Below, piece after piece: positions 1-62,429 of a stretch of 62,429 nucleotides of DNA; position 1 is the stretch's first letter; each line of letters starts with the position of its first letter. The DNA is taken from IMG/VR virus record IMGVR_UViG_3300008450_009476, positions 1 through 62,429 of that record, one strand, 5' to 3'. The stretch is from a virus. The notes beneath the pieces were generated by a model. The model was not told where the DNA came from. It saw only the letters and a program-made list of their open reading frames with translations, and ran no database searches. Both the position numbers and the translations under genes were made by a program.

Positions 1-1
1 A

Positions 2-3000
2 TATGGTATTATAAATTACGTAGAACCAAATGCGGTAAATAAAATAAAAATCAAGGTAAATGGTCAACCTTTCCCTAATCTTACAGCATATACGGGAAAT
101 TATTTGATTAGACCAACTGATTCAATAACGGAAGAATTTTTTAATGGTTTAGATGATTTAGAAGAAATATTATTAAATAGAGAAACCACACCAAAATATA
201 ACGCTCCGTTTTTAATACCTAAAGACAATTCCGATAATTCAAAAACCATTTTAGCAACAGTAGAATATAATTGGCCAATATCGAGAGATGGATGGAATAT
301 TGAAATACTTGGTGTTAATTATGAAAAATATGTCACAGATTTAATTGATGTTGCAGACCAAATAGACGATTATAAATCTAACTTATTTGTTAGATTTATG
401 TCATCACCTCAACTTTATGAGTTTGATACAGAAGAAAAGAAGGCGGAATCTGTTTTTCAGTTGTATGGACAAAGTTTTGATACAGTAAAAAAATATATTG
501 ACAATATCGCGTACATGCGTAATGTGTCTTATGATGGTATTAATAATTTACCAGACGTACTTTTAAAAAATTTAGCAAATACGTTAGGTCTATCAACAAT
601 TAAATTATTTGATGAACAAAGCTTAGACCAAATTTTATATACAAGAATTGATTCACAGTACACCGGAGTTAATTTAGGGTATAATCAAATTGAAGCAGAA
701 TATGAATTTTACAGAAGAATACTCATTAATCTTGCTTACTTATATAAATCAAAAGGAACAAGATCATGTATTGAATTTTTCTTAAAATTTATCGGTGCAC
801 CTGAACCAATGATTCAATTTGATGAATATGTTTATAATGTAACATCATTTCCAAAATCGTTTGATATTGACCAAGACATTTATGATGTAACATTAGGTGT
901 CAAAAATTTAACGACTGCAACATTTATTCCAAGTGCGTACACATATACTAATACAGTAATTACTTCTTCAACAACATATACTAGAGATGAGTATCCTGTT
1001 GAAGAAGGTACAGGTTATCCAAGAAAAGCGTTTAGTGAAGCAAACGACATCTTTTTTGAAAAAGGTGCAGGTTGGTATGATATAACAATTGACCATAGAT
1101 CGAGAGATATACTTGATGTTGATAATTCAATTACAACTGGTAGAACAAAAACATTAAAGACAAAAATGAAACCATATACATATGGTGAAGAATACTTTGA
1201 TGTTTTTAGAACATTACCTGGATTAGATACTGGTTATGAATTAGAAGCGGATATAGATAATAGAAAGAGTGAAATTTTTGGTGAAAGTTCATATTTTGTT
1301 TTAAATAGAAAAAACATACAACTGTATCTTTCAGCATCAAGAACTGTTGATTATGACATCTATAGAAAATCTAGAAACTTAGAATTAACATTCGGTACCA
1401 CAACATTATATCCACAAACAGGAGTAACTTTTGCTGAGTATCTAAATGAAGTTTTAAGTAGACTTATAAAGAACTCACATAAAATAAGATATAAAAAGAA
1501 TTATATAATATTGGAAGATGTCTTTAGAGATTATCTTTCAAGAACAACATATACCCCATTTAATTTTATTGACGTAGAAGAATATATAAATCGAATGAGT
1601 CCATACTGGACACAAATGATTGACCAGTTTATTCCTGCTACAACACAATGGTTAGGTGGAAATGTGATTGATAATGGTGTATTAGGTAGACCAAAATATC
1701 CATATAGATTTGGTTGTCAACCTAAAAAGTTTATTGAAGAATTATTTCCTGATTTTGAAACAGCGATTGAAGAAGATTTAGAAACATTATTAGGTTCAGA
1801 AGAAAATTTTAGAGGTTTAATTAAGTTGACCGGAGTAACTTATTATCCTGTAATCATTATTGATGATGTTGTTTATTCAGGAACAAATTATTCTGTTATA
1901 ATAAGTGGGACATCAAACACAACAAATAGTGCTCAATTATTTGACCCATTCCCTATGACAGGATGTACCAGTTTAACAAATAATGATCCAGTAAATTTGG
2001 CGTTAATTTGTGATTACAAACAATATATTAATCCTGACGTAACGAAAATCAAACAATTATGGATAACCGCATTATCAAATTTAATTGATGATTATATCAA
2101 TACTTCAGAAACTATGGATGAACCCGGTTGTATTGATAGTTATGCTCCATATACCGCAGAAACGGGAAATAGTTCATGTCCACAAGTACCTAAACCACTT
2201 TTAACTTATAATATTTTTGTAGATACAGACGGTATTGATAAAATAGAAATAACATCTATAAAATATGGTACAAATGATTGTTCAGTAAACGATTATTTAG
2301 ACTATATGTTTAATGCGGAATATTTGACTACACCATCAACTTGTGGGTTAAACGTAAATTTAATAAGTGGTTGTGATGTTTATGAAGGAGGCACTGAAGA
2401 TTGTTTATTAACCGGTAATTTAGTAATTGAATTAGAAAATGCGGTTGGATTACAAAATAGTCAAGATGGTTGGCCGGTACATATATACACAGATTGTTTA
2501 ACCGGAACTAACTTAAACATAAATTTTGTTTCGGGATATAGTTTACAATACATAAGTGGATGTACTTTTCAAATAACAGGCGTTACAGAAAATGACGATT
2601 TTACCATTAGTGTTTTAGACGGAGCGAATTGTGAATCTAGAGTTCGTTTTAAAGGTTGGCAATTAAAGGCGGAACACGACCCATATGTTCCGGCTAGAAG
2701 CCATTATCAAGAATTTTATATTTCTTCTTATGATAACAATGAAGGATATGATATTGATTTACAGACTGGCGTGACATGGTGTGACGATTATACTGGATAT
2801 ACATTAGTATCAAATACTGAAATATTAAGTTCGTACAATTACGGACTTAAAAACGATTCTAAAATAATAAGAATTGAACAAAGTAATATTGCTAATGTCT
2901 TATTGGAATTTGCTAATGGAACTTTCACTAATCAAACTTTAGAAGATTTTTTAATATCTGGTGAATTAGAAATTGTTAACGTACAAGATATTAATATTAC

Positions 3001-4165
3001 TAATTGGTTAATAATGGCGGAATATAAACCGTGTACAAGTTTATCTAATCATTCATTTGTTGTTGCACCTGAAAGTGGATATTCATTTAGTTACGATTAT
3101 TCAGTTGGTTATGTGAATCACATCGATTGTTTAAGTTCAATTAAAAAATCATTAATTACCGGTTTAACTGTAAACAACACATATACAGTGTTTGAAGTTT
3201 TACCAACTAGTAAATTTAGAGTTTATACAAATAAAATTATTAGCAATGGTAGTGTAATTAATACAAACTATTTCTTTGATGAAAGATTTCCTGAAGATTT
3301 ACAAGTTAGACAAGACGAACCAATTGAACCTTGTTGTGATTATCCTGAGGATTATTACAAATATTACAGAGGCGATTTCTTAATTGATAGAAATGGTTAC
3401 CCAATAGAAGTTATTGCGGTTGATTTAAATTATTGTGACTTTAGTTTTTATTATAATTTTAATGTGACAGGACAGTCAATCGGTGATTTAGTTGTGTTTA
3501 ATGGTAATGATGACCACCAACCAATTGTACAACATAATTATCAATTACATAACACATCGTTGTCATTCAGTGCTGAACAATTCTATACTGACAGTGAAAA
3601 TTGTTCAACAGTTCCTGCAGTTGGTTCGTTGGCAAGACCTATTTATACCGGTACTTGTACAGGAACACCTGTTGTTACATGTGTTGTTCCAACACCAACT
3701 CCAACCCCAACACCAACTCCGACTCCAACTGCAACACCAACACCAACTAATACACCGACTAGTACACCTACACCAACACCAACAAATACACCAACACCAA
3801 CACCGACACCAACTATAACACCAACACCAACAATACCACCTAAAGCAACAACAACACCGACGCCAACACCTACACCTACTGCGACGCCAACGCCAACACC
3901 AACAGCGACTTCTATTTCACCAACATATATTTATTTGGCAGAAATGAGGTCTTGTGATGATTGTGGAAGTAATGTGGGTCAAATAGTTGTTGGTTCGTAT
4001 ACAACACTAACAATAAACAGTTATGCGATTCAAATCGGTAGTCCCGCACCACAAACCACAGTATATAAAATTTTAGCTGGTAGTAGTGGTTTTGCTGCTA
4101 TAACTGTTGTACCAACAGGTTCAAATAATTGTACAGTTGCTTGTAACTATGAAGTAATAACTTAA
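2..4165 (+). CDS. Large baseplate/tail structural protein with Thr-Pro stalk (5' partial)
   Basis: The reading frame is open to the left edge: codons from base 2 run without a stop into the TTG at 104, so that TTG is not a real start and the N-terminus lies outside the window. About 1387 residues are visible. Around residues 237-283 (bases about 713-850) is a stretch containing [18 protein letters not shown], which resembles the P2 gpI-like region of baseplate proteins, where the 'KGTR..IE' pattern recurs. The middle is beta-rich, low in charge and contains cysteines. Residues about 1229-1305 are almost pure Thr-Pro, followed by a short C-terminal domain with a CDDCG motif. The gene heads a run of four more virion genes with short gaps. 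A baseplate or tail role is inferred from the gpI-like stretch and context; the exact component is not recognised. Confidence 0.7.
3688..3915 (+). repeat. Thr-Pro codon repeat (ACN-CCN) tract 1
   Basis: Degenerate hexanucleotide repeat of alternating Thr and Pro codons with occasional Asn, Ser, Ala and Ile substitutions. It codes for a probable extended stalk near the C-terminus of the first virion gene. Near-identical DNA recurs at 10855-11043 and 24571-24810, so the three tracts could recombine. Confidence 0.9.
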
Positions 4166-4184
4166 AAAAATATAAATTCTAATA

Positions 4185-6497
4185 ATGGGATTAAACGTAA
4201 GAATATATAATGTAACATTCACACACAACTATAAAGTAGAGTATAGGACAAATACCTATGCAGGTACATATACGTTTCATAGTTTTCAAAGTGCGGGAAC
4301 AAATAATGTTACAATAGGTAATTTAGAATTTGATACTCTTTATTATGTTAAATTAACAGATTTAATTACGGGTCAATATGTGATTACTCAGATAGTAACA
4401 CACGATAGTAAATTTTATGATTGTTATGACCATATTAATTTTACTATTTCTGCTAGTACTTGTAGTTGTGGTGATTATCAAATCCAATTAATTGATTTAA
4501 CATCACCGAATGGTAATCATTCATCAGTAATAAACGGTATTCCTAATTCATATTACATATATTCCGGAACAACACACCATATAACTGGTGCGACATTTAT
4601 AACAACAGCAACGACTAATCCGTCAACTAAGGTAATTTATCAAACATCTGGTGAAACCGAAACACCAACATTAATTTACTTCTTTGTTGTACATAGTGAT
4701 GGTTTTTTAACTGGTACAACAGATAACTGTCCTTGTTATTTAAATCAACCAAAAAGACAAGGTGGATTTGAAGTTAAATCAATATGTTTATGTTGTAGTG
4801 GAGGTGCGGGTTATGAATGGAGACCGTATACTTATTACTGTGAAGTTGAACCTGAATTTGAAATTACATATCAATTAACAGGAATTTCTACACCATATAA
4901 TGTATGGTACGATAGTGATACAGATAAAGTTTGGGTTGCCGATGCGGATAATTATCTTGATGGTAACATTTATTGGTTTAACCCATCTACAGGAAATACA
5001 AGTGAAAGTGCTGTCACATATATTACAGGTGCTACAGGATATACTAGTCATCTTAGAGCAAATAAATTATATAGTACATTTATAGACACAATATATAAAA
5101 GAATTTATTTTGTTGGTAAAAGTGATGGTCCGGCACCAACAGTGGTAAATGGTATGATTATTTACGATATTACGGGAAACACTATTCAACATATTCCATA
5201 TGGTAGTAATACCGATTATAAGAGAGGATTATTATTTTATACTGACAATTATATATATAGTAACATTTTTGTAGGTTCAACATCGGCAGTTACTGCAACT
5301 CATACTGATTTGATAAGAGTTGATAGAATTAATCCAAGTGGAACAACACCAACTGTTTTGTCTGGATTAACTGAGTTTGACCATTTCTTTGCGGGATTTG
5401 TTCCTGTTGGTGTTGAAGTTAATACAGGAACTACTTTAAGTGAAACGAGATATTGGTTTGTATCTTCCGCAGGTGCAAGTTCGACTGGTAATATCTATAT
5501 ATTTGACAGTGATTTTAATTATCAATCAACAATTATATTAACAGGTCAAAGTACAACTGGTACTACTGGTTTGGGTGGTAGGTATTGGCAAAGTATATTT
5601 TATGACAAAGTTAAAAATAAAGTATATGTTAGTGATATCGGTGGAGGATTTACATGGGTATTTCAACCAAGTTCAAACTATGAATCCGCAACAGTATTGA
5701 AAATATTTGATTTCAAAAATGTTATGGAATCAAAATATTCAGATTCTAGACCTGTGGTATATTTTTCAATTGACCCTGTTTCTGATAAACTATATTTTGG
5801 AGTCGCGATTACAAATAACGTAAATGGAGACGTAACCGCAATTAAAAAAACATACGAAGTAGATAGAGATACTTTTGAAATTAAAAGATTGATAACAGGT
5901 TATACCTTACAGAGATTAGATATAGTGACTGATGAATATGGTAATAATAGTTTAATGGGTCCGGATGGTGGTAATCCTTATTGGGGTGGTGGTTCATGGA
6001 ATACAGATGGTAAAATAGTTTTTTATAATAACAGTGTTGGTAATAGTAATACTGGTAATGTTGTTGTAGATGAACTACAATTATATAATATAAACACAGG
6101 TTTACCAACAGGTACAATTATAGATAATACATCTAATCTTGATCAATATATCGCACCATTTCCTGATACTGTTGCAACTGGTAGTACATATGAAGGGGTG
6201 TCAGGTTGTCCAATTACATATACATTAACTTGTCCAACAATTACAAAGACATCGCCAAGCACAACGCAAATAAATTATGAAGTCAATATAGTTGATTCAG
6301 TAAAAAATAACCCAAATATTGCAACAATCAAAGTATCTGCGTTAGATTCTGGATTGAATGTTGATGATTTTGATACGTATAGTCCACCGTTTAATAATTA
6401 TTATAGTGGTATTTTCAGTGGATTAACTGTGGACACATACTCAATAAAAGTAGAATATTTAGATTCGGGTGCAACAGTGTTATCAGGATGTACATAA
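4185..6497 (+). CDS. Virion protein with beta-propeller-like middle, possible adhesin
   Basis: 770 residues. The N-terminal ~100 residues look like a fibronectin-type beta sandwich (alternating hydrophobic strands, 'FDTLYYVKLTDL'). A cysteine-rich patch follows near residues 200-220 (CLCCSGG). From about residue 225 to 640 there are repeated strand blocks such as NVWYDSDTDKVWVADAD, RIYFVG, KNKVYVSDIGGG and DKLYFGV, which resemble NHL/YVTN-type propeller blades. The last ~90 residues again look Ig-like. No signal peptide, membrane segment or enzyme motif was seen. It lies 19 bases after the baseplate-type gene and 19 before the next fiber gene. A receptor-binding or spike role is inferred from position and fold type. 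Confidence 0.6.
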   Translation: MGLNVRIYNVTFTHNYKVEYRTNTYAGTYTFHSFQSAGTNNVTIGNLEFDTLYYVKLTDLITGQYVITQIVTHDSKFYDCYDHINFTISASTCSCGDYQIQLIDLTSPNGNHSSVINGIPNSYYIYSGTTHHITGATFITTATTNPSTKVIYQTSGETETPTLIYFFVVHSDGFLTGTTDNCPCYLNQPKRQGGFEVKSICLCCSGGAGYEWRPYTYYCEVEPEFEITYQLTGISTPYNVWYDSDTDKVWVADADNYLDGNIYWFNPSTGNTSESAVTYITGATGYTSHLRANKLYSTFIDTIYKRIYFVGKSDGPAPTVVNGMIIYDITGNTIQHIPYGSNTDYKRGLLFYTDNYIYSNIFVGSTSAVTATHTDLIRVDRINPSGTTPTVLSGLTEFDHFFAGFVPVGVEVNTGTTLSETRYWFVSSAGASSTGNIYIFDSDFNYQSTIILTGQSTTGTTGLGGRYWQSIFYDKVKNKVYVSDIGGGFTWVFQPSSNYESATVLKIFDFKNVMESKYSDSRPVVYFSIDPVSDKLYFGVAITNNVNGDVTAIKKTYEVDRDTFEIKRLITGYTLQRLDIVTDEYGNNSLMGPDGGNPYWGGGSWNTDGKIVFYNNSVGNSNTGNVVVDELQLYNINTGLPTGTIIDNTSNLDQYIAPFPDTVATGSTYEGVSGCPITYTLTCPTITKTSPSTTQINYEVNIVDSVKNNPNIATIKVSALDSGLNVDDFDTYSPPFNNYYSGIFSGLTVDTYSIKVEYLDSGATVLSGCT

Positions 6498-6516
6498 TAA
6501 AAAAAATAAAATATAA

Positions 6517-8424
6517 ATGTCAAATTTAGTATCAATACAGTTTCAACCAACAATATATCCACACAATGTGTATACTGGAAGTACATCAGGTTCAACAAGT
6601 GGAATTATTTGTAGCGCACAAACAACTTCTTGTTCATTTACTGTAGATGATACGTATAAAGCATCGTACAATACTATTTGGTTAAGAATTGTATCTGATG
6701 AAGGATGTAAAGAACAATTATATCAAGTTTTAGTAAATGAACCTGATTGTGGCGGTGAATATTGTGAATTCTCGGCAACGACTGTTTATAATGGACTTAT
6801 AAATGATTGTGATTTAGAAATTAGTGTCTCGTCAACAGAAATTTTAACATCTGGTGGAACCGCAAGTGCAACTGTAACATATACAAAAAATCATGGTCCT
6901 GTTTCTATCTTGTGGAATAATGGTCAAACAGGTCAGACTATTACGGGATTATCTGGTGGAACATACACTGTTAGTGTTACTGATACTTCAGTATCTGGTT
7001 GTACCGTAACTGGTTCAACAACAGTTTATGAAACAATGGTGTTCTCTGCAACATCGATAACATCATTTAATCAAATTAATTTAGAGTCATATACGAATCG
7101 TTTGGCGATAAATTGGGGTGATGGTGATGAGAATATATATACCACAACTGGCGGTTCTACAACTGTATCTCACACGTATTCAAGTCCATATACTGGTTTA
7201 GTGAAATTAAAATCTATTGATTTAAGTGACGTAGAAAGATTCGATATATCCGCCGCCACCCCAACAACAAATGCATACACGGTAGATACATCCGAAGCGA
7301 GAAAATTAGAAAGGGCTAGATTATATATAACTAGAACTCATGGTAAAACAACAGGACTTGTATCTCAATTACCGGGAAGGTTATCCCCAACCACATTAAC
7401 ATTAACAATTAATAACGCGTATATTAGTGGTGGCACCGCTGATTTACCAAGAAATCTAACGGATGGTAGATTTTATACCGGAGTATATATAACAGGTAAC
7501 ACAAATCAATTCCCTACCGGAGTAACAGTACTTGATATTTGGGGTGTTAATACAGTAACGGGTCTAATTTCGGATTACCCAAGATCACTTCAAATTAGTA
7601 GAATATATGGTTTTAATACTATTTCAGGATCTACGAGCCACATACCAACAGGAATGACAAATTTTGGTATACAAGGTTCTGCATATATGTTTGGTGATAT
7701 TGCAAATGTACCGACAGGAATAACAAGTCTTAATATATATGGACAAAGTATTGTTAGTGGAAATACAAGTAGTCTTAGCGGAAGACCATTGGTGGAACTT
7801 ACAATTGATAATGAAGAAGGTTACGAAACATCGGGCCACACTATAACAGGTTTACTTTCTTCATTACCAAAAACACTTACCAGAATTCAAATCGGTGGTG
7901 CAAATACTATAAGTGGTAACACTATTGACGTACCTACTGGAGTAACATACTTCAATTTGAAAGGTCAAAATAGGTTACAAGGTGATATAGATAATTTACC
8001 GAATAAATTAACAGATTTATTCTTAGGTGGGCAAAACACTGTTTCAGGTTTAACATCTAACATACCAACAGGAATCACTGTTTTTGAAATCGGTGGTTTA
8101 ACTACTGTTACGGGTTCACTAAATAATATACCAAATAATGTGTATTATTTTGTTCTAAAAGGTAATTCTAATCTAACAGGGTATACCGCAGGAAGAACCT
8201 GGGTTAATAATATGAATAGATTTATTTATATACCAACTAACGCAGCAAATAAATTATCTGACGCTAATCTGGATTCTTTATTTATTGACTTTACAGGTTA
8301 TACTTGGACAACAAGTTCTAGATTCGGTGTTGCTAAACTTGAGACACGTGGAAGTGGAACAACCGCGTCGGATTCGGCTAAAGCAATATTATCGGGATAT
8401 GGTATAAACATAGTATTCTATTAA
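6517..8424 (+). CDS. Virion protein with SprB-like, PKD-like and leucine-rich-like repeats
   Basis: 635 residues. Residues 104-170 match the pattern of the SprB repeat known from Flavobacterium gliding adhesins (a W-NN/DG-T/Q core, ITGLSGGTYTVSVTD, then GCTVTGSTTV). Residues about 195-235 resemble a PKD domain (INWGDGDE, then VSHTYSS). Residues about 270-600 are a series of short units of the form NxPTGxTxxxIxGxNTxSG, which look like FNIP/BspA-type leucine-rich repeats in an irregular solenoid. No secretion signal was seen, as expected for a virion protein. The combination suggests an adhesin on the tail that may mimic or engage surface proteins of a gliding Bacteroidota host. Domain calls rest on motif reading only. 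Confidence 0.65.
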   Translation: MSNLVSIQFQPTIYPHNVYTGSTSGSTSGIICSAQTTSCSFTVDDTYKASYNTIWLRIVSDEGCKEQLYQVLVNEPDCGGEYCEFSATTVYNGLINDCDLEISVSSTEILTSGGTASATVTYTKNHGPVSILWNNGQTGQTITGLSGGTYTVSVTDTSVSGCTVTGSTTVYETMVFSATSITSFNQINLESYTNRLAINWGDGDENIYTTTGGSTTVSHTYSSPYTGLVKLKSIDLSDVERFDISAATPTTNAYTVDTSEARKLERARLYITRTHGKTTGLVSQLPGRLSPTTLTLTINNAYISGGTADLPRNLTDGRFYTGVYITGNTNQFPTGVTVLDIWGVNTVTGLISDYPRSLQISRIYGFNTISGSTSHIPTGMTNFGIQGSAYMFGDIANVPTGITSLNIYGQSIVSGNTSSLSGRPLVELTIDNEEGYETSGHTITGLLSSLPKTLTRIQIGGANTISGNTIDVPTGVTYFNLKGQNRLQGDIDNLPNKLTDLFLGGQNTVSGLTSNIPTGITVFEIGGLTTVTGSLNNIPNNVYYFVLKGNSNLTGYTAGRTWVNNMNRFIYIPTNAANKLSDANLDSLFIDFTGYTWTTSSRFGVAKLETRGSGTTASDSAKAILSGYGINIVFY

Positions 8425-8508
8425 ACTATAAAAATGATTGATTCACTAACTAAGAAAAAAAAACTATATTCTATAATAAATAAAAATGAAATTAAATGTT
8501 TTATATAA

Positions 8509-11376
8509 ATGCCATTACCAACAGTATCTGCTAGTATAACTATTACAGTATCAGGACCAAATACCGGACCATTTGATTTATACTCAAATGTTGATGGATA
8601 TACAACACCTTTTGAAAATAATGTACCAAAATCGTTTTTAGCCACTGGTTATACGGTTACAACAATTCCTATGGGTACAACAACTATTGAAATACGTTCA
8701 GATAATTTTACATGTACTAATAGTGCGTATATAAGTGTGTCAGGAGCACCAAGTTGTTTTTGTGCAACTGTCACTATTATCAATGGTGATTTATTAGTTG
8801 CGACAGGTAACACGAATACATCTTTAAACGGGGTTTTATTTTTAGATGATGGATTAGGTGGGACAGATGGTGTTAAATGTAATGGTGACAGTCCAAACAC
8901 ACAATATACTGAAGATGGTATTGATTATTTTTGTACAACATATTCTGGATTTCCGTTAATTAATTTATATTATTATCAAGATGATGTTGTTGTTTCAGGT
9001 GCGACAGTTTTAAGTGATGTTTTAAGTGGTGAAATATGTAACAGTGATGGTGATTGTAGATGTTGTGATTATGGATTTACAGAAGTTGGTGGAATTTGTA
9101 CACTGACCGCGAGTACATTAAGTGGCGTTAGTGGAACGACATATATTTTTACTACAGGAGACACTAATTTGTCATATTTAAGAGATGGTACATATTTTTA
9201 TGAAAATATAACAACAAAAACATTACCATTAACTTTTGCTAATAATGCCAGTTTTATAACAAATGGAGTTTTATCAGGTTCTTCTTTACCTAATGGGCAA
9301 TTTGGAGGATTAGTGGATGGTACTAATTACACAAACAGTCAAATATCAAATTTATATGGAACAAACGATTCAAATATTTCAGGAGCACCAATAACGGTTG
9401 TTACGAGCGCAACAACAGTACCATGGAGAGAAACGGTATCTGCTTCACCTTGGAACGGTATAATGAATAATGCGGGAATAAAATTTGCCACAGGATTTAA
9501 TCAATGGGTAGGATTTTATAAATGTTTGGATGTACCATCAACTCAAACGTATCATTTATTTCTTTCTGCAGATGATATGTTTGGTTTGAAATTAGATGGT
9601 GAATGGTTGGTAAAAAGATTAAATAAAAATTCTGCAGCCTATCCCGCATTAACGGTTGGTAACGCAATAGGTGCTGATGGTTTATTTGACAAATCAGTTT
9701 CACCCGCTAGATTTTTACCTTTTCATGTAGGTCATGTTTTACCTATAACATTAGACGCGGGTACACACATTTTTGAATTTTTCTTTTCGGATGCATTTAA
9801 TTATGGTGGTACATGTTGTACAAACGGTTGTTTTGAAATATATAGTGGTGTATCTGTAAATACATTAACAGGTGTAACTACATATAATGGGTTATCTGGA
9901 TATACCGCGTTTTCAACAAGACAAATAACAGGATTAACGCAAACAATACTTGGTAATTATGGTGATAATTATGGTATTTTTTGTGATGTTGATGGGACAT
10001 TATTAAACATATGTGGTGGACTTGGCGCAGCTTATTGTTATTATGAAGAAGTTCCGGTTTGTGATGATTGTACTTCTTGTGATAACAAATATACATGGAC
10101 ACCAATAGGAGGTGGTTTATGTACAGCAACAGATACCGTATCTGCAACACCACCCGTAACTCCATATACCGCATATACACGAACTAATTCGGTATATAGT
10201 TCATCTGGAACAATAATTTATGATGATGATTGGGGGTTAAATGGTAGTGGTACAACAATAACAGCATTAACAACTGCTGACGTTTGGAAAAACACAACAA
10301 CATCAAACGGACCATTAAATAGGACTGCGGTATGGGCATATCCGGCAGCATTTGACCCAATTGATTATCCATTAGATGTTTGGTTAGGATTTAATAAATG
10401 TCTTGAAGGAATTGAGGCAGGAACATATTATATTGGAATTGCTGCAGATAATGAATTCAGGCTTGAACTTGATGGTAATGTTATATTAGACACATTTAAC
10501 TATACAGGGATAACTGAACTAAATAAGTTCATGAAATGGCACGTTTATCCAATAAATCTTCTTGCAGGTGACCATATTCTTGGTTTATATGGTTATAATT
10601 TTAGTATTACTGGAACACCAAACCCGGCAGGATTTGGTTGTGAAATTTATAATAACACGTTGTCAGAATTAACTGGTGCGACAACAACCGGAGATTTAAA
10701 TATAATATTTACGTCAGCGTCTTTTAATGGTTCAATTATTCCTGTTATAAAAAATAATGATGGGACTTATTTATCATCAGGATACACATGTCCAAGTGGA
10801 TATGAATATGCACCATGTGATGGTAATTGTTGGAAGATATTATATTGTGGTATTGCAATACCTACACCCACACCGACTCCAACACCAACACCGACTCCAA
10901 CACCAACACCGACTAACACACCAACTAGTACACCGACATCAACACCAACAAATACACCTACTAGTACACCAACACCAACAGCAACTAACACACCAACTCC
11001 GACCCCTACCTCAACACCAACGCCAACACCAACGAATACTCCATCAGGAGACTTTTATTTTTTACAGAATAATAGTGATGATGGTAGTATTGAAAATGTA
11101 AGGAATCTGATGGGACTATCTTTTGGTTTTATAACCGTACCTGTTGGTCCTGGACAAACTGAATCGGGAACATATGGCACAACTTATAATACTCCTTTGT
11201 ATGTTGATGTCATAGCACCGTCTGGTGGAGGATCATTAAAATTATATAAAAATAACGTATTGGTTGATTGTATTCCAGTTTTAGCAACAGACGCATACCC
11301 ACTTAATTTAGCACCATCTACCACTTTTACAATTCCAAATACTTTAAAAATTGTTTTAAGTAATAGTGGATGTTAA
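8509..11376 (+). CDS. Virion protein with two PA14-like domains and Thr-Pro stalk
   Basis: 955 residues. Two similar blocks, about residues 290-445 and 590-715, share W-x-GF-x-KCL, then a D-x-x-x-L-x-L-DG core, then a P-x-x-L-x-AG-x-H-x-x-x-x-x motif. This is the layout of PA14/GLEYA carbohydrate-binding domains. Cysteine-rich linkers ([15 protein letters not shown]) separate them. Residues about 782-845 form a Thr-Pro stalk, and a compact C-terminal domain of ~110 residues follows. The ATG directly abuts the stop of a 24-codon upstream ORF (TAAATG). Likely a glycan-binding tail spike or fiber; the ligand is unknown. Confidence 0.65.
10855..11043 (+). repeat. Thr-Pro codon repeat tract 2
   Basis: Same ACN-CCN repeat style as at 3688-3915, with the same NTPTSTPT interruptions. 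It links the PA14-like part of the protein to its C-terminal domain. Confidence 0.9.
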
Positions 11377-11412
11377 TGATAAAATAAAATTAAAAAAGAA
11401 TATTTATAATAT

Positions 11413-13572
11413 ATGAGTTATTTGAGTAGTAACAATTCTGAGTTTTTGTCAGCTCGAATTACAAAAAAAGGTAGACAAGCAATTGCAAAAGGTAATTTTG
11501 TTATAGAATACTTTCAAATAGGTGATTCTGAATTTGATTATACGCAACCTTTTAATGGATATACCGGATTAGGTAGCATACCACATCAAAAAGTATTGTC
11601 TCCTTTTGATATTGAGGCGGGTGTAAAATACCCATATAAACTTGATTCTTCTGATGATGCAACAACTTTTGGTAATCCTGTTCAAAATGCATCAACGGTT
11701 ACTATTAGAAATATTATGGGACCTGCAGGACATGTTTCAAATTATTTAGAATATGACGAAAACGCGTGTACAGGTACAACCGTTGAATGTTTGACTGAAA
11801 GAATAAATTTAAGTTCAATTAACGGTACAAATACAATTTCAGTTAGTACGGGTAACACATACGATGATTGTGGGTTTATTACACTTGTGTTTAGTCAGTT
11901 TGTTGGTATGGATCCGAATCATCCTGTAATTTCAGGTAATTCAACAAGTTTAATATATAGAATATCAGGGATTACAACAGGAGTAAGTACAAATACAATT
12001 TATTTAGACAGAGAAACACCTGATTTTTCAATGTTATCTGGATATACTCAAGTTGTTTGTAATAAATGTAATAACGAATATCCAATAGACACACAAATTT
12101 CACCAGTTTGTCATCCAAATGATATTGATACTCAACAACAATTAGACCCATGGACTATGGAAGTAGTTTGGACTGATAAACCAATTGGTTTTGATGTTAA
12201 TGGTCTTGACGAAAATTTATCTGGTTTTACAAGTAATGTTTATGTCTCTACAAAAGAATTATATGGTTATACTGAATCTTCAGGTCAAACATTCACGAAT
12301 TATACCGGAGGTACATTATCAAATGCAACGGCGTACTATAATTCATTTAATGAAGAAATAATTGTTGAACCTGAAGCACAAAGGTGTGTTGCAATTATTC
12401 ATTATTCTGAACTCGGAGATGTTGTAAATGACCCTGAAAGATTTTTTAAGTACGATGATTATATTAGCAATGATACTGATTCTGCTGGTAACTCAATAAT
12501 CGATGACCCTAATGGTATACCATTAAGTGATACCGAATATTTTGAGGTATATATCCCATGGATTTACTATCATAGAAATACCGGTTCTACATTTGGTGCA
12601 ATATTTCATATGGACGATACTAATTATTATATAAAATCTACCAAGAATCCTTATCATTCTTTAAAATACAGATATCTAATTGATGAACGAGGATATCGTG
12701 TTGGTAAAGTATTTGTAAATAATAAAGTAATTGTTTTTGATGACCAAGAACTTGTCGCTGTTTTAGATTATAAATCCAATAGAAGATATACTTTACCCGC
12801 AGCAAAAGTAAGTGTTGTCCCAAGTGACACTGACCCATCTAATTCTATTTTAAGTGGTGGTACAGGTCAGACAATATGGGTAACATATATGTTTGAATAT
12901 ACTGGAGATACAAAATTAAATGGATTACCTTGTAACTATTACAATAGTTCTAATTTAGACCCGACTTTAAATTCATGTGCATTCAATGTTTGTTCTAATG
13001 TGACAGTTAAAATAAGTGGTAGTACTATGCCAAATATGAAATCAATATTTAGTGGTTCTACCGATGGGTTCATTGCTAACAAATTTTATATACTAGCACA
13101 AGAAACTAATGTTGGTGAATTACCTTCACATGATCAATGGATTTTAATGGATTATACAACTGAAGCCGGTGGAGACGGAAGTAATTTGTTAAATCCAACT
13201 GGAGTGACAGATGTGACTTATACCATAACTAAAACTAAATTTAATAACGGAACAATATTTGATTTAGAAACTTATTTAGGACCCATACCTAATGAACCAT
13301 CAACTGACCCGCAATTTGGTGACGAACAACCGTTCCCTGGTAGTATACGATTAATAAGAGCAACTGACATTGAACAAATGAATTTTTTGGTAAACTTACC
13401 TTCTTCACAGTTTACTGAAACACAAAACCCAACGTATTCAAGTGGTTTAGATAAAAGAATTACCGAAGTTGCATTGTTAAACTCAAATAAAGAACCTTAT
13501 GTTGTTGCAAAAACAGCTAAACCAATTAAAAGAATTGGTACACAAGTATTTGCGGTTCGACTTGATTTTTAA
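11413..13572 (+). CDS. Phage tail/baseplate structural protein
   Basis: 719 residues. The N-terminus (NSEFLSARITKKGRQAIAKG, then YFQIGDSEFDY) has the 'T-x-KGR-x-x-I-x-G ... GDSE-x-DY' pattern I associate with structural proteins of large phages; the exact family is not recalled. The rest is beta-rich with several cysteines. Near the C-terminus, residues about 640-719 contain IRLIRATDIEQMNFLV and KRITEVALLNSNKEPYVVAKT, which look like a conserved assembly domain. TATTTATAAT lies just upstream of the ATG. It ends the first structural cluster; the next gene (13611) begins the DNA-metabolism block after a candidate promoter. Confidence 0.55.
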   Translation: MSYLSSNNSEFLSARITKKGRQAIAKGNFVIEYFQIGDSEFDYTQPFNGYTGLGSIPHQKVLSPFDIEAGVKYPYKLDSSDDATTFGNPVQNASTVTIRNIMGPAGHVSNYLEYDENACTGTTVECLTERINLSSINGTNTISVSTGNTYDDCGFITLVFSQFVGMDPNHPVISGNSTSLIYRISGITTGVSTNTIYLDRETPDFSMLSGYTQVVCNKCNNEYPIDTQISPVCHPNDIDTQQQLDPWTMEVVWTDKPIGFDVNGLDENLSGFTSNVYVSTKELYGYTESSGQTFTNYTGGTLSNATAYYNSFNEEIIVEPEAQRCVAIIHYSELGDVVNDPERFFKYDDYISNDTDSAGNSIIDDPNGIPLSDTEYFEVYIPWIYYHRNTGSTFGAIFHMDDTNYYIKSTKNPYHSLKYRYLIDERGYRVGKVFVNNKVIVFDDQELVAVLDYKSNRRYTLPAAKVSVVPSDTDPSNSILSGGTGQTIWVTYMFEYTGDTKLNGLPCNYYNSSNLDPTLNSCAFNVCSNVTVKISGSTMPNMKSIFSGSTDGFIANKFYILAQETNVGELPSHDQWILMDYTTEAGGDGSNLLNPTGVTDVTYTITKTKFNNGTIFDLETYLGPIPNEPSTDPQFGDEQPFPGSIRLIRATDIEQMNFLVNLPSSQFTETQNPTYSSGLDKRITEVALLNSNKEPYVVAKTAKPIKRIGTQVFAVRLDF

Positions 13573-13590
13573 TATTTACTATTTAAAAAA

Positions 13591-13602
13591 TATTAGTTAT
13601 AT
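13591..13602 (+). promoter_or_regulatory. Recurring TTAGTTATAT-type upstream motif, copy 1
   Basis: TATTAGTTATAT lies 9-20 bases upstream of the resolvase ATG, at the border between structural and DNA-processing genes. Similar motifs occur at 17542, 22627 and 45221. A phage-class promoter element is inferred from recurrence only; it does not match the Bacteroidota TAnnTTTG box. Confidence 0.3.
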
Positions 13603-13610
13603 ATTTTTAT

Positions 13611-14231
13611 ATGAGTATTAAAATCAAAAACAACCCAAAAATTCTCGGTTTAGACATCAGCACCAAGACCATCGGCTTTGCATTGTTTGATATATCAACA
13701 TCCAAATTGTTGGAATTAACCCATTTCTCACCTAAAATTAAACCACAACCTGAAGATAAGATTGAGGAATTAATTAAAAAGGCGGATGCGTTTAAAAAAC
13801 ATTTAGAAAATTATAGGGATATGTCGATTGAAAAGGTTGTTATTGAAGAACCTTTATTAAATTCAAATAATATCTATACAGTTCAAACTTTATTAAGATA
13901 TAACACACTTATTTTAAAAAATTGTTACGATATATTAGGTGTTTTACCTACGTTTATATCCACATATAACGCTAGAAAGTTTGCGTTTCCTGATTTGGTC
14001 GGAGTAAATGAAAAAGGTAAAAATGTTTTATTTGGTGGTTATCCAAAAGATATTGATAAAAAACATGTTATTTGGGAACATGTGAATGCTGTTTGTCCTG
14101 AAGTTAAGTGGCAATATACTAAAACAGGTAATTTAAAGAAAGAATGTTACGATCAATCGGATGCTGTGACATGTGTAATTGGGTATATTAACATGACAAC
14201 AAAAAATATGGCAAATAAAACTTCCAATTAA
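13611..14231 (+). CDS. RuvC-like Holliday-junction/branched-DNA resolvase
   Basis: 206 residues with an RNase H-like fold pattern. The first catalytic Asp is in ILGLDISTKTIGFALF (D15), the acidic pair is in VVIEEP (E79/E80), and the C-terminal acidic residues are in YDQSDAVTC (D181, D184). This spacing fits RuvC-family endonucleases, which cut Holliday junctions and branched phage DNA before packaging. It is the first gene of the replication/recombination block and precedes the primase. The usual phage resolvase length (150-200 residues) fits. The specific DNA substrate cannot be read from sequence. Confidence 0.8.
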   Translation: MSIKIKNNPKILGLDISTKTIGFALFDISTSKLLELTHFSPKIKPQPEDKIEELIKKADAFKKHLENYRDMSIEKVVIEEPLLNSNNIYTVQTLLRYNTLILKNCYDILGVLPTFISTYNARKFAFPDLVGVNEKGKNVLFGGYPKDIDKKHVIWEHVNAVCPEVKWQYTKTGNLKKECYDQSDAVTCVIGYINMTTKNMANKTSN

Positions 14232-14257
14232 TAAAAAGATTATTTATAATTTATATT

Positions 14258-14326
14258 AGGACGGGACATAGTAATATGTGTTGGTTAGTTTCCCCTGAAG
14301 TTGGTGTCTTCAGGGGATTTTTTTTT
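14258..14326 (+). ncRNA. Candidate short RNA or leader ending in an intrinsic terminator
   Basis: The 124-base gap between the resolvase and primase genes holds a TATAAT box (14245-14250), a stretch starting GGACGGGACATAG about 8 bases later, and a strong terminator at 14291-14327. Counting 14259-14316 gives 28 G or C in 58 bases, far richer than the surrounding DNA, which is typical of structured RNA in AT-rich genomes. No ORF fits. It could be a ~65-70 nt phage sRNA or simply the 3' end of the resolvase transcript. No known RNA family is recognised. Confidence 0.35.
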
Positions 14327-14327
14327 A
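14291..14327 (+). terminator. Rho-independent terminator
   Basis: Perfect 9-bp stem CCCCTGAAG (14292-14300) / CTTCAGGGG (14308-14316) with a 7-base loop, followed by A and nine T residues. It separates the resolvase from the primase transcript. It is the strongest hairpin noticed in the window. Confidence 0.9.
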
Positions 14328-14355
14328 TCAATTTTTTTCACTATTATTTGATAAT

Positions 14356-15297
14356 ATGGTAAAACAAGATGTTGACTACTCATTAATTACTGACATTCTC
14401 GAAGACATTTTGGGTGATTATAAAATGCACAATGAGAATAAAGGTCAAATATCTTTTGATTGTCCAGTATGTTCATATGAAATTAAAGGATTAGATTATG
14501 GTGATGGTAAAGGGAATTTAGAAGTAAATTATAAAAATAACGTTTTCAAATGTTGGTCTTGTTCAGAGACAAATGAAACACATGGTTCTATATACAAATT
14601 AATTAAAAAGTTTGGTAACAGTAGACAATTAAAAAAATATCAATTATTAAGACCGGACGATGACGATTCATCAAACAAAAGATTTTACAAAAAAATTAAG
14701 TTACCAAAAGAATTCATACCGTTTACTAATGTGACACTTGGTATGAAAATGACGCCTTTTTATAAACAAGCTCTTAATTACATTAAGAAAAGAAATATTA
14801 CAGATGAAATGTTACAAAAATTCAACATTGGATTTTGTAACACTGGTATGTACGAGAATAGAATTATCATACCATCATATGATGAGGATAAAGAATTAAA
14901 TTATTTTGTTGCCAGATCTTACTTAACAAGAACTAAATTAAAATATAAAAATCCCAGTGTTCAAAAAGAATTAATTATTTGGAATGAGTATTTGATAAAT
15001 TGGGATGAACCTGTTTACTTAGTTGAGGGTGCTTTCGACAGTATATTTTTACCGAATTCAATTCCTATGTTGGGTAAATTTATGACTGATAAGTTATTTA
15101 AGAAATTATATGAGAATGCTAAAAAAATAATTATTGTATTAGATGGGGATGCGTATGAAGATGCGGTTAAGTTATATCATAAGATTAATTGTGGTAAACT
15201 AATGGGTAAAGTTTGGATAGTAGAATTACCAAAAGATAAAGACATCGCCGATTTACAAGGTGATTTAAATAACTACAACATAAAACAAATTGATTAA
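14356..15297 (+). CDS. DNA primase (zinc ribbon + TOPRIM)
   Basis: 313 residues. The N-terminal zinc ribbon has cysteines at 36, 39, 66 and 69 (CPVC ... CWSC). The TOPRIM catalytic core has the Glu in YLVEGAFDS (E224) and the D-x-D in IIVLDGDAYEDA (D263, D265). This is the layout of DnaG/phage primases, which make RNA primers for lagging-strand synthesis. At 313 residues it is shorter than bacterial DnaG and lacks a C-terminal helicase-interaction domain. The stop overlaps the next ATG by one base (TAATG). A helicase and polymerase are expected elsewhere in the genome. Confidence 0.88.
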   Translation: MVKQDVDYSLITDILEDILGDYKMHNENKGQISFDCPVCSYEIKGLDYGDGKGNLEVNYKNNVFKCWSCSETNETHGSIYKLIKKFGNSRQLKKYQLLRPDDDDSSNKRFYKKIKLPKEFIPFTNVTLGMKMTPFYKQALNYIKKRNITDEMLQKFNIGFCNTGMYENRIIIPSYDEDKELNYFVARSYLTRTKLKYKNPSVQKELIIWNEYLINWDEPVYLVEGAFDSIFLPNSIPMLGKFMTDKLFKKLYENAKKIIIVLDGDAYEDAVKLYHKINCGKLMGKVWIVELPKDKDIADLQGDLNNYNIKQID

Positions 15298-16157
15298 TGA
15301 TAAATTTAAATGATGTATCTCTTGAAATAAGGGATTTAATGGAAAAAAGAAGAAATGAATTGGAATTAACTTTCATAGAAGAAGAACATATATATCATAT
15401 GAGAGATATTGATGGAGTAATAAAAAAGAATTTTCCATCTGTATCTAAAGTAGTTAAAAAATTTCACTCACATTTTGATGCAGAAGGGAAGGCATTACAA
15501 ATGTCAAATGGTGACCCCGAAGGTCAACAAAAGTTATTGGCGGAATGGAGGGCTGCTGGTGAGTACTCAACTAATATGGGAAGTAGAGTACATTATGTTT
15601 TAGAGAATGACACAATAAGTAGATTTGGTAACTACAAAGAGGTTAGACAACCAATATTCAGTTGTGATGAAACACAAATCACAAAAAGTGATTCTATGAT
15701 ATCTGCAGGTAAAAAGTTTCTTGATTTAATGACAGAAAGAAATGCAATATTATTAGATACTGAGAGTATTTTAGGTGACCCTGAATTAGGTTATACTGGT
15801 CAACCAGATAAAATATGGTTGATGATGAATAAAGAAAAAACTGATTTTGGTTTTGTTGTTACAGATTGGAAAACAAATCAACCTAAAAATTTTGAGGCTC
15901 AATATTATACTAAAAAAATGTATCATCCTTTCAATGAGTATGATGATACTGCGTTAGGACATTACTTTCTTCAATTACCGTTGTATGGTAAATTATTTAT
16001 TAAAATGTTAGAAGGTACAAAATATGAATCAATAAAAATGTTGGGTTGTGTGATTGTATTACTAAAAGACGATGGGACTTTTCAAGAATATAAAGTTCCC
16101 GGTTATGTAAATAATACAATTTTAAAAATGGACATTAAAAAATATTTAAAGAGATGA
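15297..16157 (+). CDS. RecB/Cas4-type PD-(D/E)XK exonuclease
   Basis: 286 residues. The motifs follow the RecB-nuclease order: GSRVHYVLE (H99), GYTGQPDKIW (D171), VVTDWKTNQ (D190, K192), and QLPLY (about 226-230) as the Q-x-x-x-Y motif. A two-metal nuclease acting on DNA ends is the family expectation. It lies between the primase and the SbcD-like phosphoesterase, with 1-base and 4-base overlaps, so it is translated together with the recombination genes. It may act in recombination-dependent replication or host DNA breakdown. Confidence 0.8.
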   Translation: MINLNDVSLEIRDLMEKRRNELELTFIEEEHIYHMRDIDGVIKKNFPSVSKVVKKFHSHFDAEGKALQMSNGDPEGQQKLLAEWRAAGEYSTNMGSRVHYVLENDTISRFGNYKEVRQPIFSCDETQITKSDSMISAGKKFLDLMTERNAILLDTESILGDPELGYTGQPDKIWLMMNKEKTDFGFVVTDWKTNQPKNFEAQYYTKKMYHPFNEYDDTALGHYFLQLPLYGKLFIKMLEGTKYESIKMLGCVIVLLKDDGTFQEYKVPGYVNNTILKMDIKKYLKR

Positions 16158-16972
16158 TAAAAAAAATAGTACACATTGCAGATATACATATCAGAACATT
16201 TCAGATGCACGATTTGTATAAAAAACAATTTGAAATTTTATTGGAAGACATAGGAAAAAAATGTGTTGAATGGTATGATGAAAATATTAGTCCATCACAA
16301 ATAAGAATTGTAATTGTTGGGGATATTGCACATCAAAAGATAAACATTTCAAACGAACAATTAATGTTGACAAGTTGGTTTTTAAAAGAACTAACTAAAT
16401 TTGGTAAGGTTGTTATTATACCGGGTAATCACGATTTTTTGGAAAATAATGTACAAAGATTGGATAGTATTTCTCCTGTTGTAGATTTATTAAACAATGA
16501 ATGGATAACATATTATAAAGATAGCGGACAATATAATGATGATAACATAGATTGGATTGTTTATTCCTTGTATCAACACAATAAAAGACCTGAGTTTAGT
16601 AAAGATGATAATCAATTAACGATAGGGTTATTTCATGGACCAATCCAAGGGTTATCAACTGATTTAGGTTTTGAATTTGAAGATGCATATGATAAACTAA
16701 ATTTTGTTGATTTGGATTTATTGTTATGTGGTGATATACATAAAAGACAAATGTTTACATTACCAAGTGGGGGTAGAGCGGTAATGATTGGTAGTTTAAT
16801 TCAACAAAATTTTGGTGAAACGGTAAAGCATCATGGGTATGGTATTTATGATATTGAAGAAGACAAGTATGAGTTTGTTGACTTACCTAATCAACAACCT
16901 TTCTTACACTTTTCAATCTCCGATATAAAAGACATAGAAAATGAAACAGAAGAACTCGTTAATATTGGATGA
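16154..16972 (+). CDS. sbcD: SbcD/Mre11-like nuclease subunit (T4 gp47-like)
   Basis: 272 residues. All metallophosphoesterase motifs are visible: HIADIHI (D10, H12), VGDIAH (D57), GNHDF (N92, H93), FHG (H161) and GDIHKR (D194, H196). Mre11/SbcD proteins bind two Mn ions and, with the SbcC/Rad50 ATPase, process DNA ends. The partner gene is at 18409. T4 gp47 and gp46 are similarly close, but here three small genes lie between the two subunits. The start overlaps the nuclease stop by 4 bases. Confidence 0.88.
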   Translation: MIKKIVHIADIHIRTFQMHDLYKKQFEILLEDIGKKCVEWYDENISPSQIRIVIVGDIAHQKINISNEQLMLTSWFLKELTKFGKVVIIPGNHDFLENNVQRLDSISPVVDLLNNEWITYYKDSGQYNDDNIDWIVYSLYQHNKRPEFSKDDNQLTIGLFHGPIQGLSTDLGFEFEDAYDKLNFVDLDLLLCGDIHKRQMFTLPSGGRAVMIGSLIQQNFGETVKHHGYGIYDIEEDKYEFVDLPNQQPFLHFSISDIKDIENETEELVNIG

Positions 16973-17513
16973 TGAATTTATCAGGTATTGTGAAATAAAC
17001 AATGTTGATGATGTTCAGAAACTTGCAAAAGATACTTTTAATCGAGGGTATTATATATTGAAGTATGGAGAATCACCTTTCTCTTTTAGTAATAAAGAAA
17101 AGATTGTAGAAAAAGAAGTCATTAAAGAAATTATTAAAGAGGTACCGGTTGAAGTGATTAAAGAAGTTCCTGTGGAAAAAATAGTTGAAAAAGAAAAAAT
17201 TGTAGAAGTAATAAAAGAAGTTCCAGTAGAAAAAATAGTTGAGGTAATAAAAGAAGTACCGGTAGAAATTAAAGGAGATGAAAAAATCGTGGTAAAAGAA
17301 GTAATTAAAGAAGTTCCAATAGAAAAGATTATTGAGAAAGAAAAAATTGTAGAGGTAATCAAAGAGGTAACTAATGATGATGAGATAAAAAAATTAAAAG
17401 AAGAGAACACTAAATTAAAAGAGGAATTAGAAAAGATAACATCGTCATTAGAAACATTAAACAAAGCAAAATACATGAAGAATAGTAACATGAATTCTAT
17501 ATATGATGAATAA
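16941..17513 (+). CDS. Repeat protein with KEVPVEKIVE units
   Basis: 190 residues, starting inside the sbcD-like gene (32-base overlap). Residues 1-50 form a small domain (FIRYCEINNVDDVQKLAKDT, then NRGYYILKYG). From about residue 52 to 145 the protein is built of repeats of the type IKEVPVEKIVEKEKIVE, strongly charged and periodic. The last 45 residues are a predicted coiled coil (KKLKEENTKLKEELEKI). Such Val-Pro-Glu-Lys repeats occur in phage proteins, but no function is known to me. Its place between SbcD and SbcC genes suggests a link with DNA processing; that is inference. Confidence 0.7.
   Translation: MKQKNSLILDDEFIRYCEINNVDDVQKLAKDTFNRGYYILKYGESPFSFSNKEKIVEKEVIKEIIKEVPVEVIKEVPVEKIVEKEKIVEVIKEVPVEKIVEVIKEVPVEIKGDEKIVVKEVIKEVPIEKIIEKEKIVEVIKEVTNDDEIKKLKEENTKLKEELEKITSSLETLNKAKYMKNSNMNSIYDE
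17100..17385 (+). repeat. In-frame repeats coding (I/V)KEVPVEKIVE
   Basis: Imperfect ~27-54 base units rich in GAAGT(A/T)CC(A/T/G)GT, in frame throughout. Divergence at third positions and conservation of the peptide indicate selection at protein level. Confidence 0.8.
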
Positions 17514-17541
17514 AAACTAGAATACTTTTTTTATTTGTATT

Positions 17542-17558
17542 TTTTAGTTATATTTTAA
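17542..17558 (+). promoter_or_regulatory. Recurring TTTTAGTTATATT motif, copy 2
   Basis: TTTTAGTTATATTTTAA in the 61-base gap before the ATG at 17575. The match to copy 3 (22627) is 13 of 13 bases in the core. Candidate promoter element, inferred from recurrence. Confidence 0.35.
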
Positions 17559-17574
17559 TATAAAATTTTAGATT

Positions 17575-17883
17575 ATGATTTCATTAATTACAACATTACT
17601 TTTTTGGACTTTTATGGCTTATGGTATGAGTACAATAATTGTTTATGGCACTATTTTCGAACCTTTAAGGGAATGGTTTAAAACAAACAATAAATTTTTA
17701 GGTGACTTGACCGGTTGTATTATGTGTACATCTACGTGGGTAGGATTTTTCTTGTCACTATGTTTGGGTGGTTTGGCAACTAAATTTTTTGATATACATT
17801 GGTTACCATCTATTTTTTTTGATGGAATGTTTACCACTGGAATTGTTTGGGCTGTTAATACTATAGTTGAACATTTCGAATAA
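17575..17883 (+). CDS. Small membrane protein, DUF1360-like
   Basis: 102 residues with about three hydrophobic segments (residues 3-23, 55-72 and 80-97). The central motif FLGDLTGCIMCTSTWVGFFL, with C-x-x-C followed by W-x-G-F, is what I recall of the DUF1360 family found in Gram-positive bacteria and phages. It sits behind a candidate promoter and before a nuclease-like gene. The role is unknown; the C-x-x-C pair may bind metal or form a disulfide at the membrane. Confidence 0.6.
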   Translation: MISLITTLLFWTFMAYGMSTIIVYGTIFEPLREWFKTNNKFLGDLTGCIMCTSTWVGFFLSLCLGGLATKFFDIHWLPSIFFDGMFTTGIVWAVNTIVEHFE

Positions 17884-17902
17884 AAAAGGTTAAAAACAGA
17901 AA

Positions 17903-18409
17903 ATGGGGTTTATTGGTAAAAATAATTTAGATGATACATTAGTCAGAAATGAAGTAATAAAGTTTGCAAATATTACTCTTGGACTTAAGCTTTATTCCAA
18001 TCCCGCATATAACAAGATTGACTTAATTTGTAAGAAAGAAAAAAATATGGGTGTTGAAGTTGAACATGGTAAGTGGTCCGGAGATTTTTGGAAAAATGAT
18101 GCGTATTCGTTAATATCTAATTTAGGTTTTCGTACATTAAACATTCCTAAAAGAAAACACAAATATTGGTTAGAATATTATAATGGGAAATTTAATCCAT
18201 CACATGATAAAAACTTATACATAAGGACAAATAAAGACTTTACACAATTTTTGGTTGTTGAACCACATGTGATTAAAGACCCCAAAAAACTTTATGAGTG
18301 TAAATTTCAACCTAATAACAGTGATTGTGTTGAAGAATGGTTATCACTCAAAAAGAAAGACGTAAGAACATACAATTTAATTAAAGGACAATTTATATTA
18401 CAAGATTAA
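17903..18409 (+). CDS. Hypothetical protein, possible PD-(D/E)XK nuclease fold
   Basis: 168 residues, not firmly recognised. Residues about 38-60 read KIDLICKKEKNMGVEVEHGK: an Asp, then a strand ending E-x-E-x-x-K about 13 residues later. This is compatible with a PD-(D/E)XK endonuclease core or a VRR-type nuclease. No membrane segment was seen. The stop overlaps the next ATG by one base (TAATG), coupling it to the SbcC-like gene. Function beyond that is speculative. Confidence 0.55.
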   Translation: MGFIGKNNLDDTLVRNEVIKFANITLGLKLYSNPAYNKIDLICKKEKNMGVEVEHGKWSGDFWKNDAYSLISNLGFRTLNIPKRKHKYWLEYYNGKFNPSHDKNLYIRTNKDFTQFLVVEPHVIKDPKKLYECKFQPNNSDCVEEWLSLKKKDVRTYNLIKGQFILQD

Positions 18410-20751
18410 TGAATTACGAAAATCCATTTATAAGAGTAACGTGGGAAGACACTGCAGAAAACTTTACACCAGAAAAAATTAGAAGAGTAAAAACTTATTT
18501 TCAAAATAAGTATAACTCAAAAAATGTTCAGGTTGTAACAAAAAATTTATCTGACATTCAAAACACTAAGTTGAAATCATTAGATGTTTCTGATAACATA
18601 ACTGATAAACAATATCAGAAGAATTTAATGAAAGATTTTATTAGAGAGAATGCTATTGCCGTAAAGTGGGAACTAATTGATAGGTTAGATAATAAAATAA
18701 ATGCAGAAATTGATAAATTAAATCCAAATAAAGTTAAGTATAACAAGTGGTTTATAAAAAAAATAAAGTTTTCTAACTTCTTATCTTTTGGTGACAATAA
18801 TGAAATTGATTACACAAAACTTGAAGGTATCACTGTAATAGAATCGACACCTAAAAACTTTGGTGGCAAGTCCACATCAACAGTAGATTTACTCATGTTT
18901 TTGTTTTTTAATTCTACTACAAAAACAAAAACTAACGCAGAAATTTTTAATAAGTTTACCGATAAAGATGAAGTAGTTGTAAGTGGCGAAATTAGTATTG
19001 ATGGAGAAGATTATGTAATTGAGAGAAAAATCATAAGAAAAAAGTCAAAGACAGGTGATTACACAATAACTAATAAATTAGAATTTTATAAAATAAATTC
19101 AGACGGCACTATTCTCAACTTAAATGGAGAACAAAGAAGAGAGACAGAAGAATTTATATCATCCGCTATTGGTACTGAAGAAGATTTCTTATCAACTATT
19201 TTGACTACAGGTTACAATCTTGAACAAATGATTGAATCTAAAGCAACCGCGAGAGGACAAATCCTTACTAGATTTTTAGGATTAGAAAATTTAAAAGTTA
19301 AAGAAGAAAGGTGCAAAGAAATATATAATGATTGGTCCAAAAAACTGACATCTAATTCGTATAACATCGTTCAGTTGGAAACTGATAACTCAAAATATAA
19401 TGATGGAATAGTAAATTCAGAAAAAGAAATTGAAAAACTTAATGGTTCATTAAATGATTTGAATAAAAAATTAAAAAATCTTGAAGATAGAAGAGATGAA
19501 ATATTAAGTTCAAGAAACAATGACATAGATCAGGATTTAATCAGAATAAATCCTATTATCTTAGAGCAAGAAATTAAATCTTTGGGTCAACAAAGAGATG
19601 AAAAAGAAAAAAGTGCAAACGAAATAGTTGTTACCGAACCATCTGAATTTTATTTGGAAGAGGAACATAATAAGATAAAGGAGGAAATTAACAACTTGAC
19701 TGTGGAAAAAAGAGTTTCATCCACATCTATAACCGGAAATGAAAAATTAATAGAAAAACTTGAAAAAGGTACCGTTTGCCCTACTTGTAGTAGACCTTTA
19801 GAGGACGTTGACAATACATCTGAAATAAATAAATTAAAAAAAGAGATAATAAAGTTTAAAGAAAAAATAGAAAAATGTGAAAAAGATTTAAACAACCTTG
19901 AAAAAAAAGAACTTAAATTTACCACCCTCAAGAAAGAATATGATGATTATGAAAGAAATAAATTGAGAAGGTCAAGAATTGAATTAGAGATAGAACAAAA
20001 ACAATTTGAGATAGATGGAAAAAAGAATAACCTTAAAAGATATGAAGAAAACAAGAAAAAATTAGACGACAATAAAAAGATAGATGCGGAAATTGTTACT
20101 CTAAGAACCCAAATAGATTCAACAAATGGAGACATCAGACAAACAAACACATCAATAAACAATCACACTGTGAATATAAACAGTTTAAAAGATAAAATTA
20201 AAGTGAACCATGAATTGATTGACAAAATCAAATCAGAGGAAGAGTTGTTGGGTGTATTTAAAACATATCTTACCATTTATGGTAAGAACGGAATTTCGAA
20301 AGTTATTCTTAAAAATATGATTCCGCTTTTGAACATAGAACTACACAGATTATTGTCAGATAGTTGTTATTTCATTTTGGAATTGAATATCAATGACAAA
20401 AATGAAGTGGAATTTCTTATGATTGATAATGAGACAAGAGTGGTTAAACCATTAAATTCCGGTTCAGGATACGAGAGAACAATTTCATCATTGGCAATTA
20501 GAAGTGTTCTTACCAAGATATCGTCATTACCTAAACCAAATATAGTAGTTATGGATGAAGTATTTGGTAAAATTGCTGACGAGAATTTAGAAATGGTTGG
20601 GGAATTCTTCAAAAAAATTAAAAATTATTTTGAACATATAATCGTTATATCGCATAACACATTGATTAGGAATTGGTCAGACAATTTGGTAATGATTAAT
20701 AAAAATGATAATATATCATCTATTGAGTTCGTAACAACAAAAATTTCTTAA
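18409..20751 (+). CDS. sbcC: SbcC/Rad50-like ATPase (T4 gp46-like)
   Basis: 780 residues. The ATPase head starts near residue 115 (IKKIKFSNFLSFGDN). The P-loop region ends NFGGKSTST (K154) but has Pro148 where Walker A normally has its first Gly. Long coiled coils flank a zinc hook with GTVCPTCSRP (two Cys near 456-459). The Walker B region is VVMDEVFGKI (about 711-720), preceded by a signature-like SGSGYERTISSLA. About 115 residues precede the head, unlike typical SbcC, which begins at the first strand. It works with the SbcD-like nuclease (16154) in DNA-end processing and recombination-dependent replication. Confidence 0.88.
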   Translation: MNYENPFIRVTWEDTAENFTPEKIRRVKTYFQNKYNSKNVQVVTKNLSDIQNTKLKSLDVSDNITDKQYQKNLMKDFIRENAIAVKWELIDRLDNKINAEIDKLNPNKVKYNKWFIKKIKFSNFLSFGDNNEIDYTKLEGITVIESTPKNFGGKSTSTVDLLMFLFFNSTTKTKTNAEIFNKFTDKDEVVVSGEISIDGEDYVIERKIIRKKSKTGDYTITNKLEFYKINSDGTILNLNGEQRRETEEFISSAIGTEEDFLSTILTTGYNLEQMIESKATARGQILTRFLGLENLKVKEERCKEIYNDWSKKLTSNSYNIVQLETDNSKYNDGIVNSEKEIEKLNGSLNDLNKKLKNLEDRRDEILSSRNNDIDQDLIRINPIILEQEIKSLGQQRDEKEKSANEIVVTEPSEFYLEEEHNKIKEEINNLTVEKRVSSTSITGNEKLIEKLEKGTVCPTCSRPLEDVDNTSEINKLKKEIIKFKEKIEKCEKDLNNLEKKELKFTTLKKEYDDYERNKLRRSRIELEIEQKQFEIDGKKNNLKRYEENKKKLDDNKKIDAEIVTLRTQIDSTNGDIRQTNTSINNHTVNINSLKDKIKVNHELIDKIKSEEELLGVFKTYLTIYGKNGISKVILKNMIPLLNIELHRLLSDSCYFILELNINDKNEVEFLMIDNETRVVKPLNSGSGYERTISSLAIRSVLTKISSLPKPNIVVMDEVFGKIADENLEMVGEFFKKIKNYFEHIIVISHNTLIRNWSDNLVMINKNDNISSIEFVTTKIS

Positions 20752-20767
20752 CATAAAAAAATTGTTT

Positions 20768-20775
20768 TACATTTG
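20768..20775 (+). promoter_or_regulatory. Bacteroidota-type -7 box (TACATTTG)
   Basis: TACATTTG matches TAnnTTTG, the -7 element of the main Bacteroidota sigma factor. A TTTC at 20744-20747 lies 20 bases upstream, where the -33 TTTG is expected. A start near 20782 would give a very short leader before the clpP-like ATG at 20790. Confidence 0.4.
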
Positions 20776-20789
20776 TTAAAATTTTAGAA

Positions 20790-21467
20790 ATGACAGAAAA
20801 AAACCACAAGGATTTTAAACTATTTGCTAAGGACCAAAACATTAGTTCCTTAAAACTAGATTATTACAACAAAAGAATTGAAAACAGTCTCACACCATAT
20901 ATTTTGGAAGAAAGACAAATGAATGTCACCATCATGGATGTATTTTCAAGATTGATGATGGAAAGGATTATTTGGGTTGCGGGAGTTGTTGACGACCATA
21001 TGTCAACAATTGTTCAAGCTCAATTGATGTTTTTGGATTCATTAGATAATAATGACATTACTATGCATATTGATAGTCCGGGTGGAAGTGTAAAATCTGG
21101 TTTATCTATGGTTGATGTTATGGATTACATTCGTTCAGATATTAAAACTATAAACACAGGAATGGCGGCGTCTATGGGTTCAATTTTACTTGGAGCAGGG
21201 ACAAAAGGTAAAAGAGGTTCTTTAAGATTTTCAAGAACGATGTTACATCAATCTAGTGGAGGATTTAGAGGAAATATTCAAGATGCAGAAATAGACATGA
21301 TTGAATGGAAAAAAATGAATGATATTCTTTTTGATTTACTTGGAGGATATTGTGGGAAATCATCTGACACAATTAAAAAAGACGCAACAAGAGATTTATG
21401 GTTATCATCAGAAGAAGCGTTGGAATATGGAATTATAGATGAAATTGTTGTTAGAAAAAATAAATAA
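20790..21467 (+). CDS. clpP: ClpP-family serine protease
   Basis: 225 residues. The catalytic triad is complete: Ser in GMAASMGS, His in TMLHQSSGG, Asp in KDATRDLWLS, followed by the typical EEALEYGIIDEI tail. The oxyanion motif DSPGGSV is also present. An N-terminal extension of ~45 residues precedes the core. ClpP peptidases form tetradecamer barrels, usually fed by ClpX/ClpA. No such ATPase is nearby, so it may work with the host ATPase or serve in capsid maturation, as ClpP-fold proteases do in some phages. It has its own candidate host-type promoter. Confidence 0.9.
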   Translation: MTEKNHKDFKLFAKDQNISSLKLDYYNKRIENSLTPYILEERQMNVTIMDVFSRLMMERIIWVAGVVDDHMSTIVQAQLMFLDSLDNNDITMHIDSPGGSVKSGLSMVDVMDYIRSDIKTINTGMAASMGSILLGAGTKGKRGSLRFSRTMLHQSSGGFRGNIQDAEIDMIEWKKMNDILFDLLGGYCGKSSDTIKKDATRDLWLSSEEALEYGIIDEIVVRKNK

Positions 21468-21493
21468 ATCATATTTATATATAAAAAGAGTAT

Positions 21494-21850
21494 ATGACTT
21501 CGATAGGAAAACACATAAACACAATATTACTCTTAGTAATAGGCTGTGTAATAGTATATTGGTTATTTTTTGTTTTATCACCAAATGTAGAAATGTCTGC
21601 AGAATCTAAAGCGAAAATTGATTCTTTGAATAATAACATTAAAAAATACGAAGAAGAAAATAAAAAAATTGATTCAGTGATTACTCAGTATCATAATGAA
21701 ATAGAAAAAGTCAATAACAATATAACAAGAATAAAACAAGAAAAAACAATAGTAAAAGAAATATATCATGAAAAAATTATTAGTATTGATACTTTTAACA
21801 GGACTCAGATTGACGAGTTTTTCTCAAACAGATACGGGAATAGACAATGA
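21494..21850 (+). CDS. Small membrane-anchored coiled-coil protein, candidate inner-membrane spanin
   Basis: 118 residues. One N-terminal membrane segment (residues 10-29, ILLLVIGCVIVYWLFFVL) is followed by a long charged coiled coil (residues 35-90) and a short tail ending DEFFSNRYG. This is the topology of Rz-type inner-membrane spanins, which link the membranes at lysis. The 3' end overlaps the next gene by 83 bases in a different frame, reminiscent of Rz/Rz1 pairs. No sequence match to a named spanin family is claimed. TATTTATATATAA lies ahead of the start. Confidence 0.5.
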   Translation: MTSIGKHINTILLLVIGCVIVYWLFFVLSPNVEMSAESKAKIDSLNNNIKKYEEENKKIDSVITQYHNEIEKVNNNITRIKQEKTIVKEIYHEKIISIDTFNRTQIDEFFSNRYGNRQ

Positions 21851-22184
21851 TGAAAAATGCTTCAAGATATCAACTATTAGGTTGATAATGAAGGATTTAT
21901 TGAGTGGAGATTCCGCTAAAGCCGTATTAAAACTAACGGAAGAACATTTGAATGAATGTGAAATCAAGTCTGTATACAAAGACAGCATCATCAACAAGCA
22001 ACTGATTAAAATCGATAACCTCAGCGGAATTATTAGTGATGAAAGAACGAAATACGGTATTTTAGAAGATCACACAAAAAAACTTGAGACATCATTAAAA
22101 GTTCAAAAGTTGAAAAACAAATGGACTTTTGTTTCCGGTGGTATATTAGTTTTAGTTCTTGGGGTACTTAGCATTGTAAAATAG
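21768..22184 (+). CDS. Signal-peptide protein with C-terminal membrane segment, spanin-pair partner candidate
   Basis: 138 residues. It begins with a clear signal peptide (MKKLLVLILLTGLRLTSFSQ, likely cleaved after SFSQ). A coiled-coil-prone periplasmic region with two Cys follows, and a C-terminal hydrophobic segment (about 118-137, WTFVSGGILVLVLGVLSIV). The start lies inside the upstream membrane gene in another frame. There is no lipobox cysteine after the signal peptide, so it is not a standard Rz1-type lipoprotein. A lysis role is inferred from gene layout only. Confidence 0.5.
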   Translation: MKKLLVLILLTGLRLTSFSQTDTGIDNDEKCFKISTIRLIMKDLLSGDSAKAVLKLTEEHLNECEIKSVYKDSIINKQLIKIDNLSGIISDERTKYGILEDHTKKLETSLKVQKLKNKWTFVSGGILVLVLGVLSIVK

Positions 22185-22193
22185 AATACATGA

Positions 22194-22622
22194 ATGAATC
22201 AATACATTTTGTTTGTTTATGGACAATTTGAAGACCATGAGGATGTAGAATATTTTTGTAACGAAATTTTTTCACAATCAGAAACAATTGAATCCGTAAA
22301 GTATATTATAGAAAACCTTCAAAACATCATTTTAATCTTTGAATCCTCTACTGACCAAACTAAACTTTCGATTGAAATTTTCAATCTTTTGGATAACGAA
22401 AATATCAATTATTACTTTCTTTTTCAAAAAAGCGGAATGGTATCTGCACACATTCCAAGTTCAATTAATGAACATATTTTCAAATTTAAGGTGGACGAGT
22501 TACCAAATACGAATGAGGAAGCGAAGATGGATTTGGATTTAATACTTGACAAAATTAAAAAGGAGGGTATAGGTAGTCTTACTAAAGATGAAAAAAATTT
22601 CCTTGATAATTTTGAAAATTGA
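22194..22622 (+). CDS. Hypothetical protein with C-terminal rhomboid-associated-type helix motif
   Basis: 142 residues, no membrane segment. The N-terminal ~100 residues are an alpha/beta domain without recognised motifs. The C-terminal ~30 residues (LILDKIKKEGIGSLTKDEK, then NFLDNF) match the 'ILDKIxxxGxxSLTxEEKxFL' pattern found at the C-termini of Bacteroidota rhomboid-family proteins. That tail suggests acquisition from, or interaction with, host machinery; its function is unknown. The next gene's promoter motif begins 5 bases after this stop. Confidence 0.6.
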   Translation: MNQYILFVYGQFEDHEDVEYFCNEIFSQSETIESVKYIIENLQNIILIFESSTDQTKLSIEIFNLLDNENINYYFLFQKSGMVSAHIPSSINEHIFKFKVDELPNTNEEAKMDLDLILDKIKKEGIGSLTKDEKNFLDNFEN

Positions 22623-22626
22623 ATTT

Positions 22627-22640
22627 TTTTAGTTATATTC
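22627..22640 (+). promoter_or_regulatory. Recurring TTTTAGTTATATT motif, copy 3
   Basis: TTTTAGTTATATTC lies 30-43 bases upstream of the sigma factor ATG at 22670. The core is identical to copy 2 at 17542. Its presence argues against the longer sigma reading frame beginning at a TTG at 22619. Confidence 0.35.
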
Positions 22641-22669
22641 TTTTTACGCACCCCCATCAATCATTACAA

Positions 22670-23482
22670 ATGAAAAAATCAATTATAATCAACACAGAAG
22701 AAATAAATCAATACATAAAAGATATTCGTAAAATCCCTGTCATAAGTCATGAAAGACAAGAGCAAATTTTCCAAAAATTAATCGACAATAATTTAACAAA
22801 AAATGAAAAAAGAGAACTATACAATGAATTAGTTATAGGTAATCTCAGGTTTGTAATTTCGGTTGCGAAAATGTATCAAAATCAAGGGATGGATTTACTT
22901 GATTTAATATCTGAAGGCAATTATGGTTTAATCAAAGCAGCGGAAAAGTTTGACCCAACATCAGGGTTAAAATTTATTTCATATGCTGTATGGTGGGTAA
23001 GACAATCAATAATGGCATCATTAAATGAGAATTCTAGAACAATAAGAATCCCATCAAATCTTGTTCAAGAGTCACAAAAAATAAAAAAAGAAGAAGTAAA
23101 AGAAGAAGATAATTTGTATGAAAGATATAGTGATGACCCATACAATCCAACTAATTTACCATATTGTATTGGTTTAAGTAAAGAAATTAATGAAGATGGT
23201 GACCAACTTATTGATTTACTCCCAAATAAAAATATTGAATCACCGGATGCGATTTTAAATACCCCTGATGAAATAAAAAAGAAAGTCAATTATATGTTAA
23301 GTGTTCTCGATGAAAGAGAAAAAACAATAATTGAAAGATATTATGGATTGACCGGTACTGAATCTAATTTAGAAGACTTAGGAGAAGAGTTTGGATGTAC
23401 AAAAGAAAGAATTAGACAATTAAGAGATAAAGCAATAAAAAAACTTAGAAACGAAAGTTTTATGCTATTAAACTATTTATAA
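22670..23482 (+). CDS. Sigma-70 family RNA polymerase sigma factor (RpoD-like)
   Basis: 270 residues from the ATG at 22670. This start is chosen over the in-frame TTG at 22619 because the latter overlaps the previous gene and a promoter-like motif. Region 2 is well kept (LVIGNLRFVISVAKMYQNQG, DLISEGNYGLIKAAEKFD, FISYAVWWVRQSI). Region 3 follows (IRIPSNLVQESQKI). Region 4 ends with a helix-turn-helix (LGEEFGCTKERIRQLRDKAIKKLR). It is much closer to host-type primary sigma factors than to T4 gp55. It probably directs host RNA polymerase to phage promoters; which class is unknown. Confidence 0.88.
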   Translation: MKKSIIINTEEINQYIKDIRKIPVISHERQEQIFQKLIDNNLTKNEKRELYNELVIGNLRFVISVAKMYQNQGMDLLDLISEGNYGLIKAAEKFDPTSGLKFISYAVWWVRQSIMASLNENSRTIRIPSNLVQESQKIKKEEVKEEDNLYERYSDDPYNPTNLPYCIGLSKEINEDGDQLIDLLPNKNIESPDAILNTPDEIKKKVNYMLSVLDEREKTIIERYYGLTGTESNLEDLGEEFGCTKERIRQLRDKAIKKLRNESFMLLNYL

Positions 23483-23494
23483 AATAAAAAAATT

Positions 23495-23782
23495 ATGAAA
23501 AAATTTATTGAAGAAAAATTCACAATTATTGTTTTAGTGATTATACTATTATCATTTTTTAAATCATGTGGTGATAGTAGAGAAATTTCTAAAATTAGAA
23601 AAGAATTAAAGGATTTAAATGATTCTACTTACAATAAAAAAGAATTGGATATCAGACTACAAATTGAAGGTTTGAAATCAGAGAAAAGAATGATTCAGTC
23701 TACCGATCGTAAAATTCTTGATGTTAATAGACAAACACAAATTGACCAAGAAATAACTACACTTGAAGGGAAATTAAAGTAA
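23495..23782 (+). CDS. Small membrane/coiled-coil protein
   Basis: 95 residues. One N-terminal hydrophobic segment (residues 9-23, [15 protein letters not shown]) is followed by CGDSRE and then a charged coiled coil. The cysteine after the hydrophobic stretch (K-S-C) could be a lipoprotein acceptor, but the lipobox is poor. It lies 12 bases after the sigma gene and 1 base before the next ATG. The function is not recognised; the topology resembles the spanin-like gene at 21494. Confidence 0.6.
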
Positions 23783-23783
23783 T

Positions 23784-25004
23784 ATGAAAACTTGGTTACA
23801 GAAAAATTATAAAACATTAATAATTGCTGCATTTTTAATACCAATCTTTACAGTTGCAATAGTATCTATTTCACACGTAACAAAATGGTATGGAATATCA
23901 AATCCGGTAACGTGGTCAATTTATCTTTCAGTAGGTATTGAAATTGCTGCATTATCAACATTAGCCGCGTTATCTGCAAATATGGGAAAAAAAGTGTATT
24001 TCCCTTTTGCTATTGTAACCATAATTCAATTTATTGGAAATATATTTTTTGCATATAGTTTTATCGACATCGAAAGTAAATCGTTTCAAGATTGGGTAGG
24101 TATGGTTTCACCTATTGTAGAATTTATGGGTGTTGATAATAATGATTTTGTTGGACACAAAAGATTTTTAGCATTATTTGCTGGAGGTATGTTACCAATT
24201 ATTTCATTGTCTTTCCTTCATATGTTAGTTAAGTTTACTGAAGAGGAAAAGAAAAAACAACAAACCGTAGAACCAAATGTACAACCCGTAGTTGATATTG
24301 AAGAAATTAGTAAACAAGCAGGTAAAATTGAAGCAGAAAAAGAAAAACAAAAATATACACCTACTAACGAAGAGTTGAAAAAATTGGAAGAAGTTTTGAT
24401 AAAACCATCTCAGGCACCAAAAACCGCATCTGAAATGATGTTGACAAAAAATGAAGACATTATTAATTCAATACCACCGGATGATGAAGTTTCCGATTTG
24501 GATATTAAACCTGAGAATGAATCAGAAAAAGAAGTAATAGAGGACGAAGAAAAAAAAAACTTAATTCCTGAACCTACAGCAACACCTGTTTGGTTTAATA
24601 ATCTTTTTAATCCTACTGAAACACCCATATCAACACCTGAATTAACATCCACCCCCGTACCAACAGATACACCAACACCTACCCCCACACCAACGGATAC
24701 TCCAACACCAGAACCTACCCATACACCCACACCTGAACCAACGGATACTCCAACACCAACCCCCACACCAGAACCTACCCATACTCCAACACCAATTCCA
24801 ACTGATAGTGACGACCAAACTATGGAAGAAAAAAAAAACTTCGAAATATTATCAGAGGAACCAACAAAACTTTTGGATTCAATCCATTTAGTTGGAAATG
24901 ACGTTAACAAACCAACAAATTCACCAAAACCGATATTAATAAAAGGAAATAAAAAAACAGTTTTGAGAAATGTTGGTAATTCACAACGTAGACACGTTAG
25001 ATAA
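23784..25004 (+). CDS. Multi-pass membrane protein with Thr-Pro/Glu-rich cytoplasmic or periplasmic tail
   Basis: 406 residues. Four hydrophobic segments are visible (about 11-30, 43-65, 71-92 and 127-149). A charged Glu/Lys linker follows (about 150-265), then a Thr-Pro repeat with Asp/Glu interruptions (about 265-345), and a basic tip ([20 protein letters not shown]). The membrane part is not recognised. The Thr-Pro tract resembles those in the two tail genes, an odd feature in a membrane protein. The 3' end overlaps the amidase-like gene by 35 bases, suggesting a link with lysis or envelope function. Confidence 0.65.
24571..24810 (+). repeat. Thr-Pro codon repeat tract 3 (with Asp/Glu)
   Basis: ACN-CCN repeats with GA(T/A) interruptions ([18 protein letters not shown] style). 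The longest direct repeat unit, about 36 bases, recurs around 24692 and 24740. Same codon style as tracts 1 and 2, but more acidic. Confidence 0.9.
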
Positions 25005-25584
25005 CAAAAAACTAAACGTAGTCAAAAGAAGAGTAAAAAAAAATCAAATTTTTTTATACGACACTAATAGAAGAATTGACGATTTTATTAGTAAATTAAA
25101 GTATCGTAAGAACGGAAAATACGAAGATATCCCACATTTTATTGTTTCTAAGTTAGGATTAGTTTACAAAGTATTTGACACTAATTATTATTCAAGAACT
25201 TTTAATGATAATAAATTAGATAAGAGATTTATCAAAATTGCTATAGAAAATTTAGGTTGGTTAAATAAAAACACCATAACCGGAATTTTACACAATTGGA
25301 TAGAAGACCCATACAGGTCAGTACCCGCCACTTCAAATTGGAGAAATCATTTTTTTTGGGACAAATATGAAGATAATCAAATAGATTCACTGGTTGAATT
25401 ATGCGAAAGTATTTGTAATGAACATAATATACCATATAATATAGTACCCTCACAAGAATATGATAAAAACATTCATAATTTCCGTGGAATTGTATGTAAA
25501 TCCAATTTTTCAAATATTTATACAGATATAAACCCTTCTTTTAATTTTAAAAAATTTTATGTCAATACAGAAGAAAACAAATAA
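24970..25584 (+). CDS. N-acetylmuramoyl-L-alanine amidase-fold protein with altered zinc site
   Basis: 204 residues. The fold pattern of amidase_2/PGRP domains is visible: [15 protein letters not shown] (the usual 'YHY-x-I-x-x-x-G-x-I' strand), AIENLGWL, a helix [17 protein letters not shown], and a terminal TDINPSFNF (usual 'DPG-x-x-F'). The usual first zinc ligand region (I-V-x-H-H-T) reads IFLYDTNR, and the usual His of 'GHxxx' reads GIVCKSNF. The canonical ligands therefore appear missing. It may be an inactive binding module or use other residues. It lies near the spanin-like pair. Confidence 0.6.
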
Positions 25585-26086
25585 TAGTTACGATGAGATA
25601 AGAGGTATGCTTAAAACCATCAGAACAATTAAAGAATCTAAGAATCCTCAAAACATTATAAAAGAGGAGGAAGAAAAAACAGATTTTAGTACAGACGGAA
25701 CTGATGAAAAAAGTGACGTAATTGTAATAAATGATGTCGAGACCAAATTAATATCCAGTGATAAATCTGATATGAAACTTGATGAAAAACAAAAAACAGG
25801 TATTTCATCTATGATTGATAATTTTAGAACACAAGTTTCTCAAATAGTTGATTTTGAACCTGGTTTTACGATTACTGAAAAACAAATAAGATTAGATGGT
25901 ACATTAACCGATGAAGAGATAAATTTTGTATTTATCGCTGGAGAGGATGGAGGTTTGTATATGAATAGTGACATGTTAGAGTTATCTGAAGAAGTTATGA
26001 TACTATTAGATAAGTTAGTAAAATTTGAGAAGGTGTTTAAAGATGGTATGGAACCACTGATAATACAAAGACAAACAAATGTATAA
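25559..26086 (+). CDS. Hypothetical acidic protein
   Basis: 175 residues, strongly acidic and not recognised. The first ~75 residues are low-complexity and charged (NIIKEEEEKTDFSTDGTDEK). Residues 80-175 look folded (SMIDNFRTQVSQIVDFEPGF, then a beta-rich part, then helix EEVMILLDKLVKFEKVF). The start overlaps the amidase-like gene by 26 bases; the stop overlaps the next ATG by one base. It heads a run of genes that may be virion-associated. Confidence 0.55.
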   Translation: MSIQKKTNNSYDEIRGMLKTIRTIKESKNPQNIIKEEEEKTDFSTDGTDEKSDVIVINDVETKLISSDKSDMKLDEKQKTGISSMIDNFRTQVSQIVDFEPGFTITEKQIRLDGTLTDEEINFVFIAGEDGGLYMNSDMLELSEEVMILLDKLVKFEKVFKDGMEPLIIQRQTNV

Positions 26087-26325
26087 TGGCACTAACAAAC
26101 GAAGATAAGAGAGAAATTGAAAAAATAGTTAAGAAAGAGATTAAAGATTTTATGGACTCAACACAAGCACATAAAATCGTTGTTAAAGTAATTCAAGACG
26201 AATTGGGAACGAAAAAGATAGACGATAAAATCGTAGACTTATCTACTAAAGTTGTTGTCGAATTGTTCAAAACATTATGGCAAAAAAAGTCATTTTGGGA
26301 ACAATCCCTTAAAAGTGTAAGATAA
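26086..26325 (+). CDS. Small helical protein
   Basis: 79 residues, predicted mostly helical and amphipathic (DKREIEKIVKKEIKDFM, then VDLSTKVVVELFKTLWQKK). It overlaps its neighbours by one base on each side (TAATG junctions), so it is part of a tightly coupled set from 25559 to 28728. No known family was recognised. Confidence 0.6.
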   Translation: MALTNEDKREIEKIVKKEIKDFMDSTQAHKIVVKVIQDELGTKKIDDKIVDLSTKVVVELFKTLWQKKSFWEQSLKSVR

Positions 26326-27281
26326 TGAAAAAGAAAAATTATTCTAAAGAAGATATATTAAAATTAGTGAGTTTAGCACATAAGGATATTACAAGAAAAA
26401 AAGGTAAAGACCATAGTCCAAACGTAAATGAATTACAATCTTGGATTGATGAATATATTTCTAAAGGAAGTGAAGAAAAGACAGAAGTAGAAGAAAAATG
26501 GTCACAAAAATACAAACGTTCAATTGATTGCAATAACCCTAAAGGGTTTAGTCAAAGAGCACATTGTCAAGGTAGAAAGAAAAAAGTTAATGAAGGAGAA
26601 AAATTAAAAGGTGGTTTAAGTGATAATAAAACACTTGAAGATATTGCTAAGAAACATAGTAAAAAAAAGTACCATGATACTGACAATATGATTACTTTAT
26701 TGAAAAAGCAATTGAGTATGGGAATGAAGGTTGAAATGGAACATACCAAAAGTAAAGAAAAAGCAAAAGAAATTGCACTTGATCACCTATCGGAAGACCC
26801 AAATTATTATACTAAATTAAAAAAAGTGGAGGCAAAAGAATCGATGGGTGCAGATTCATCTGGTTCATTTGAAGCTGGTGCTTTTGGTGGGAAAGTAATT
26901 AAGAGAAAAATCACTAATATACCAAATTTCGATACTGAATTGGATGAAGCAACAGATGCAAGTTCTTCAGGTTCTTACGATGTACCTTTTTTAGGTTCAA
27001 CAACAAAAGGTCGTAAAAATCCGTTAGAAATTAAAGGACCAGACTCAATTAAGAACAGTAGAGCGGTTAAAGATAAGAATTTCCCTAAATGGGGTGGTCC
27101 CGGTGGAGTTTTTATAAAAATTAAGGATAAATGTAAGAAATTTCCTTATTGTAATCAGGGTGATATTAACGCATTGGAAGTTTTAAGGGAATCTATCGAT
27201 GAAATATCTAAAAAAACAGGAATTCCTAAGACTGAAATCGAAAATTTAGTATTAAATGAAATAAAACAGATATTTATTTGA
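26325..27281 (+). CDS. DUF5661-like protein, possibly virion-associated
   Basis: 318 residues. Residues about 60-88 hold a basic Cys motif (KWSQKYKRSIDCNNP, then HCQGRKKK). Residues about 100-165 match the DUF5661 pattern: LEDIAKKHSKKKYHD, a KQLSMGMKVEMEHT core, then KAKEIALDHLSEDPNYY. The middle has repeated ADSSGSFE and DASSSGSYDVPF segments, and the C-terminus is helical (ISKKTGIPKTEIENLVLNEI). DUF5661 is common in phage structural regions but its role is unknown to me. Coupled to both neighbours. Confidence 0.65.
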   Translation: MKKKNYSKEDILKLVSLAHKDITRKKGKDHSPNVNELQSWIDEYISKGSEEKTEVEEKWSQKYKRSIDCNNPKGFSQRAHCQGRKKKVNEGEKLKGGLSDNKTLEDIAKKHSKKKYHDTDNMITLLKKQLSMGMKVEMEHTKSKEKAKEIALDHLSEDPNYYTKLKKVEAKESMGADSSGSFEAGAFGGKVIKRKITNIPNFDTELDEATDASSSGSYDVPFLGSTTKGRKNPLEIKGPDSIKNSRAVKDKNFPKWGGPGGVFIKIKDKCKKFPYCNQGDINALEVLRESIDEISKKTGIPKTEIENLVLNEIKQIFI

Positions 27282-27282
27282 T

Positions 27283-28728
27283 ATGAAAGCAAATGAATTA
27301 ATGAACATTGTGGAAAGTTTTCTTTACGATGAGGTTAAGAAGAATATTCTCAACGAAGGAAAAGATGTGTTTCACATAAAATGTGAAGGACAATTAGTTG
27401 ATACATTTAAAACAAAAGAAGAAGCTGAAAGTCATTTAGATATTTATAAAAAAGACCATCCAGGTAAACAATTTATAATCGAAAAAGGTATGTACGAATC
27501 ATACGAAGAAATGATTGATAAATTAGATGAAATGGGTGAAAAACTACAAGAAAAAGAAAATACAGATATGAAACATCAAGAACCAATGGAAGGTAATGCA
27601 TTTGTTGCCGCATTAAATAAAGCTAAAGAAGCTGGAGAAGATACATTTACCGTTGACGGTGAAGAATATGACGTAAAAGAATCATGGCAAAGTTTGGAAG
27701 AAGAAGAAATGATGAATTATGAAGAAGAAATGGGTGAAGGAGAAGATTGTATGGAATGTGGTCAAATGGAAGAAGAAGAAATAAGTGAAGAAGAGTATTT
27801 TGGAATAACAAATAAAACTTCAGAAAAGAGTTTAAAAGAGTCTTTACATCGTCATTTAATGGAATTACACCCTTCACATGTTGAAGGTGATGACTTTAGT
27901 GACCTTGAGTGTATGAAATGTCAAGGTGCTGGTGTGGACTCTATGGGTCATGAATGTAAAGGTTGTGGTGGTACAGGTATGGAAACACCTCACATTGAAG
28001 ATATGGGAGATGATGATTATGATTTTGAAGATGAAGTGAATGAAACAGACATGTATGAAGAAAAACAAACATGTAATGAGTGTGGAAGTGAAATGAAAGA
28101 AGGAATGTGTATGGAATGTGGTTCAATGATGGAATCAAAGAAAAAAATTCGTGTAACTGAGTCTGAATTAGTTGATATTATTAAGGGTATGGTAAAAGAA
28201 TCTGTTCGTGGATTAGAAGTTACCAAAAAAGCACAAAAAGGAAGTAAAAAAGACAATGACGAATATATTAAGAGTGTTGGTGATAAGATGAAAAAAGCAG
28301 CTTCTTTTAACAATAATGACAATCCAGAATTCCCTAAACAAATTGGTAAAGGTGAAAAAGCAACTGTAAAAAGAACAAGTGAAGAAGAAGAATTTATAAG
28401 TGATAATAGAGGAGGTGGATTACAAGATTTAAGATATGAATTTGAACCATCAGATAAATTTAAGGATAGATTAAAAAAGGCGTTAGAAGGTCATTCAACT
28501 ATGGGTAATTCACAGGATGCTGCAAATGTTGTTAAAAGTGATTTAGGTAAGAATGTCGCTAAAAATGCAGAAAGAAAAGAGAAGAAGAGAAAAGAAGCAC
28601 CGATGTACAACAAAGATGCTCAACCTGTAAAAATTGTTAAAGAATCAGAAAAAAAAGTGCCAGGTGTTTTATTAGAAGAAATGAATAAAATGAAACACTT
28701 GTTATCTTATAACAAAAAAACTCAGTAA
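27283..28728 (+). CDS. Acidic protein with two zinc-ribbon-like motifs, possible head-associated factor
   Basis: 481 residues, very rich in Glu/Met/Lys. Two cysteine clusters are visible: CMKCQGAGVDSMGHECKGCG (about residues 207-226, with the DnaJ-type C-x-x-C-x-G-x-G pattern) and CNECGSEMKEGMCMECGSMM (about 265-284). A segment VTESELVDIIKGMVKES resembles host-like helix motifs. The C-terminus is highly charged and ends LLEEMNKMKHLLSY. The gene follows the DUF5661-like one by a single base. A scaffold or head-chaperone role is guessed from acidity and position; no enzyme is recognised. Confidence 0.6.
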   Translation: MKANELMNIVESFLYDEVKKNILNEGKDVFHIKCEGQLVDTFKTKEEAESHLDIYKKDHPGKQFIIEKGMYESYEEMIDKLDEMGEKLQEKENTDMKHQEPMEGNAFVAALNKAKEAGEDTFTVDGEEYDVKESWQSLEEEEMMNYEEEMGEGEDCMECGQMEEEEISEEEYFGITNKTSEKSLKESLHRHLMELHPSHVEGDDFSDLECMKCQGAGVDSMGHECKGCGGTGMETPHIEDMGDDDYDFEDEVNETDMYEEKQTCNECGSEMKEGMCMECGSMMESKKKIRVTESELVDIIKGMVKESVRGLEVTKKAQKGSKKDNDEYIKSVGDKMKKAASFNNNDNPEFPKQIGKGEKATVKRTSEEEEFISDNRGGGLQDLRYEFEPSDKFKDRLKKALEGHSTMGNSQDAANVVKSDLGKNVAKNAERKEKKRKEAPMYNKDAQPVKIVKESEKKVPGVLLEEMNKMKHLLSYNKKTQ

Positions 28729-28755
28729 TATCTTCTTTTTATTTTCTTTTATCCT

Positions 28756-28773
28756 TATATTAAATTTAATATA
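28756..28773. promoter_or_regulatory. 18-bp perfect palindrome upstream of 28778 gene
   Basis: TATATTAAATTTAATATA is its own reverse complement and lies 5 bases before the next ATG. It could be a repressor operator, or a chance product of AT-rich DNA. Confidence 0.25.
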
Positions 28774-28777
28774 GGTT

Positions 28778-29233
28778 ATGGAAAATAATGAGGATTTTAT
28801 GGAGTATATTACATCAGAAAGTTATAAACATCAAATTGATATTTGGTGTAAAGCGTACAATATAAGTCGTGAAAAAACAGAACTTTTTTACGACTTTCTA
28901 ATTTCCTTATACGATTTAGTTGAAGAAACTTATTTAGGTCCTGACGTATTGATATATGAAAAGGATCAAAGAGGTCATTTTACATGGTGTTGGGACAGAA
29001 TTATAAATTCATTTAATAAGGAAAAAATACATTTTAAATCCCGGGGTAATCATTATGAGTATTTTTGGAATTTCTTCTTAGAAGCATATTATTTTGTTCA
29101 ACTTGATGGTGAAAAAGTAAAAATATCTGAGTATTTGTTCAAGTTATTTGATTTAAAATATCAAAAAACCAGATCCGAACTTGATGTGGTGATAGAAGTT
29201 TATAAAATGTTTGAAAATAACTTGAAAAAGTAG
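28778..29233 (+). CDS. Hypothetical protein
   Basis: 151 residues, soluble, helical and rich in aromatic residues (WCWDRIINSFNKEKIHFK, YEYFWNFFLEAYYFVQ). No catalytic motif or known family is recognised. Its own upstream region contains a long AT palindrome. It stands between the acidic protein gene and the histone-like gene and may begin a separate transcript. Confidence 0.6.
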   Translation: MENNEDFMEYITSESYKHQIDIWCKAYNISREKTELFYDFLISLYDLVEETYLGPDVLIYEKDQRGHFTWCWDRIINSFNKEKIHFKSRGNHYEYFWNFFLEAYYFVQLDGEKVKISEYLFKLFDLKYQKTRSELDVVIEVYKMFENNLKK

Positions 29234-29273
29234 AAAAAAATCCGTATATTAATATTTAAAACAGGATATTATT

Positions 29274-29462
29274 ATGGATACGTTAAAAGAAATAAAAGAA
29301 CTTGTTGAAAAAATGTCTGTTGAAACCCGAAAAGTTTTTGATAAAGGTAATCACAGTGCATCTATTAGGGCAAGAAAATACGCACAAGAAATAAAAACAT
29401 TAATTCCTAAATATAGGAAGGAAATTTTAGACGAAATTAAAAAACATGACACAGGAAATTAA
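29274..29462 (+). CDS. Histone H1/Hc1-like DNA-binding protein
   Basis: 62 residues. The pattern 'EIKELVE ... KGNHSASIRARKYAQEIK ... PKYRKEILDEIKK' closely follows the Hc1-type histone-like proteins of Bacteroidota and Chlamydiae, where GN-x-x-A-x-x-RARK-x-x-x-E-x-x-K-x-x-x-x-F/Y-RK is the core. Length fits the short Bacteroidota forms. It would bind DNA non-specifically, either packaging phage DNA or altering the host nucleoid. The following membrane-protein ATG overlaps its 3' end by 17 bases. Confidence 0.75.
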   Translation: MDTLKEIKELVEKMSVETRKVFDKGNHSASIRARKYAQEIKTLIPKYRKEILDEIKKHDTGN

Positions 29463-29625
29463 AACATTTTTATTTATTTTAAGTATTGTATATATTTTAA
29501 GATTTGTTGTGGAGTTCGTTTTAAAATTAATGGATAACAATCCATCAGTGTTAAAAGTTTCTAATACTAATCAAGTTTTCTTATATTTTGCAATATCTTA
29601 TTTTATAACTTATTTTATCATTTAA
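29446..29625 (+). CDS. Small two-pass membrane protein (59 aa)
   Basis: 59 residues starting at the ATG inside the end of the histone-like gene and ending TAA at 29623-29625. Two hydrophobic segments (about 5-26, IKTFLFILSIVYILRFVVEF, and 43-59, QVFLYFAISYFITYFII) are separated by a short polar loop (KLMDNNPSVLKVSNTN). The frame fills an otherwise empty gap exactly. Function unknown; possible holin-like or host-membrane protein. Confidence 0.6.
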   Translation: MTQEIKTFLFILSIVYILRFVVEFVLKLMDNNPSVLKVSNTNQVFLYFAISYFITYFII

Positions 29626-29632
29626 CACATTT

Positions 29633-30088
29633 ATGTTCGAAACAATAAAATCACTAAAACCATATTTTTTCTCATTACGGGAAATTGATAACAATGTAAG
29701 TTTAGATATTAAATTACCTCTAAATTGGAAATATGATGTAATAGTTGCACCTTATAGGTCAGTAAAAACTAAAGTTCAAGACAAAAACGATAAATTTAGT
29801 TTGTTGTCATTAATTTCTAATGCCAATCAGGAAGGATACGATGTTGTAATAAGTTGTGCGAATGAAATTATCACGATTAATAAAGAGGAAGAAGAAAAAC
29901 AAAGATTGTTTCAGCAGAAAGTAAAAGAATTGCAAGAGTTATTTCAAAAAGAATCATTAAGTAAATTAAAAGATATAAATTTATTGAACGATTATGGACA
30001 AGAGATTACACCAAGGATTGGAATGGTTGAACAAGGAGATGTCGAAGGACAATTTGGAGATACAGAGCCACAAGGAGAAAATGATTGA
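29633..30088 (+). CDS. Hypothetical protein with coiled coil
   Basis: 151 residues. The N-terminal ~85 residues form an alpha/beta domain (SLKPYFFSLREIDNNVSLDI, then SNANQEGYDVVISC). A Gln/Glu-rich coiled coil follows (EEEEKQRLFQQKVKELQELF), then a disordered acidic tail (EQGDVEGQFGDTEPQG). Not recognised. It overlaps the next short frame by 8 bases. Confidence 0.6.
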   Translation: MFETIKSLKPYFFSLREIDNNVSLDIKLPLNWKYDVIVAPYRSVKTKVQDKNDKFSLLSLISNANQEGYDVVISCANEIITINKEEEEKQRLFQQKVKELQELFQKESLSKLKDINLLNDYGQEITPRIGMVEQGDVEGQFGDTEPQGEND

Positions 30089-30191
30089 GGATATAAAAAA
30101 ATTAGACAAAACAAAAATGTTCGCACCCGAACCTAAAAAAACAATGTTACAAAAAATATTGTTAATATTTGGATATGGAAAAAAAAGGTGA
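30081..30191 (+). CDS. Very small basic protein (36 aa), tentative
   Basis: From the ATG at 30081, 36 residues: MIEDIKKLDKTKMFAPEPKK, then a short hydrophobic/basic end (TMLQKILLIFGYGKKR). A longer in-frame start exists at 29994, but it lies deep inside the upstream gene. The 8-base overlap here resembles neighbouring gene junctions. The C-terminus overlaps the next start. Short length keeps this tentative. Confidence 0.4.
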   Translation: MIEDIKKLDKTKMFAPEPKKTMLQKILLIFGYGKKR

Positions 30192-30408
30192 TTTATTAAA
30201 TCAATTGGCTATAGTATCAGATTTATTGGAAAAAATGAATATTGAATCTAAATCGAGAACAATAATTGTAGAAGTAAGTGAAAATGAATTTGACAGAGTT
30301 TTCAATTTAGTCGAACAGAAATATGCAAAAAAATTAGAAAAACCTAAATCAAGTTTTAATATAACTATTGGAACGGTTGATATTCTTTTTAATACGAGTA
30401 GTGTCTAA
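30175..30408 (+). CDS. Hypothetical small protein
   Basis: 77 residues from the ATG at 30175; an in-frame TTG two codons upstream is a less likely start. Predicted mixed alpha/beta (LLNQLAIVSDLLEKMNIESK, then IIVEVSENEFDRVF). Unrecognised. Its 3' end overlaps the convergent minus-strand gene by 20 bases. Confidence 0.55.
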   Translation: MEKKGDLLNQLAIVSDLLEKMNIESKSRTIIVEVSENEFDRVFNLVEQKYAKKLEKPKSSFNITIGTVDILFNTSSV

Positions 30409-31027
30409 ATAATTCTGTTCTTTTATACCCTTTATCTTCCAACATTTTATAGAGTAAACTTCTTTGGTGTGTTGTAATATCTTTTACAAATATAAAATTT
30501 GTTTTCTTTTTACTTAGTAAATCATTTTTTACAATTTCAAATAATCTGTTAGCGTCTTCAATATTTTTGTTACCAAATAATCTCACATCGTTTTCTATCT
30601 GAACAAACAATTTATTATTAAGTGTGAATATCTGAGCAATTTCTGTTACTGAATTAATATATTCCATCATTTGATGGTATCGAATTCTTTTTTTAGTGTT
30701 AAAATCATAAATAAGTTCTTCTTTCCAATATGGAATAATTTCTTTAATTCTGAACTTATTATCTTCAATTTTTGCTTCTACGTTTCTACCTAAACTATCT
30801 CTGACATAAGTTTTTGTGGCCCATCTATTATTTGGGAAAATAAGTCCTAATTCAAAGTGAAGTTTTTGTTGTCTTTTACCACCTTGTTCTTGAACAAATG
30901 CAGGTTTTTTCTGAGTCTTGAATTCTCTCCAATACTCATAAACAGTGGTTCTTTTCATACACCGGAATAAAATTTTTATTCTTTTCTTATTACAGAAAAG
31001 AACTATGAAATATTTTCCGTTTTTCAT
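30389..31027 (-). CDS. Hypothetical protein, minus-strand pair member
   Basis: 212 residues. It begins MKNGKYFIVLFCNKKRIKIL and contains a basic motif (KKPAFVQEQGGKRQQKLHFE) and a conserved-looking C-terminal part (IFVKDITTHQRSLLYKMLED). An alternative start at Met24 (MKRTTVYEYW) is possible. No known family is recognised. The ATG overlaps the stop of the small membrane gene upstream on the same strand (ATGA), so the two are coupled. It converges with the plus-strand gene ending at 30408. Confidence 0.6.
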   Translation of the reverse strand: MKNGKYFIVLFCNKKRIKILFRCMKRTTVYEYWREFKTQKKPAFVQEQGGKRQQKLHFELGLIFPNNRWATKTYVRDSLGRNVEAKIEDNKFRIKEIIPYWKEELIYDFNTKKRIRYHQMMEYINSVTEIAQIFTLNNKLFVQIENDVRLFGNKNIEDANRLFEIVKNDLLSKKKTNFIFVKDITTHQRSLLYKMLEDKGYKRTELFRHYSY

Positions 31028-31185
31028 AAAAATTTAGATATCAATGAGAAAAGACCATATAAACCCAAAAGAAACCAAACTAAGATAAACCAACCACCCC
31101 ATTTATCAACAAAGTCGGCTCTTCTTTGAAATTTTTCTTCACCAATAACTTCTTTGTTTTTTTGTTTACAATTTGAACATGCCAT
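31024..31185 (-). CDS. Small membrane protein with N-terminal CxxC (53 aa)
   Basis: 53 residues, from ATG (complement of 31183-31185) to TGA (complement of 31024-31026). It begins MACSNCKQKN, a possible metal or redox C-x-x-C. A charged stretch follows (EEKFQRRADFVDKWG), then one membrane segment (about residues 31-52, GWFILVWFLLGLYGLFSLIS). It occupies a gap otherwise without a gene and overlaps the next minus-strand ATG by 4 bases. Function unknown. Confidence 0.6.
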   Translation of the reverse strand: MACSNCKQKNKEVIGEEKFQRRADFVDKWGGWFILVWFLLGLYGLFSLISKFL

Positions 31186-31268
31186 ATCATAATATATACT
31201 ATTTTATTCAATTTTCAAAGCATTTTTTTTTATCGTTTTTTTTGTTTATAATTTTTAAAAACAGAACA
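31186..31268. promoter_or_regulatory. Divergent intergenic region (promoters expected both ways)
   Basis: 83 bases between the minus-strand membrane-protein gene and the Dam-like gene. Toward the plus strand there is TTTATAATTTTT about 25 bases before the ATG; toward the minus strand a TGCTTTG resembles TAnnTTTG with one mismatch. Promoter positions are inferred from the divergent layout. Confidence 0.35.
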
Positions 31269-32111
31269 ATGATATCTTATATTGGTGGTAAAGCAAGAAT
31301 TGGTAAATGGATTGTCCCTTTCATTCCAAATGATATAGAAACCTATGTAGAGGGGTTTTCCGGTATGTTTTGGGTCTTTTTTAATATGGACCTGTCTAAG
31401 TACCCAAATCTTAAAACTGTGGTTTATAATGACTTTAATGGTCTTAATGCAAACTTATTTAGTTGTACTAAGGAATATGATAGACTTTGGGAAGAATTAT
31501 CTAAATACCCTTGTCAACAACTTGGTGTAGTTGATACACCACCCGAGTACGCACAAATGTTTAAACAATATCAATCCGAAATATTTGTTGATAATTTGGT
31601 GATAACAGAAGAAAACAAATTTGAGATTGCGTGTAAATATGTCTATGTATTAACGCAAGTTTTTTCTGGTTCAAAACCTGAAACATCATCATATACCGAC
31701 TATAAAGGAAAATATCGTTGTAAGGTTCTTATTTTCATGGATAAATTGAAACATCCAAAATATAGAGAACATTTTGATAAAATAACATTTATTGAAAATA
31801 TGGATTTTGAATTGGTTGTTAAAAAGTACGATTCTGAAACCACGTATTTTTATATGGATCCACCATATTGGAAGACGGAAAATTATTATTCAAATCATGA
31901 TTTTGACAGAAATGACCATGAAAGATTGGCAAATTGTTTAAAAGACATTAAAGGAAAATTTAGTTTATCATACTATGATTTTCCTCTACTTAATGTTTGG
32001 TTCCCACAAACTAATTATAGGTGGGAAAATAAGAATTTCAAAAAAGCGGCAGCAGCTAAAAAAGACGGTACACAGAACGAAGGTACTGAATTGTTGATAA
32101 TGAATTATTAA
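31269..32111 (+). CDS. dam: DNA adenine methyltransferase (Dam/D12 class)
   Basis: 280 residues from the ATG at 31269; an in-frame TTG at 31173 would overlap the divergent gene and its promoter. Motifs: SYIGGKARIGKWI near the N-terminus, EGFSGMFWV (SAM-binding F-x-G-x-x), VVYNDFNGLNANLF, and YFYMDPPYWKTENYY (catalytic DPPY). This is the order of T4 Dam-like N6-adenine methylases, which protect phage DNA from restriction or mark it. No partner restriction gene is adjacent. Target sequence unknown. Confidence 0.85.
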   Translation: MISYIGGKARIGKWIVPFIPNDIETYVEGFSGMFWVFFNMDLSKYPNLKTVVYNDFNGLNANLFSCTKEYDRLWEELSKYPCQQLGVVDTPPEYAQMFKQYQSEIFVDNLVITEENKFEIACKYVYVLTQVFSGSKPETSSYTDYKGKYRCKVLIFMDKLKHPKYREHFDKITFIENMDFELVVKKYDSETTYFYMDPPYWKTENYYSNHDFDRNDHERLANCLKDIKGKFSLSYYDFPLLNVWFPQTNYRWENKNFKKAAAAKKDGTQNEGTELLIMNY

Positions 32112-32126
32112 AACATATTTATTTAC

Positions 32127-32654
32127 ATGGAATCATTTTGGTATGTTATAAAAGTTATGCCGGGTAGAGAAAGAAAATTAAACGAACAGTTTAATCAACA
32201 AATACAGACCGGTAAAATAGAAAATATTAGTAGATTTATTTGTCCAACAGAACACACATCAGTTTCAGTTAAGGAGAAAAAAATAGTTAAAGAGAAAGTA
32301 CTTTATAGTGGTTACTTATATTTTGAATCATTTAAAAGATTAAATGATAGTGAATTAAAGTATATTTCAGGGTTCGAAGGTATCATGGGTATGATGGGAG
32401 ACAAAACACCTCTTTTGGTTAGAAATGAAGAAGTTGAAAAAATACTAAAAGACGATGCGTTGGAGAATCACTTAGAATCAAAAAGGATAAGACTAATGAA
32501 AGGGGATGAGGTTTTGGTTTTAGAAGGTCCTTTTCAAACATTTCACGGTATAGTTAATGAGATTAGGGATAACAAAGTAGAAATTAATGTAAAAATATTT
32601 GGAAGAGATACATCAGTTTCGTTAACTTTGGACCAAATTGAAAAAACACGATAA
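32127..32654 (+). CDS. nusG: NusG-like transcription elongation/antitermination factor
   Basis: 175 residues. The NGN domain begins FWYVIKVMPGRERKLNEQF, contains LYSGYLYFES and ends with GMMGDKTPLLVRNEEV, as in NusG. The KOW domain starts MKGDEVLVLEGPFQTFHGIV and ends VSLTLDQIEK. The full length matches bacterial NusG (about 180). NusG binds RNA polymerase and changes pausing and termination. A phage copy suggests control of late or long phage transcripts, together with the phage sigma factor at 22670. TATTTATTTAC lies before the ATG. Confidence 0.88.
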   Translation: MESFWYVIKVMPGRERKLNEQFNQQIQTGKIENISRFICPTEHTSVSVKEKKIVKEKVLYSGYLYFESFKRLNDSELKYISGFEGIMGMMGDKTPLLVRNEEVEKILKDDALENHLESKRIRLMKGDEVLVLEGPFQTFHGIVNEIRDNKVEINVKIFGRDTSVSLTLDQIEKTR

Positions 32655-32655
32655 T

Positions 32656-32937
32656 ATGTCACCAGAAGTTTTAATTTATATTCAGAATGTGAAAGATTAC
32701 TTTAAAAAAAGTAAAGAGACTCGAGATTACTTTATTGGAAAAAAAGATGAAGACACATTTTTTGAATTTTTAACCGAATTCGCACAAAAAAATTTTGAAG
32801 ACGCTAATCAACCCGAACTTTCTAGAGAACAATTTGAATTATTAAGAGAAATGGTAAATGGTTCAAATTTTGAAAAAGAAAAAGATAGTAATCTATTTTT
32901 TGAGGTTAATGGTTATGGTTCTATTTGTTTAAATTAA
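32656..32937 (+). CDS. Hypothetical small protein
   Basis: 93 residues from ATG 32656 (one base after the nusG stop); the in-frame TTG at 32638 is inside nusG. Helical and acidic (SKETRDYFIGKKDEDTFFEF, LSREQFELLREMVNG). Not recognised. It lies between NusG and the AAA ATPase in what looks like one transcript. Confidence 0.6.
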   Translation: MSPEVLIYIQNVKDYFKKSKETRDYFIGKKDEDTFFEFLTEFAQKNFEDANQPELSREQFELLREMVNGSNFEKEKDSNLFFEVNGYGSICLN

Positions 32938-32951
32938 TAATAAAAAATTAC

Positions 32952-34091
32952 ATGTCATCATTAAAGTTAACGGAAAAAACACGTCCGTCATTCATACAGG
33001 TTTACGATACCTCGTATGGTAGTGAAATTCCTGCGGAACAATATTTTGTTGTGAATTTTGATTCAATAGTATCAAAATATTCAGATAGTACACACTATTG
33101 TCAGAGCATTATAAAATATTTTGAATCAATTGGGTTTGAAAAACACTCGTTAATATCCACCGTTAATAGAAGAGAAGATAAAGTTTCAAACGCATTGTTT
33201 GTAAACGAAAAGTTAAGGATGATGATAAAAATTGATAACCAAATGGGTGATAGCGTTTGGAGTTTCAATTCATTCTTTTCTCCCAAAAAAATTGAAACAA
33301 ATAAAAAAAATGATGATTTAGTTCAAGTTACATTTTTATATGATATAAAATTAGGTAGTTTAGATAAACAAATTAATCTAAAGAAAATATCTGAATTTAA
33401 GAGAGACAAGAAAAAATCAAGTATCAGTTTGGTTAAAAGTGATATGGGTCATTTAGATGTTGAAGATTATGACCTAACAATTCCACCTATGGATTTAGGT
33501 TTAAATTATGGTGAAGAATTTATTAAAATACATGATTTAATAGTTAGTAGATTAAATAAACCAAACGGTAAAGGTATTATTTTACTACATGGTGAACCAG
33601 GTACAGGAAAAACTTCTTACATAAAACATTTAACTAGTTTAATTGAAGAAAAAAATATCTTGTTTATTCCTCCATCAATGGCGGAAATGTTATCTGAACC
33701 ATCAATTATACCATTTCTTATGTCACACAAAAATTCTATATTAATTATAGAAGATGCTGAAAGAGTAATTGCGGATAGAGAAGGAAATGGTTCGGCGGTT
33801 GGTGTTTCAAACATATTAAACATAACTGACGGTATTTTGGGTGATTGTTTGAATATTCAGATAATTGCAACATTCAATATGAAAAGAGAAAAGATTGATC
33901 CAGCATTACTTCGTAAAGGAAGATTAATTGCGGAACATAAATTTGAAAAACTTTCTGTTGAAAATACAAATAAACTACTAAAACACCTTGAAAAAGATTA
34001 TACTTCTACAGAAGAAATGGCTTTAGCGGATATCTATAATGTAGACGTTGAATTTTATAAAACAAATAATAAAAGTAAAATAGGATTTTAA
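32952..34091 (+). CDS. BCS1-like AAA ATPase
   Basis: 379 residues from ATG 32952; the in-frame TTG at 32925 overlaps the previous gene. The N-terminal ~190 residues are an unassigned domain. The AAA core has Walker A in HGEPGTGKTSYIKHL, Walker B in SILIIEDAERVI, sensor-type IQIIATFN, and the arginine-finger region PALLRKGRL. This resembles BCS1/FtsH-type AAA ATPases found in many large phages, where the substrate is unknown. It may remodel phage protein complexes. It is followed after one base by thioredoxin. Confidence 0.8.
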   Translation: MSSLKLTEKTRPSFIQVYDTSYGSEIPAEQYFVVNFDSIVSKYSDSTHYCQSIIKYFESIGFEKHSLISTVNRREDKVSNALFVNEKLRMMIKIDNQMGDSVWSFNSFFSPKKIETNKKNDDLVQVTFLYDIKLGSLDKQINLKKISEFKRDKKKSSISLVKSDMGHLDVEDYDLTIPPMDLGLNYGEEFIKIHDLIVSRLNKPNGKGIILLHGEPGTGKTSYIKHLTSLIEEKNILFIPPSMAEMLSEPSIIPFLMSHKNSILIIEDAERVIADREGNGSAVGVSNILNITDGILGDCLNIQIIATFNMKREKIDPALLRKGRLIAEHKFEKLSVENTNKLLKHLEKDYTSTEEMALADIYNVDVEFYKTNNKSKIGF

Positions 34092-34092
34092 A

Positions 34093-34398
34093 ATGGAATT
34101 TATTGACACAAAAAAATTAGAAGAATTACAAAGTAATAATACAAAAATGTTAGTGGACATAACCGCGTCTTGGTGTGGTCCATGTAAAACCTTAGTACCA
34201 AGATTAGAAAAAATTGAATCAGATTACCCTGATATCAAATTTGTAAAATTAAATGCTGACACAAATAGAGATTATTTAATTAATTCTGGTATTAGTTCAG
34301 TACCTACCGTTATGTTTTTTGATGGTAATAAACTTATAAGTCGTTCAACAGGAGTACAATTGGAGTCGTTTTATAGAGAAATTCTAAAAAATATGTAA
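34093..34398 (+). CDS. Thioredoxin
   Basis: 101 residues. Active site TASWCGPCKTLVPRLE, the cis-Pro motif SSVPTVMFFDG, and normal thioredoxin length. It reduces disulfides, probably for ribonucleotide reductase or other phage/host enzymes. It overlaps the glutaredoxin gene by one base (TAATG). No ribonucleotide reductase gene is in the window. Confidence 0.9.
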   Translation: MEFIDTKKLEELQSNNTKMLVDITASWCGPCKTLVPRLEKIESDYPDIKFVKLNADTNRDYLINSGISSVPTVMFFDGNKLISRSTGVQLESFYREILKNM

Positions 34399-34682
34399 TG
34401 AAGAATACTATTGTTATTTTTACACTAAATGGTTGTTCACATTGTTCAAGTTTGAAAGATAGACTTGATGAAATTAATATCCCATATTTAGATGTTGAAA
34501 TAACACAAAATGAAAAAATTTGGGAACAAGTAGTAGAACAAACTGGTGAGGATTTAATACCGACAGTTTTTATTAAACAAGAAAATTCTGATGACGGATT
34601 CATATATATTCCGGGAAAAGATTTCGAAAGTGAAGACGAAATAGTAGAAAAAATAAAAAATCATTATAATGAGGGGGTTTAA
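34398..34682 (+). CDS. Glutaredoxin-like protein
   Basis: 94 residues. Active site TLNGCSHCSSLKDRL with the C-x-x-C motif, and LIPTVFI as the cis-Pro motif. Fold length fits glutaredoxin. CSHC differs from the common CPYC. It would use glutathione or thioredoxin-type electron donors; many Bacteroidota lack classical glutathione systems, so the donor is open. The stop codon sits in the loop of the downstream terminator. Confidence 0.85.
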   Translation: MKNTIVIFTLNGCSHCSSLKDRLDEINIPYLDVEITQNEKIWEQVVEQTGEDLIPTVFIKQENSDDGFIYIPGKDFESEDEIVEKIKNHYNEGV

Positions 34683-34694
34683 CCCCCTTTTTTA
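34672..34694 (+). terminator. Rho-independent terminator overlapping glutaredoxin stop
   Basis: Stem AGGGGG (34672-34677) / CCCCCT (34683-34688), 5-base loop TTTAA holding the TAA stop (34680-34682), then a T run. It closes the NusG-AAA-thioredoxin-glutaredoxin operon before the fiber cluster. Confidence 0.85.
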
Positions 34695-34743
34695 ATTTAT
34701 TAAACGTCAAATAAAAGTATTTATTTAAAAGATAAACTTTTAT

Positions 34744-35961
34744 ATGTCGTTACAGAAAATAAATTGGTCACAAATTGATACTGACCCATACTTTGGTGAT
34801 GTTGATTTAGGAACTCAGGAAAATTATCTAAAAAATGTATTTGCGGAAAATTTATTCGTATCGGGTATAACCGCAGGTACTATAAATGTCAATAGTAGTG
34901 ACATACTAACCAAAATAAGTGGTGGTACAGGTATATCTGTTACTGGTGGTAACACAGGTATAACGATAAGTAATTCTAATCCAGACCAAACTGTAACAAT
35001 ATCCGGTGGTACAAATATTCAAATAACAGGTACATACCCAAATTTTGGTGTAAATTTTACAGGAACAACTGGTTCCGGTGGAGGAACATTTACAGGTGGT
35101 ACCGTTGCTGGTCAAACGACATTTCAAGCAGGTTTAACCGCAACAACAATTAGTGGTGGTACGTTTTTTGGTAATGGTGGTTCATTATCATTTACAAATA
35201 CAGGTGCAACAACAATACAAGTAGGGGGTATTGCTGAAAATACAATATTAACTGGAAAAACATTTCAAGAAGTTTGGGATTTATTATTGTATCCATATGA
35301 AGAACCGGCATTTTCGTCATTTAGTGTTAGTCCTACGTTACCGACATTTGAATTAGGTCAATCTGTAACAGCAGGAACAAAAACATATAGTTGGGGAATA
35401 CAAGATAGTCAAAATTTAAGTGCGGGCACAATATCAATTATAGAGTACACTGGAACATCACAATTCAGAACAATATCAAATGGTCTAACAGGTACTTCAA
35501 AATCAATAACAACCACATCTCCAACATTTTCAAGTACAACACCAACAACTCAACTTATTTATACAATTAGTGCGTACGATACTCGAAGTAATTTATTTAC
35601 TCGTTCAATAAATGGTAACTGGAGATATAGATGGTATTATGGAAAATATTCCGGTACCACCATAACACCATTAGAAATTACGGGTTTAACTGATACTGCA
35701 TTAGTGACAAGTGTCGTTAACAATTATATTACTTGGGACCCAACTGTAAATCCAGAATACGGATACTTAATAATTCCAACTGGATTAACACAACCAACAA
35801 ATTTAAGAAATTCTACATCAGGTTGTCAAGGTTCTAATATACCGTACACAACTGGTGGAACAGTGTCGTTTACAAACACATACGGTGTTTCGACAGCGTA
35901 TATGATATATAAAACAGATAATCAATTCGCAGGTCAATATAATGCTTGGTTATGTCAATGA
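34744..35961 (+). CDS. Tail fiber-type protein
   Basis: 405 residues. The N-terminal part is Gly/Thr/Ser-rich with repeated ISGGTGISVTGGNTGITIS-type strands. A module GGTVAGQTTFQAGLTATTI (about residues 116-134) recurs in the next gene. The C-terminal part (about 170-405) is a beta-sandwich-like domain with PAFSSFSVSPTLPTFELGQS and ends in YNAWLCQ. It starts after the terminator and a TATTTATTTAAAAG stretch. Fiber or host-range function is inferred. Confidence 0.65.
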   Translation: MSLQKINWSQIDTDPYFGDVDLGTQENYLKNVFAENLFVSGITAGTINVNSSDILTKISGGTGISVTGGNTGITISNSNPDQTVTISGGTNIQITGTYPNFGVNFTGTTGSGGGTFTGGTVAGQTTFQAGLTATTISGGTFFGNGGSLSFTNTGATTIQVGGIAENTILTGKTFQEVWDLLLYPYEEPAFSSFSVSPTLPTFELGQSVTAGTKTYSWGIQDSQNLSAGTISIIEYTGTSQFRTISNGLTGTSKSITTTSPTFSSTTPTTQLIYTISAYDTRSNLFTRSINGNWRYRWYYGKYSGTTITPLEITGLTDTALVTSVVNNYITWDPTVNPEYGYLIIPTGLTQPTNLRNSTSGCQGSNIPYTTGGTVSFTNTYGVSTAYMIYKTDNQFAGQYNAWLCQ

Positions 35962-35986
35962 TAAAAAATAAAAACATTAATTAATT

Positions 35987-38900
35987 ATGGGTGAAATATC
36001 AGGAGGAGTACAAGTTTTAGGTTTCATATCACCGACAAACACTTCAGATCAATATGCAGTTATTGACCCAATATATGGTATAGATGGATGGAGAAACGTT
36101 GGTTCTTTAGCGGACATGTATGCAATCCCTAATGCGAGGAGAAGAATCGGTATGGTGGTTGGTGTTTCAGGAACACCGGTAACGTATTATACATTAACAG
36201 GAAATACATGGACAGGAGCAGCATCCGATTGGACACCATTCACAATAGGTAGCTCAGGAAATAATTTTTTATCTTTAACTGGTGGTACAGTATCAGGAGA
36301 TACGATATTTCAAAGTGGGATAACAGCAACAACAATATATGCAACATACTATCAAAATTTACCTTCTTTTTTATCCACGACCGGAGGTACATTAACAGGG
36401 CAACTAAATGTACCAACAATATCTGCAACAACAATATCTGGTACCACATTTTATGGTGATGGTCAGTATTTAACAAACTTACCTAAAATAACAGGATTTA
36501 CATATCAACCACCAGGACAACCCTCACACAGTTTATTTATTTACACAAACTACAATACAGGATTTAGTGTGGATTTATCGTCATTGGCTGCAGACGTAAC
36601 TATTACGGGAGGAACATACAATCCAGGTAATGGAGTAATAACATTTACAAGTAACGGTGCACCTCCTTTTAATGTTTCTGGATTAACCTCAGGATTTACT
36701 GATACATATATAACAACAACAACATTTAACGATACTAATGGTGAAGTAACAACAACTACAAATACGGGTTCTAACGCATTTACAATAACAGGATTAACAC
36801 ATGGTTCAGGCACAGACAATAGAGTGGTTGTTTGGGATGGTGCTGGTTCCACCAAAAAACAAAAAGCAAGTTCATTAATAACCGATAATGACACATCAGT
36901 TGGTATTGGTACAACAACTCCAAGTGCGTTGTATATTTTAGATGTTAGTGGTGATACAAGAATTGGTATTGGTACTGGTGACACTACAACATTTGGTAAT
37001 GGAATAGTTTTTAGTTTTGGTGATGGTGCACCTAAAATTTCCGGTGGTAGTGAGAAAATTCAAATCGGTGTTCCAAATAAGTCTGGAACTAGAACTTTTA
37101 TTGGTACTGTTGGTGGTAATATAATAACAAGTGGGTTTACAGAACTTGAAGTAGGTTTTGGTGATTTGTCACAAAATGGAGGAACATTTAATAATACAAA
37201 ATTAACAGGTAGGGTATTAAGTCAATCTGGTGACACCACATTTAATTTTTTAACTGTTGAACCAATTTATCAAACGGTTGGTAGTCCATATAGTGGTACA
37301 GTTAGAGCATTTTATTATAATCCAAATGTAAGTGCTACATTTAATGGTAGACAGATAGCGTTTGAAAATACCAGAGGTGATGTTTTATTTAATACAACAT
37401 CTGGAGGTGTAGGTATTGGAACAACAGGGATAACTAGTGGTAATATATTGGATGTTGTTGGTAATGTTGATATACAAGGTAAATTAAAATTCTTTGACAC
37501 AATCAACATACCTCTTAAAACTGCAATTAGAATTGGTTCGGGTGTTGATGATGTTGGTAATGACGACAACAATCCACAAGACGGTGTTTTTATAGGTAGA
37601 GGGGCTGCAACATCTATTTTGACTGGAGCAACCTCATTAATTTCCATTGGTGTCAATTCCTCGTCATCAACAACATCTGGTGGTAGGTACTCAGTTCATC
37701 TTGGAAGAAATAGTGGAAGAGGAAACACCACAGGAACACAAAATACATTTATTGGTAGTGGAGATCAAACTAATATTCCTTCTTCAACAAGTGATTCAAT
37801 ACATATCATTGCTGGTGGTGGATACGAAAATAACGATGCGTCACAAGTACTAACAGGACTAACATCACAATACGCATTTATTGGTGGTGGATTTAATAGT
37901 TCATCATATGTAAATAATTTTTATTTAGGTGCGGGACCATATGTTAGTGGTACTTCAAGTGCTAATTTGAATTTATATGCACCATCGGCAATTGGTTCAA
38001 ATGTTGTTGGTTCTAATTTTGAAATTAATGCTGGTAGAGGTACTGGTGGTGGTAAAGGAGGTGACATTATTTTTAGAACATCAACATCAGGTTCAACAGG
38101 TACAAGCATACAGACATTATCACAAAGATTAAAAATAGGTGGTCAAGACGGAAAAATAACCGTAGATAATTTAGTTGGTTCAGGAACAAGAATGGTTGTT
38201 GCTGACACAAATGGTGTTTTAAGTACACAAGCGATATCCGGAGGTACAATTGCAGGCTCAGGAACTTCCGGAAGAGTTGCATTTTGGAATGGAACCTCTT
38301 CGTTATCGAGTGATCAAGATATTGTTTGGAATAATACGGATAAAAGACTAGGTATTAATACACCATCACCATCATGTAGACTAGAAGTAACAACAGATAG
38401 TGGCAGTACCATTAATGCTATAAGAGCAACTCAAACAAATAGTTCATTAGGTATTGATGATTATACCGCGTCACTAGCAATTTTAAATAAATCATCGACA
38501 ACCAATTCTTATTCTTTGATGTCATTTCAACATACCACATCAAACATTGGTATTGCTAGAATAGGTAGTAAACTTACATCTACAAGTAGTAATGGGTCTG
38601 GTGATTTTGTTTTTCAAATTAAAGAAAATGGCGGTTTCAATGATGCAATTTATATAAAGTCAAACGGTAATATTGGTATAGGAAATACTGACCCTAATAA
38701 TAAATTAGTTGTTAGTGGTTCAGTTAAAACCACAGGTGTAAATATTTTTGAAAATCTCTCAGGTGCAACAACAAGAATGGTTGTTGCGGATAGTACTGGA
38801 CAACTTAGTACACAAACAATACCTACAGGTGGGTATAGTGTAGTTAAGGTAACTGGTTCAACACATACCGTATCGGCAACTACAGGTGAATTAATTATAT

Positions 38901-39118
38901 TGGCTGACGCGGCATCAAATGCAATTACAATTAATCTACCTACAGTAGTCGGTAACACAGCGAAATACACAATTAAAAAAACAGATAACACTAGTAACAT
39001 TGTGACAGTTGACGCTGACACTTCAGAAACAATTGATGATGGTACAACTGCAGAAATTAAAGTACAATATGCATCAATAACGTTGATAACAGATAATACA
39101 GAATGGTATATAATTTAA
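35987..39118 (+). CDS. Long tail/head fiber protein with GIGTTxPxxxLdVsG repeats
   Basis: 1043 residues. Near residues 95-165 there are modules shared with the previous gene (GGTVSGDTIFQSGITATTI; GGTLTGQLNVPTISATTISG). Further on, 'GIGTTTPSALYILDVSG'-type repeats occur about four times, together with two copies of TRMVVADxxGxLSTQ (about 730 and 930). The C-terminal ~90 residues (TINLPTVVGNTAKYTIKK, then ITLITDNTEWYII) form a common phage fiber end domain. A trimeric fiber is inferred. No peptidase/chaperone tail was seen. Confidence 0.7.
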   Translation: MGEISGGVQVLGFISPTNTSDQYAVIDPIYGIDGWRNVGSLADMYAIPNARRRIGMVVGVSGTPVTYYTLTGNTWTGAASDWTPFTIGSSGNNFLSLTGGTVSGDTIFQSGITATTIYATYYQNLPSFLSTTGGTLTGQLNVPTISATTISGTTFYGDGQYLTNLPKITGFTYQPPGQPSHSLFIYTNYNTGFSVDLSSLAADVTITGGTYNPGNGVITFTSNGAPPFNVSGLTSGFTDTYITTTTFNDTNGEVTTTTNTGSNAFTITGLTHGSGTDNRVVVWDGAGSTKKQKASSLITDNDTSVGIGTTTPSALYILDVSGDTRIGIGTGDTTTFGNGIVFSFGDGAPKISGGSEKIQIGVPNKSGTRTFIGTVGGNIITSGFTELEVGFGDLSQNGGTFNNTKLTGRVLSQSGDTTFNFLTVEPIYQTVGSPYSGTVRAFYYNPNVSATFNGRQIAFENTRGDVLFNTTSGGVGIGTTGITSGNILDVVGNVDIQGKLKFFDTINIPLKTAIRIGSGVDDVGNDDNNPQDGVFIGRGAATSILTGATSLISIGVNSSSSTTSGGRYSVHLGRNSGRGNTTGTQNTFIGSGDQTNIPSSTSDSIHIIAGGGYENNDASQVLTGLTSQYAFIGGGFNSSSYVNNFYLGAGPYVSGTSSANLNLYAPSAIGSNVVGSNFEINAGRGTGGGKGGDIIFRTSTSGSTGTSIQTLSQRLKIGGQDGKITVDNLVGSGTRMVVADTNGVLSTQAISGGTIAGSGTSGRVAFWNGTSSLSSDQDIVWNNTDKRLGINTPSPSCRLEVTTDSGSTINAIRATQTNSSLGIDDYTASLAILNKSSTTNSYSLMSFQHTTSNIGIARIGSKLTSTSSNGSGDFVFQIKENGGFNDAIYIKSNGNIGIGNTDPNNKLVVSGSVKTTGVNIFENLSGATTRMVVADSTGQLSTQTIPTGGYSVVKVTGSTHTVSATTGELIILADAASNAITINLPTVVGNTAKYTIKKTDNTSNIVTVDADTSETIDDGTTAEIKVQYASITLITDNTEWYII

Positions 39119-39122
39119 TAAC

Positions 39123-39584
39123 ATGGCATATAATCCACAAAATCCAAATGGTCAAGCATTAATGACAGGTTCAACACCTGTAGTAGTTGCTTCAAATCAA
39201 TCGACAATAAAAACATCAATACAAGAAACATCAACTGGTGGTGCGAACATTCATCATTATGTATCTCTTTCGGGTGTGAATCAACAAGTAATAACGTCTT
39301 CACCGGCCAGAATAACTGGATGGTACATTTATAACGATTCATTGAATGTAAGAAGAATTAGTTTTTATGACAACACTTCTGTACAGTCTGTTGGTTCTAT
39401 ATCAGGGGGATTTAAATTTTCTGTTGTAATTCCATCAAGTGCTGGCGCTAACTGTTCTTTTCCCGGAGGAATAAGTTTTAATACGGGTATTACTTACAAT
39501 GTAGGTACAACAGTAAGTAGTACTGGAACAACATCACCAACTGTAGATAATGAATTAAGTATTAACATTTTTTATAAGGACTAA
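39123..39584 (+). CDS. Small virion protein (decoration-type)
   Basis: 153 residues. It begins with MAYNPQNPNGQALMTGSTPV and the PVVVASNQSTI motif, a pattern I know from many phage virion proteins ('PVVxASDQS'). The rest is an all-beta domain (ARITGWYIYNDSL, VVIPSSAGANCSF) ending in INIFYKD. It lies between two large fiber genes. A role as a decoration or fiber-associated protein is likely but not proven. Confidence 0.6.
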   Translation: MAYNPQNPNGQALMTGSTPVVVASNQSTIKTSIQETSTGGANIHHYVSLSGVNQQVITSSPARITGWYIYNDSLNVRRISFYDNTSVQSVGSISGGFKFSVVIPSSAGANCSFPGGISFNTGITYNVGTTVSSTGTTSPTVDNELSINIFYKD

Positions 39585-39591
39585 TTAATAT

Positions 39592-42500
39592 ATGGCAATA
39601 AGATATTGGTATTTATCTGGTGGAACGGCGAATTGGAACACCTCTCGTTGGTATACAAATGCACAACTTACAGGTACACCTGTAAGTATTACTACAGCAG
39701 ATGACGCTATTATAAATCAAAACTCAGGGCCAGGAACATTAAATATTAATGCGTCAACAACAATCAAAAGTGTAAATTTTTCGGGATACACAGGAGGATT
39801 TTCTACAAGTACATCTGGAATTATTTTAACAATAAATGGTGGGGATGGTAGTGCAAATAATTATTCATTAGTTGGTTCACCATCAATCTCATCATCTGCA
39901 CAAATAAGATTAAACGCAACTTCCGCATTATCACGTAAAGTGATTAGAAATGGAATGACAATAAATAATGTGTTTAGTGTTAACCCAACAGTAACTGGCG
40001 CAACTTATGATTTTGATGATTATTTTGAAACAAATTCAGGTGTAACGTTTACATTATCAACAGGTAGGGTAAATTTTAATGGAGATAACGGAACATATAA
40101 TGCAACACTTGGTAGTTTTGTGTCAACAACATCAAGTGGTAGAACTGTTACATGTACTGGTATAAGTAAATTAAATTTAATTGGTGGTGGAAGTACGACA
40201 GGTACATCGGTATTTGTTTGGAATACTTCAACCACAACTGGTTTAACTGTAAGTATAAATTCAATTTATATTACTGGAGAATCTTTAGGTAGAAAACTTG
40301 TTCGATCTGCTAATAATTTTCAATTAAACGATTTTTACATAAATTGTATAGCTGAAAGAGTTGGATTTGATACACCTCCACCAAACATTAATAATTTATA
40401 TGTAACTATTCCTTCAGGTACTGGGTTTATTTTTAGTGATGGTCTTATTGTTAGAGGAAATATAGATTTTACAACATCCACAGGTAGATGGTTATACACC
40501 GCAGCAAATCTTTACTTATATGGTAATTTAACATTGTTTAGTGGTTTAACATTTGACCCAACAAATTCAACATTTGGTGAATTAAATTTTATTGGAAATA
40601 ACGACCAATATTTTTATGTAAATGGAAATACAACAACCTTCTCATCAGCTTCTGCAATAACCGCGTCTAAAAATAATACTAAATTAATTATTAGTGGTGA
40701 CACAAATATAGGTGTACTTAATTTGAGTGGAGTAACTTTTAAAACAGATAATGTATTTTCGGGTAGAACAATAAATGTATATAACGGTGGATATATAGAT
40801 TTTACAAGTAATCCAAATCCATTAATAAGCACACAAATAATGTCTATCTATAACAGATCAGACTATTTTAGTTGCCCTAATTTAAATTTTGTTAATTTAG
40901 ATATTCTAAGTGGAGGTAAATTTTTAAATTTAAGTGACGTTTATCAAAATACTGGTGGGTTTTTAGAAATTTTTACAAGTGGTATAACATACTTAAATTC
41001 TGTAAATGGTACTGTTGATTTAAGGAATTTGAACATTACCGGAGGTGAATTATATCTAACTCAGTCAGGCACATCGACAGTTACAAATACAATTTTAAAA
41101 AGAGAAACACCATTATCAGTTGACCCCATTTTAACTATATCAAACCCATTAGCAAACTATAATTGTAATGCAATAACGATATCTGCAGGAACATTTACAC
41201 ACAACTGTACTGTAACCCCCACCTCTAATACGTTAATCTATAACAATGGTGTTTTATTAAATAATGGTGGATTATTTAGGTCTGATGGTAAAGTATCTTT
41301 GTTTGATAATTCTTCAATAAGTGGTATTAATTCTAATGATTACCAATTTATAATTGATAACTTTGAATTTAATGGACAATCTTCAGGATATTTTAGTGGT
41401 AAGATTTCAATTTCAGGTAATTCCCCAACATATATTGATATAACCGGGACTACAGTACAAGTAGATGGATTTATAAATGGTTCACCTAGAACTTTATCTT
41501 TAAGATCAGGAACACTAATTAGTAATGGTGGAGCAACAATAGGTAAATTTTTAACTAATAATTCAACACCAAATAGAACATTAACAATTGCTAGTGGCAC
41601 AACATGGGAAATAACTCAATCAAATGGTTCGGACACTGCAGTTTGGTCAATTGATAACCCCAGCACATTTACATTGAACGCCACTGGAAGTACAATAAAA
41701 TTAACAAATTCAAGTAGTGCGGCAATTGCCACATTTAACGGCGGAAATAAAACGTATGATACTTTTTGGATTAACAGAACTGGTAGTACTTCATCGAATC
41801 ATATCCTTGGTAACAATACATTTAGAGAACTTAAAGACGGAAACGAATATAGTTTATCTGGTCAGAAATTAACAAATTTCACAATACCGGCACATTCATT
41901 ATTGTTTCAAGATGGGTCTACTCAAACAGTTGACATTTTTAATGTAAATGGTATTCCAACCGCAAGAATAATTTTAAACAATATTGGTAATTCTGGCAGT
42001 ACACCACAATACACAATACAAAAAAGTACGTCAACACAATCAGAAATAACAAAATGTTTTTATTTAGACATAAGAAGGTCACAAGTAATACCGGTTGAAA
42101 ATATTTGGTATGCTAGAGGTAGTATTGAAGGTGTTTCTAGCAGTAATTCAGGTTGGACCATAACAGATGAAAGATATTGGGTTTCAGGTGGTACAAAATC
42201 ATGGAATTCAACATCAAACTGGTCTGTTTCTTCGGGAGGACCATCTGGTTCTACAGTACCAAGTAGTACGATTTCAGCAATATTTGATACTAATTCCGGT
42301 AATGAAGTTGTTATAATAACAGGTACAGCAACTTGTTTTGACTTTGATATTAGTACATTTAATGGAACAATTAGTGCATATACAACACAAAATTTAACTG
42401 TTTATGGTGATATAAATTTAGGTAATAGTATAACAGGTTTTACAAATAGATTACAAGCACAACCGAGAAACAATGATATAAATATTTTTAGTAATGGTGT

Positions 42501-43278
42501 TCAAAATAATTTTCTTTTAGACATATATGATAATATAACACCGCCAGTTAGACACACTGTTAGACTAGGTGATGATTATAATTCCACAAATTATATAGTT
42601 CATCGTCATCATAATTTTGACACTAATTCAAAAAATATAACTGCCCCATCATTTATAACTAATTTATTTCCCTCTGAACTTTATTTGAATAATAGTATTA
42701 TAACGTTAACTGGTCCTGGAAATCCACAAGCGTCATTATCCGTTTGGGATTTATCTAATGAAGCGCTTATATTTGATTGTGGTACAAGTGAAATAGTAAT
42801 TACTGATTCAACAAATAATGAAATTGGTTTTAACGGTGGGGCCTTTACATACAATAAAGTTAGGTTTGAAAGAGGTTCAAGTTCCGGTTATACAGTTATG
42901 TATTATGGTTCATCAACTAGATTGACAGGAAATAGTTTTGATGAGTTTATTTTTAATTGTACCGAACCACATACATTATATTTTACAAGTGACAACGGTG
43001 TAGGTGTTACAGGTGTAACTGTATTTAATCAATTTAGAACAAACGGGTTTTCAAATAGTAAAAGATTAACATTAGATAGGAATGGTTCAGGACAATATAT
43101 TTTTAAATCTACAAATCCCGGGAGAATAAAACTGAATAATGTAAATGTTACTCGTTCATATGCGGAAGAAACAGGTAAATTTTTCGCAAATATTAAGAAT
43201 AGTACAATAAGCGCAGACACAACAAATTGGTCTTACTACGTTGATGGTAAAAATCTAGGTTTATTGGGAGTTGGTTGA
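39592..43278 (+). CDS. Giant beta-helix-like fiber/adhesin
   Basis: 1228 residues, almost entirely beta-strand type (ILTINGGDGS, LNLSGVTFKTDN), very Thr/Ser/Asn rich, resembling parallel beta-helix adhesins. A module RYWYLSGGTANWNTSRW at residues 3-20 recurs as RYWVSGGTKSWNSTSNWS at about 860, marking an internal duplication. The C-terminus is GKNLGLLGVG. No signal peptide was seen. It ends the second fiber cluster, and the convergent small gene overlaps its last 18 bases. It probably reaches the host surface. Confidence 0.65.
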   Translation: MAIRYWYLSGGTANWNTSRWYTNAQLTGTPVSITTADDAIINQNSGPGTLNINASTTIKSVNFSGYTGGFSTSTSGIILTINGGDGSANNYSLVGSPSISSSAQIRLNATSALSRKVIRNGMTINNVFSVNPTVTGATYDFDDYFETNSGVTFTLSTGRVNFNGDNGTYNATLGSFVSTTSSGRTVTCTGISKLNLIGGGSTTGTSVFVWNTSTTTGLTVSINSIYITGESLGRKLVRSANNFQLNDFYINCIAERVGFDTPPPNINNLYVTIPSGTGFIFSDGLIVRGNIDFTTSTGRWLYTAANLYLYGNLTLFSGLTFDPTNSTFGELNFIGNNDQYFYVNGNTTTFSSASAITASKNNTKLIISGDTNIGVLNLSGVTFKTDNVFSGRTINVYNGGYIDFTSNPNPLISTQIMSIYNRSDYFSCPNLNFVNLDILSGGKFLNLSDVYQNTGGFLEIFTSGITYLNSVNGTVDLRNLNITGGELYLTQSGTSTVTNTILKRETPLSVDPILTISNPLANYNCNAITISAGTFTHNCTVTPTSNTLIYNNGVLLNNGGLFRSDGKVSLFDNSSISGINSNDYQFIIDNFEFNGQSSGYFSGKISISGNSPTYIDITGTTVQVDGFINGSPRTLSLRSGTLISNGGATIGKFLTNNSTPNRTLTIASGTTWEITQSNGSDTAVWSIDNPSTFTLNATGSTIKLTNSSSAAIATFNGGNKTYDTFWINRTGSTSSNHILGNNTFRELKDGNEYSLSGQKLTNFTIPAHSLLFQDGSTQTVDIFNVNGIPTARIILNNIGNSGSTPQYTIQKSTSTQSEITKCFYLDIRRSQVIPVENIWYARGSIEGVSSSNSGWTITDERYWVSGGTKSWNSTSNWSVSSGGPSGSTVPSSTISAIFDTNSGNEVVIITGTATCFDFDISTFNGTISAYTTQNLTVYGDINLGNSITGFTNRLQAQPRNNDINIFSNGVQNNFLLDIYDNITPPVRHTVRLGDDYNSTNYIVHRHHNFDTNSKNITAPSFITNLFPSELYLNNSIITLTGPGNPQASLSVWDLSNEALIFDCGTSEIVITDSTNNEIGFNGGAFTYNKVRFERGSSSGYTVMYYGSSTRLTGNSFDEFIFNCTEPHTLYFTSDNGVGVTGVTVFNQFRTNGFSNSKRLTLDRNGSGQYIFKSTNPGRIKLNNVNVTRSYAEETGKFFANIKNSTISADTTNWSYYVDGKNLGLLGVG

Positions 43279-43446
43279 TTTTTTCTTTTTTAAAGTCACT
43301 AAATCATAACATAAGTTTAAAATACCAAGTATTATAATTGTAGTTGAAAAATATTTTTCTATTGACCCACTAGTACCCAAACCAAAATTTTTTATTAATA
43401 CACCTAAAATTATTAAGAGTATATTAGTTATTAGTCTCATTTTCAT
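43261..43446 (-). CDS. Small two-pass membrane protein
   Basis: 61 residues with two hydrophobic segments (about 4-24, RLITNILLIILGVLIKNFGL, and 34-52, TTIIILGILNLCYDLVTL), then a Lys-rich end. Minus strand; its 3' end overlaps the giant fiber gene by 18 bases, and its 5' end overlaps the next minus-strand gene by 23 bases. Unknown function; holin-like size and topology are noted but not decisive. Confidence 0.55.
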   Translation of the reverse strand: MKMRLITNILLIILGVLIKNFGLGTSGSIEKYFSTTIIILGILNLCYDLVTLKKKKSTNSQ

Positions 43447-43636
43447 CTTCTTTTAATTTTGATATACATTTATATAAACAATAAGATTCTTCTAAAGAAT
43501 ACAAACCATTTTGTTGATTGTTAATTATTGAAAGTTCTAATATTTTTATTGCGGATTTTTTATCTATATTTTTCATAAAATCATCAAATTGTTTTTGTGA
43601 TTCAAATTGAAATAAACCATTGAAAAGATTTTCCAT
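43424..43636 (-). CDS. Hypothetical small acidic protein
   Basis: 70 residues, soluble and helical (LFNGLFQFESQKQFDDFMKN, then SIINNQQNGLYSLEESYCLY). First gene of a short minus-strand operon with the membrane protein downstream. Not recognised. It faces the DUF192 gene divergently over 59 bases. Confidence 0.55.
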   Translation of the reverse strand: MENLFNGLFQFESQKQFDDFMKNIDKKSAIKILELSIINNQQNGLYSLEESYCLYKCISKLKEDENETNN

Positions 43637-43695
43637 TATACCTTATTTTTATAAAGAATAAGTAAAATATTCAATAAAGTCAAATAATTATTAGT
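43637..43695. promoter_or_regulatory. Divergent intergenic region
   Basis: 59 AT-rich bases between a minus-strand operon and the plus-strand DUF192 gene. Promoters for both directions must lie here or inside flanking genes; no clear TAnnTTTG box was found. Confidence 0.25.
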
Positions 43696-44055
43696 ATGTC
43701 AATACTAATTAACAACAAAGTATATAATGCAGAATATCTCCATAAACCTGAGGAGATGGAAAAAGGGATGATGGGTAGAGAAGAATTAGACGGTTGTATG
43801 GTTTTTAATAAAGGTAAGGGGTATCATTCATTTTGGATGAAAAACTGTCTAATTCCCCTTGATATTGTGTTTGTACTTAACGATAGGATAAGTAGAATAC
43901 ATTCAAATTGTGAACCTTGTGATGAAGACTGTAATAAAAGATATAGTGGTATTGGTGACCACATTATTGAATTTCCTGCGGGTGTCGCAAAAGAATGGAA
44001 GGTTGGTGATCGGGTAAAAATGTATCTTGGGACACCACAAAATCCTGTTCGGTAA
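43696..44055 (+). CDS. DUF192 family protein
   Basis: 119 residues. The DUF192 signature is clear: EEMEKGMMGREELDGCMVF, then FWMKNCLIPLDIVFVLND. Related phage and bacterial proteins are known, with no firm biochemical role. Four cysteines in a cluster (CEPCDEDC) may bind metal, an unusual addition. The C-terminal 92 bases are overlapped by a convergent methyltransferase gene. Confidence 0.8.
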   Translation: MSILINNKVYNAEYLHKPEEMEKGMMGREELDGCMVFNKGKGYHSFWMKNCLIPLDIVFVLNDRISRIHSNCEPCDEDCNKRYSGIGDHIIEFPAGVAKEWKVGDRVKMYLGTPQNPVR

Positions 44056-44707
44056 TTATTTTATCAAATTTATAATTCACTTTTGGTTTTGTTTTTTGAA
44101 AAACCCAAAAATAAGAATGGTATTTTCTTGCGTGTATTTGTCTTGTCCATCTACCACCAAAACTATTAATTCTCATTTTAGCTAATAACACAAACATATC
44201 TTTTGGGTAAAATCCTAATTCAGCAGCCATTTGCATTACCATAACGTGAGTGAAATGATTTCTACCTCCGGATACGGTATCTTGACATTTGAATATCACA
44301 AAACCATCATCTTTACAAACACGATATAATTCTTTTAATGATTTATAATAATTCTCTTTTAAATCATTGTAAGTGGTATAACAGACAAATCTTTTAGCGA
44401 TAATAGAACTACCTTCCTTATTGTCTTTATATGTTTTTCCTGCAATTAAAAACGGAGGGTCGTACATAATACTTGACATAGAACCACCATCAAATGGTAG
44501 ATTTTCCGAATTAGCACAGATAACAGAATCATTTATAGGTGTGATATCTGATTTAAATTTTGGTGAAGGTAAATTCTTCCAAAAATTACCTTTAGAGTAC
44601 GTACAATCCAAATCAAATTGTTCAATATTATACAAATTCATTATATTCCTAATAACCTCATAATTAGTATTGTAAACACTTTTTACGGGTTTAAATGATT
44701 TATCCAT
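43964..44707 (-). CDS. DNA methyltransferase (N4/N6 type)
   Basis: 247 residues. The catalytic motif is SSIMYDPPFLI (DPPF), and LPFDGGSM precedes it. KELYRVCKDDGFVIFKCQD matches the strand-helix-strand of class I DNA methylases. The C-terminal target-recognition part is short (FGGRWTRQIHARKYHSYFWV). This is the second DNA methylase in the window, not similar to the Dam-like one at 31269. The gene runs 92 bases into the convergent DUF192 gene. Target base and sequence are unknown. Confidence 0.75.
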   Translation of the reverse strand: MDKSFKPVKSVYNTNYEVIRNIMNLYNIEQFDLDCTYSKGNFWKNLPSPKFKSDITPINDSVICANSENLPFDGGSMSSIMYDPPFLIAGKTYKDNKEGSSIIAKRFVCYTTYNDLKENYYKSLKELYRVCKDDGFVIFKCQDTVSGGRNHFTHVMVMQMAAELGFYPKDMFVLLAKMRINSFGGRWTRQIHARKYHSYFWVFQKTKPKVNYKFDKIITEQDFVVSQDTFLPDHQPSILLRHPQEIQ

Positions 44708-44793
44708 TTACTTTTTTATTTTAATTTTTTATGTTTATAAAAATATACTTAATAAAAATCAATAAACCAAATATTTATTAAAAAACAATTACT
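44708..44793. promoter_or_regulatory. Divergent intergenic region
   Basis: 86 AT-rich bases between the methyltransferase (minus) and a small Cys-rich protein (plus). TATGTTTA on the plus strand differs from TAnnTTTG by one base; TATTTATTA lies 23 bases before the ATG at 44794. Promoters inferred. Confidence 0.3.
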
Positions 44794-44970
44794 ATGGGTT
44801 GTGGATGTAAAAAAAAGAACCAAAATCAGCCAGTACAAGTTACACCAACTAGTGTAAATGTAACAATGACAGAAAGTCAAACTAATCAAACTTCAAATGT
44901 TACTTTAACTGAAGAACAACAAAAACAAGTTGATGCGATTGTTGATAAGTTAAATCAAATTAAATCTTAA
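44794..44970 (+). CDS. Small protein starting MGCGCKKK (58 aa)
   Basis: 58 residues. It starts with MGCGCKKKNQNQ, has a Thr/Gln/Asn-rich middle and a C-terminal helix (EEQQKQVDAIVDKLNQIK). The Cys-Gly-Cys-Lys tip recalls short proteins in other Bacteroidota phages, but I know no function. It is followed 6 bases later by a terminator, so it can be a single-gene transcript with its own upstream region. Confidence 0.6.
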   Translation: MGCGCKKKNQNQPVQVTPTSVNVTMTESQTNQTSNVTLTEEQQKQVDAIVDKLNQIKS

Positions 44971-44976
44971 AACTAT

Positions 44977-45006
44977 ACGACACAATTGTGTCGTTCTTTT
45001 TATTTT
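44977..45006 (+). terminator. Rho-independent terminator
   Basis: Stem ACGACAC (44977-44983) / GTGTCGT (44988-44994) with loop AATT, then TCTTTTTATTTT. Ends the MGCGCKKK gene. Confidence 0.8.
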
Positions 45007-45028
45007 AACAATATATAAATATATAAAT

Positions 45029-45226
45029 ATGAAATTTCAAACAAAGTTAACAAGTGTTAATGTACTGGAAGAAGTGTATAAAAAATTTAAATTAAAAACG
45101 GTTGAAAATCCAATCAATTTACAAAAATTGGTAAATAGGTGTTTAGATTTATACAACAAAGATGAGTCATTTAGAAATAAAATAGATAACTATGATGACT
45201 TATCATCAAAAGGTTCAAAATTTTAG
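45029..45226 (+). CDS. Hypothetical small protein
   Basis: 65 residues, basic and helical (LEEVYKKFKLKTVEN, LQKLVNRCLDLYNKDESFRN). Unrecognised; the compact helical layout could suit a small DNA- or protein-binding factor. The start follows ATATATAAATATATAAAT. The stop lies inside a copy of the TTTTAGTTA motif preceding the glycosylation island. Confidence 0.55.
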   Translation: MKFQTKLTSVNVLEEVYKKFKLKTVENPINLQKLVNRCLDLYNKDESFRNKIDNYDDLSSKGSKF

Positions 45227-45236
45227 TTACATAATT
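45221..45236 (+). promoter_or_regulatory. Recurring TTTTAGTTA-type motif, copy 4 (weaker)
   Basis: TTTTAGTTACATAATT overlaps the stop of the 45029 gene and lies about 40 bases upstream of the first gene of the glycosylation island. It may mark that operon's promoter. Confidence 0.25.
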
Positions 45237-45276
45237 TTTATTTTCAAAATAAAAATCTTATAATTTATAAAAAGAT

Positions 45277-45870
45277 ATGGCACACAAAGAACAAAAAAAT
45301 TATTTAAATAAATTAAAAGAAACGTTTCCAGATTGGTTTAAAGACAGAAAAGTTTTAGATATTGGATCTTTTGATGTAAATGGTAATGAAAAACCATGGT
45401 TCGATAATTGTGAATTCATTGGGTTAGATATTGGACCTGGTAAAGGTGTAGATGTTGTTTGTCCTGCAAATGAATATGATGCGCCAGATGAGACATTTGA
45501 CACTATAATTTCTTGTGAATGTTGGGAACACAACCCATTTTATAAGGAGAGTATACAGAATGCGGTTAGAATGTTGAAAAGTGGTGGATGTTTTATTTTC
45601 ACCTGTGCAACAACAGGAAGACCCGTACATGGTACAAAAACACAAGACAGAATAGATAGAGAAAAACGTTTTACATCACAAGGAAATTCATCTGAAAATT
45701 GGATAACGATGCCAAATGTTTTTAGAGAGAATTGGGATTCTGAATACTACAAAAATGTGACAGAACAAGATATCCGTGACTGTATTAATATCGACGAAAT
45801 TTTTTCATCATATCAATTTGAGGTCGAACCAAATCATTGTGATTTATATTTTTGGGGAATAAAAAAATAA
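45277..45870 (+). CDS. SAM-dependent methyltransferase (class I)
   Basis: 197 residues. SAM-binding motif KVLDIGSFDVNGNEK, acidic strand FIGLDIGPGKGVDVV, and FDTIISCECWEHNPF with MLKSGGCFIF, all in Methyltransf_11 order. It is the first gene of the 45-59 kb island, so it may methylate a sugar or glycan end. The acceptor is not readable. Confidence 0.75.
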   Translation: MAHKEQKNYLNKLKETFPDWFKDRKVLDIGSFDVNGNEKPWFDNCEFIGLDIGPGKGVDVVCPANEYDAPDETFDTIISCECWEHNPFYKESIQNAVRMLKSGGCFIFTCATTGRPVHGTKTQDRIDREKRFTSQGNSSENWITMPNVFRENWDSEYYKNVTEQDIRDCINIDEIFSSYQFEVEPNHCDLYFWGIKK

Positions 45871-45885
45871 TAAAATAATTTATAG

Positions 45886-47391
45886 ATGAGTCTTACAATA
45901 GTCATAAGCACCAAAAAAATTGACGAAACTTACAAAAAACACGTAAGGGAAACTTGCGGAATTAATGAGGTTGAGATTTTAATGTACGAAAATCCAAATG
46001 GTGTATCATTAACTGAGATATATAATAAAGGATTAAATGAGTCAACTAACAATATTGTTGTTTTTTGCCATGATGATATTATTTTTAATAATCAAAACTG
46101 GGGTAAAAAACTAATCAATGATTTTAATGTTTCCGGATATGGTATATTAGGCGTTGCCGGTAGTACTTTTATGTCAGATACTGGTAAATGGTGGGAAGAT
46201 TTTAGTAAAATGGTTGGAATTGTAAAACACTCTAAAGACGGTAAAACGTGGGTTAGTAAATATTCCTCTAAGTTTAATGATGTTATTGAAACTTGTTGTG
46301 TTGATGGTGTGTTTTTTGCTGTAAATAAAAACTTAATTAAAAATAAGTTTGATGAAAACGTAAAAGGTTTTCATTTTTATGATATTGATTTTAGTTTTGG
46401 TAACCATGTAAGTGGTGTTAAAGTTGGGGTTACATTTTCAGTTGAGTTAACGCACAAATCAATTGGAATGACTAACGATGAATGGGAAAAAAATAGAATT
46501 AAATTTGTTGAAAAATATAATACAATAGAAAAAATCTTACCGTTAAAAATTAAAACTAAAATTTCATATACTAATAGAGAATTCAATTTTAAATCAACAC
46601 CAAAAGTTGAGGTAATAATTCCAAACATTAATAATTACGATTTATTAACTGGATGTATAAACTCTTTTTTAAATAAATCTAATTACCCAAATTTAAGAAT
46701 AACTGTTGCAGACACAGGTAGTAATGATACGAACTTAGAAAAAATAAAAAAGTATTGCACAGATAACAATATAAAATTAATTGAATACGACTATTATCAT
46801 TTTGAAAAAATTAATAATGATGTCGTAAGAAATCACTTAGACGAAGACACTGAATTATTATTGTTTACAAATAATGATATAGAATTGATTAATGACTGTG
46901 TTTCCGAAATGGTTAACTTATATCTAAAAAATAAAAAAAATTGCGGAACAATTGGTGCTAGACTATATTTTGAAGACAATACAATACAACACGCAGGGAT
47001 AGATTTATTAGGTACAATTAATTCACAAAATCAATTTGGGTTAAGAATTGGTCATCTTGGTTATAAATCAGAATACAATTACCCTACAATGGATTTAGTT
47101 GATACTATAGGTAATACTGCGGCATTACAAATGATATCAAAAAAACTATTTTTTGATATGGGGTGTTTTCCCGAATATTATTTAGACTCTTTATCCGACG
47201 TTGAATTTAATTTAAAAACTATTTTATGGAATAAAGTAAATTGTTTTGCACACAATGCGGTAGCATATCATTTTGAGAGTTTAACTAGATTGGTTAATGG
47301 ATCAATTAAACAAGAAGATTGGGAAAGAGCAACAAAATATGTTATTGAAAATAAAACAATATTAAATAAAATAAAAAAAATCAGAGTATGA
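45886..47391 (+). CDS. Two-domain glycosyltransferase (GT2 type)
   Basis: 501 residues. The N-terminal domain (1-220) begins LTIVISTKKIDETYKKH and has VVFCHDDIIFNNQNWG, like the StrF/Glyco_tranf_2_5 group. The second domain (about 235-490) is a GT2 enzyme: VEVIIPNINNYDLLTGCINS, ADTGSNDTN, and LLFTNNDIELI (D-x-D-like NND). Two transferase domains in one chain suggest successive additions of sugars. Cytoplasmic, no membrane segment. Stop and next ATG overlap by 4 bases. Confidence 0.75.
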   Translation: MSLTIVISTKKIDETYKKHVRETCGINEVEILMYENPNGVSLTEIYNKGLNESTNNIVVFCHDDIIFNNQNWGKKLINDFNVSGYGILGVAGSTFMSDTGKWWEDFSKMVGIVKHSKDGKTWVSKYSSKFNDVIETCCVDGVFFAVNKNLIKNKFDENVKGFHFYDIDFSFGNHVSGVKVGVTFSVELTHKSIGMTNDEWEKNRIKFVEKYNTIEKILPLKIKTKISYTNREFNFKSTPKVEVIIPNINNYDLLTGCINSFLNKSNYPNLRITVADTGSNDTNLEKIKKYCTDNNIKLIEYDYYHFEKINNDVVRNHLDEDTELLLFTNNDIELINDCVSEMVNLYLKNKKNCGTIGARLYFEDNTIQHAGIDLLGTINSQNQFGLRIGHLGYKSEYNYPTMDLVDTIGNTAALQMISKKLFFDMGCFPEYYLDSLSDVEFNLKTILWNKVNCFAHNAVAYHFESLTRLVNGSIKQEDWERATKYVIENKTILNKIKKIRV

Positions 47392-48161
47392 GATTAGGAG
47401 TGAGTTATAATCTTTTCGATGGGGAAGAATTACTTGAAGGATCTATAAATCAAATAAGAAATGAAGTTGACTATATAAGTGTTGTTTATCAAAAAGTTTC
47501 AAATTTTGGAAATAAATGCGATGATAATTTAATTGATTTATTAAATGATTTAATTAAAAAAAATTTGATAGACGAATTGTTTGAGTATAAACCTATAATA
47601 CAAGGTGACGGTCATGGTCATTTGAATGAAATAACAAAAAGAAATATAGGTTTATCGTTATCATTAAAGAATAATTGTACACATCATATGTCAATGGACT
47701 CTGATGAATATTACAAACCACAACAATTTAAGTTGTTAAAAAAAGTAATGTTAGAAAATAACTATGATTCATCATTTTGTCAAATGAAAACCTATTACAA
47801 AGACAAAGATGTTGTTATTACTCCTCCGGAAGACTATTATGTTTCCTTAATTTATAAAATAAGTGATAATGATAGTTTTATTATGTCAAGACCATCACCT
47901 GTTTTGGTAGACCCAACTAGAAGAATGAATCCGGGTAAATTTAAAATCTTTAACAGAGACGAAGTTCAAATGCATCATTTAAGTTATGTTAGAAATAATA
48001 TTAGAAGAAAATTAGAAAATTCATCATCAATCAATGTTTTTAAAAATAGAATAGATTTATTAGTTAAATATCACGAAAATTGGACTTACCCAAGTGAAGC
48101 TTTAATGGCAGGGGTCACAGATAAATTTTATAAAACAGAAAAAGTTAAAAAATTATTTTAA
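47388..48161 (+). CDS. Glycosyltransferase, GT-A type
   Basis: 257 residues. The start MRLGVSYNLFDGEELLEGSI resembles 'YN-x-FDGEE-x-L' GT-A proteins found in phage and LPS clusters; the metal motif is likely SMDSDEYYKP. The middle carries PSPVLVDPTRRMNPGKF, and the C-terminus contains MHHLSYVRNNIRRKL, reminiscent of GT2/GT92-like families. Donor and acceptor unknown. Overlaps the previous gene by 4 bases. Confidence 0.65.
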   Translation: MRLGVSYNLFDGEELLEGSINQIRNEVDYISVVYQKVSNFGNKCDDNLIDLLNDLIKKNLIDELFEYKPIIQGDGHGHLNEITKRNIGLSLSLKNNCTHHMSMDSDEYYKPQQFKLLKKVMLENNYDSSFCQMKTYYKDKDVVITPPEDYYVSLIYKISDNDSFIMSRPSPVLVDPTRRMNPGKFKIFNRDEVQMHHLSYVRNNIRRKLENSSSINVFKNRIDLLVKYHENWTYPSEALMAGVTDKFYKTEKVKKLF

Positions 48162-48163
48162 TT

Positions 48164-48814
48164 ATGATTAACGATTTTTTTGATAAAATATATTGTATCA
48201 ATATAGATAGGAGAACGGATAGGTGGGAAAAATGTTTAATAGAATTTGAAAAACATGGCCTTAATGTTGAAAGATTTTCAGCAATCGATGGTAACACAGA
48301 AAATTATAATTTGGGGTACCCACACGACAACGAATTGGCCGGTTCTATTAGTCATTTAAATTTAATTAAAAAGGTTAAAGATTTAAACCTTAAAAATGTG
48401 TTGATATTGGAAGATGATGTTGAATTTGTCGAAAACGCTAATGATTTATTTGATGAATATGTAAAACAATTACCTGAAGACTGGTATGGATTACATTTTG
48501 GTGGTAATCATGTTTATGGGTTACAAAGAACAACTCAACCAAATATTGTAAAAATGAATAGATCATACGCAATTCACGCATATGCGTTAAACAATAATTC
48601 GTTTGACATTTTGATTGAATACTTGACTAAGAAAATAAACGATGTAATTCAAAATGGTAAATCAGTTATTAAAGAATCTGTTGCAGCTGATTATTTTATT
48701 GCTGATTTACATAGAATACTTAATTTTTATTGTTTTGTTCCACATATTGCGTGGCAAAAAGACGATTATTCAGATATACAAAGAAAAAATGTTAATTATA
48801 ATTTTTTAAGATAA
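48164..48814 (+). CDS. Glycosyltransferase family 25 (LPS-type)
   Basis: 216 residues. GT25 pattern: DKIYCINIDRRTDRWEK, FSAIDG, GSISHLNLIKK and the metal motif VLILEDDVEFV. These enzymes often transfer galactose or glucose in LPS/LOS synthesis. The stop overlaps the next ATG by one base. In a phage this enzyme could alter the host surface glycan or act on a virion protein. Confidence 0.8.
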   Translation: MINDFFDKIYCINIDRRTDRWEKCLIEFEKHGLNVERFSAIDGNTENYNLGYPHDNELAGSISHLNLIKKVKDLNLKNVLILEDDVEFVENANDLFDEYVKQLPEDWYGLHFGGNHVYGLQRTTQPNIVKMNRSYAIHAYALNNNSFDILIEYLTKKINDVIQNGKSVIKESVAADYFIADLHRILNFYCFVPHIAWQKDDYSDIQRKNVNYNFLR

Positions 48815-49590
48815 TGATAACAAGTTTATTACAAGGAGGTTTAGGTAATCAATTATTTCAAATTGCAACAACAACTGCGTTGGCGTTAAGAAATAATGAT
48901 GTCGCTTGTTTTGACATTGACGGACATAAAATAGGGTTGCAAGGTAGAAATGCGTCCAATTATAAACCAAATCTTTATAGAAATTTATTTAACTATAAAT
49001 TTGATACTGATATTATTTTTAATCAGAACGGACATCATTATGAAGAAATATCATATCAAGAAAATTTGAAACTTATTGGTTATTTTCAATCTGAAAAATA
49101 CTTTGAGGACTATAAAGAATATATTTTAAAACTATTTGAACCAACAGAAGAAATAGTACAATATATAAATGGAAAATATGGTGAGATTTTAAATAAAAAT
49201 ACTTGTTCAATTAATATTAGACATGGTGATTACCTAAGATTACCAAATCATCACCCGGTTTGTTCTATAGAATATTATAAAAAAGCAATCAGTCATTTTA
49301 GTGACACTACTTTTTTAATTTTTTCAGATAACATTAACTGGTGTAAATCTGTGTTTGTCGGCAGTGACTTTATTTTTATTGAAGGAGAAGAAGATTATAT
49401 CGATTTATACTTGATAAGTATGTGTAAAAATAATATAATCGCCAATAGTAGTTTTAGTTGGTGGGGAAGTTGGTTAAACAGAAATGAAAACAAAAAAATA
49501 ATAGCACCTTCAGTATGGTTTGGTCCTGCATATAGAACATGGATAACAGATGATATATACACAAACAAAATGATAAAAATATGTTACTAG
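48814..49590 (+). CDS. GT11 alpha-1,2-fucosyltransferase-like enzyme
   Basis: 258 residues. GT11 motifs: LLQGGLGNQLFQIATTTAL at the N-terminus, SINIRHGDYL (H-x-G-D-Y), FLIFSDNINWC and NSSFSWWGSWLN. GT11 enzymes move L-fucose from GDP-fucose onto galactose. The donor-making enzymes Gmd and a Fcl-like synthase are 8-10 kb downstream in the same island. A modified GDP-deoxy sugar is an alternative donor. Overlaps the FkbM gene by 10 bases. Confidence 0.85.
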   Translation: MITSLLQGGLGNQLFQIATTTALALRNNDVACFDIDGHKIGLQGRNASNYKPNLYRNLFNYKFDTDIIFNQNGHHYEEISYQENLKLIGYFQSEKYFEDYKEYILKLFEPTEEIVQYINGKYGEILNKNTCSINIRHGDYLRLPNHHPVCSIEYYKKAISHFSDTTFLIFSDNINWCKSVFVGSDFIFIEGEEDYIDLYLISMCKNNIIANSSFSWWGSWLNRNENKKIIAPSVWFGPAYRTWITDDIYTNKMIKICY

Positions 49591-50189
49591 ATTTTAATTC
49601 ATTAATCAAAAAATACAATATGGATATAAAAGGTGTAATTCATATTGGGGCACATCATGGTCAAGAACATTCATTATATAAAGATAATAATGTAAAAAAT
49701 ATTGTTTATTTTGAACCACTATCGTCTAATTTTAATATACTTAAAAGTAATGTTGGTGAAGACGCAATTTTATATAATTGCGCATTAGGTGATACGGAAG
49801 GGGAAGTTGAAATGTTTGTTGAGACTGCAAATCGAGGTCAATCGTCTTCAGTACTGGAACCAGAATTACACAAAAAACAATATCCTCACATTGTGTTCCA
49901 TAATAAAGAAACTGTTTCGATGAAAAGGTTAGATGATATTGGATTACCAAATGAATATAATTTTATCAACATTGATGTCCAAGGATACGAATTAGAAGTT
50001 TTTAAAGGCGGTTCTGAATACTTGAAGACTATTGATTATATAATAACAGAAGTTAATAGAGACGAGGTATATAAAAATTGCCCTATGGTTGAGGATTTGG
50101 ATAGATTTTTATCTACTTATGGTTTCGAGAGAGTCGAAACTACTTGGGACGGAATAACTTGGGGTGACGCTTTTTATGTAAAAAAATGA
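49581..50189 (+). CDS. FkbM-family methyltransferase
   Basis: 202 residues. KGVIHIGAHHGQEHSLYK (SAM-binding), IVYFEPLSSNFNILK, and FINIDVQGYELEVFKGG are the FkbM signature motifs. FkbM enzymes O-methylate sugars or other hydroxyls and are frequent in glycan islands. It overlaps both neighbours by 4-10 bases. The product could be a methylated deoxyhexose cap. Confidence 0.85.
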   Translation: MLLDFNSLIKKYNMDIKGVIHIGAHHGQEHSLYKDNNVKNIVYFEPLSSNFNILKSNVGEDAILYNCALGDTEGEVEMFVETANRGQSSSVLEPELHKKQYPHIVFHNKETVSMKRLDDIGLPNEYNFINIDVQGYELEVFKGGSEYLKTIDYIITEVNRDEVYKNCPMVEDLDRFLSTYGFERVETTWDGITWGDAFYVKK

Positions 50190-50980
50190 GTATAAAATTA
50201 CCCATATTTGACAATATGTTTTCACATACACATACTAGTAGTTGGTATAATAAATCTTCTATTATGGAATGGGACAGGAATCTAAATTTGAATTATATAT
50301 TCACTACAAATCCTAATGTCGATTTTAAAGACAAAAAAATTTATATGTGGTTAATAGAATCTCCGGAAATTACCACAAATGATTACCAATATGTAAAAGA
50401 TAATGCAAATAAATTTGACAAAATTTTTACTTTTAATAGGGAAATATTAGAATCCATATCAAGTAGTAGGTTTACTCCAATTGGTGGATGTTGGATAAAT
50501 GAATCTGATAGGAAAATTCATGAAAAAAATAAATTAGTATCTATAATTTCATCCGGTAAAAACCAAACTAGTGGCCATAAATTTAGAAATCAGATAGTAG
50601 ATAAATTTTCAAATATAATAGATTTATATGGTAAGGCACATAAACCTATAGAATTCAAAATAGAATCTTTAAAGGATTACAGGTTTCAAATTGTTGTAGA
50701 GAATAACAAATCAGATTTTTATTTTACTGAAAAATTAATTGATTGTTTTCAAACTGGGGTGATACCAATTTATTGGGGTTGCCCGTCTATACATAATTTT
50801 TTTGATTCTAATGGTATTATAATGTTTAATACAATAGAGGAATTATATTCAATTTTAAAATCGTTATCTAATGACTTATATGAATTTAAAATTGAATCGG
50901 TAAGAAATAATTTCGAAATTTCTAAAAATTATTTAATTGCTGAAGACTACATTATAAAAAATTATTTAAAAGAATTGTGA
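50186..50980 (+). CDS. GT10-like fucosyltransferase (first of two)
   Basis: 264 residues. The C-terminal half carries the GT10 motif FQIVVENNKSDFYFTEKLID followed by GVIPIYWGCPSI, as in alpha-1,3/1,4-fucosyltransferases using GDP-fucose. The N-terminal acceptor domain (WLIESPEITTNDYQYV) is divergent. It is adjacent to a second GT10-like gene, so two linkages or a tandem duplication with divergence are possible. Confidence 0.78.
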   Translation: MSIKLPIFDNMFSHTHTSSWYNKSSIMEWDRNLNLNYIFTTNPNVDFKDKKIYMWLIESPEITTNDYQYVKDNANKFDKIFTFNREILESISSSRFTPIGGCWINESDRKIHEKNKLVSIISSGKNQTSGHKFRNQIVDKFSNIIDLYGKAHKPIEFKIESLKDYRFQIVVENNKSDFYFTEKLIDCFQTGVIPIYWGCPSIHNFFDSNGIIMFNTIEELYSILKSLSNDLYEFKIESVRNNFEISKNYLIAEDYIIKNYLKEL

Positions 50981-51942
50981 AAAAATTAAACATAAATTTT
51001 TTGGGGTATGGAGACAATGAACAATCATATTTGAATCCTAATTTATCTAACTGGTATACTGATAACATTTTTTTATTTTTATTAAAAAAAAAGTACGATG
51101 TGTCTTTGGTTAAAGATAATCCGGATATTCTAATCTATACCTTGGTTAATAATAACCACTTGAATTTTAATAATTGCGTAAAAATATTTCACACAGAAGA
51201 ACCCGGTTTTTGGAATAAATCAAATTATTTTGAATATTACTCATCACATGATAGGTTTGGTTTATCCGCACAAGATGCAAATTTAGTATTGTCGTCTTAT
51301 TACATAGATAATGAAAATAATTTTAGATTCCCATCCTTTTTATTATACTACTACCAAATGATTTTAGATGGGAGAATACCCTGTTTTGATTTTTTTTTCA
51401 ATGATAGAAAAATTACTGATGAAAGTTTATTTGATAGAAAGTTTTGTTGTTACATACATAGAAATAATAGACAAGATATGTTTAGGGTTAAATTTTTAGA
51501 AAAATTATCTAAATATAAAAAAGTAGATATCATAGAAAACATTCCAGGCCATTCATATGAAAAAACAGAATTCGTTAAGAAAAATTATAAATTTTGTTTT
51601 GGTATGGAAAATAATAGTCAGGATATTAATTATTACCCTAACATTAAAAATTCTAATTACGTCGATATTGGTTACACCACAGAAAAAATAATAGAACCTT
51701 TTTGTTCTAACACAATACCATTATATTGGGGTAACCCTTTAATAAAAAATGATTTTAATAACGATATGTTTATTAATTGGCACGATTATAAAAATGACGA
51801 ATTGATGATTGAAAAAATAATAGAAATAGATAATGATAAAGAAAAATATTTTTCATATTTAAATGGAACTGTCTTCAATAAAAATAAAATTGAAGAGATT
51901 TTGAACAATTTTATTAAAAAAATAGAATCACTTATCACATGA
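50977..51942 (+). CDS. GT10-like fucosyltransferase (second of two)
   Basis: 321 residues from a GTG start in a 4-base GTGA overlap with the preceding stop; no ATG is close. The GT10 core is YKFCFGMENNS, IGYTTEKIIEPFCSNTIPLY and WGNPLI. It is longer than its neighbour, and the N-terminal part contains YIHRNNRQDMFRVKF and HTEEPGFW, typical of bacterial GT10. Donor probably GDP-fucose or a related GDP-deoxyhexose. Confidence 0.8.
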   Translation: MKKLNINFLGYGDNEQSYLNPNLSNWYTDNIFLFLLKKKYDVSLVKDNPDILIYTLVNNNHLNFNNCVKIFHTEEPGFWNKSNYFEYYSSHDRFGLSAQDANLVLSSYYIDNENNFRFPSFLLYYYQMILDGRIPCFDFFFNDRKITDESLFDRKFCCYIHRNNRQDMFRVKFLEKLSKYKKVDIIENIPGHSYEKTEFVKKNYKFCFGMENNSQDINYYPNIKNSNYVDIGYTTEKIIEPFCSNTIPLYWGNPLIKNDFNNDMFINWHDYKNDELMIEKIIEIDNDKEKYFSYLNGTVFNKNKIEEILNNFIKKIESLIT

Positions 51943-52784
51943 AAACTATAAAAATATACAATCATGCACATTATGGGGATATTTTTTATTCTCGAATATT
52001 AATTAATGCACTGACTCCACATTTTAATATAGAATATTATCACAGTCAATTAGGTTTAATTTTAAATGACCTTCCTAATGTTTTAGAATTTACTTATATA
52101 CCAAAAACTTTTGACATGAATCTTAACTACGTTAAAAATGGAATAGTAAATGCATGGATAGGTCAAAATTATATGTCGTATGTTGAAAATGAACAAAGAT
52201 GTAGTTTTAGTAATCATTTTAAACTAGTTAAAAATATATGCAATGAATTAGAAATTAATTTAAAAAATCCCTTAGAATATCTTCCATATGTAAATTACCA
52301 AAACTTATCAAATATAAATCATCTTGAAGATAAAATGAATTATTATAAAATAAAATATGATAAAACCATTTTAATATGTGACGGAAACATAAAATCGGGT
52401 CAATCTGAAAATTTTGATTTTAGTAGTATCATCATAAAGTTAGCAAACAAATATAAAAATTATTTATTTTTATCCACTAATAATAATTTTAATCTTGATA
52501 ATGTAATATCGACACATCCGAATTTAACATCCAAATTACCTGATTTGTTAGACATAAGTTACATTTCAAAATTTTGTGATGTAATCATTGGTCGAGCATC
52601 AGGACCTTTTTGTTATACTCAGACCTCTGAAAATTTATTTAATAAAGAAAAAATATTTATATCTTTTACCCACAATGAATTTGAAGGTAATTTTTTAGAG
52701 GAGTCAACTTGTAAAAAAATATGGTCTAACAATTTTATTTTAGAATCCATATATGATACAATTGATAGTAATTTAAAATTTTAA
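51939..52784 (+). CDS. Putative GT-B glycosyltransferase
   Basis: 281 residues. The N-terminus (YNHAHYGDIFYSRILINAL) has the GD-x-x-x-x-x motif of GT9/heptosyltransferase-like enzymes. The C-terminal half (FCDVIIGRASGPFCYTQTSE) resembles the donor-binding side of GT-B folds. No direct family name is certain. Overlaps the upstream stop by 4 bases; a 14-base gap follows. Confidence 0.5.
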   Translation: MKTIKIYNHAHYGDIFYSRILINALTPHFNIEYYHSQLGLILNDLPNVLEFTYIPKTFDMNLNYVKNGIVNAWIGQNYMSYVENEQRCSFSNHFKLVKNICNELEINLKNPLEYLPYVNYQNLSNINHLEDKMNYYKIKYDKTILICDGNIKSGQSENFDFSSIIIKLANKYKNYLFLSTNNNFNLDNVISTHPNLTSKLPDLLDISYISKFCDVIIGRASGPFCYTQTSENLFNKEKIFISFTHNEFEGNFLEESTCKKIWSNNFILESIYDTIDSNLKF

Positions 52785-52798
52785 TAAAAATATTTGAC

Positions 52799-53413
52799 AT
52801 GAAAAAAAGATTAGTTGTTGCACATTATAATGAAGATTTAGATTGGTTAAAAAATATTAACAGTGATGTTGAAATTGTAATTTATCATAAAAATCATGAT
52901 AAAAAATTAACGTACAATGATTGTTTAAAGATAAATGATAACGAATATTTATTATCAAATGTAGGTAGAGAATCTCACACATACTTAATGCATATGATTA
53001 ATTATCACGATAATTATTGTGATATTGAATTTTTCTCACAAGGGTATCCGTTAGAGTACGATGTTGTTAATTTAGTTAATAGTGATAATATTCCTGAATA
53101 TAAACAGTACACCAATTTTTATAGAAATTTTGAATCAATAAATGGTTTTAATGTACCGCATATGAAAGATGATGGGTATCCGGACACAAGAGGTATATGG
53201 GATAATCTATTTAGTTATGAACCACCAAATATAACTGAAATCGTACCTCACGGGTATATTAAATGTGATAGGAACACATTAATGTTTCATAATATAGATA
53301 CATATAAAAAATGTTTGACTTATTTTAAAGACAACAACCCTAAAAATCTTTATGGTTGGTCTTTTGAATATTTCTGGGCGTTACTTTTCAATAAAATACA
53401 TGAAAATAAATAA
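52799..53413 (+). CDS. DUF3431-like putative glycosyltransferase
   Basis: 204 residues. Motifs VVAHYNEDLDWLKNI, IVIYHKN, NVGRESHTYLMHMINYHD and IEFFSQGYP match the DUF3431 pattern, a GT-A-like family common in fungi, algae and phages with unproven activity. It sits inside the island between two probable transferases, supporting a role in glycan making. Confidence 0.7.
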   Translation: MKKRLVVAHYNEDLDWLKNINSDVEIVIYHKNHDKKLTYNDCLKINDNEYLLSNVGRESHTYLMHMINYHDNYCDIEFFSQGYPLEYDVVNLVNSDNIPEYKQYTNFYRNFESINGFNVPHMKDDGYPDTRGIWDNLFSYEPPNITEIVPHGYIKCDRNTLMFHNIDTYKKCLTYFKDNNPKNLYGWSFEYFWALLFNKIHENK

Positions 53414-53420
53414 TATTACG

Positions 53421-54116
53421 ATGAAAATAAAAGTTTTAAGTTTTTCACTTTACGGAAATAATCCAATATACACACATGGGTGTATAAAAAATGCTGAATT
53501 ACATAAAAAACATTTTGTGGATTGGGAAATGTGGGTCTATTATAATAATACTGTTTCACAAAATGTTATTGATTGTTTAAACGAATTAGGTTGTAAATTA
53601 ATAAATACAAATCAAGACAGGAATTTAATGAATTCATTGTGGAGGTTTTTACCAATATGTGATGAAAATGTGGAATATTTTATAAGTCGTGATTGTGATT
53701 CAAGAATAAGCGAAAGAGATGAGGTTGGAGTACAAGAGTGGATAAATTCAGGAAAAAAATTTCATATAATACGGGATCATCCAATTGGTCATAATTGGCG
53801 AATGAACGCCGGAATGTGGGGGTCTAGAAATTTAGCGTTTCCAAATTTTTACGAAAGTATGGAATCTTATTTAAACACAAATAATAGACAATCAGATAAA
53901 AGTATAGACCAATGTTTTTTAAGAGATATTATATATCCTTTTGCTGTTAGTGATGTTATGGTACATGATGAATATTTTAATTACGAAGGACACGGGACAA
54001 ATATAAAAAGAGATAGGAAACTTGATGATTTTGCATTTATTGGTGAATCTGTGGATGAAAACGACAACCCAAGAGGAGACCAAAGAAGTCCGATTATCGC
54101 AAGGTATGTTGGGTAA
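53421..54116 (+). CDS. Putative GT-A glycosyltransferase
   Basis: 231 residues from the ATG at 53421; upstream in-frame ATGs at 53352 and 53400 overlap the previous gene. Motifs: IKVLSFSLYGNNPIYTHG, FISRDCDSRISERDE (D-x-D) and IRDHPIGHNWRMNAGMWG, which look like a nucleotide-sugar binding GT-A domain seen in phage and viral clusters. The acceptor is unknown. It overlaps the tentative short frame at 54106. Confidence 0.65.
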   Translation: MKIKVLSFSLYGNNPIYTHGCIKNAELHKKHFVDWEMWVYYNNTVSQNVIDCLNELGCKLINTNQDRNLMNSLWRFLPICDENVEYFISRDCDSRISERDEVGVQEWINSGKKFHIIRDHPIGHNWRMNAGMWGSRNLAFPNFYESMESYLNTNNRQSDKSIDQCFLRDIIYPFAVSDVMVHDEYFNYEGHGTNIKRDRKLDDFAFIGESVDENDNPRGDQRSPIIARYVG

Positions 54117-54243
54117 AATAAATCTTATTGATAAATTTTTAAACACACTATTGACATTATACGATAAAAACACTATTATTTATAATAGTTCAAAAATTTA
54201 TAGTGATGATGGTTTACAAATCCATAATAAACACTATAGATAA
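54106..54243 (+). CDS. Tentative short frame (45 aa), possible gene remnant
   Basis: 45 residues from ATG 54106, overlapping the previous stop by 11 bases; contains LIDKFLNTLLTLYDKNTIIY. It fills most of a 137-base gap between two transferase genes. It could be a real small gene, a frameshifted tail of the upstream gene, or leftover from a deleted transferase. Confidence 0.25.
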   Translation: MLGKINLIDKFLNTLLTLYDKNTIIYNSSKIYSDDGLQIHNKHYR

Positions 54244-54253
54244 TTATAAATTC

Positions 54254-54940
54254 ATGATTTATATCTATCATCATTTAGGTTTAGGGGATCATATCATTTG
54301 TAATGGATTGGTTAGATTTTTACAAAAAAAACATAATCAAGTATCTTTATTTTGTTATCAACATAATATTGAAAATGTTTCTTTTATGTATTCTGATAAC
54401 GAAAATATTAAGTTAATTCCAGTCAACAGTGATTATGAGTGTAAAACCTTTATTCGAGTAAATAATTTAAATACAAATAATTTATATAAAATTGGGTTTT
54501 CTGAATTAAGTAAATACTTACCATCAATAAAATTTGACGAGGCATTTTATAAAATCGCAGGAATAGATTTTGAGTCAAGGTTTAATGAATTTTATATTCC
54601 AAGAAACAGAAAAAAAGAGTTAGAAGTTTATAAAGAGTTAAACCCTAATGACGAACCTTACATTTTTTTACACGAAGACCAAACAAGAGGGTTACATATT
54701 AATCGTAGTAAAATACCAAGTAATATAAAAATTATTGAAAATAATATAAAATATAATATTTTCGATTTATTAACTGTTTTTGAAAATGCACATGAAATAC
54801 ACTTAATGCAGTCTTCAATTAAAGATTTAATAAATTCATACAAAATGGATAAACCAAAAATATTCTTACATAACTACGTTAGAAACTATGCAGAGGATTT
54901 AAACTCAATAGGATTGAATAAAATATATGAAATTAATTAA
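54254..54940 (+). CDS. GT9-like (heptosyltransferase-fold) protein
   Basis: 228 residues from ATG 54254, chosen because the family motif begins right there (MIYIYHHLGLGDHIICNGLV). The G-x-GD-x-I motif and following helix match GT9 N-terminal domains. The C-terminal part (FENAHEIHLMQSSIKDLI) corresponds to the 'E-x-x-x-x-MD-S' zone. It is shorter than true GT9 enzymes (about 330), so activity is uncertain. Confidence 0.55.
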   Translation: MIYIYHHLGLGDHIICNGLVRFLQKKHNQVSLFCYQHNIENVSFMYSDNENIKLIPVNSDYECKTFIRVNNLNTNNLYKIGFSELSKYLPSIKFDEAFYKIAGIDFESRFNEFYIPRNRKKELEVYKELNPNDEPYIFLHEDQTRGLHINRSKIPSNIKIIENNIKYNIFDLLTVFENAHEIHLMQSSIKDLINSYKMDKPKIFLHNYVRNYAEDLNSIGLNKIYEIN

Positions 54941-54941
54941 A

Positions 54942-55289
54942 ATGAATCTTGGTGAAAAAATCGAAGATATTATTAAAAACACAACACATAATATCTTAAA
55001 TAAAAATAAAAATGTTGACTTACCTGAAGATATCATTGAAACAGATAATTTAGGTGAGGTAATTGAAAAATTATCTATTCTACATTGTAGAATGTGGTAT
55101 TTAGAGGACGCAATAAGTGATGCGACTGATGACTCCGAAATCGCAGAATTAAAACGCAAAATAGACATATGTTTTAAAGTAAAAAGACCAAAATATGTTC
55201 AGGCAATAAATAGAATGGTAGAGAATTCAATAATAACCGGAAAGTCTCTCTTGGAAGATTCGGTTAAGCACTACAAAGGTTTTAATTAA
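54942..55289 (+). CDS. DUF4254-like small protein
   Basis: 115 residues from ATG 54942, one base after the previous stop (an in-frame ATG at 54927 overlaps it). The helical core LGEVIEKLSILHCRMWYLED and the later IDICFKVKRPKYVQAIN resemble DUF4254, often found near LPS-transferase genes. Function unknown. It precedes the nucleotide-sugar section of the island. Confidence 0.5.
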   Translation: MNLGEKIEDIIKNTTHNILNKNKNVDLPEDIIETDNLGEVIEKLSILHCRMWYLEDAISDATDDSEIAELKRKIDICFKVKRPKYVQAINRMVENSIITGKSLLEDSVKHYKGFN

Positions 55290-55291
55290 AA

Positions 55292-56086
55292 ATGAATTTA
55301 GTAATAGGGAATACTTCACAAATCAGTCATTACTTTCCAAATTCTTACGAAAAAATTTCTTCAAGGAATATTGATTTCAAGTCTATTAAGAACAAGAAAT
55401 ATAAGAGAATTTATCTTACGTTCGCAGAACAAAGAACATTTTTAAATGAAGATGAATCTTTTTTTCTTAAAACTAATTTTGATTATACAATTTTTGTTAT
55501 AGACGAACTAAAAAATTATTGTGATAATATTATAATTTTTTCTACGTCTGAATTATGGAATAATTATGATTCCGCAGTATCAGTCGATATGAAATATGAC
55601 TATAACTATTCGCCATATATAAAATCTAAAGAAGTACTATGTAACTACATAAATGAAAAAAAATGCGAGTATAAAAATGTAATTATAATTTATCCTTTTA
55701 ATTTCAATACACCATATAGAAATAAAAACTTTCTTTTTGGGAAAATATTCGATTCTATCATAAATAGAAAAAAGATAAGTGTTGGTGATTTGAATTTTTA
55801 TAGGGATTTAATTCACCCTTCGGTTATTGTCAATAATTCAATAGAGACAAATCAAGATTTATTGATTGGAGGTGGAGAACTAATAAATTTATATGATTTC
55901 ATAAATGATTTATATGCCCTTTATAATCTCAAATTAAATGATTATATTTTAATGGATAACGTCAATAATCTTAAAAATAAAAGGGAGAATTACTATTCCA
56001 AAATAATATATTCTTCTTATAAAGAATTAATCGATTTAACAAGTAATGATTTACAAAAATATATCCTTGGTCAAGGACACCATTAA
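55292..56086 (+). CDS. NAD-dependent epimerase/dehydratase-like protein (divergent SDR)
   Basis: 264 residues. It begins MNLVIGNTSQISHYF in place of the usual T-G-x-x-G-x-x-G, so the cofactor loop is degenerate. IIIFSTSELWNNY and YSPYIKSKEVLCNYI (Tyr-x-x-x-Lys) match the SDR catalytic area, and DLIHPSVIV plus LINLYDFINDL match the C-terminal part of extended SDRs. It could reduce or epimerise a GDP-keto sugar. It overlaps the DegT-fold gene by 41 bases. Confidence 0.6.
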   Translation: MNLVIGNTSQISHYFPNSYEKISSRNIDFKSIKNKKYKRIYLTFAEQRTFLNEDESFFLKTNFDYTIFVIDELKNYCDNIIIFSTSELWNNYDSAVSVDMKYDYNYSPYIKSKEVLCNYINEKKCEYKNVIIIYPFNFNTPYRNKNFLFGKIFDSIINRKKISVGDLNFYRDLIHPSVIVNNSIETNQDLLIGGGELINLYDFINDLYALYNLKLNDYILMDNVNNLKNKRENYYSKIIYSSYKELIDLTSNDLQKYILGQGHH

Positions 56087-57206
56087 TGAAAAACATCTAT
56101 CAGATTTGATAGATTGGTTGAAAACGAACCCAAAATTAACCAAAGGTGAACTAAATGTTGAATTTGAAAAAAAATGGTCTCAATGGTTAGGTTGTAAATA
56201 CTCAGTATATCTTAACTCAGGTTCTTCTGCTAATCTTGCGATGATATATTCTTTAATTTTATCTAAGAAGTTGAAGAATAAAAAAATAATTGTACCATCT
56301 GTTTCTTGGGTTACTACGGTTGCTCCCGCAATACAACTTGGACTTGAACCAATAATGTGTGATTGTGATAAAGATAATTTAGGTTTAGACATTGAACACT
56401 TAAAAAAATTGATAATTGAACATAACCCTTCTTGTATAATATTAGTTCATGTTTTAGGAATACCAAATCACATGGATGAGATTCTTTCATTATGTGATGA
56501 AAATGACATTTATTTACTTGAAGACACTTGTGAATCCGTTGGTTCAAAATACAAAGAAAAAAAACTAGGTACTTTTGGTACAATGTCATCATTTTCATTC
56601 TATTTTGGTCACCACATTTCAACTATAGAAGGTGGAATGGTGTCAACAAATGATGAAGATTTTTATCACCTTTTGTTATCAATTAGAAGTCATGGATGGG
56701 ATAGGGACTTACCCGAAAATAAGAAAAACAATCTGAGATTAAATTACGAAGTAGATGATTTCAGGGCGTTATATACTTTTTATTATCCCGGATTTAATCT
56801 TAGAAGTACAGATTTACAAGCATTCATTGGTTTGAAACAAATGGAAACTATTGATGAAATTGTAACAAAAAGAAAAAATAATTTTGACCTTTATAATAGT
56901 TTAATTAAAAATGGTATTTGGAAAATTAAACCACCAATTGAGTCATTTGTTTCAAACTTCGCATATCCCATAATTACAGAAAATATAAAGGAATTAGTTA
57001 AAGAACTACAAGAAAAAAATGTAGAATGTAGACCACTAATTTGTGGATCAATGTCGGAACAACCATTTTGGTACGAAAGTTATGGAAAAACAATTTTACC
57101 AAATGCAACTAGAGTTCATAATTTGGGATTATATCTACCTAATCATAGTGAACTAACTCAAAATGAAATTGAATTTATTTCAGATATCGTTAACAAAACA
57201 CTTTAA
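56046..57206 (+). CDS. DegT-fold enzyme with His for PLP-Lys: ColD-like GDP-sugar 3-dehydratase
   Basis: 386 residues. DegT/DnrJ/EryC1 motifs: YLNSGSSANLAM, WVTTVAPAIQLGLEP, LLEDTCESVGSKY and SFSFYFGHHISTIEGGMVS. In aminotransferases this last block carries the PLP-binding Lys; here that position is His189 (codon 56610-56612). The same replacement is known in ColD, which removes the 3-OH of GDP-4-keto-6-deoxymannose on the way to colitose. Directly downstream is Gmd, which makes exactly that substrate. The assignment as dehydratase rather than aminotransferase is a strong inference. Confidence 0.8.
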   Translation: MIYKNISLVKDTINEKHLSDLIDWLKTNPKLTKGELNVEFEKKWSQWLGCKYSVYLNSGSSANLAMIYSLILSKKLKNKKIIVPSVSWVTTVAPAIQLGLEPIMCDCDKDNLGLDIEHLKKLIIEHNPSCIILVHVLGIPNHMDEILSLCDENDIYLLEDTCESVGSKYKEKKLGTFGTMSSFSFYFGHHISTIEGGMVSTNDEDFYHLLLSIRSHGWDRDLPENKKNNLRLNYEVDDFRALYTFYYPGFNLRSTDLQAFIGLKQMETIDEIVTKRKNNFDLYNSLIKNGIWKIKPPIESFVSNFAYPIITENIKELVKELQEKNVECRPLICGSMSEQPFWYESYGKTILPNATRVHNLGLYLPNHSELTQNEIEFISDIVNKTL

Positions 57207-57226
57207 AAAATAAAAAAAACAAAAAT

Positions 57227-58195
57227 ATGAAAAAAGCTATTATAACAGGTATAAATGGACAAGACGGTTCATACTTATCAGAGTTTTTACTTGATAAGGG
57301 ATACGAAGTTCATGGTACACTTAAAAGAAATTCTGTATCTGAAAATCAAACGGCTAGACTTGATTCTGTATACGATAGAATTATTTTACACTACGCAGAT
57401 ATGACTGATTTGTCATCTCTGATTCGTACTATACAAAAAGTGATGCCTGATGAAATTTATAACTTAGCTGCACAGTCTCATGTAAGAATATCTTTTGACC
57501 AACCAATTTATACAGCAAACGTGACAGGACTTGGAACATTGAATCTACTTGAGGCGGTAAAACTTGTAAAACCTGATATAAAAATTTATCAAGCATCTTC
57601 ATCGGAAATGTTTGGAAATAATATTGATGACGATGGTTTTCAAAGAGAAACAACGCCTATGTGCCCAGTATCACCTTACGGATGTGCAAAAGTTTTTAGT
57701 TATAACATAAGTAGAAATTATAGGAACTCATATAATATGTTTATTTCGAATGGAATATTATTTAATCATGAATCACCTAAGAGAGGGACAAATTTTGTGA
57801 CAAATAAAGTTTGTAAAGAAGCGGTAAAGATAAAATTAGGTCTTAGTAAAGAATTAAAACTAGGGAATTTAAATGCGACGAGAGATTGGGGTCACGCTAA
57901 AGACTACGTTGAGGCTATGTGGTTAATATTACAACTCGATAAACCTAATGATTTTGTATGTGCGACAGGAATTTCTCATTCGGTACGTGATTTATGTGAA
58001 TATGTGTTTTCCAAATTAGGTTTAAACTGGGAAGACTATGTTAGTTTAGATGAAAAATTCTTAAGACCTGAGGAGTTGAACGACCTTAAAGGAGATTCAA
58101 CTAAATTAAAAACTTTAACTGGTTGGAAACCGGAATATACTTTTGAATCTATGTTAGATGAAATGATAACCTATTGGTTAGATAAATTAAGTTGA
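57227..58195 (+). CDS. gmd: GDP-mannose 4,6-dehydratase
   Basis: 322 residues. Rossmann motif IITGINGQDGSYLSEFLL, VHGTLKRNS, EIYNLAAQSHV, YQASSSEMFG, and catalytic YGCAKVFSYN (Tyr-x-x-x-Lys) with NHESPKRGTNFVT and NLNATRDWGHAKDYVEAMW. All are hallmarks of Gmd. It turns GDP-mannose into GDP-4-keto-6-deoxymannose, the branch point to GDP-fucose and GDP-colitose. GDP-mannose must come from the host. Located between the ColD-like and Fcl-like genes. Confidence 0.93.
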   Translation: MKKAIITGINGQDGSYLSEFLLDKGYEVHGTLKRNSVSENQTARLDSVYDRIILHYADMTDLSSLIRTIQKVMPDEIYNLAAQSHVRISFDQPIYTANVTGLGTLNLLEAVKLVKPDIKIYQASSSEMFGNNIDDDGFQRETTPMCPVSPYGCAKVFSYNISRNYRNSYNMFISNGILFNHESPKRGTNFVTNKVCKEAVKIKLGLSKELKLGNLNATRDWGHAKDYVEAMWLILQLDKPNDFVCATGISHSVRDLCEYVFSKLGLNWEDYVSLDEKFLRPEELNDLKGDSTKLKTLTGWKPEYTFESMLDEMITYWLDKLS

Positions 58196-58207
58196 TGAAT
58201 TTAAATA

Positions 58208-59110
58208 ATGAGAAAATTATTAGTAACTGGTGGAAAAGGGTTAGTGGGTTCCGCAATAAATGCTGAAATAAAGATAGGAAGGGAATACAATCTAATTAAC
58301 AGGGAAGAATGTGAAAATATGTTTGATATTTACAAACCTACACACGTAATTCATTGTGCAGGTAAAGTTGGTGGGATTGGTGGTAATATGAGTTTGAAAG
58401 GTGAATTTTTTTATGATAATATCATGATAAACACAAACGTAATAGAATCAGCAAGAAAAAGTGGTGTTAAAAACTTAATTGCGTTCTTGTCAACATGTAT
58501 TTTTCCTGATAATATCGAATACCCTCTGACTGAGAAAAAAATTCATTTAGGTCCACCTCATACATCAAATGACGCGTATGCTCACGCTAAACGTATGTCT
58601 GAGGTACAAATCAGGGCGTATAAAGAACAATATGGTCTAAATTATTCATCAGTTATACCAACTAACATTTATGGTCCTAATGATAATTTTTCATTAACGA
58701 ATGGTCATGTTGTACCTATGTTAATGCATAAGATTTATTTAGCACAAAGAAACAATGAAGATTTAGTCGTATGGGGTAGTGGTAAACCACTAAGAGAGTT
58801 TATTTATTCAAAAGATATTGCTGAACTTTCAGAATGGGCTGTTGAAAATTATAGTGAACCTGAACCAATAATATTTTCTAATTCAGAAGAGATAAGTATT
58901 TCAGATTTAGTTGATTTATTAGTTAAAGAGTTTAACTTTAAAGGTAAAGTAAAATTTGATTCAACTAAACCTGATGGACAATTTAGAAAACCGTCAGATA
59001 ATAGTAAATTAAAATCATATCTACCCGAATTTCAATTTACACCAATAGAAATTGGAATAAAAGAAACGGTAAAATGGTTTATTGAAAACTATGAGAATGT
59101 AAGAAAATAA
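58208..59110 (+). CDS. fcl: GDP-L-fucose synthase / colitose synthase-like (Fcl/ColC)
   Basis: 300 residues. LLVTGGKGLVGSAI (NADP), VIHCAGKVGGIGGNM, STCIFPDN, and YAHAKRMSEVQ (Tyr-x-x-x-Lys) with IPTNIYGPNDNFSLTNGHV are GDP-fucose synthase motifs. Fcl epimerises and reduces the Gmd product to GDP-fucose. ColC enzymes are close relatives, so with a ColD-like neighbour it may instead finish GDP-colitose. It ends the island; the small basic gene converges 8 bases away. Confidence 0.85.
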   Translation: MRKLLVTGGKGLVGSAINAEIKIGREYNLINREECENMFDIYKPTHVIHCAGKVGGIGGNMSLKGEFFYDNIMINTNVIESARKSGVKNLIAFLSTCIFPDNIEYPLTEKKIHLGPPHTSNDAYAHAKRMSEVQIRAYKEQYGLNYSSVIPTNIYGPNDNFSLTNGHVVPMLMHKIYLAQRNNEDLVVWGSGKPLREFIYSKDIAELSEWAVENYSEPEPIIFSNSEEISISDLVDLLVKEFNFKGKVKFDSTKPDGQFRKPSDNSKLKSYLPEFQFTPIEIGIKETVKWFIENYENVRK

Positions 59111-59118
59111 TTTTTATA

Positions 59119-59250
59119 TTATCTACCCTGTCCTCTATATTTTTTCGCTCCTCTATCGTGTCTGTTTCTAGATTTAGCCGCTTTACCGGACTTTCTCTTA
59201 CCGAAACTGATTTTTACAGAACCTGAACCTGTATTTTTACCTTTAGCCAT
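59119..59250 (-). CDS. Small basic protein (43 aa)
   Basis: 43 residues from the ATG complementary to 59248-59250; a longer frame from 59310 adds a hydrophobic stretch and overlaps the upstream promoter region. The protein is rich in Lys, Arg, Gly and Ser (SVKISFGKRKSGKAAKSRN, then HDRGAKKYRGQGR). It resembles a ribosomal-protein- or nucleic-acid-binding peptide. I recall similar small basic proteins in related phages; function unknown. Confidence 0.65.
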   Translation of the reverse strand: MAKGKNTGSGSVKISFGKRKSGKAAKSRNRHDRGAKKYRGQGR

Positions 59251-59325
59251 AATTATTTTTAAAATAAATATGGTATTCCCAACTTTTTTCCTTATTTTTG
59301 TGAAAATCAATTAAAATATCACAAT
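59251..59325. promoter_or_regulatory. Divergent region with Bacteroidota-type -7 box at 59293-59300
   Basis: TATTTTTG (59293-59300) matches TAnnTTTG and lies 25 bases before the PcfJ-like ATG at 59326, leaving a normal leader. No clear -33 TTTG was found at the expected distance. The minus-strand gene must be read from the same 75 bases. Confidence 0.4.
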
Positions 59326-61188
59326 ATGGAAGATTTACTAACCCAACGAATCAATTACGCCAGTATAAACGTATTTAAGAATTACTGTCCATTAGAGAAC
59401 AGAAAAGAATATATTTCTGACCCTATCAGTGGAATGGATGATTTTTTTATACAACCAGCAATAGTACGGAATATTAATACTAATAAAGTTAAATCCACTT
59501 ACTTACATTATCCCAAAAATAAAAAAAGAACAAAATATTTTTACTCTGATAATCCAAATGGTGAAAACATAAATCTTTTTGTGTGTTCAAAAAAACTCCG
59601 TTCAACCGATAACATACATGTCTATGATGATACTACTTTCATAACCGATAAAGAAAGACAAATAAAAAGACATTTTGGTAACCCCTTTTCGTCTGTTCAT
59701 TTTACAACAATAGAAAGGTCAATAAGAAGACATGGGGATAAGGTAACATTCAAATTATATGTTCACAATAAAATGCGGGATGTTAACGAAATTTATTTTA
59801 AAAAGAGTTATCGAGTTATTTCATTAACAGTGAATATGGTGACAGGTAATTTTACAATAAGTAACATTCAAGATGGTAGAAATATAAAACAAAAAAGATT
59901 TAGGGTTAATTCATTTTTAGAGTTAGAACAAATGGTAAAAACGAATAACACTCCTTTCAATATTTCCAATTATACAGATAGAGGGATAGTACAAGAGAAA
60001 TTAGACATAAAAAAAATATTTGATAACAAAATATTCTATAAGGTCGTATCGGATGTTTTCAATGTACCTAATATAAATGAAAAAAACATTTTTGATAATT
60101 TACTAAAGTTTTTCATTGAAACCAAAAAAATTAAAACACCAGATAACTATAAAGACCTATTAATTTATCATTACCCTACGGAGAAATATTTGAAAAAGAA
60201 TGATAGAAAATTAATCACGTCTATTTTAGATTTTTATGGAATAAAATCAAAAGTTCTTAATAAATTTTTACACAAGTATACCCAAATCAATATACCTGCA
60301 CTTGCTAGGTTGTGTTATTTGTTTGGTGACAATTTTCAGAAATATGTTGGTAATATAAACCCTGACGCATTTATTAGTTTAAATAATCCGGACACTTGGA
60401 TTATGAATGCAAGTATGTTCAAAGCAAATTTCTTTCAGTTTAAAAATCACAACTATAAAATAAGTGAAGAAGAAAAAGATAATATATTGAAAATAATAAT
60501 TGGTGGTAGAAAGAAGTTTGTAAATAGGGATAACCATCTTCATATTGATGAAGAGTTTGTAAATCTTTTATCAGACCATTTCAATATGTTACAAAAAATA
60601 AGAGAATATGACCCTCAAATAAAAATGAGAGCAACGGATTATACTACCTTCCATAATGAACATCAGGAATTAGCGAAAATGGTTGCAGCAATTAATAAGG
60701 GTTGGGTTACCGAATATAAGTTTAATCAACAAATGTTAGATGATGTTCAAAAACCTGTAGATTTAAAAATAGAACTTGATAATTGTAGTTATGGTGAAAT
60801 AACTTTTTATCCAGTAATATTAAAGAGAGAAGAAGAATATATTGAGGAAGGTAATTTTATGCATCATTGTGTTGCAACTTATGCGGATAAAGATAAATCA
60901 ATCATAATATCTATAAGAACTGAAGATAAATCTGATAGAATAACTTGTGAAATTGATTGTCAAACAGGACAATGTATTCAAGCAAGACACTTTTGTAACA
61001 AACCAGCACCAGGTGATATGGAACTAGCGTTAAATGAAATATTAGTAAAGACAAAAAAATATGCTAGATTGGGGATGTTACATAATATTGAAAAAAGAAA
61101 AGTACCAATCATCATTAATGGTGTTGAAATATATAGAGAAATTGAACCAACACTTCAAGAACATCTATTTGATATTTTACCGATTTAA
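59326..61188 (+). CDS. PcfJ-like protein, paralog A
   Basis: 620 residues. The C-terminal domain has the PcfJ pattern: EEYIEEGNFMHHCVATYADK (about residues 502-521), IISIRTEDKSDRITCEI and QCIQARHFCNKPAPG. The central region includes KYLKKNDRKLITSILDFYGI, ARLCYLFGDNFQKYV and a long helical part. PcfJ-type proteins occur on conjugative plasmids and phages, without a settled function. The next gene is a shorter relative with parallel motifs, so a tandem duplication is likely. Confidence 0.75.
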   Translation: MEDLLTQRINYASINVFKNYCPLENRKEYISDPISGMDDFFIQPAIVRNINTNKVKSTYLHYPKNKKRTKYFYSDNPNGENINLFVCSKKLRSTDNIHVYDDTTFITDKERQIKRHFGNPFSSVHFTTIERSIRRHGDKVTFKLYVHNKMRDVNEIYFKKSYRVISLTVNMVTGNFTISNIQDGRNIKQKRFRVNSFLELEQMVKTNNTPFNISNYTDRGIVQEKLDIKKIFDNKIFYKVVSDVFNVPNINEKNIFDNLLKFFIETKKIKTPDNYKDLLIYHYPTEKYLKKNDRKLITSILDFYGIKSKVLNKFLHKYTQINIPALARLCYLFGDNFQKYVGNINPDAFISLNNPDTWIMNASMFKANFFQFKNHNYKISEEEKDNILKIIIGGRKKFVNRDNHLHIDEEFVNLLSDHFNMLQKIREYDPQIKMRATDYTTFHNEHQELAKMVAAINKGWVTEYKFNQQMLDDVQKPVDLKIELDNCSYGEITFYPVILKREEEYIEEGNFMHHCVATYADKDKSIIISIRTEDKSDRITCEIDCQTGQCIQARHFCNKPAPGDMELALNEILVKTKKYARLGMLHNIEKRKVPIIINGVEIYREIEPTLQEHLFDILPI

Positions 61189-61208
61189 AACTACAAAAAG
61201 TCATAATG

Positions 61209-61231
61209 TCCATATATATTTTATATATGGA
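61209..61231. promoter_or_regulatory. Perfect 10-bp inverted repeat covering the next start codon
   Basis: TCCATATATA (61209-61218), spacer TTT, TATATATGGA (61222-61231). The ATG at 61227-61229 lies in the right arm, so the RNA hairpin would hide the start codon. Alternatively it is a protein-binding operator. Confidence 0.45.
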
Positions 61232-62429
61232 TATTTTATTTAAACATAGGCAAGAAAAAAGAGAAAAGAAATCTAATAAAAATAAATCAACGTGTGATAT
61301 TGAAATTCGAGGAGATAAGAAGTTTTTAGAGTACAACGGATATTTTTACACTGAATTTAATGCGTTTAATAAAAAAAAGTCAATCACGTTTCATCACGGG
61401 TTTATTTTAGATATTGTTACCGGAGATATTCATTTATCTTATAAAATAAACAATCACAATTTGACTGATGAAAAATTATTTAGAGATTTAATAAAAAACA
61501 AAAAAAATAATTTCAGACAGTTAGAAGATTTAACTGAATCAGGTTTATTAAAAGGTGAAAGAAAACACAAGTATTGGGGTGTAAAATATGAAAAGGCCAC
61601 TGATAAAATTTTTGAAATAATTTATAATAAACTAAAAGAAAATTTCAAATCAGATTTCTACAAAAACAAAATATACAAAGAAAAATATTCTGTTAATCCT
61701 TTTTACGATTTAATAATTGATTACCACTTAGATTGCAAAAATATTAAACCTCATGACGGGGTTTATTTTGATATACAAAATAGTTATCCCAAAACAAAAT
61801 GGTTGAAAAAAAATGATTATAAATTTTTACCCGCAGTTCTTGATGAATTAGGAATAAAATCAAAATATATAATTTCAGAATTAAACACAACAAAACAACA
61901 AGTACAGATAAGTTCATTAAAATTTTTATGTAATCTTTTTGGTGACAATTATATGGATTACTTAAAAAAAATTGATTGGAAAAAAAATTGTTTTGAGGTA
62001 TCACCAAATAAAAAGGGCCATGTTTTAAAAAATGAATTTGAGAAAAACAACATGGTTAGACTAATAAACAATTGGGAAAAGATATCGATGATGAATGAGA
62101 CTCTTATATACTCAATAAATAAAATTTTGAATACAAGATTGTTTTTGGAAACTAAAGGAATAAACTTAAGGTTTATCGCTAAAAATGATTTAGAGTTTGA
62201 AAATTTATTGTCACAATGGTCTTCAGTAAGAAGACATTATAACAGAGGATATAAAGTTCGATATGATTTACCAATTGATTTTGTTAAAATGATTGAAGAA
62301 GAGATAATAGTTAATAATTTATCATTTAAACCAAAACTAATTATCTCTGAAGAAGAATTCGCATTAGAAGGAATTAAAATGAAAAATTGTATGTCAAATC
62401 AATTTGTTCATGGTGCAATTTATTTATAC
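61227..62429 (+). CDS. PcfJ-like protein, paralog B (3' partial)
   Basis: The frame is open from ATG 61227 to the window end, 401 codons with no stop. It parallels paralog A: WLKKNDYKFLPAVLDELGIK matches KYLKKNDRKLITSILDFYGI, and SLKFLCNLFGDNYMDYLKKI matches ARLCYLFGDNFQKYV. The visible end (EFALEGIKMKNCMSNQFVHG) is the start of the PcfJ 'EG-x-x-M-x-x-C' motif. The N-terminus is shorter than in paralog A. The start codon lies in an inverted repeat. The C-terminus lies outside the window. Confidence 0.75.
   Translation, partial: MDILFKHRQEKREKKSNKNKSTCDIEIRGDKKFLEYNGYFYTEFNAFNKKKSITFHHGFILDIVTGDIHLSYKINNHNLTDEKLFRDLIKNKKNNFRQLEDLTESGLLKGERKHKYWGVKYEKATDKIFEIIYNKLKENFKSDFYKNKIYKEKYSVNPFYDLIIDYHLDCKNIKPHDGVYFDIQNSYPKTKWLKKNDYKFLPAVLDELGIKSKYIISELNTTKQQVQISSLKFLCNLFGDNYMDYLKKIDWKKNCFEVSPNKKGHVLKNEFEKNNMVRLINNWEKISMMNETLIYSINKILNTRLFLETKGINLRFIAKNDLEFENLLSQWSSVRRHYNRGYKVRYDLPIDFVKMIEEEIIVNNLSFKPKLIISEEEFALEGIKMKNCMSNQFVHGAIYLY

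Follow-up and report, generated by a model that had tools for sequence, protein, structure and literature searches.

A phage-borne gene island predicted to make and transfer fucose- and colitose-type sugars

Introduction

Why would a phage carry its own run of genes for making sugar donors, and to what would it attach the sugars? Other phage glycosyltransferases decorate DNA against restriction. Glycans on mycobacteriophage virions are also on record (Freeman 2023, as cited in passages of PMC12619734). The question is raised by a 62,429-nucleotide stretch of viral DNA (hereafter the window; IMG/VR record IMGVR_UViG_3300008450_009476), in which the original prediction placed a glycosylation island that may build and attach fucose- or colitose-like sugars.

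Results

A packed sugar-gene island in phage DNA

In the ORF listing, 17 consecutive plus-strand ORFs fill positions 45,277–59,110. Nine of the 16 junctions overlap, by 1–62 bases, and the other seven are gaps of 2–86 bases. This layout and the Pfam families of the encoded proteins bear out the proposed island of about 14 kb of packed sugar genes. Its first 12 genes are listed below with two phage or flanking genes; for island proteins, Pfam scores are given in bits against the curated cut-off.

20790..21467, +, head maturation protease (phage context)
45277..45870, +, class I methyltransferase (Methyltransf_11/23; Methyltransf_11 28.7, cut-off 21.2)
45886..47391, +, two-domain GT2 protein (Glyco_tranf_2_5 99.5, cut-off 27; Glycos_transf_2 54.6, cut-off 23.3)
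47388..48161, +, 257-aa protein of no family, putatively GT-A-like by eye (MDSDEYY)
48164..48814, +, GT25 glycosyltransferase (57.2, cut-off 24; PHROG 2835, glucosyltransferase)
48814..49590, +, GT11, alpha-1,2-fucosyltransferase family (78.8, cut-off 23.9)
49581..50189, +, FkbM-type methyltransferase (73.4, cut-off 22.7)
50186..50980, +, GT10, fucosyltransferase family (39.9, cut-off 23.9)
50977..51942, +, second GT10 copy, fucosyltransferase family, GTG start (41.7, cut-off 23.9)
51939..52784, +, 281-aa protein, GT-B-like by eye only (no family, no PDB match)
52799..53413, +, DUF3431 protein (38.4, cut-off 25)
53352..54116, +, 254-aa protein of no family, DxD by eye, true start probably internal
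54203..54940, +, 245-aa protein, no family above cut-off, true start probably internal
59326..61188, +, PcfJ-like protein flanking the island, outside the pathway (50.5 bits, cut-off 25)

The predicted GT2, GT25, GT11, two GT10, DUF3431-like, FkbM and class I methyltransferase assignments all lie above their Pfam cut-offs. No profile supports the "GT-B-like" label, because for four island proteins (starting at 47,388, 51,939, 53,352 and 54,203) no Pfam match reaches its cut-off. Hydropathy indicated no membrane segment in any of the 17 proteins.

The island sits in phage DNA, as originally proposed. Two stretches of the window, its first 2,224 bases and 16,384 bases in its right part, match the 100,147-base contig G001 (compared in parts) without a mismatch and at a single offset. 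Upstream of the window this contig carries genes for a baseplate wedge protein, a DnaB-like helicase and ribonucleotide reductase. The window itself carries primase, SbcCD-like, sigma-factor and head maturation protease genes. Moreover, a 272,437-base contig with its own version of the island encodes relatives (30–69% identity) of 17 among the 23 window proteins compared from outside the island. The host of the phage is probably a member of the Bacteroidota.

Donor synthesis and a ColD-like 3-dehydratase

The right end of the island encodes three putative donor-forming enzymes.

56046..57206, +, ColD-like GDP-4-keto-6-deoxymannose 3-dehydratase (DegT 242.6, cut-off 19.8)
57227..58195, +, Gmd, GDP-mannose 4,6-dehydratase (GDP_Man_Dehyd 396.7, cut-off 27)
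58208..59110, +, Fcl-type GDP-4-keto-6-deoxymannose epimerase/reductase family (Epimerase 159.2, cut-off 20.9)

Gmd contains the SSSEMFG and SPYGCAK motifs; of its 13 PDB matches below 1e-20, 11 are named as GDP-mannose 4,6-dehydratase (5uzh in a later listing), and the two weakest are other GDP-sugar SDRs. The closest PDB entries to the Fcl-type protein are the GDP-L-fucose synthases 4e5y and 4bkp, which we take to be human. Its residues S95, C97, Y124, K128 and H167 are the same in Fcl and ColC of E. coli; the Ser, Tyr and Lys are presumably catalytic, and the Cys and His presumably serve epimerization. Since this protein falls under the NCBIfam GDP-L-fucose synthase equivalog cut-off (238.6 vs 500 bits) and groups with Fcl-like proteins occupying the ColC slot in two other loci (L012 and L025), it could itself serve ColD. 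At the level of sequence families, the island supports the predicted route from GDP-mannose to a GDP-deoxyhexose, encoded in a single run of phage genes together with enzymes of fucosyltransferase families.

The window ColD has His at the PLP-lysine position, corresponding to H188 of E. coli ColD. This His is kept in 18 of 19 distinct homologues, gathered with scan patterns that do not touch the motif; the exception, a 26% paralogue in locus L017, has Lys. The Lys-to-His change is what chiefly sets 3-dehydratases apart from aminotransferases, according to passages of a review (PMC8987622). With its catalytic Lys replaced in this way, the DegT protein is read here, by sequence, as a 3-dehydratase of the aminotransferase-fold family, which strengthens the original ColD-like call, and the island is predicted to yield a 3,6-dideoxy GDP-sugar of the colitose type beside GDP-fucose. 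The substrate of ColD is less than certain, because some bacterial members of its clade lack Gmd in the stretch examined.

A compact SDR before ColD

The new part of the island is the unit DUF4254-SDR-ColD, whose first two members lie directly upstream of ColD.

54927..55289, +, DUF4254-like small helical protein (Pfam 20, below cut-off 27)
55292..56086, +, compact extended SDR of the GDP-mannose dehydratase/reductase kind, proposed ketoreductase after ColD

The GDP_Man_Dehyd match of the SDR (20.5 bits) lies below the cut-off of 27. Its predicted model (pLDDT 92.3) has a GDP-Man 4,6-dehydratase as best Foldseek hit (4.6e-15), and hhalign aligns it to Gmd with a probability of 96.5, suggesting a GDP-mannose dehydratase-like fold; against the Fcl/ColC profile there was no clear match (probability 1.5, E 0.034). 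Y109 and K113 of its YxxxK motif are invariant in 18 sequences. The DUF4254-like protein, for which a model was also made, keeps 34 positions unchanged across 23 aligned sequences. It occurs in 43 viral contigs; a search of 50,697 phage records gave no match.

Among 67 distinct viral ColD loci, the slot directly upstream of ColD holds the SDR in 28, an Fcl-like gene in 28, another gene in 10 and a ColD-like gene in one. Because this slot holds either an Fcl/ColC-type gene or the SDR, the SDR probably takes the place of ColC. No SDR is in view in any of the 28 Fcl-slot loci. A nearby Fcl is absent in 13 SDR-slot loci; for 11 of these the search covered the full contig (the longest 268,739 bases), and the window Fcl found no match (positive control, 6/6). 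Of the 28 SDR-slot loci, 19 have DUF4254 in view and nine do not; of the 28 Fcl-slot loci, two do.

A recurring donor core with variable transferases

Many uncultured phages share the donor-forming core, and so do known cyanophages, where its genes are mostly labelled as something else. Gmd is matched in 177 of 50,697 phage records, and by profile relatives of ColD occur in 559 IMG/VR stretches. These counts, and the published phage S-SCSM1 as presented in passages of PMC9602691, run against the original view that so complete a set is unusual in a phage.

Transferase content, by comparison, differs strongly among the viral ColD loci. Relatives of the two-domain GT2 protein occur in 25 of the 67, of the 254-aa protein in 19, of the 281-aa protein in 16 and of the 245-aa protein in 14; the 257-aa protein is matched in one. 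In relatives of the island, the 281-aa protein often stands directly before DUF4254, as does the 245-aa protein in several.

Discussion

We propose that the phage runs a soluble glycosylation line that acts in the cytoplasm on a phage protein; this is the best explanation we have, and we see its chances as evenly balanced. Gmd would convert host GDP-mannose to GDP-4-keto-6-deoxymannose, the branch point from which Fcl would form GDP-L-fucose. On the other branch, ColD would strip off the 3-hydroxyl; its product, GDP-4-keto-3,6-dideoxymannose, may then be reduced by the neighbouring SDR, or by Fcl, to a GDP-3,6-dideoxyhexose of the colitose or tyvelose kind. The GT10 and GT11 enzymes, presumably drawing on these donors, would assemble with GT25, GT2 and the family-less proteins a short branched glycan, which the FkbM and class I methyltransferases may cap. 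Candidate acceptors are Ser/Thr/Pro-rich proteins, and Thr-Pro stalks occur in window proteins at 2–4165, 8509–11376 and 23784–25004. The benefit could be a masked virion or altered adsorption. Genes for the nucleotide sugar and for soluble transferases are both present in the island. Precedents are the GDP-fucose pathway encoded by chloroviruses and the glycans on mycobacteriophage virions.

Alternatively, the enzymes might act on the outer membrane polysaccharide of the host, remodelling it during infection with the help of the cell's own lipid carriers, flippase and polymerase so that other phages can no longer adsorb. We find this leading rival doubtful. Comparable cyanophage clusters have been read in print as makers of host surface polysaccharide (passages of PMC7824862 and PMC9602691). 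GT25 is entered in Pfam as a family of LPS biosynthesis, and the O-antigen cluster of E. coli O55 has a GT11 along with Gmd, ColC and ColD. However, none of 1,192 ORFs in the 67 viral loci, which are fragmentary records, has the at least six membrane segments of a flippase- or polymerase-like protein, whereas 32 of 349 ORFs in 29 bacterial ColD loci do, spread over 16 of these loci. Likewise, the PF02397 initiating transferase was found in 0 of 15 phage contigs, also fragments, and in 9 of 14 cellular controls. A new sugar unit would, moreover, have to suit the resident flippase. These absences favour a phage product, probably the virion, as the target, glycosylated in the cytoplasm. Multi-pass membrane proteins are rare in phages, so their absence is a weak argument against use of a host flippase.

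It is quite improbable that the island yields a soluble or secreted glycoconjugate, supports host physiology or is partly decaying, functionless cargo: the strong variation in transferases is as expected of cargo, but none of the 17 ORFs is interrupted, their packing is tight, and the donor core retains its active-site residues across divergent phages.

To our knowledge, GT10, GT11 and FkbM proteins do not modify DNA. Within the thymidylate-synthase family, we take a PFN motif to mark the synthase type. Least probable of all is decoration of phage DNA as hypermodified bases against restriction: the window has DNA methyltransferases and DNA glucosylation was the first reading offered for moraphage glycosyltransferases (passages of PMC12619734), but no hydroxymethylase was seen in the ten contigs searched, and of the five with thymidylate-synthase family hits four carry PFN, which was not found in the split hit of the fifth, G031.

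Within glycosylation of the virion, a further joint reading, which we consider unlikely, takes the SDR as a new kind of GDP-3,6-dideoxyhexose synthase. The enzyme would be a Gmd/RMD-like 4-ketoreductase that lacks the residues for C5 epimerization and has taken over from ColC in phages. Phages across a large uncultured group would then make a GDP-linked 3,6-dideoxy-D-hexose of the tyvelose type, otherwise known CDP-linked, and place it on virions with DUF4254 as carrier or adaptor. More broadly, if the glycosylation line proposed above is right, there would be a new enzyme for 3,6-dideoxy sugars, a functional context for DUF4254, and a large set of uncultured phages with their own rare-sugar factory, in which donor synthesis recurs and transferases are shuffled; virion glycosylation by such phages would become directly testable.

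Comparison with known systems

The island is less unusual than claimed, because phage Gmd/Fcl islands are published and Synechococcus phage ACG-2014f (KJ019091) has Gmd, an Fcl-type gene, a His-type ColD and GT11 in a row. ACG-2014f differs in that its ColD is only 34% identical to that of the window and its 13-kb stretch has no SDR or DUF4254 match by tblastn; its epimerase is 49% identical to E. coli Fcl and 38% to ColC. By its active site, the ACG-2014f protein labelled hypothetical or aminotransferase is best re-annotated as a His-type 3-dehydratase. Synechococcus phages S-CAM7 and S-H68, known here from the match alone, have ColD relatives (33% and 30%) already labelled as 3-dehydrase or 3-dehydratase of the CDP-4-keto-6-deoxyglucose kind. 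The T4-like Synechococcus phage S-SCSM1 has Gmd, Fcl and several fucosyltransferases in a cell-wall gene set, for which passages of PMC9602691 mention no ColD, SDR or DUF4254.

The colitose cluster of E. coli O55:H7 CB9615 shares with the window Gmd (45% identity), ColD (35%, His-type in both) and GT11 (32%); the ColC and ColD labels are ours, the record giving GDP-L-fucose synthase family and DegT family. There, however, ColC overlaps ColD, and the cluster has a flippase and a polymerase, whereas the window has the compact SDR in the place of ColC, DUF4254 beside it and no multi-pass membrane protein in view. Chlorovirus PBCV-1, a virus of a eukaryotic alga, makes GDP-L-fucose for its virion glycans with its own Gmd and epimerase/reductase, ColD going unmentioned in passages of PMC4691112. 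Finally, the moraphages offer a comparison: Bacteroidota hosts are predicted for most of these large aquatic phages, and four of their core ortholog groups are putative glycosyltransferases, with no sugar pathway named in passages of PMC12619734.

Organization and phage origin of the sugar island

The island comprises 17 successive plus-strand ORFs (window positions 45,277–59,110), overlapping at 9 of the 16 junctions. The ORF layout and Pfam assignments confirmed the packed gene run and sugar-enzyme island of the original prediction, and Pfam nearly all of its family names; no profile supported the "GT-B-like" label, and no family could be assigned to four island proteins. The accompanying interpretation, a self-made GDP-deoxyhexose attached to phage fibers or the host surface, is partly supported by the analyses below. 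Hydropathy analysis detected no membrane segment in any of the 17 proteins. The genes most relevant here are:

47388–48161, plus strand, 257-aa protein without family
51939–52784, plus strand, 281-aa protein without family
53352–54116, plus strand, 254-aa protein without family
54203–54940, plus strand, 245-aa protein without family
54927–55289, plus strand, DUF4254-like protein
55292–56086, plus strand, compact short-chain dehydrogenase/reductase (SDR)
56046–57206, plus strand, ColD-like protein
57227–58195, plus strand, Gmd
58208–59110, plus strand, Fcl-type protein

Several features lie outside this run. A lone N4/N6 DNA methylase gene (43964–44707, minus strand) immediately precedes the island, and 59326–62429 encodes a PcfJ-like protein and, behind it, an ORF truncated at the window end that by eye resembles a tandem paralogue. 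Between the SbcD-like and SbcC-like genes, 16941–17513 encodes a 190-aa protein, probably a coiled coil, in which IVKEVPVEKIVEKE-type repeats make up most of the sequence. Pfam gave nothing above cut-off in eight large neighbouring proteins, and PADLOC analysis of 10 proteins returned a single weak match, of a methyltransferase to mad2.

The window, an IMG/VR virus record of 62,429 bases, has a GC content of 29.4%, with no tRNA gene found, and encodes a RuvC-like resolvase, a primase, an SbcCD-like pair, a sigma factor and a head maturation protease. The parts of it that were compared, 2,224 bases at the left end and a 16,384-base stretch running rightwards from within the island, match a 100,147-base contig (G001) without a difference. 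Upstream of the window, this contig adds genes for a DnaB-like helicase, ribonucleotide reductase and baseplate wedge proteins; downstream it has thymidylate synthase. Seventeen of 23 compared non-island window proteins have relatives (30–69% identity) in a 272,437-base relative, which has its own version of the island. The prohead protease family PF03420 was matched in 9 of 15 ColD-bearing contigs and in none of 14 cellular controls; G001, itself a fragment, gave no match. Given the phage genes flanking the island and the PF03420 distribution, we reject a host contig wrongly joined to phage sequence, a doubt raised with the original prediction.

Shine-Dalgarno-like words precede 3 of 48 window genes, hand-picked from the ORF list, versus a mean of 2.96 at random positions. 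In the viral locus L032, several proteins carry signal peptides that by eye seem to end in AQ, SQ or GQ. Few Shine-Dalgarno words and such signal peptide ends are typical of Bacteroidota, and the translation starts of the window genes look Bacteroidota-like. Most of the large aquatic phages whose core groups include four of putative glycosyltransferases have been assigned to Bacteroidota (PMC12619734). From the Shine-Dalgarno scarcity, the signal-peptide ends and these assignments, we infer a Bacteroidota host.

A probable ColD-like 3-dehydratase in the island

The DegT-family protein of the window has E. coli ColD as its best match. 3-Dehydratases carry His where related aminotransferases have the catalytic Lys (PMC8987622). 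The window protein has His189 at this position, as do 18 of 19 distinct homologues from 29 loci, found with search patterns that avoid the motif. The 18 comprise the main copy in 17 cases plus an additional one in L024; the remaining homologue, a 26% paralogue in L017, has Lys. His was also present in all 67 viral ColD clusters, a partly circular count because one deep-scan pattern contained the HH motif, so that 18/19 is the fair figure. These clusters derive from 95 loci (motif-free and deep scans) collapsed at 95% ColD identity; the deep scan yielded 560 matching stretches, a relative being encoded in all but one of them (559), and 80 were retained. Given the His in the window protein and its homologues, the best reading of the sequence is 3-deoxygenation, which would give a 3,6-dideoxy GDP-sugar.

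Two other activities were considered and rejected. An E1-type 3-dehydratase with a [2Fe-2S] cluster ranks below ColD in the PDB search (155.6 versus 232.8 bits), and the window cysteines (50, 105, 107, 130, 150, 162, 328 and 333) do not fit the E1 spacing. A perosamine-type aminotransferase is ruled out by the missing catalytic Lys. Phage ColD proteins share cysteines 105, 107 and 150 with their closest bacterial relatives, and E. coli ColD lacks them; across the viral clusters, C150 occurs in 67/67, C105 in 64/67 and C107 in 55/67. A metal or cluster site at these extra cysteines is possible, again with a spacing unlike that of E1. For many bacterial members of the ColD clade (L055–L068), the fetched stretch contains no Gmd, and the clade may therefore include 3-dehydratases of other nucleotide sugars.

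Gmd and Fcl of the window have clear family assignments by Pfam and PDB matches. Fcl retains both epimerase residues, Cys and His, as well as the Tyr–Lys pair; its closest PDB entry is GDP-L-fucose synthase 4e5y, and its score lies below the NCBIfam equivalog cut-off for that enzyme. In the tree, it clusters with Fcl-like proteins encoded directly beside ColD in L012 and L025 (99/97), so that the window Fcl may make fucose, colitose or both.

Exchange of the SDR and Fcl-type genes upstream of ColD

Scanning with the DUF4254-like protein identified 43 viral contigs, some near-identical. Within 6 kb of DUF4254, a ColD relative was found in 40 and an SDR in 35, and across the 43 contigs DUF4254 was often preceded by the 281-aa protein or the 254/245-aa pair. 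In L107, L118 and L119, neither ColD nor SDR is in view. No DUF4254 relative was found among 50,697 phage records. The DUF4254–SDR–ColD unit appears to be new; in the literature search, the name DUF4254 turned up in a single paper.

Directly upstream of ColD, the 67 distinct clusters carry an SDR (28), an Fcl/ColC-type gene (28), a ColD-like gene (1) or another gene (10). An SDR was in view in 0/28 Fcl-slot loci, and 15/28 SDR-slot loci carry an Fcl-like gene elsewhere. Because the loci are truncated, a gene missing within 10 kb is weak evidence of absence. DUF4254 was visible in 19/28 SDR-slot versus 2/28 Fcl-slot loci (Fisher p 4e-6, descriptive only given the relatedness of the loci). Among the 13 SDR-slot loci lacking a nearby Fcl, 11 (all except L161 and L169) were searched as whole contigs of up to 268,739 bases with the window Fcl; none matched, while the positive control recovered 6/6, down to 38% identity. 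In a ColD tree of 31 of the 67 viral clusters, the SDR-slot L122 is nested with the Fcl-slot L012 and L123 (99/97). Such exchange on closely related ColD backgrounds suggests that the two genes have equal roles. Several relatives (L006–L011, L015, L016, L018, L028 and L030) also encode, 6–8 kb downstream of ColD, a 631–661-aa protein with three predicted membrane segments.

The SDR model is confident (pLDDT 92.3, pTM 0.89). Foldseek placed GDP-mannose 4,6-dehydratases best, with GDP-4-keto-6-deoxymannose reductases among the first 50, and VIA-align gave similar Z scores of about 22–24 to many extended SDRs; the fold therefore does not fix the reaction. The SDR profile matched Gmd (probability 96.5, E 8e-10) rather than Fcl (probability 1.5). 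Across 18 sequences Thr85, Tyr109 and Lys113 are fully conserved and Glu87 almost fully, and in a weak alignment the Fcl epimerase positions hold Ser for Cys and a gap for His. With the epimerase pair unmatched and the profile Gmd-like, our boldest reading is a 4-ketoreductase without epimerisation, which would give a 3,6-dideoxy-D-hexose instead of L-colitose. A single-sequence SDR scan found only the window's own contig.

Structure prediction gave a helical model for DUF4254 (pTM 0.59), to which Foldseek found no match under E 1; a PDB profile search likewise had no hit under E 0.1. The 281-aa profile had no PDB relative and did not match that of the 245-aa protein (probability 0.8).

Probable synthesis and placement of the glycan

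No ORF with six predicted membrane segments occurs among 1,192 ORFs of at least 150 aa in the 67 viral loci (1.23 Mb), compared with 32/349 in 29 bacterial ColD loci, and the initiating transferase PF02397 was matched in 0/15 contigs and in 9/14 cellular controls. A phage-borne export route for a lipid-linked glycan is therefore not seen, which leans towards glycosylation of a phage product and is not proof, because to our knowledge phages rarely carry multi-pass membrane proteins and host machinery would be usable.

Donor genes recur in the 67 viral loci (Gmd 55, Fcl-like 53, SDR 30) and transferases vary (GT11 29, GT10a profile 20, GT25 7; GT10 or GT11 36), with FkbM in 5; this pattern suits a diversified glycan. 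Four of the 11 contigs that gave no Fcl match (L122, L153, L176 and L187) also encode GT10 or GT11 close to their SDR-slot ColD, a hint that these transferases may use the dideoxy sugar as donor. The large Ser/Thr-rich window proteins are candidate acceptors.

Thr-Pro repeat proteins resembling mucin-like stalks are encoded at 2–4165, 8509–11376 and 23784–25004, one stalk being on a protein with four predicted membrane segments; similar repeats occur in four ORFs of the 272-kb relative (L033, L034, L036 and L040).

Comparison with known phage systems

Gmd was matched in 177 of 50,697 phage records. Cyanophage S-SCSM1 carries Gmd, Fcl and fucosyltransferases (PMC9602691), and jumbo-phage authors interpret such clusters as producing O-antigen that counters other phages (PMC7824862). 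Literature on colitose and phage, judged by titles, yielded no phage-encoded colitose pathway. Phage sugar islands are thus already known, and these searches did not find a GDP-colitose-type phage branch in print. Among sequenced phages, an Fcl-type gene adjoins a His-type ColD in the 642-kb phage LR756502, and in S-CAM7 and S-H68 a relative of the window ColD is already labelled CDP-sugar 3-dehydrase or 3-dehydratase. In cyanophage ACG-2014f (KJ019091, 4044–7957; locus L197), genes for Gmd, an Fcl-type protein, a His-type ColD and GT11 follow one another; its ColD is annotated as hypothetical or as an aminotransferase, and the His-type active site amounts to a re-annotation for that record group. 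The window island is accordingly known in kind, with a new variant, DUF4254–SDR–ColD, at its centre.
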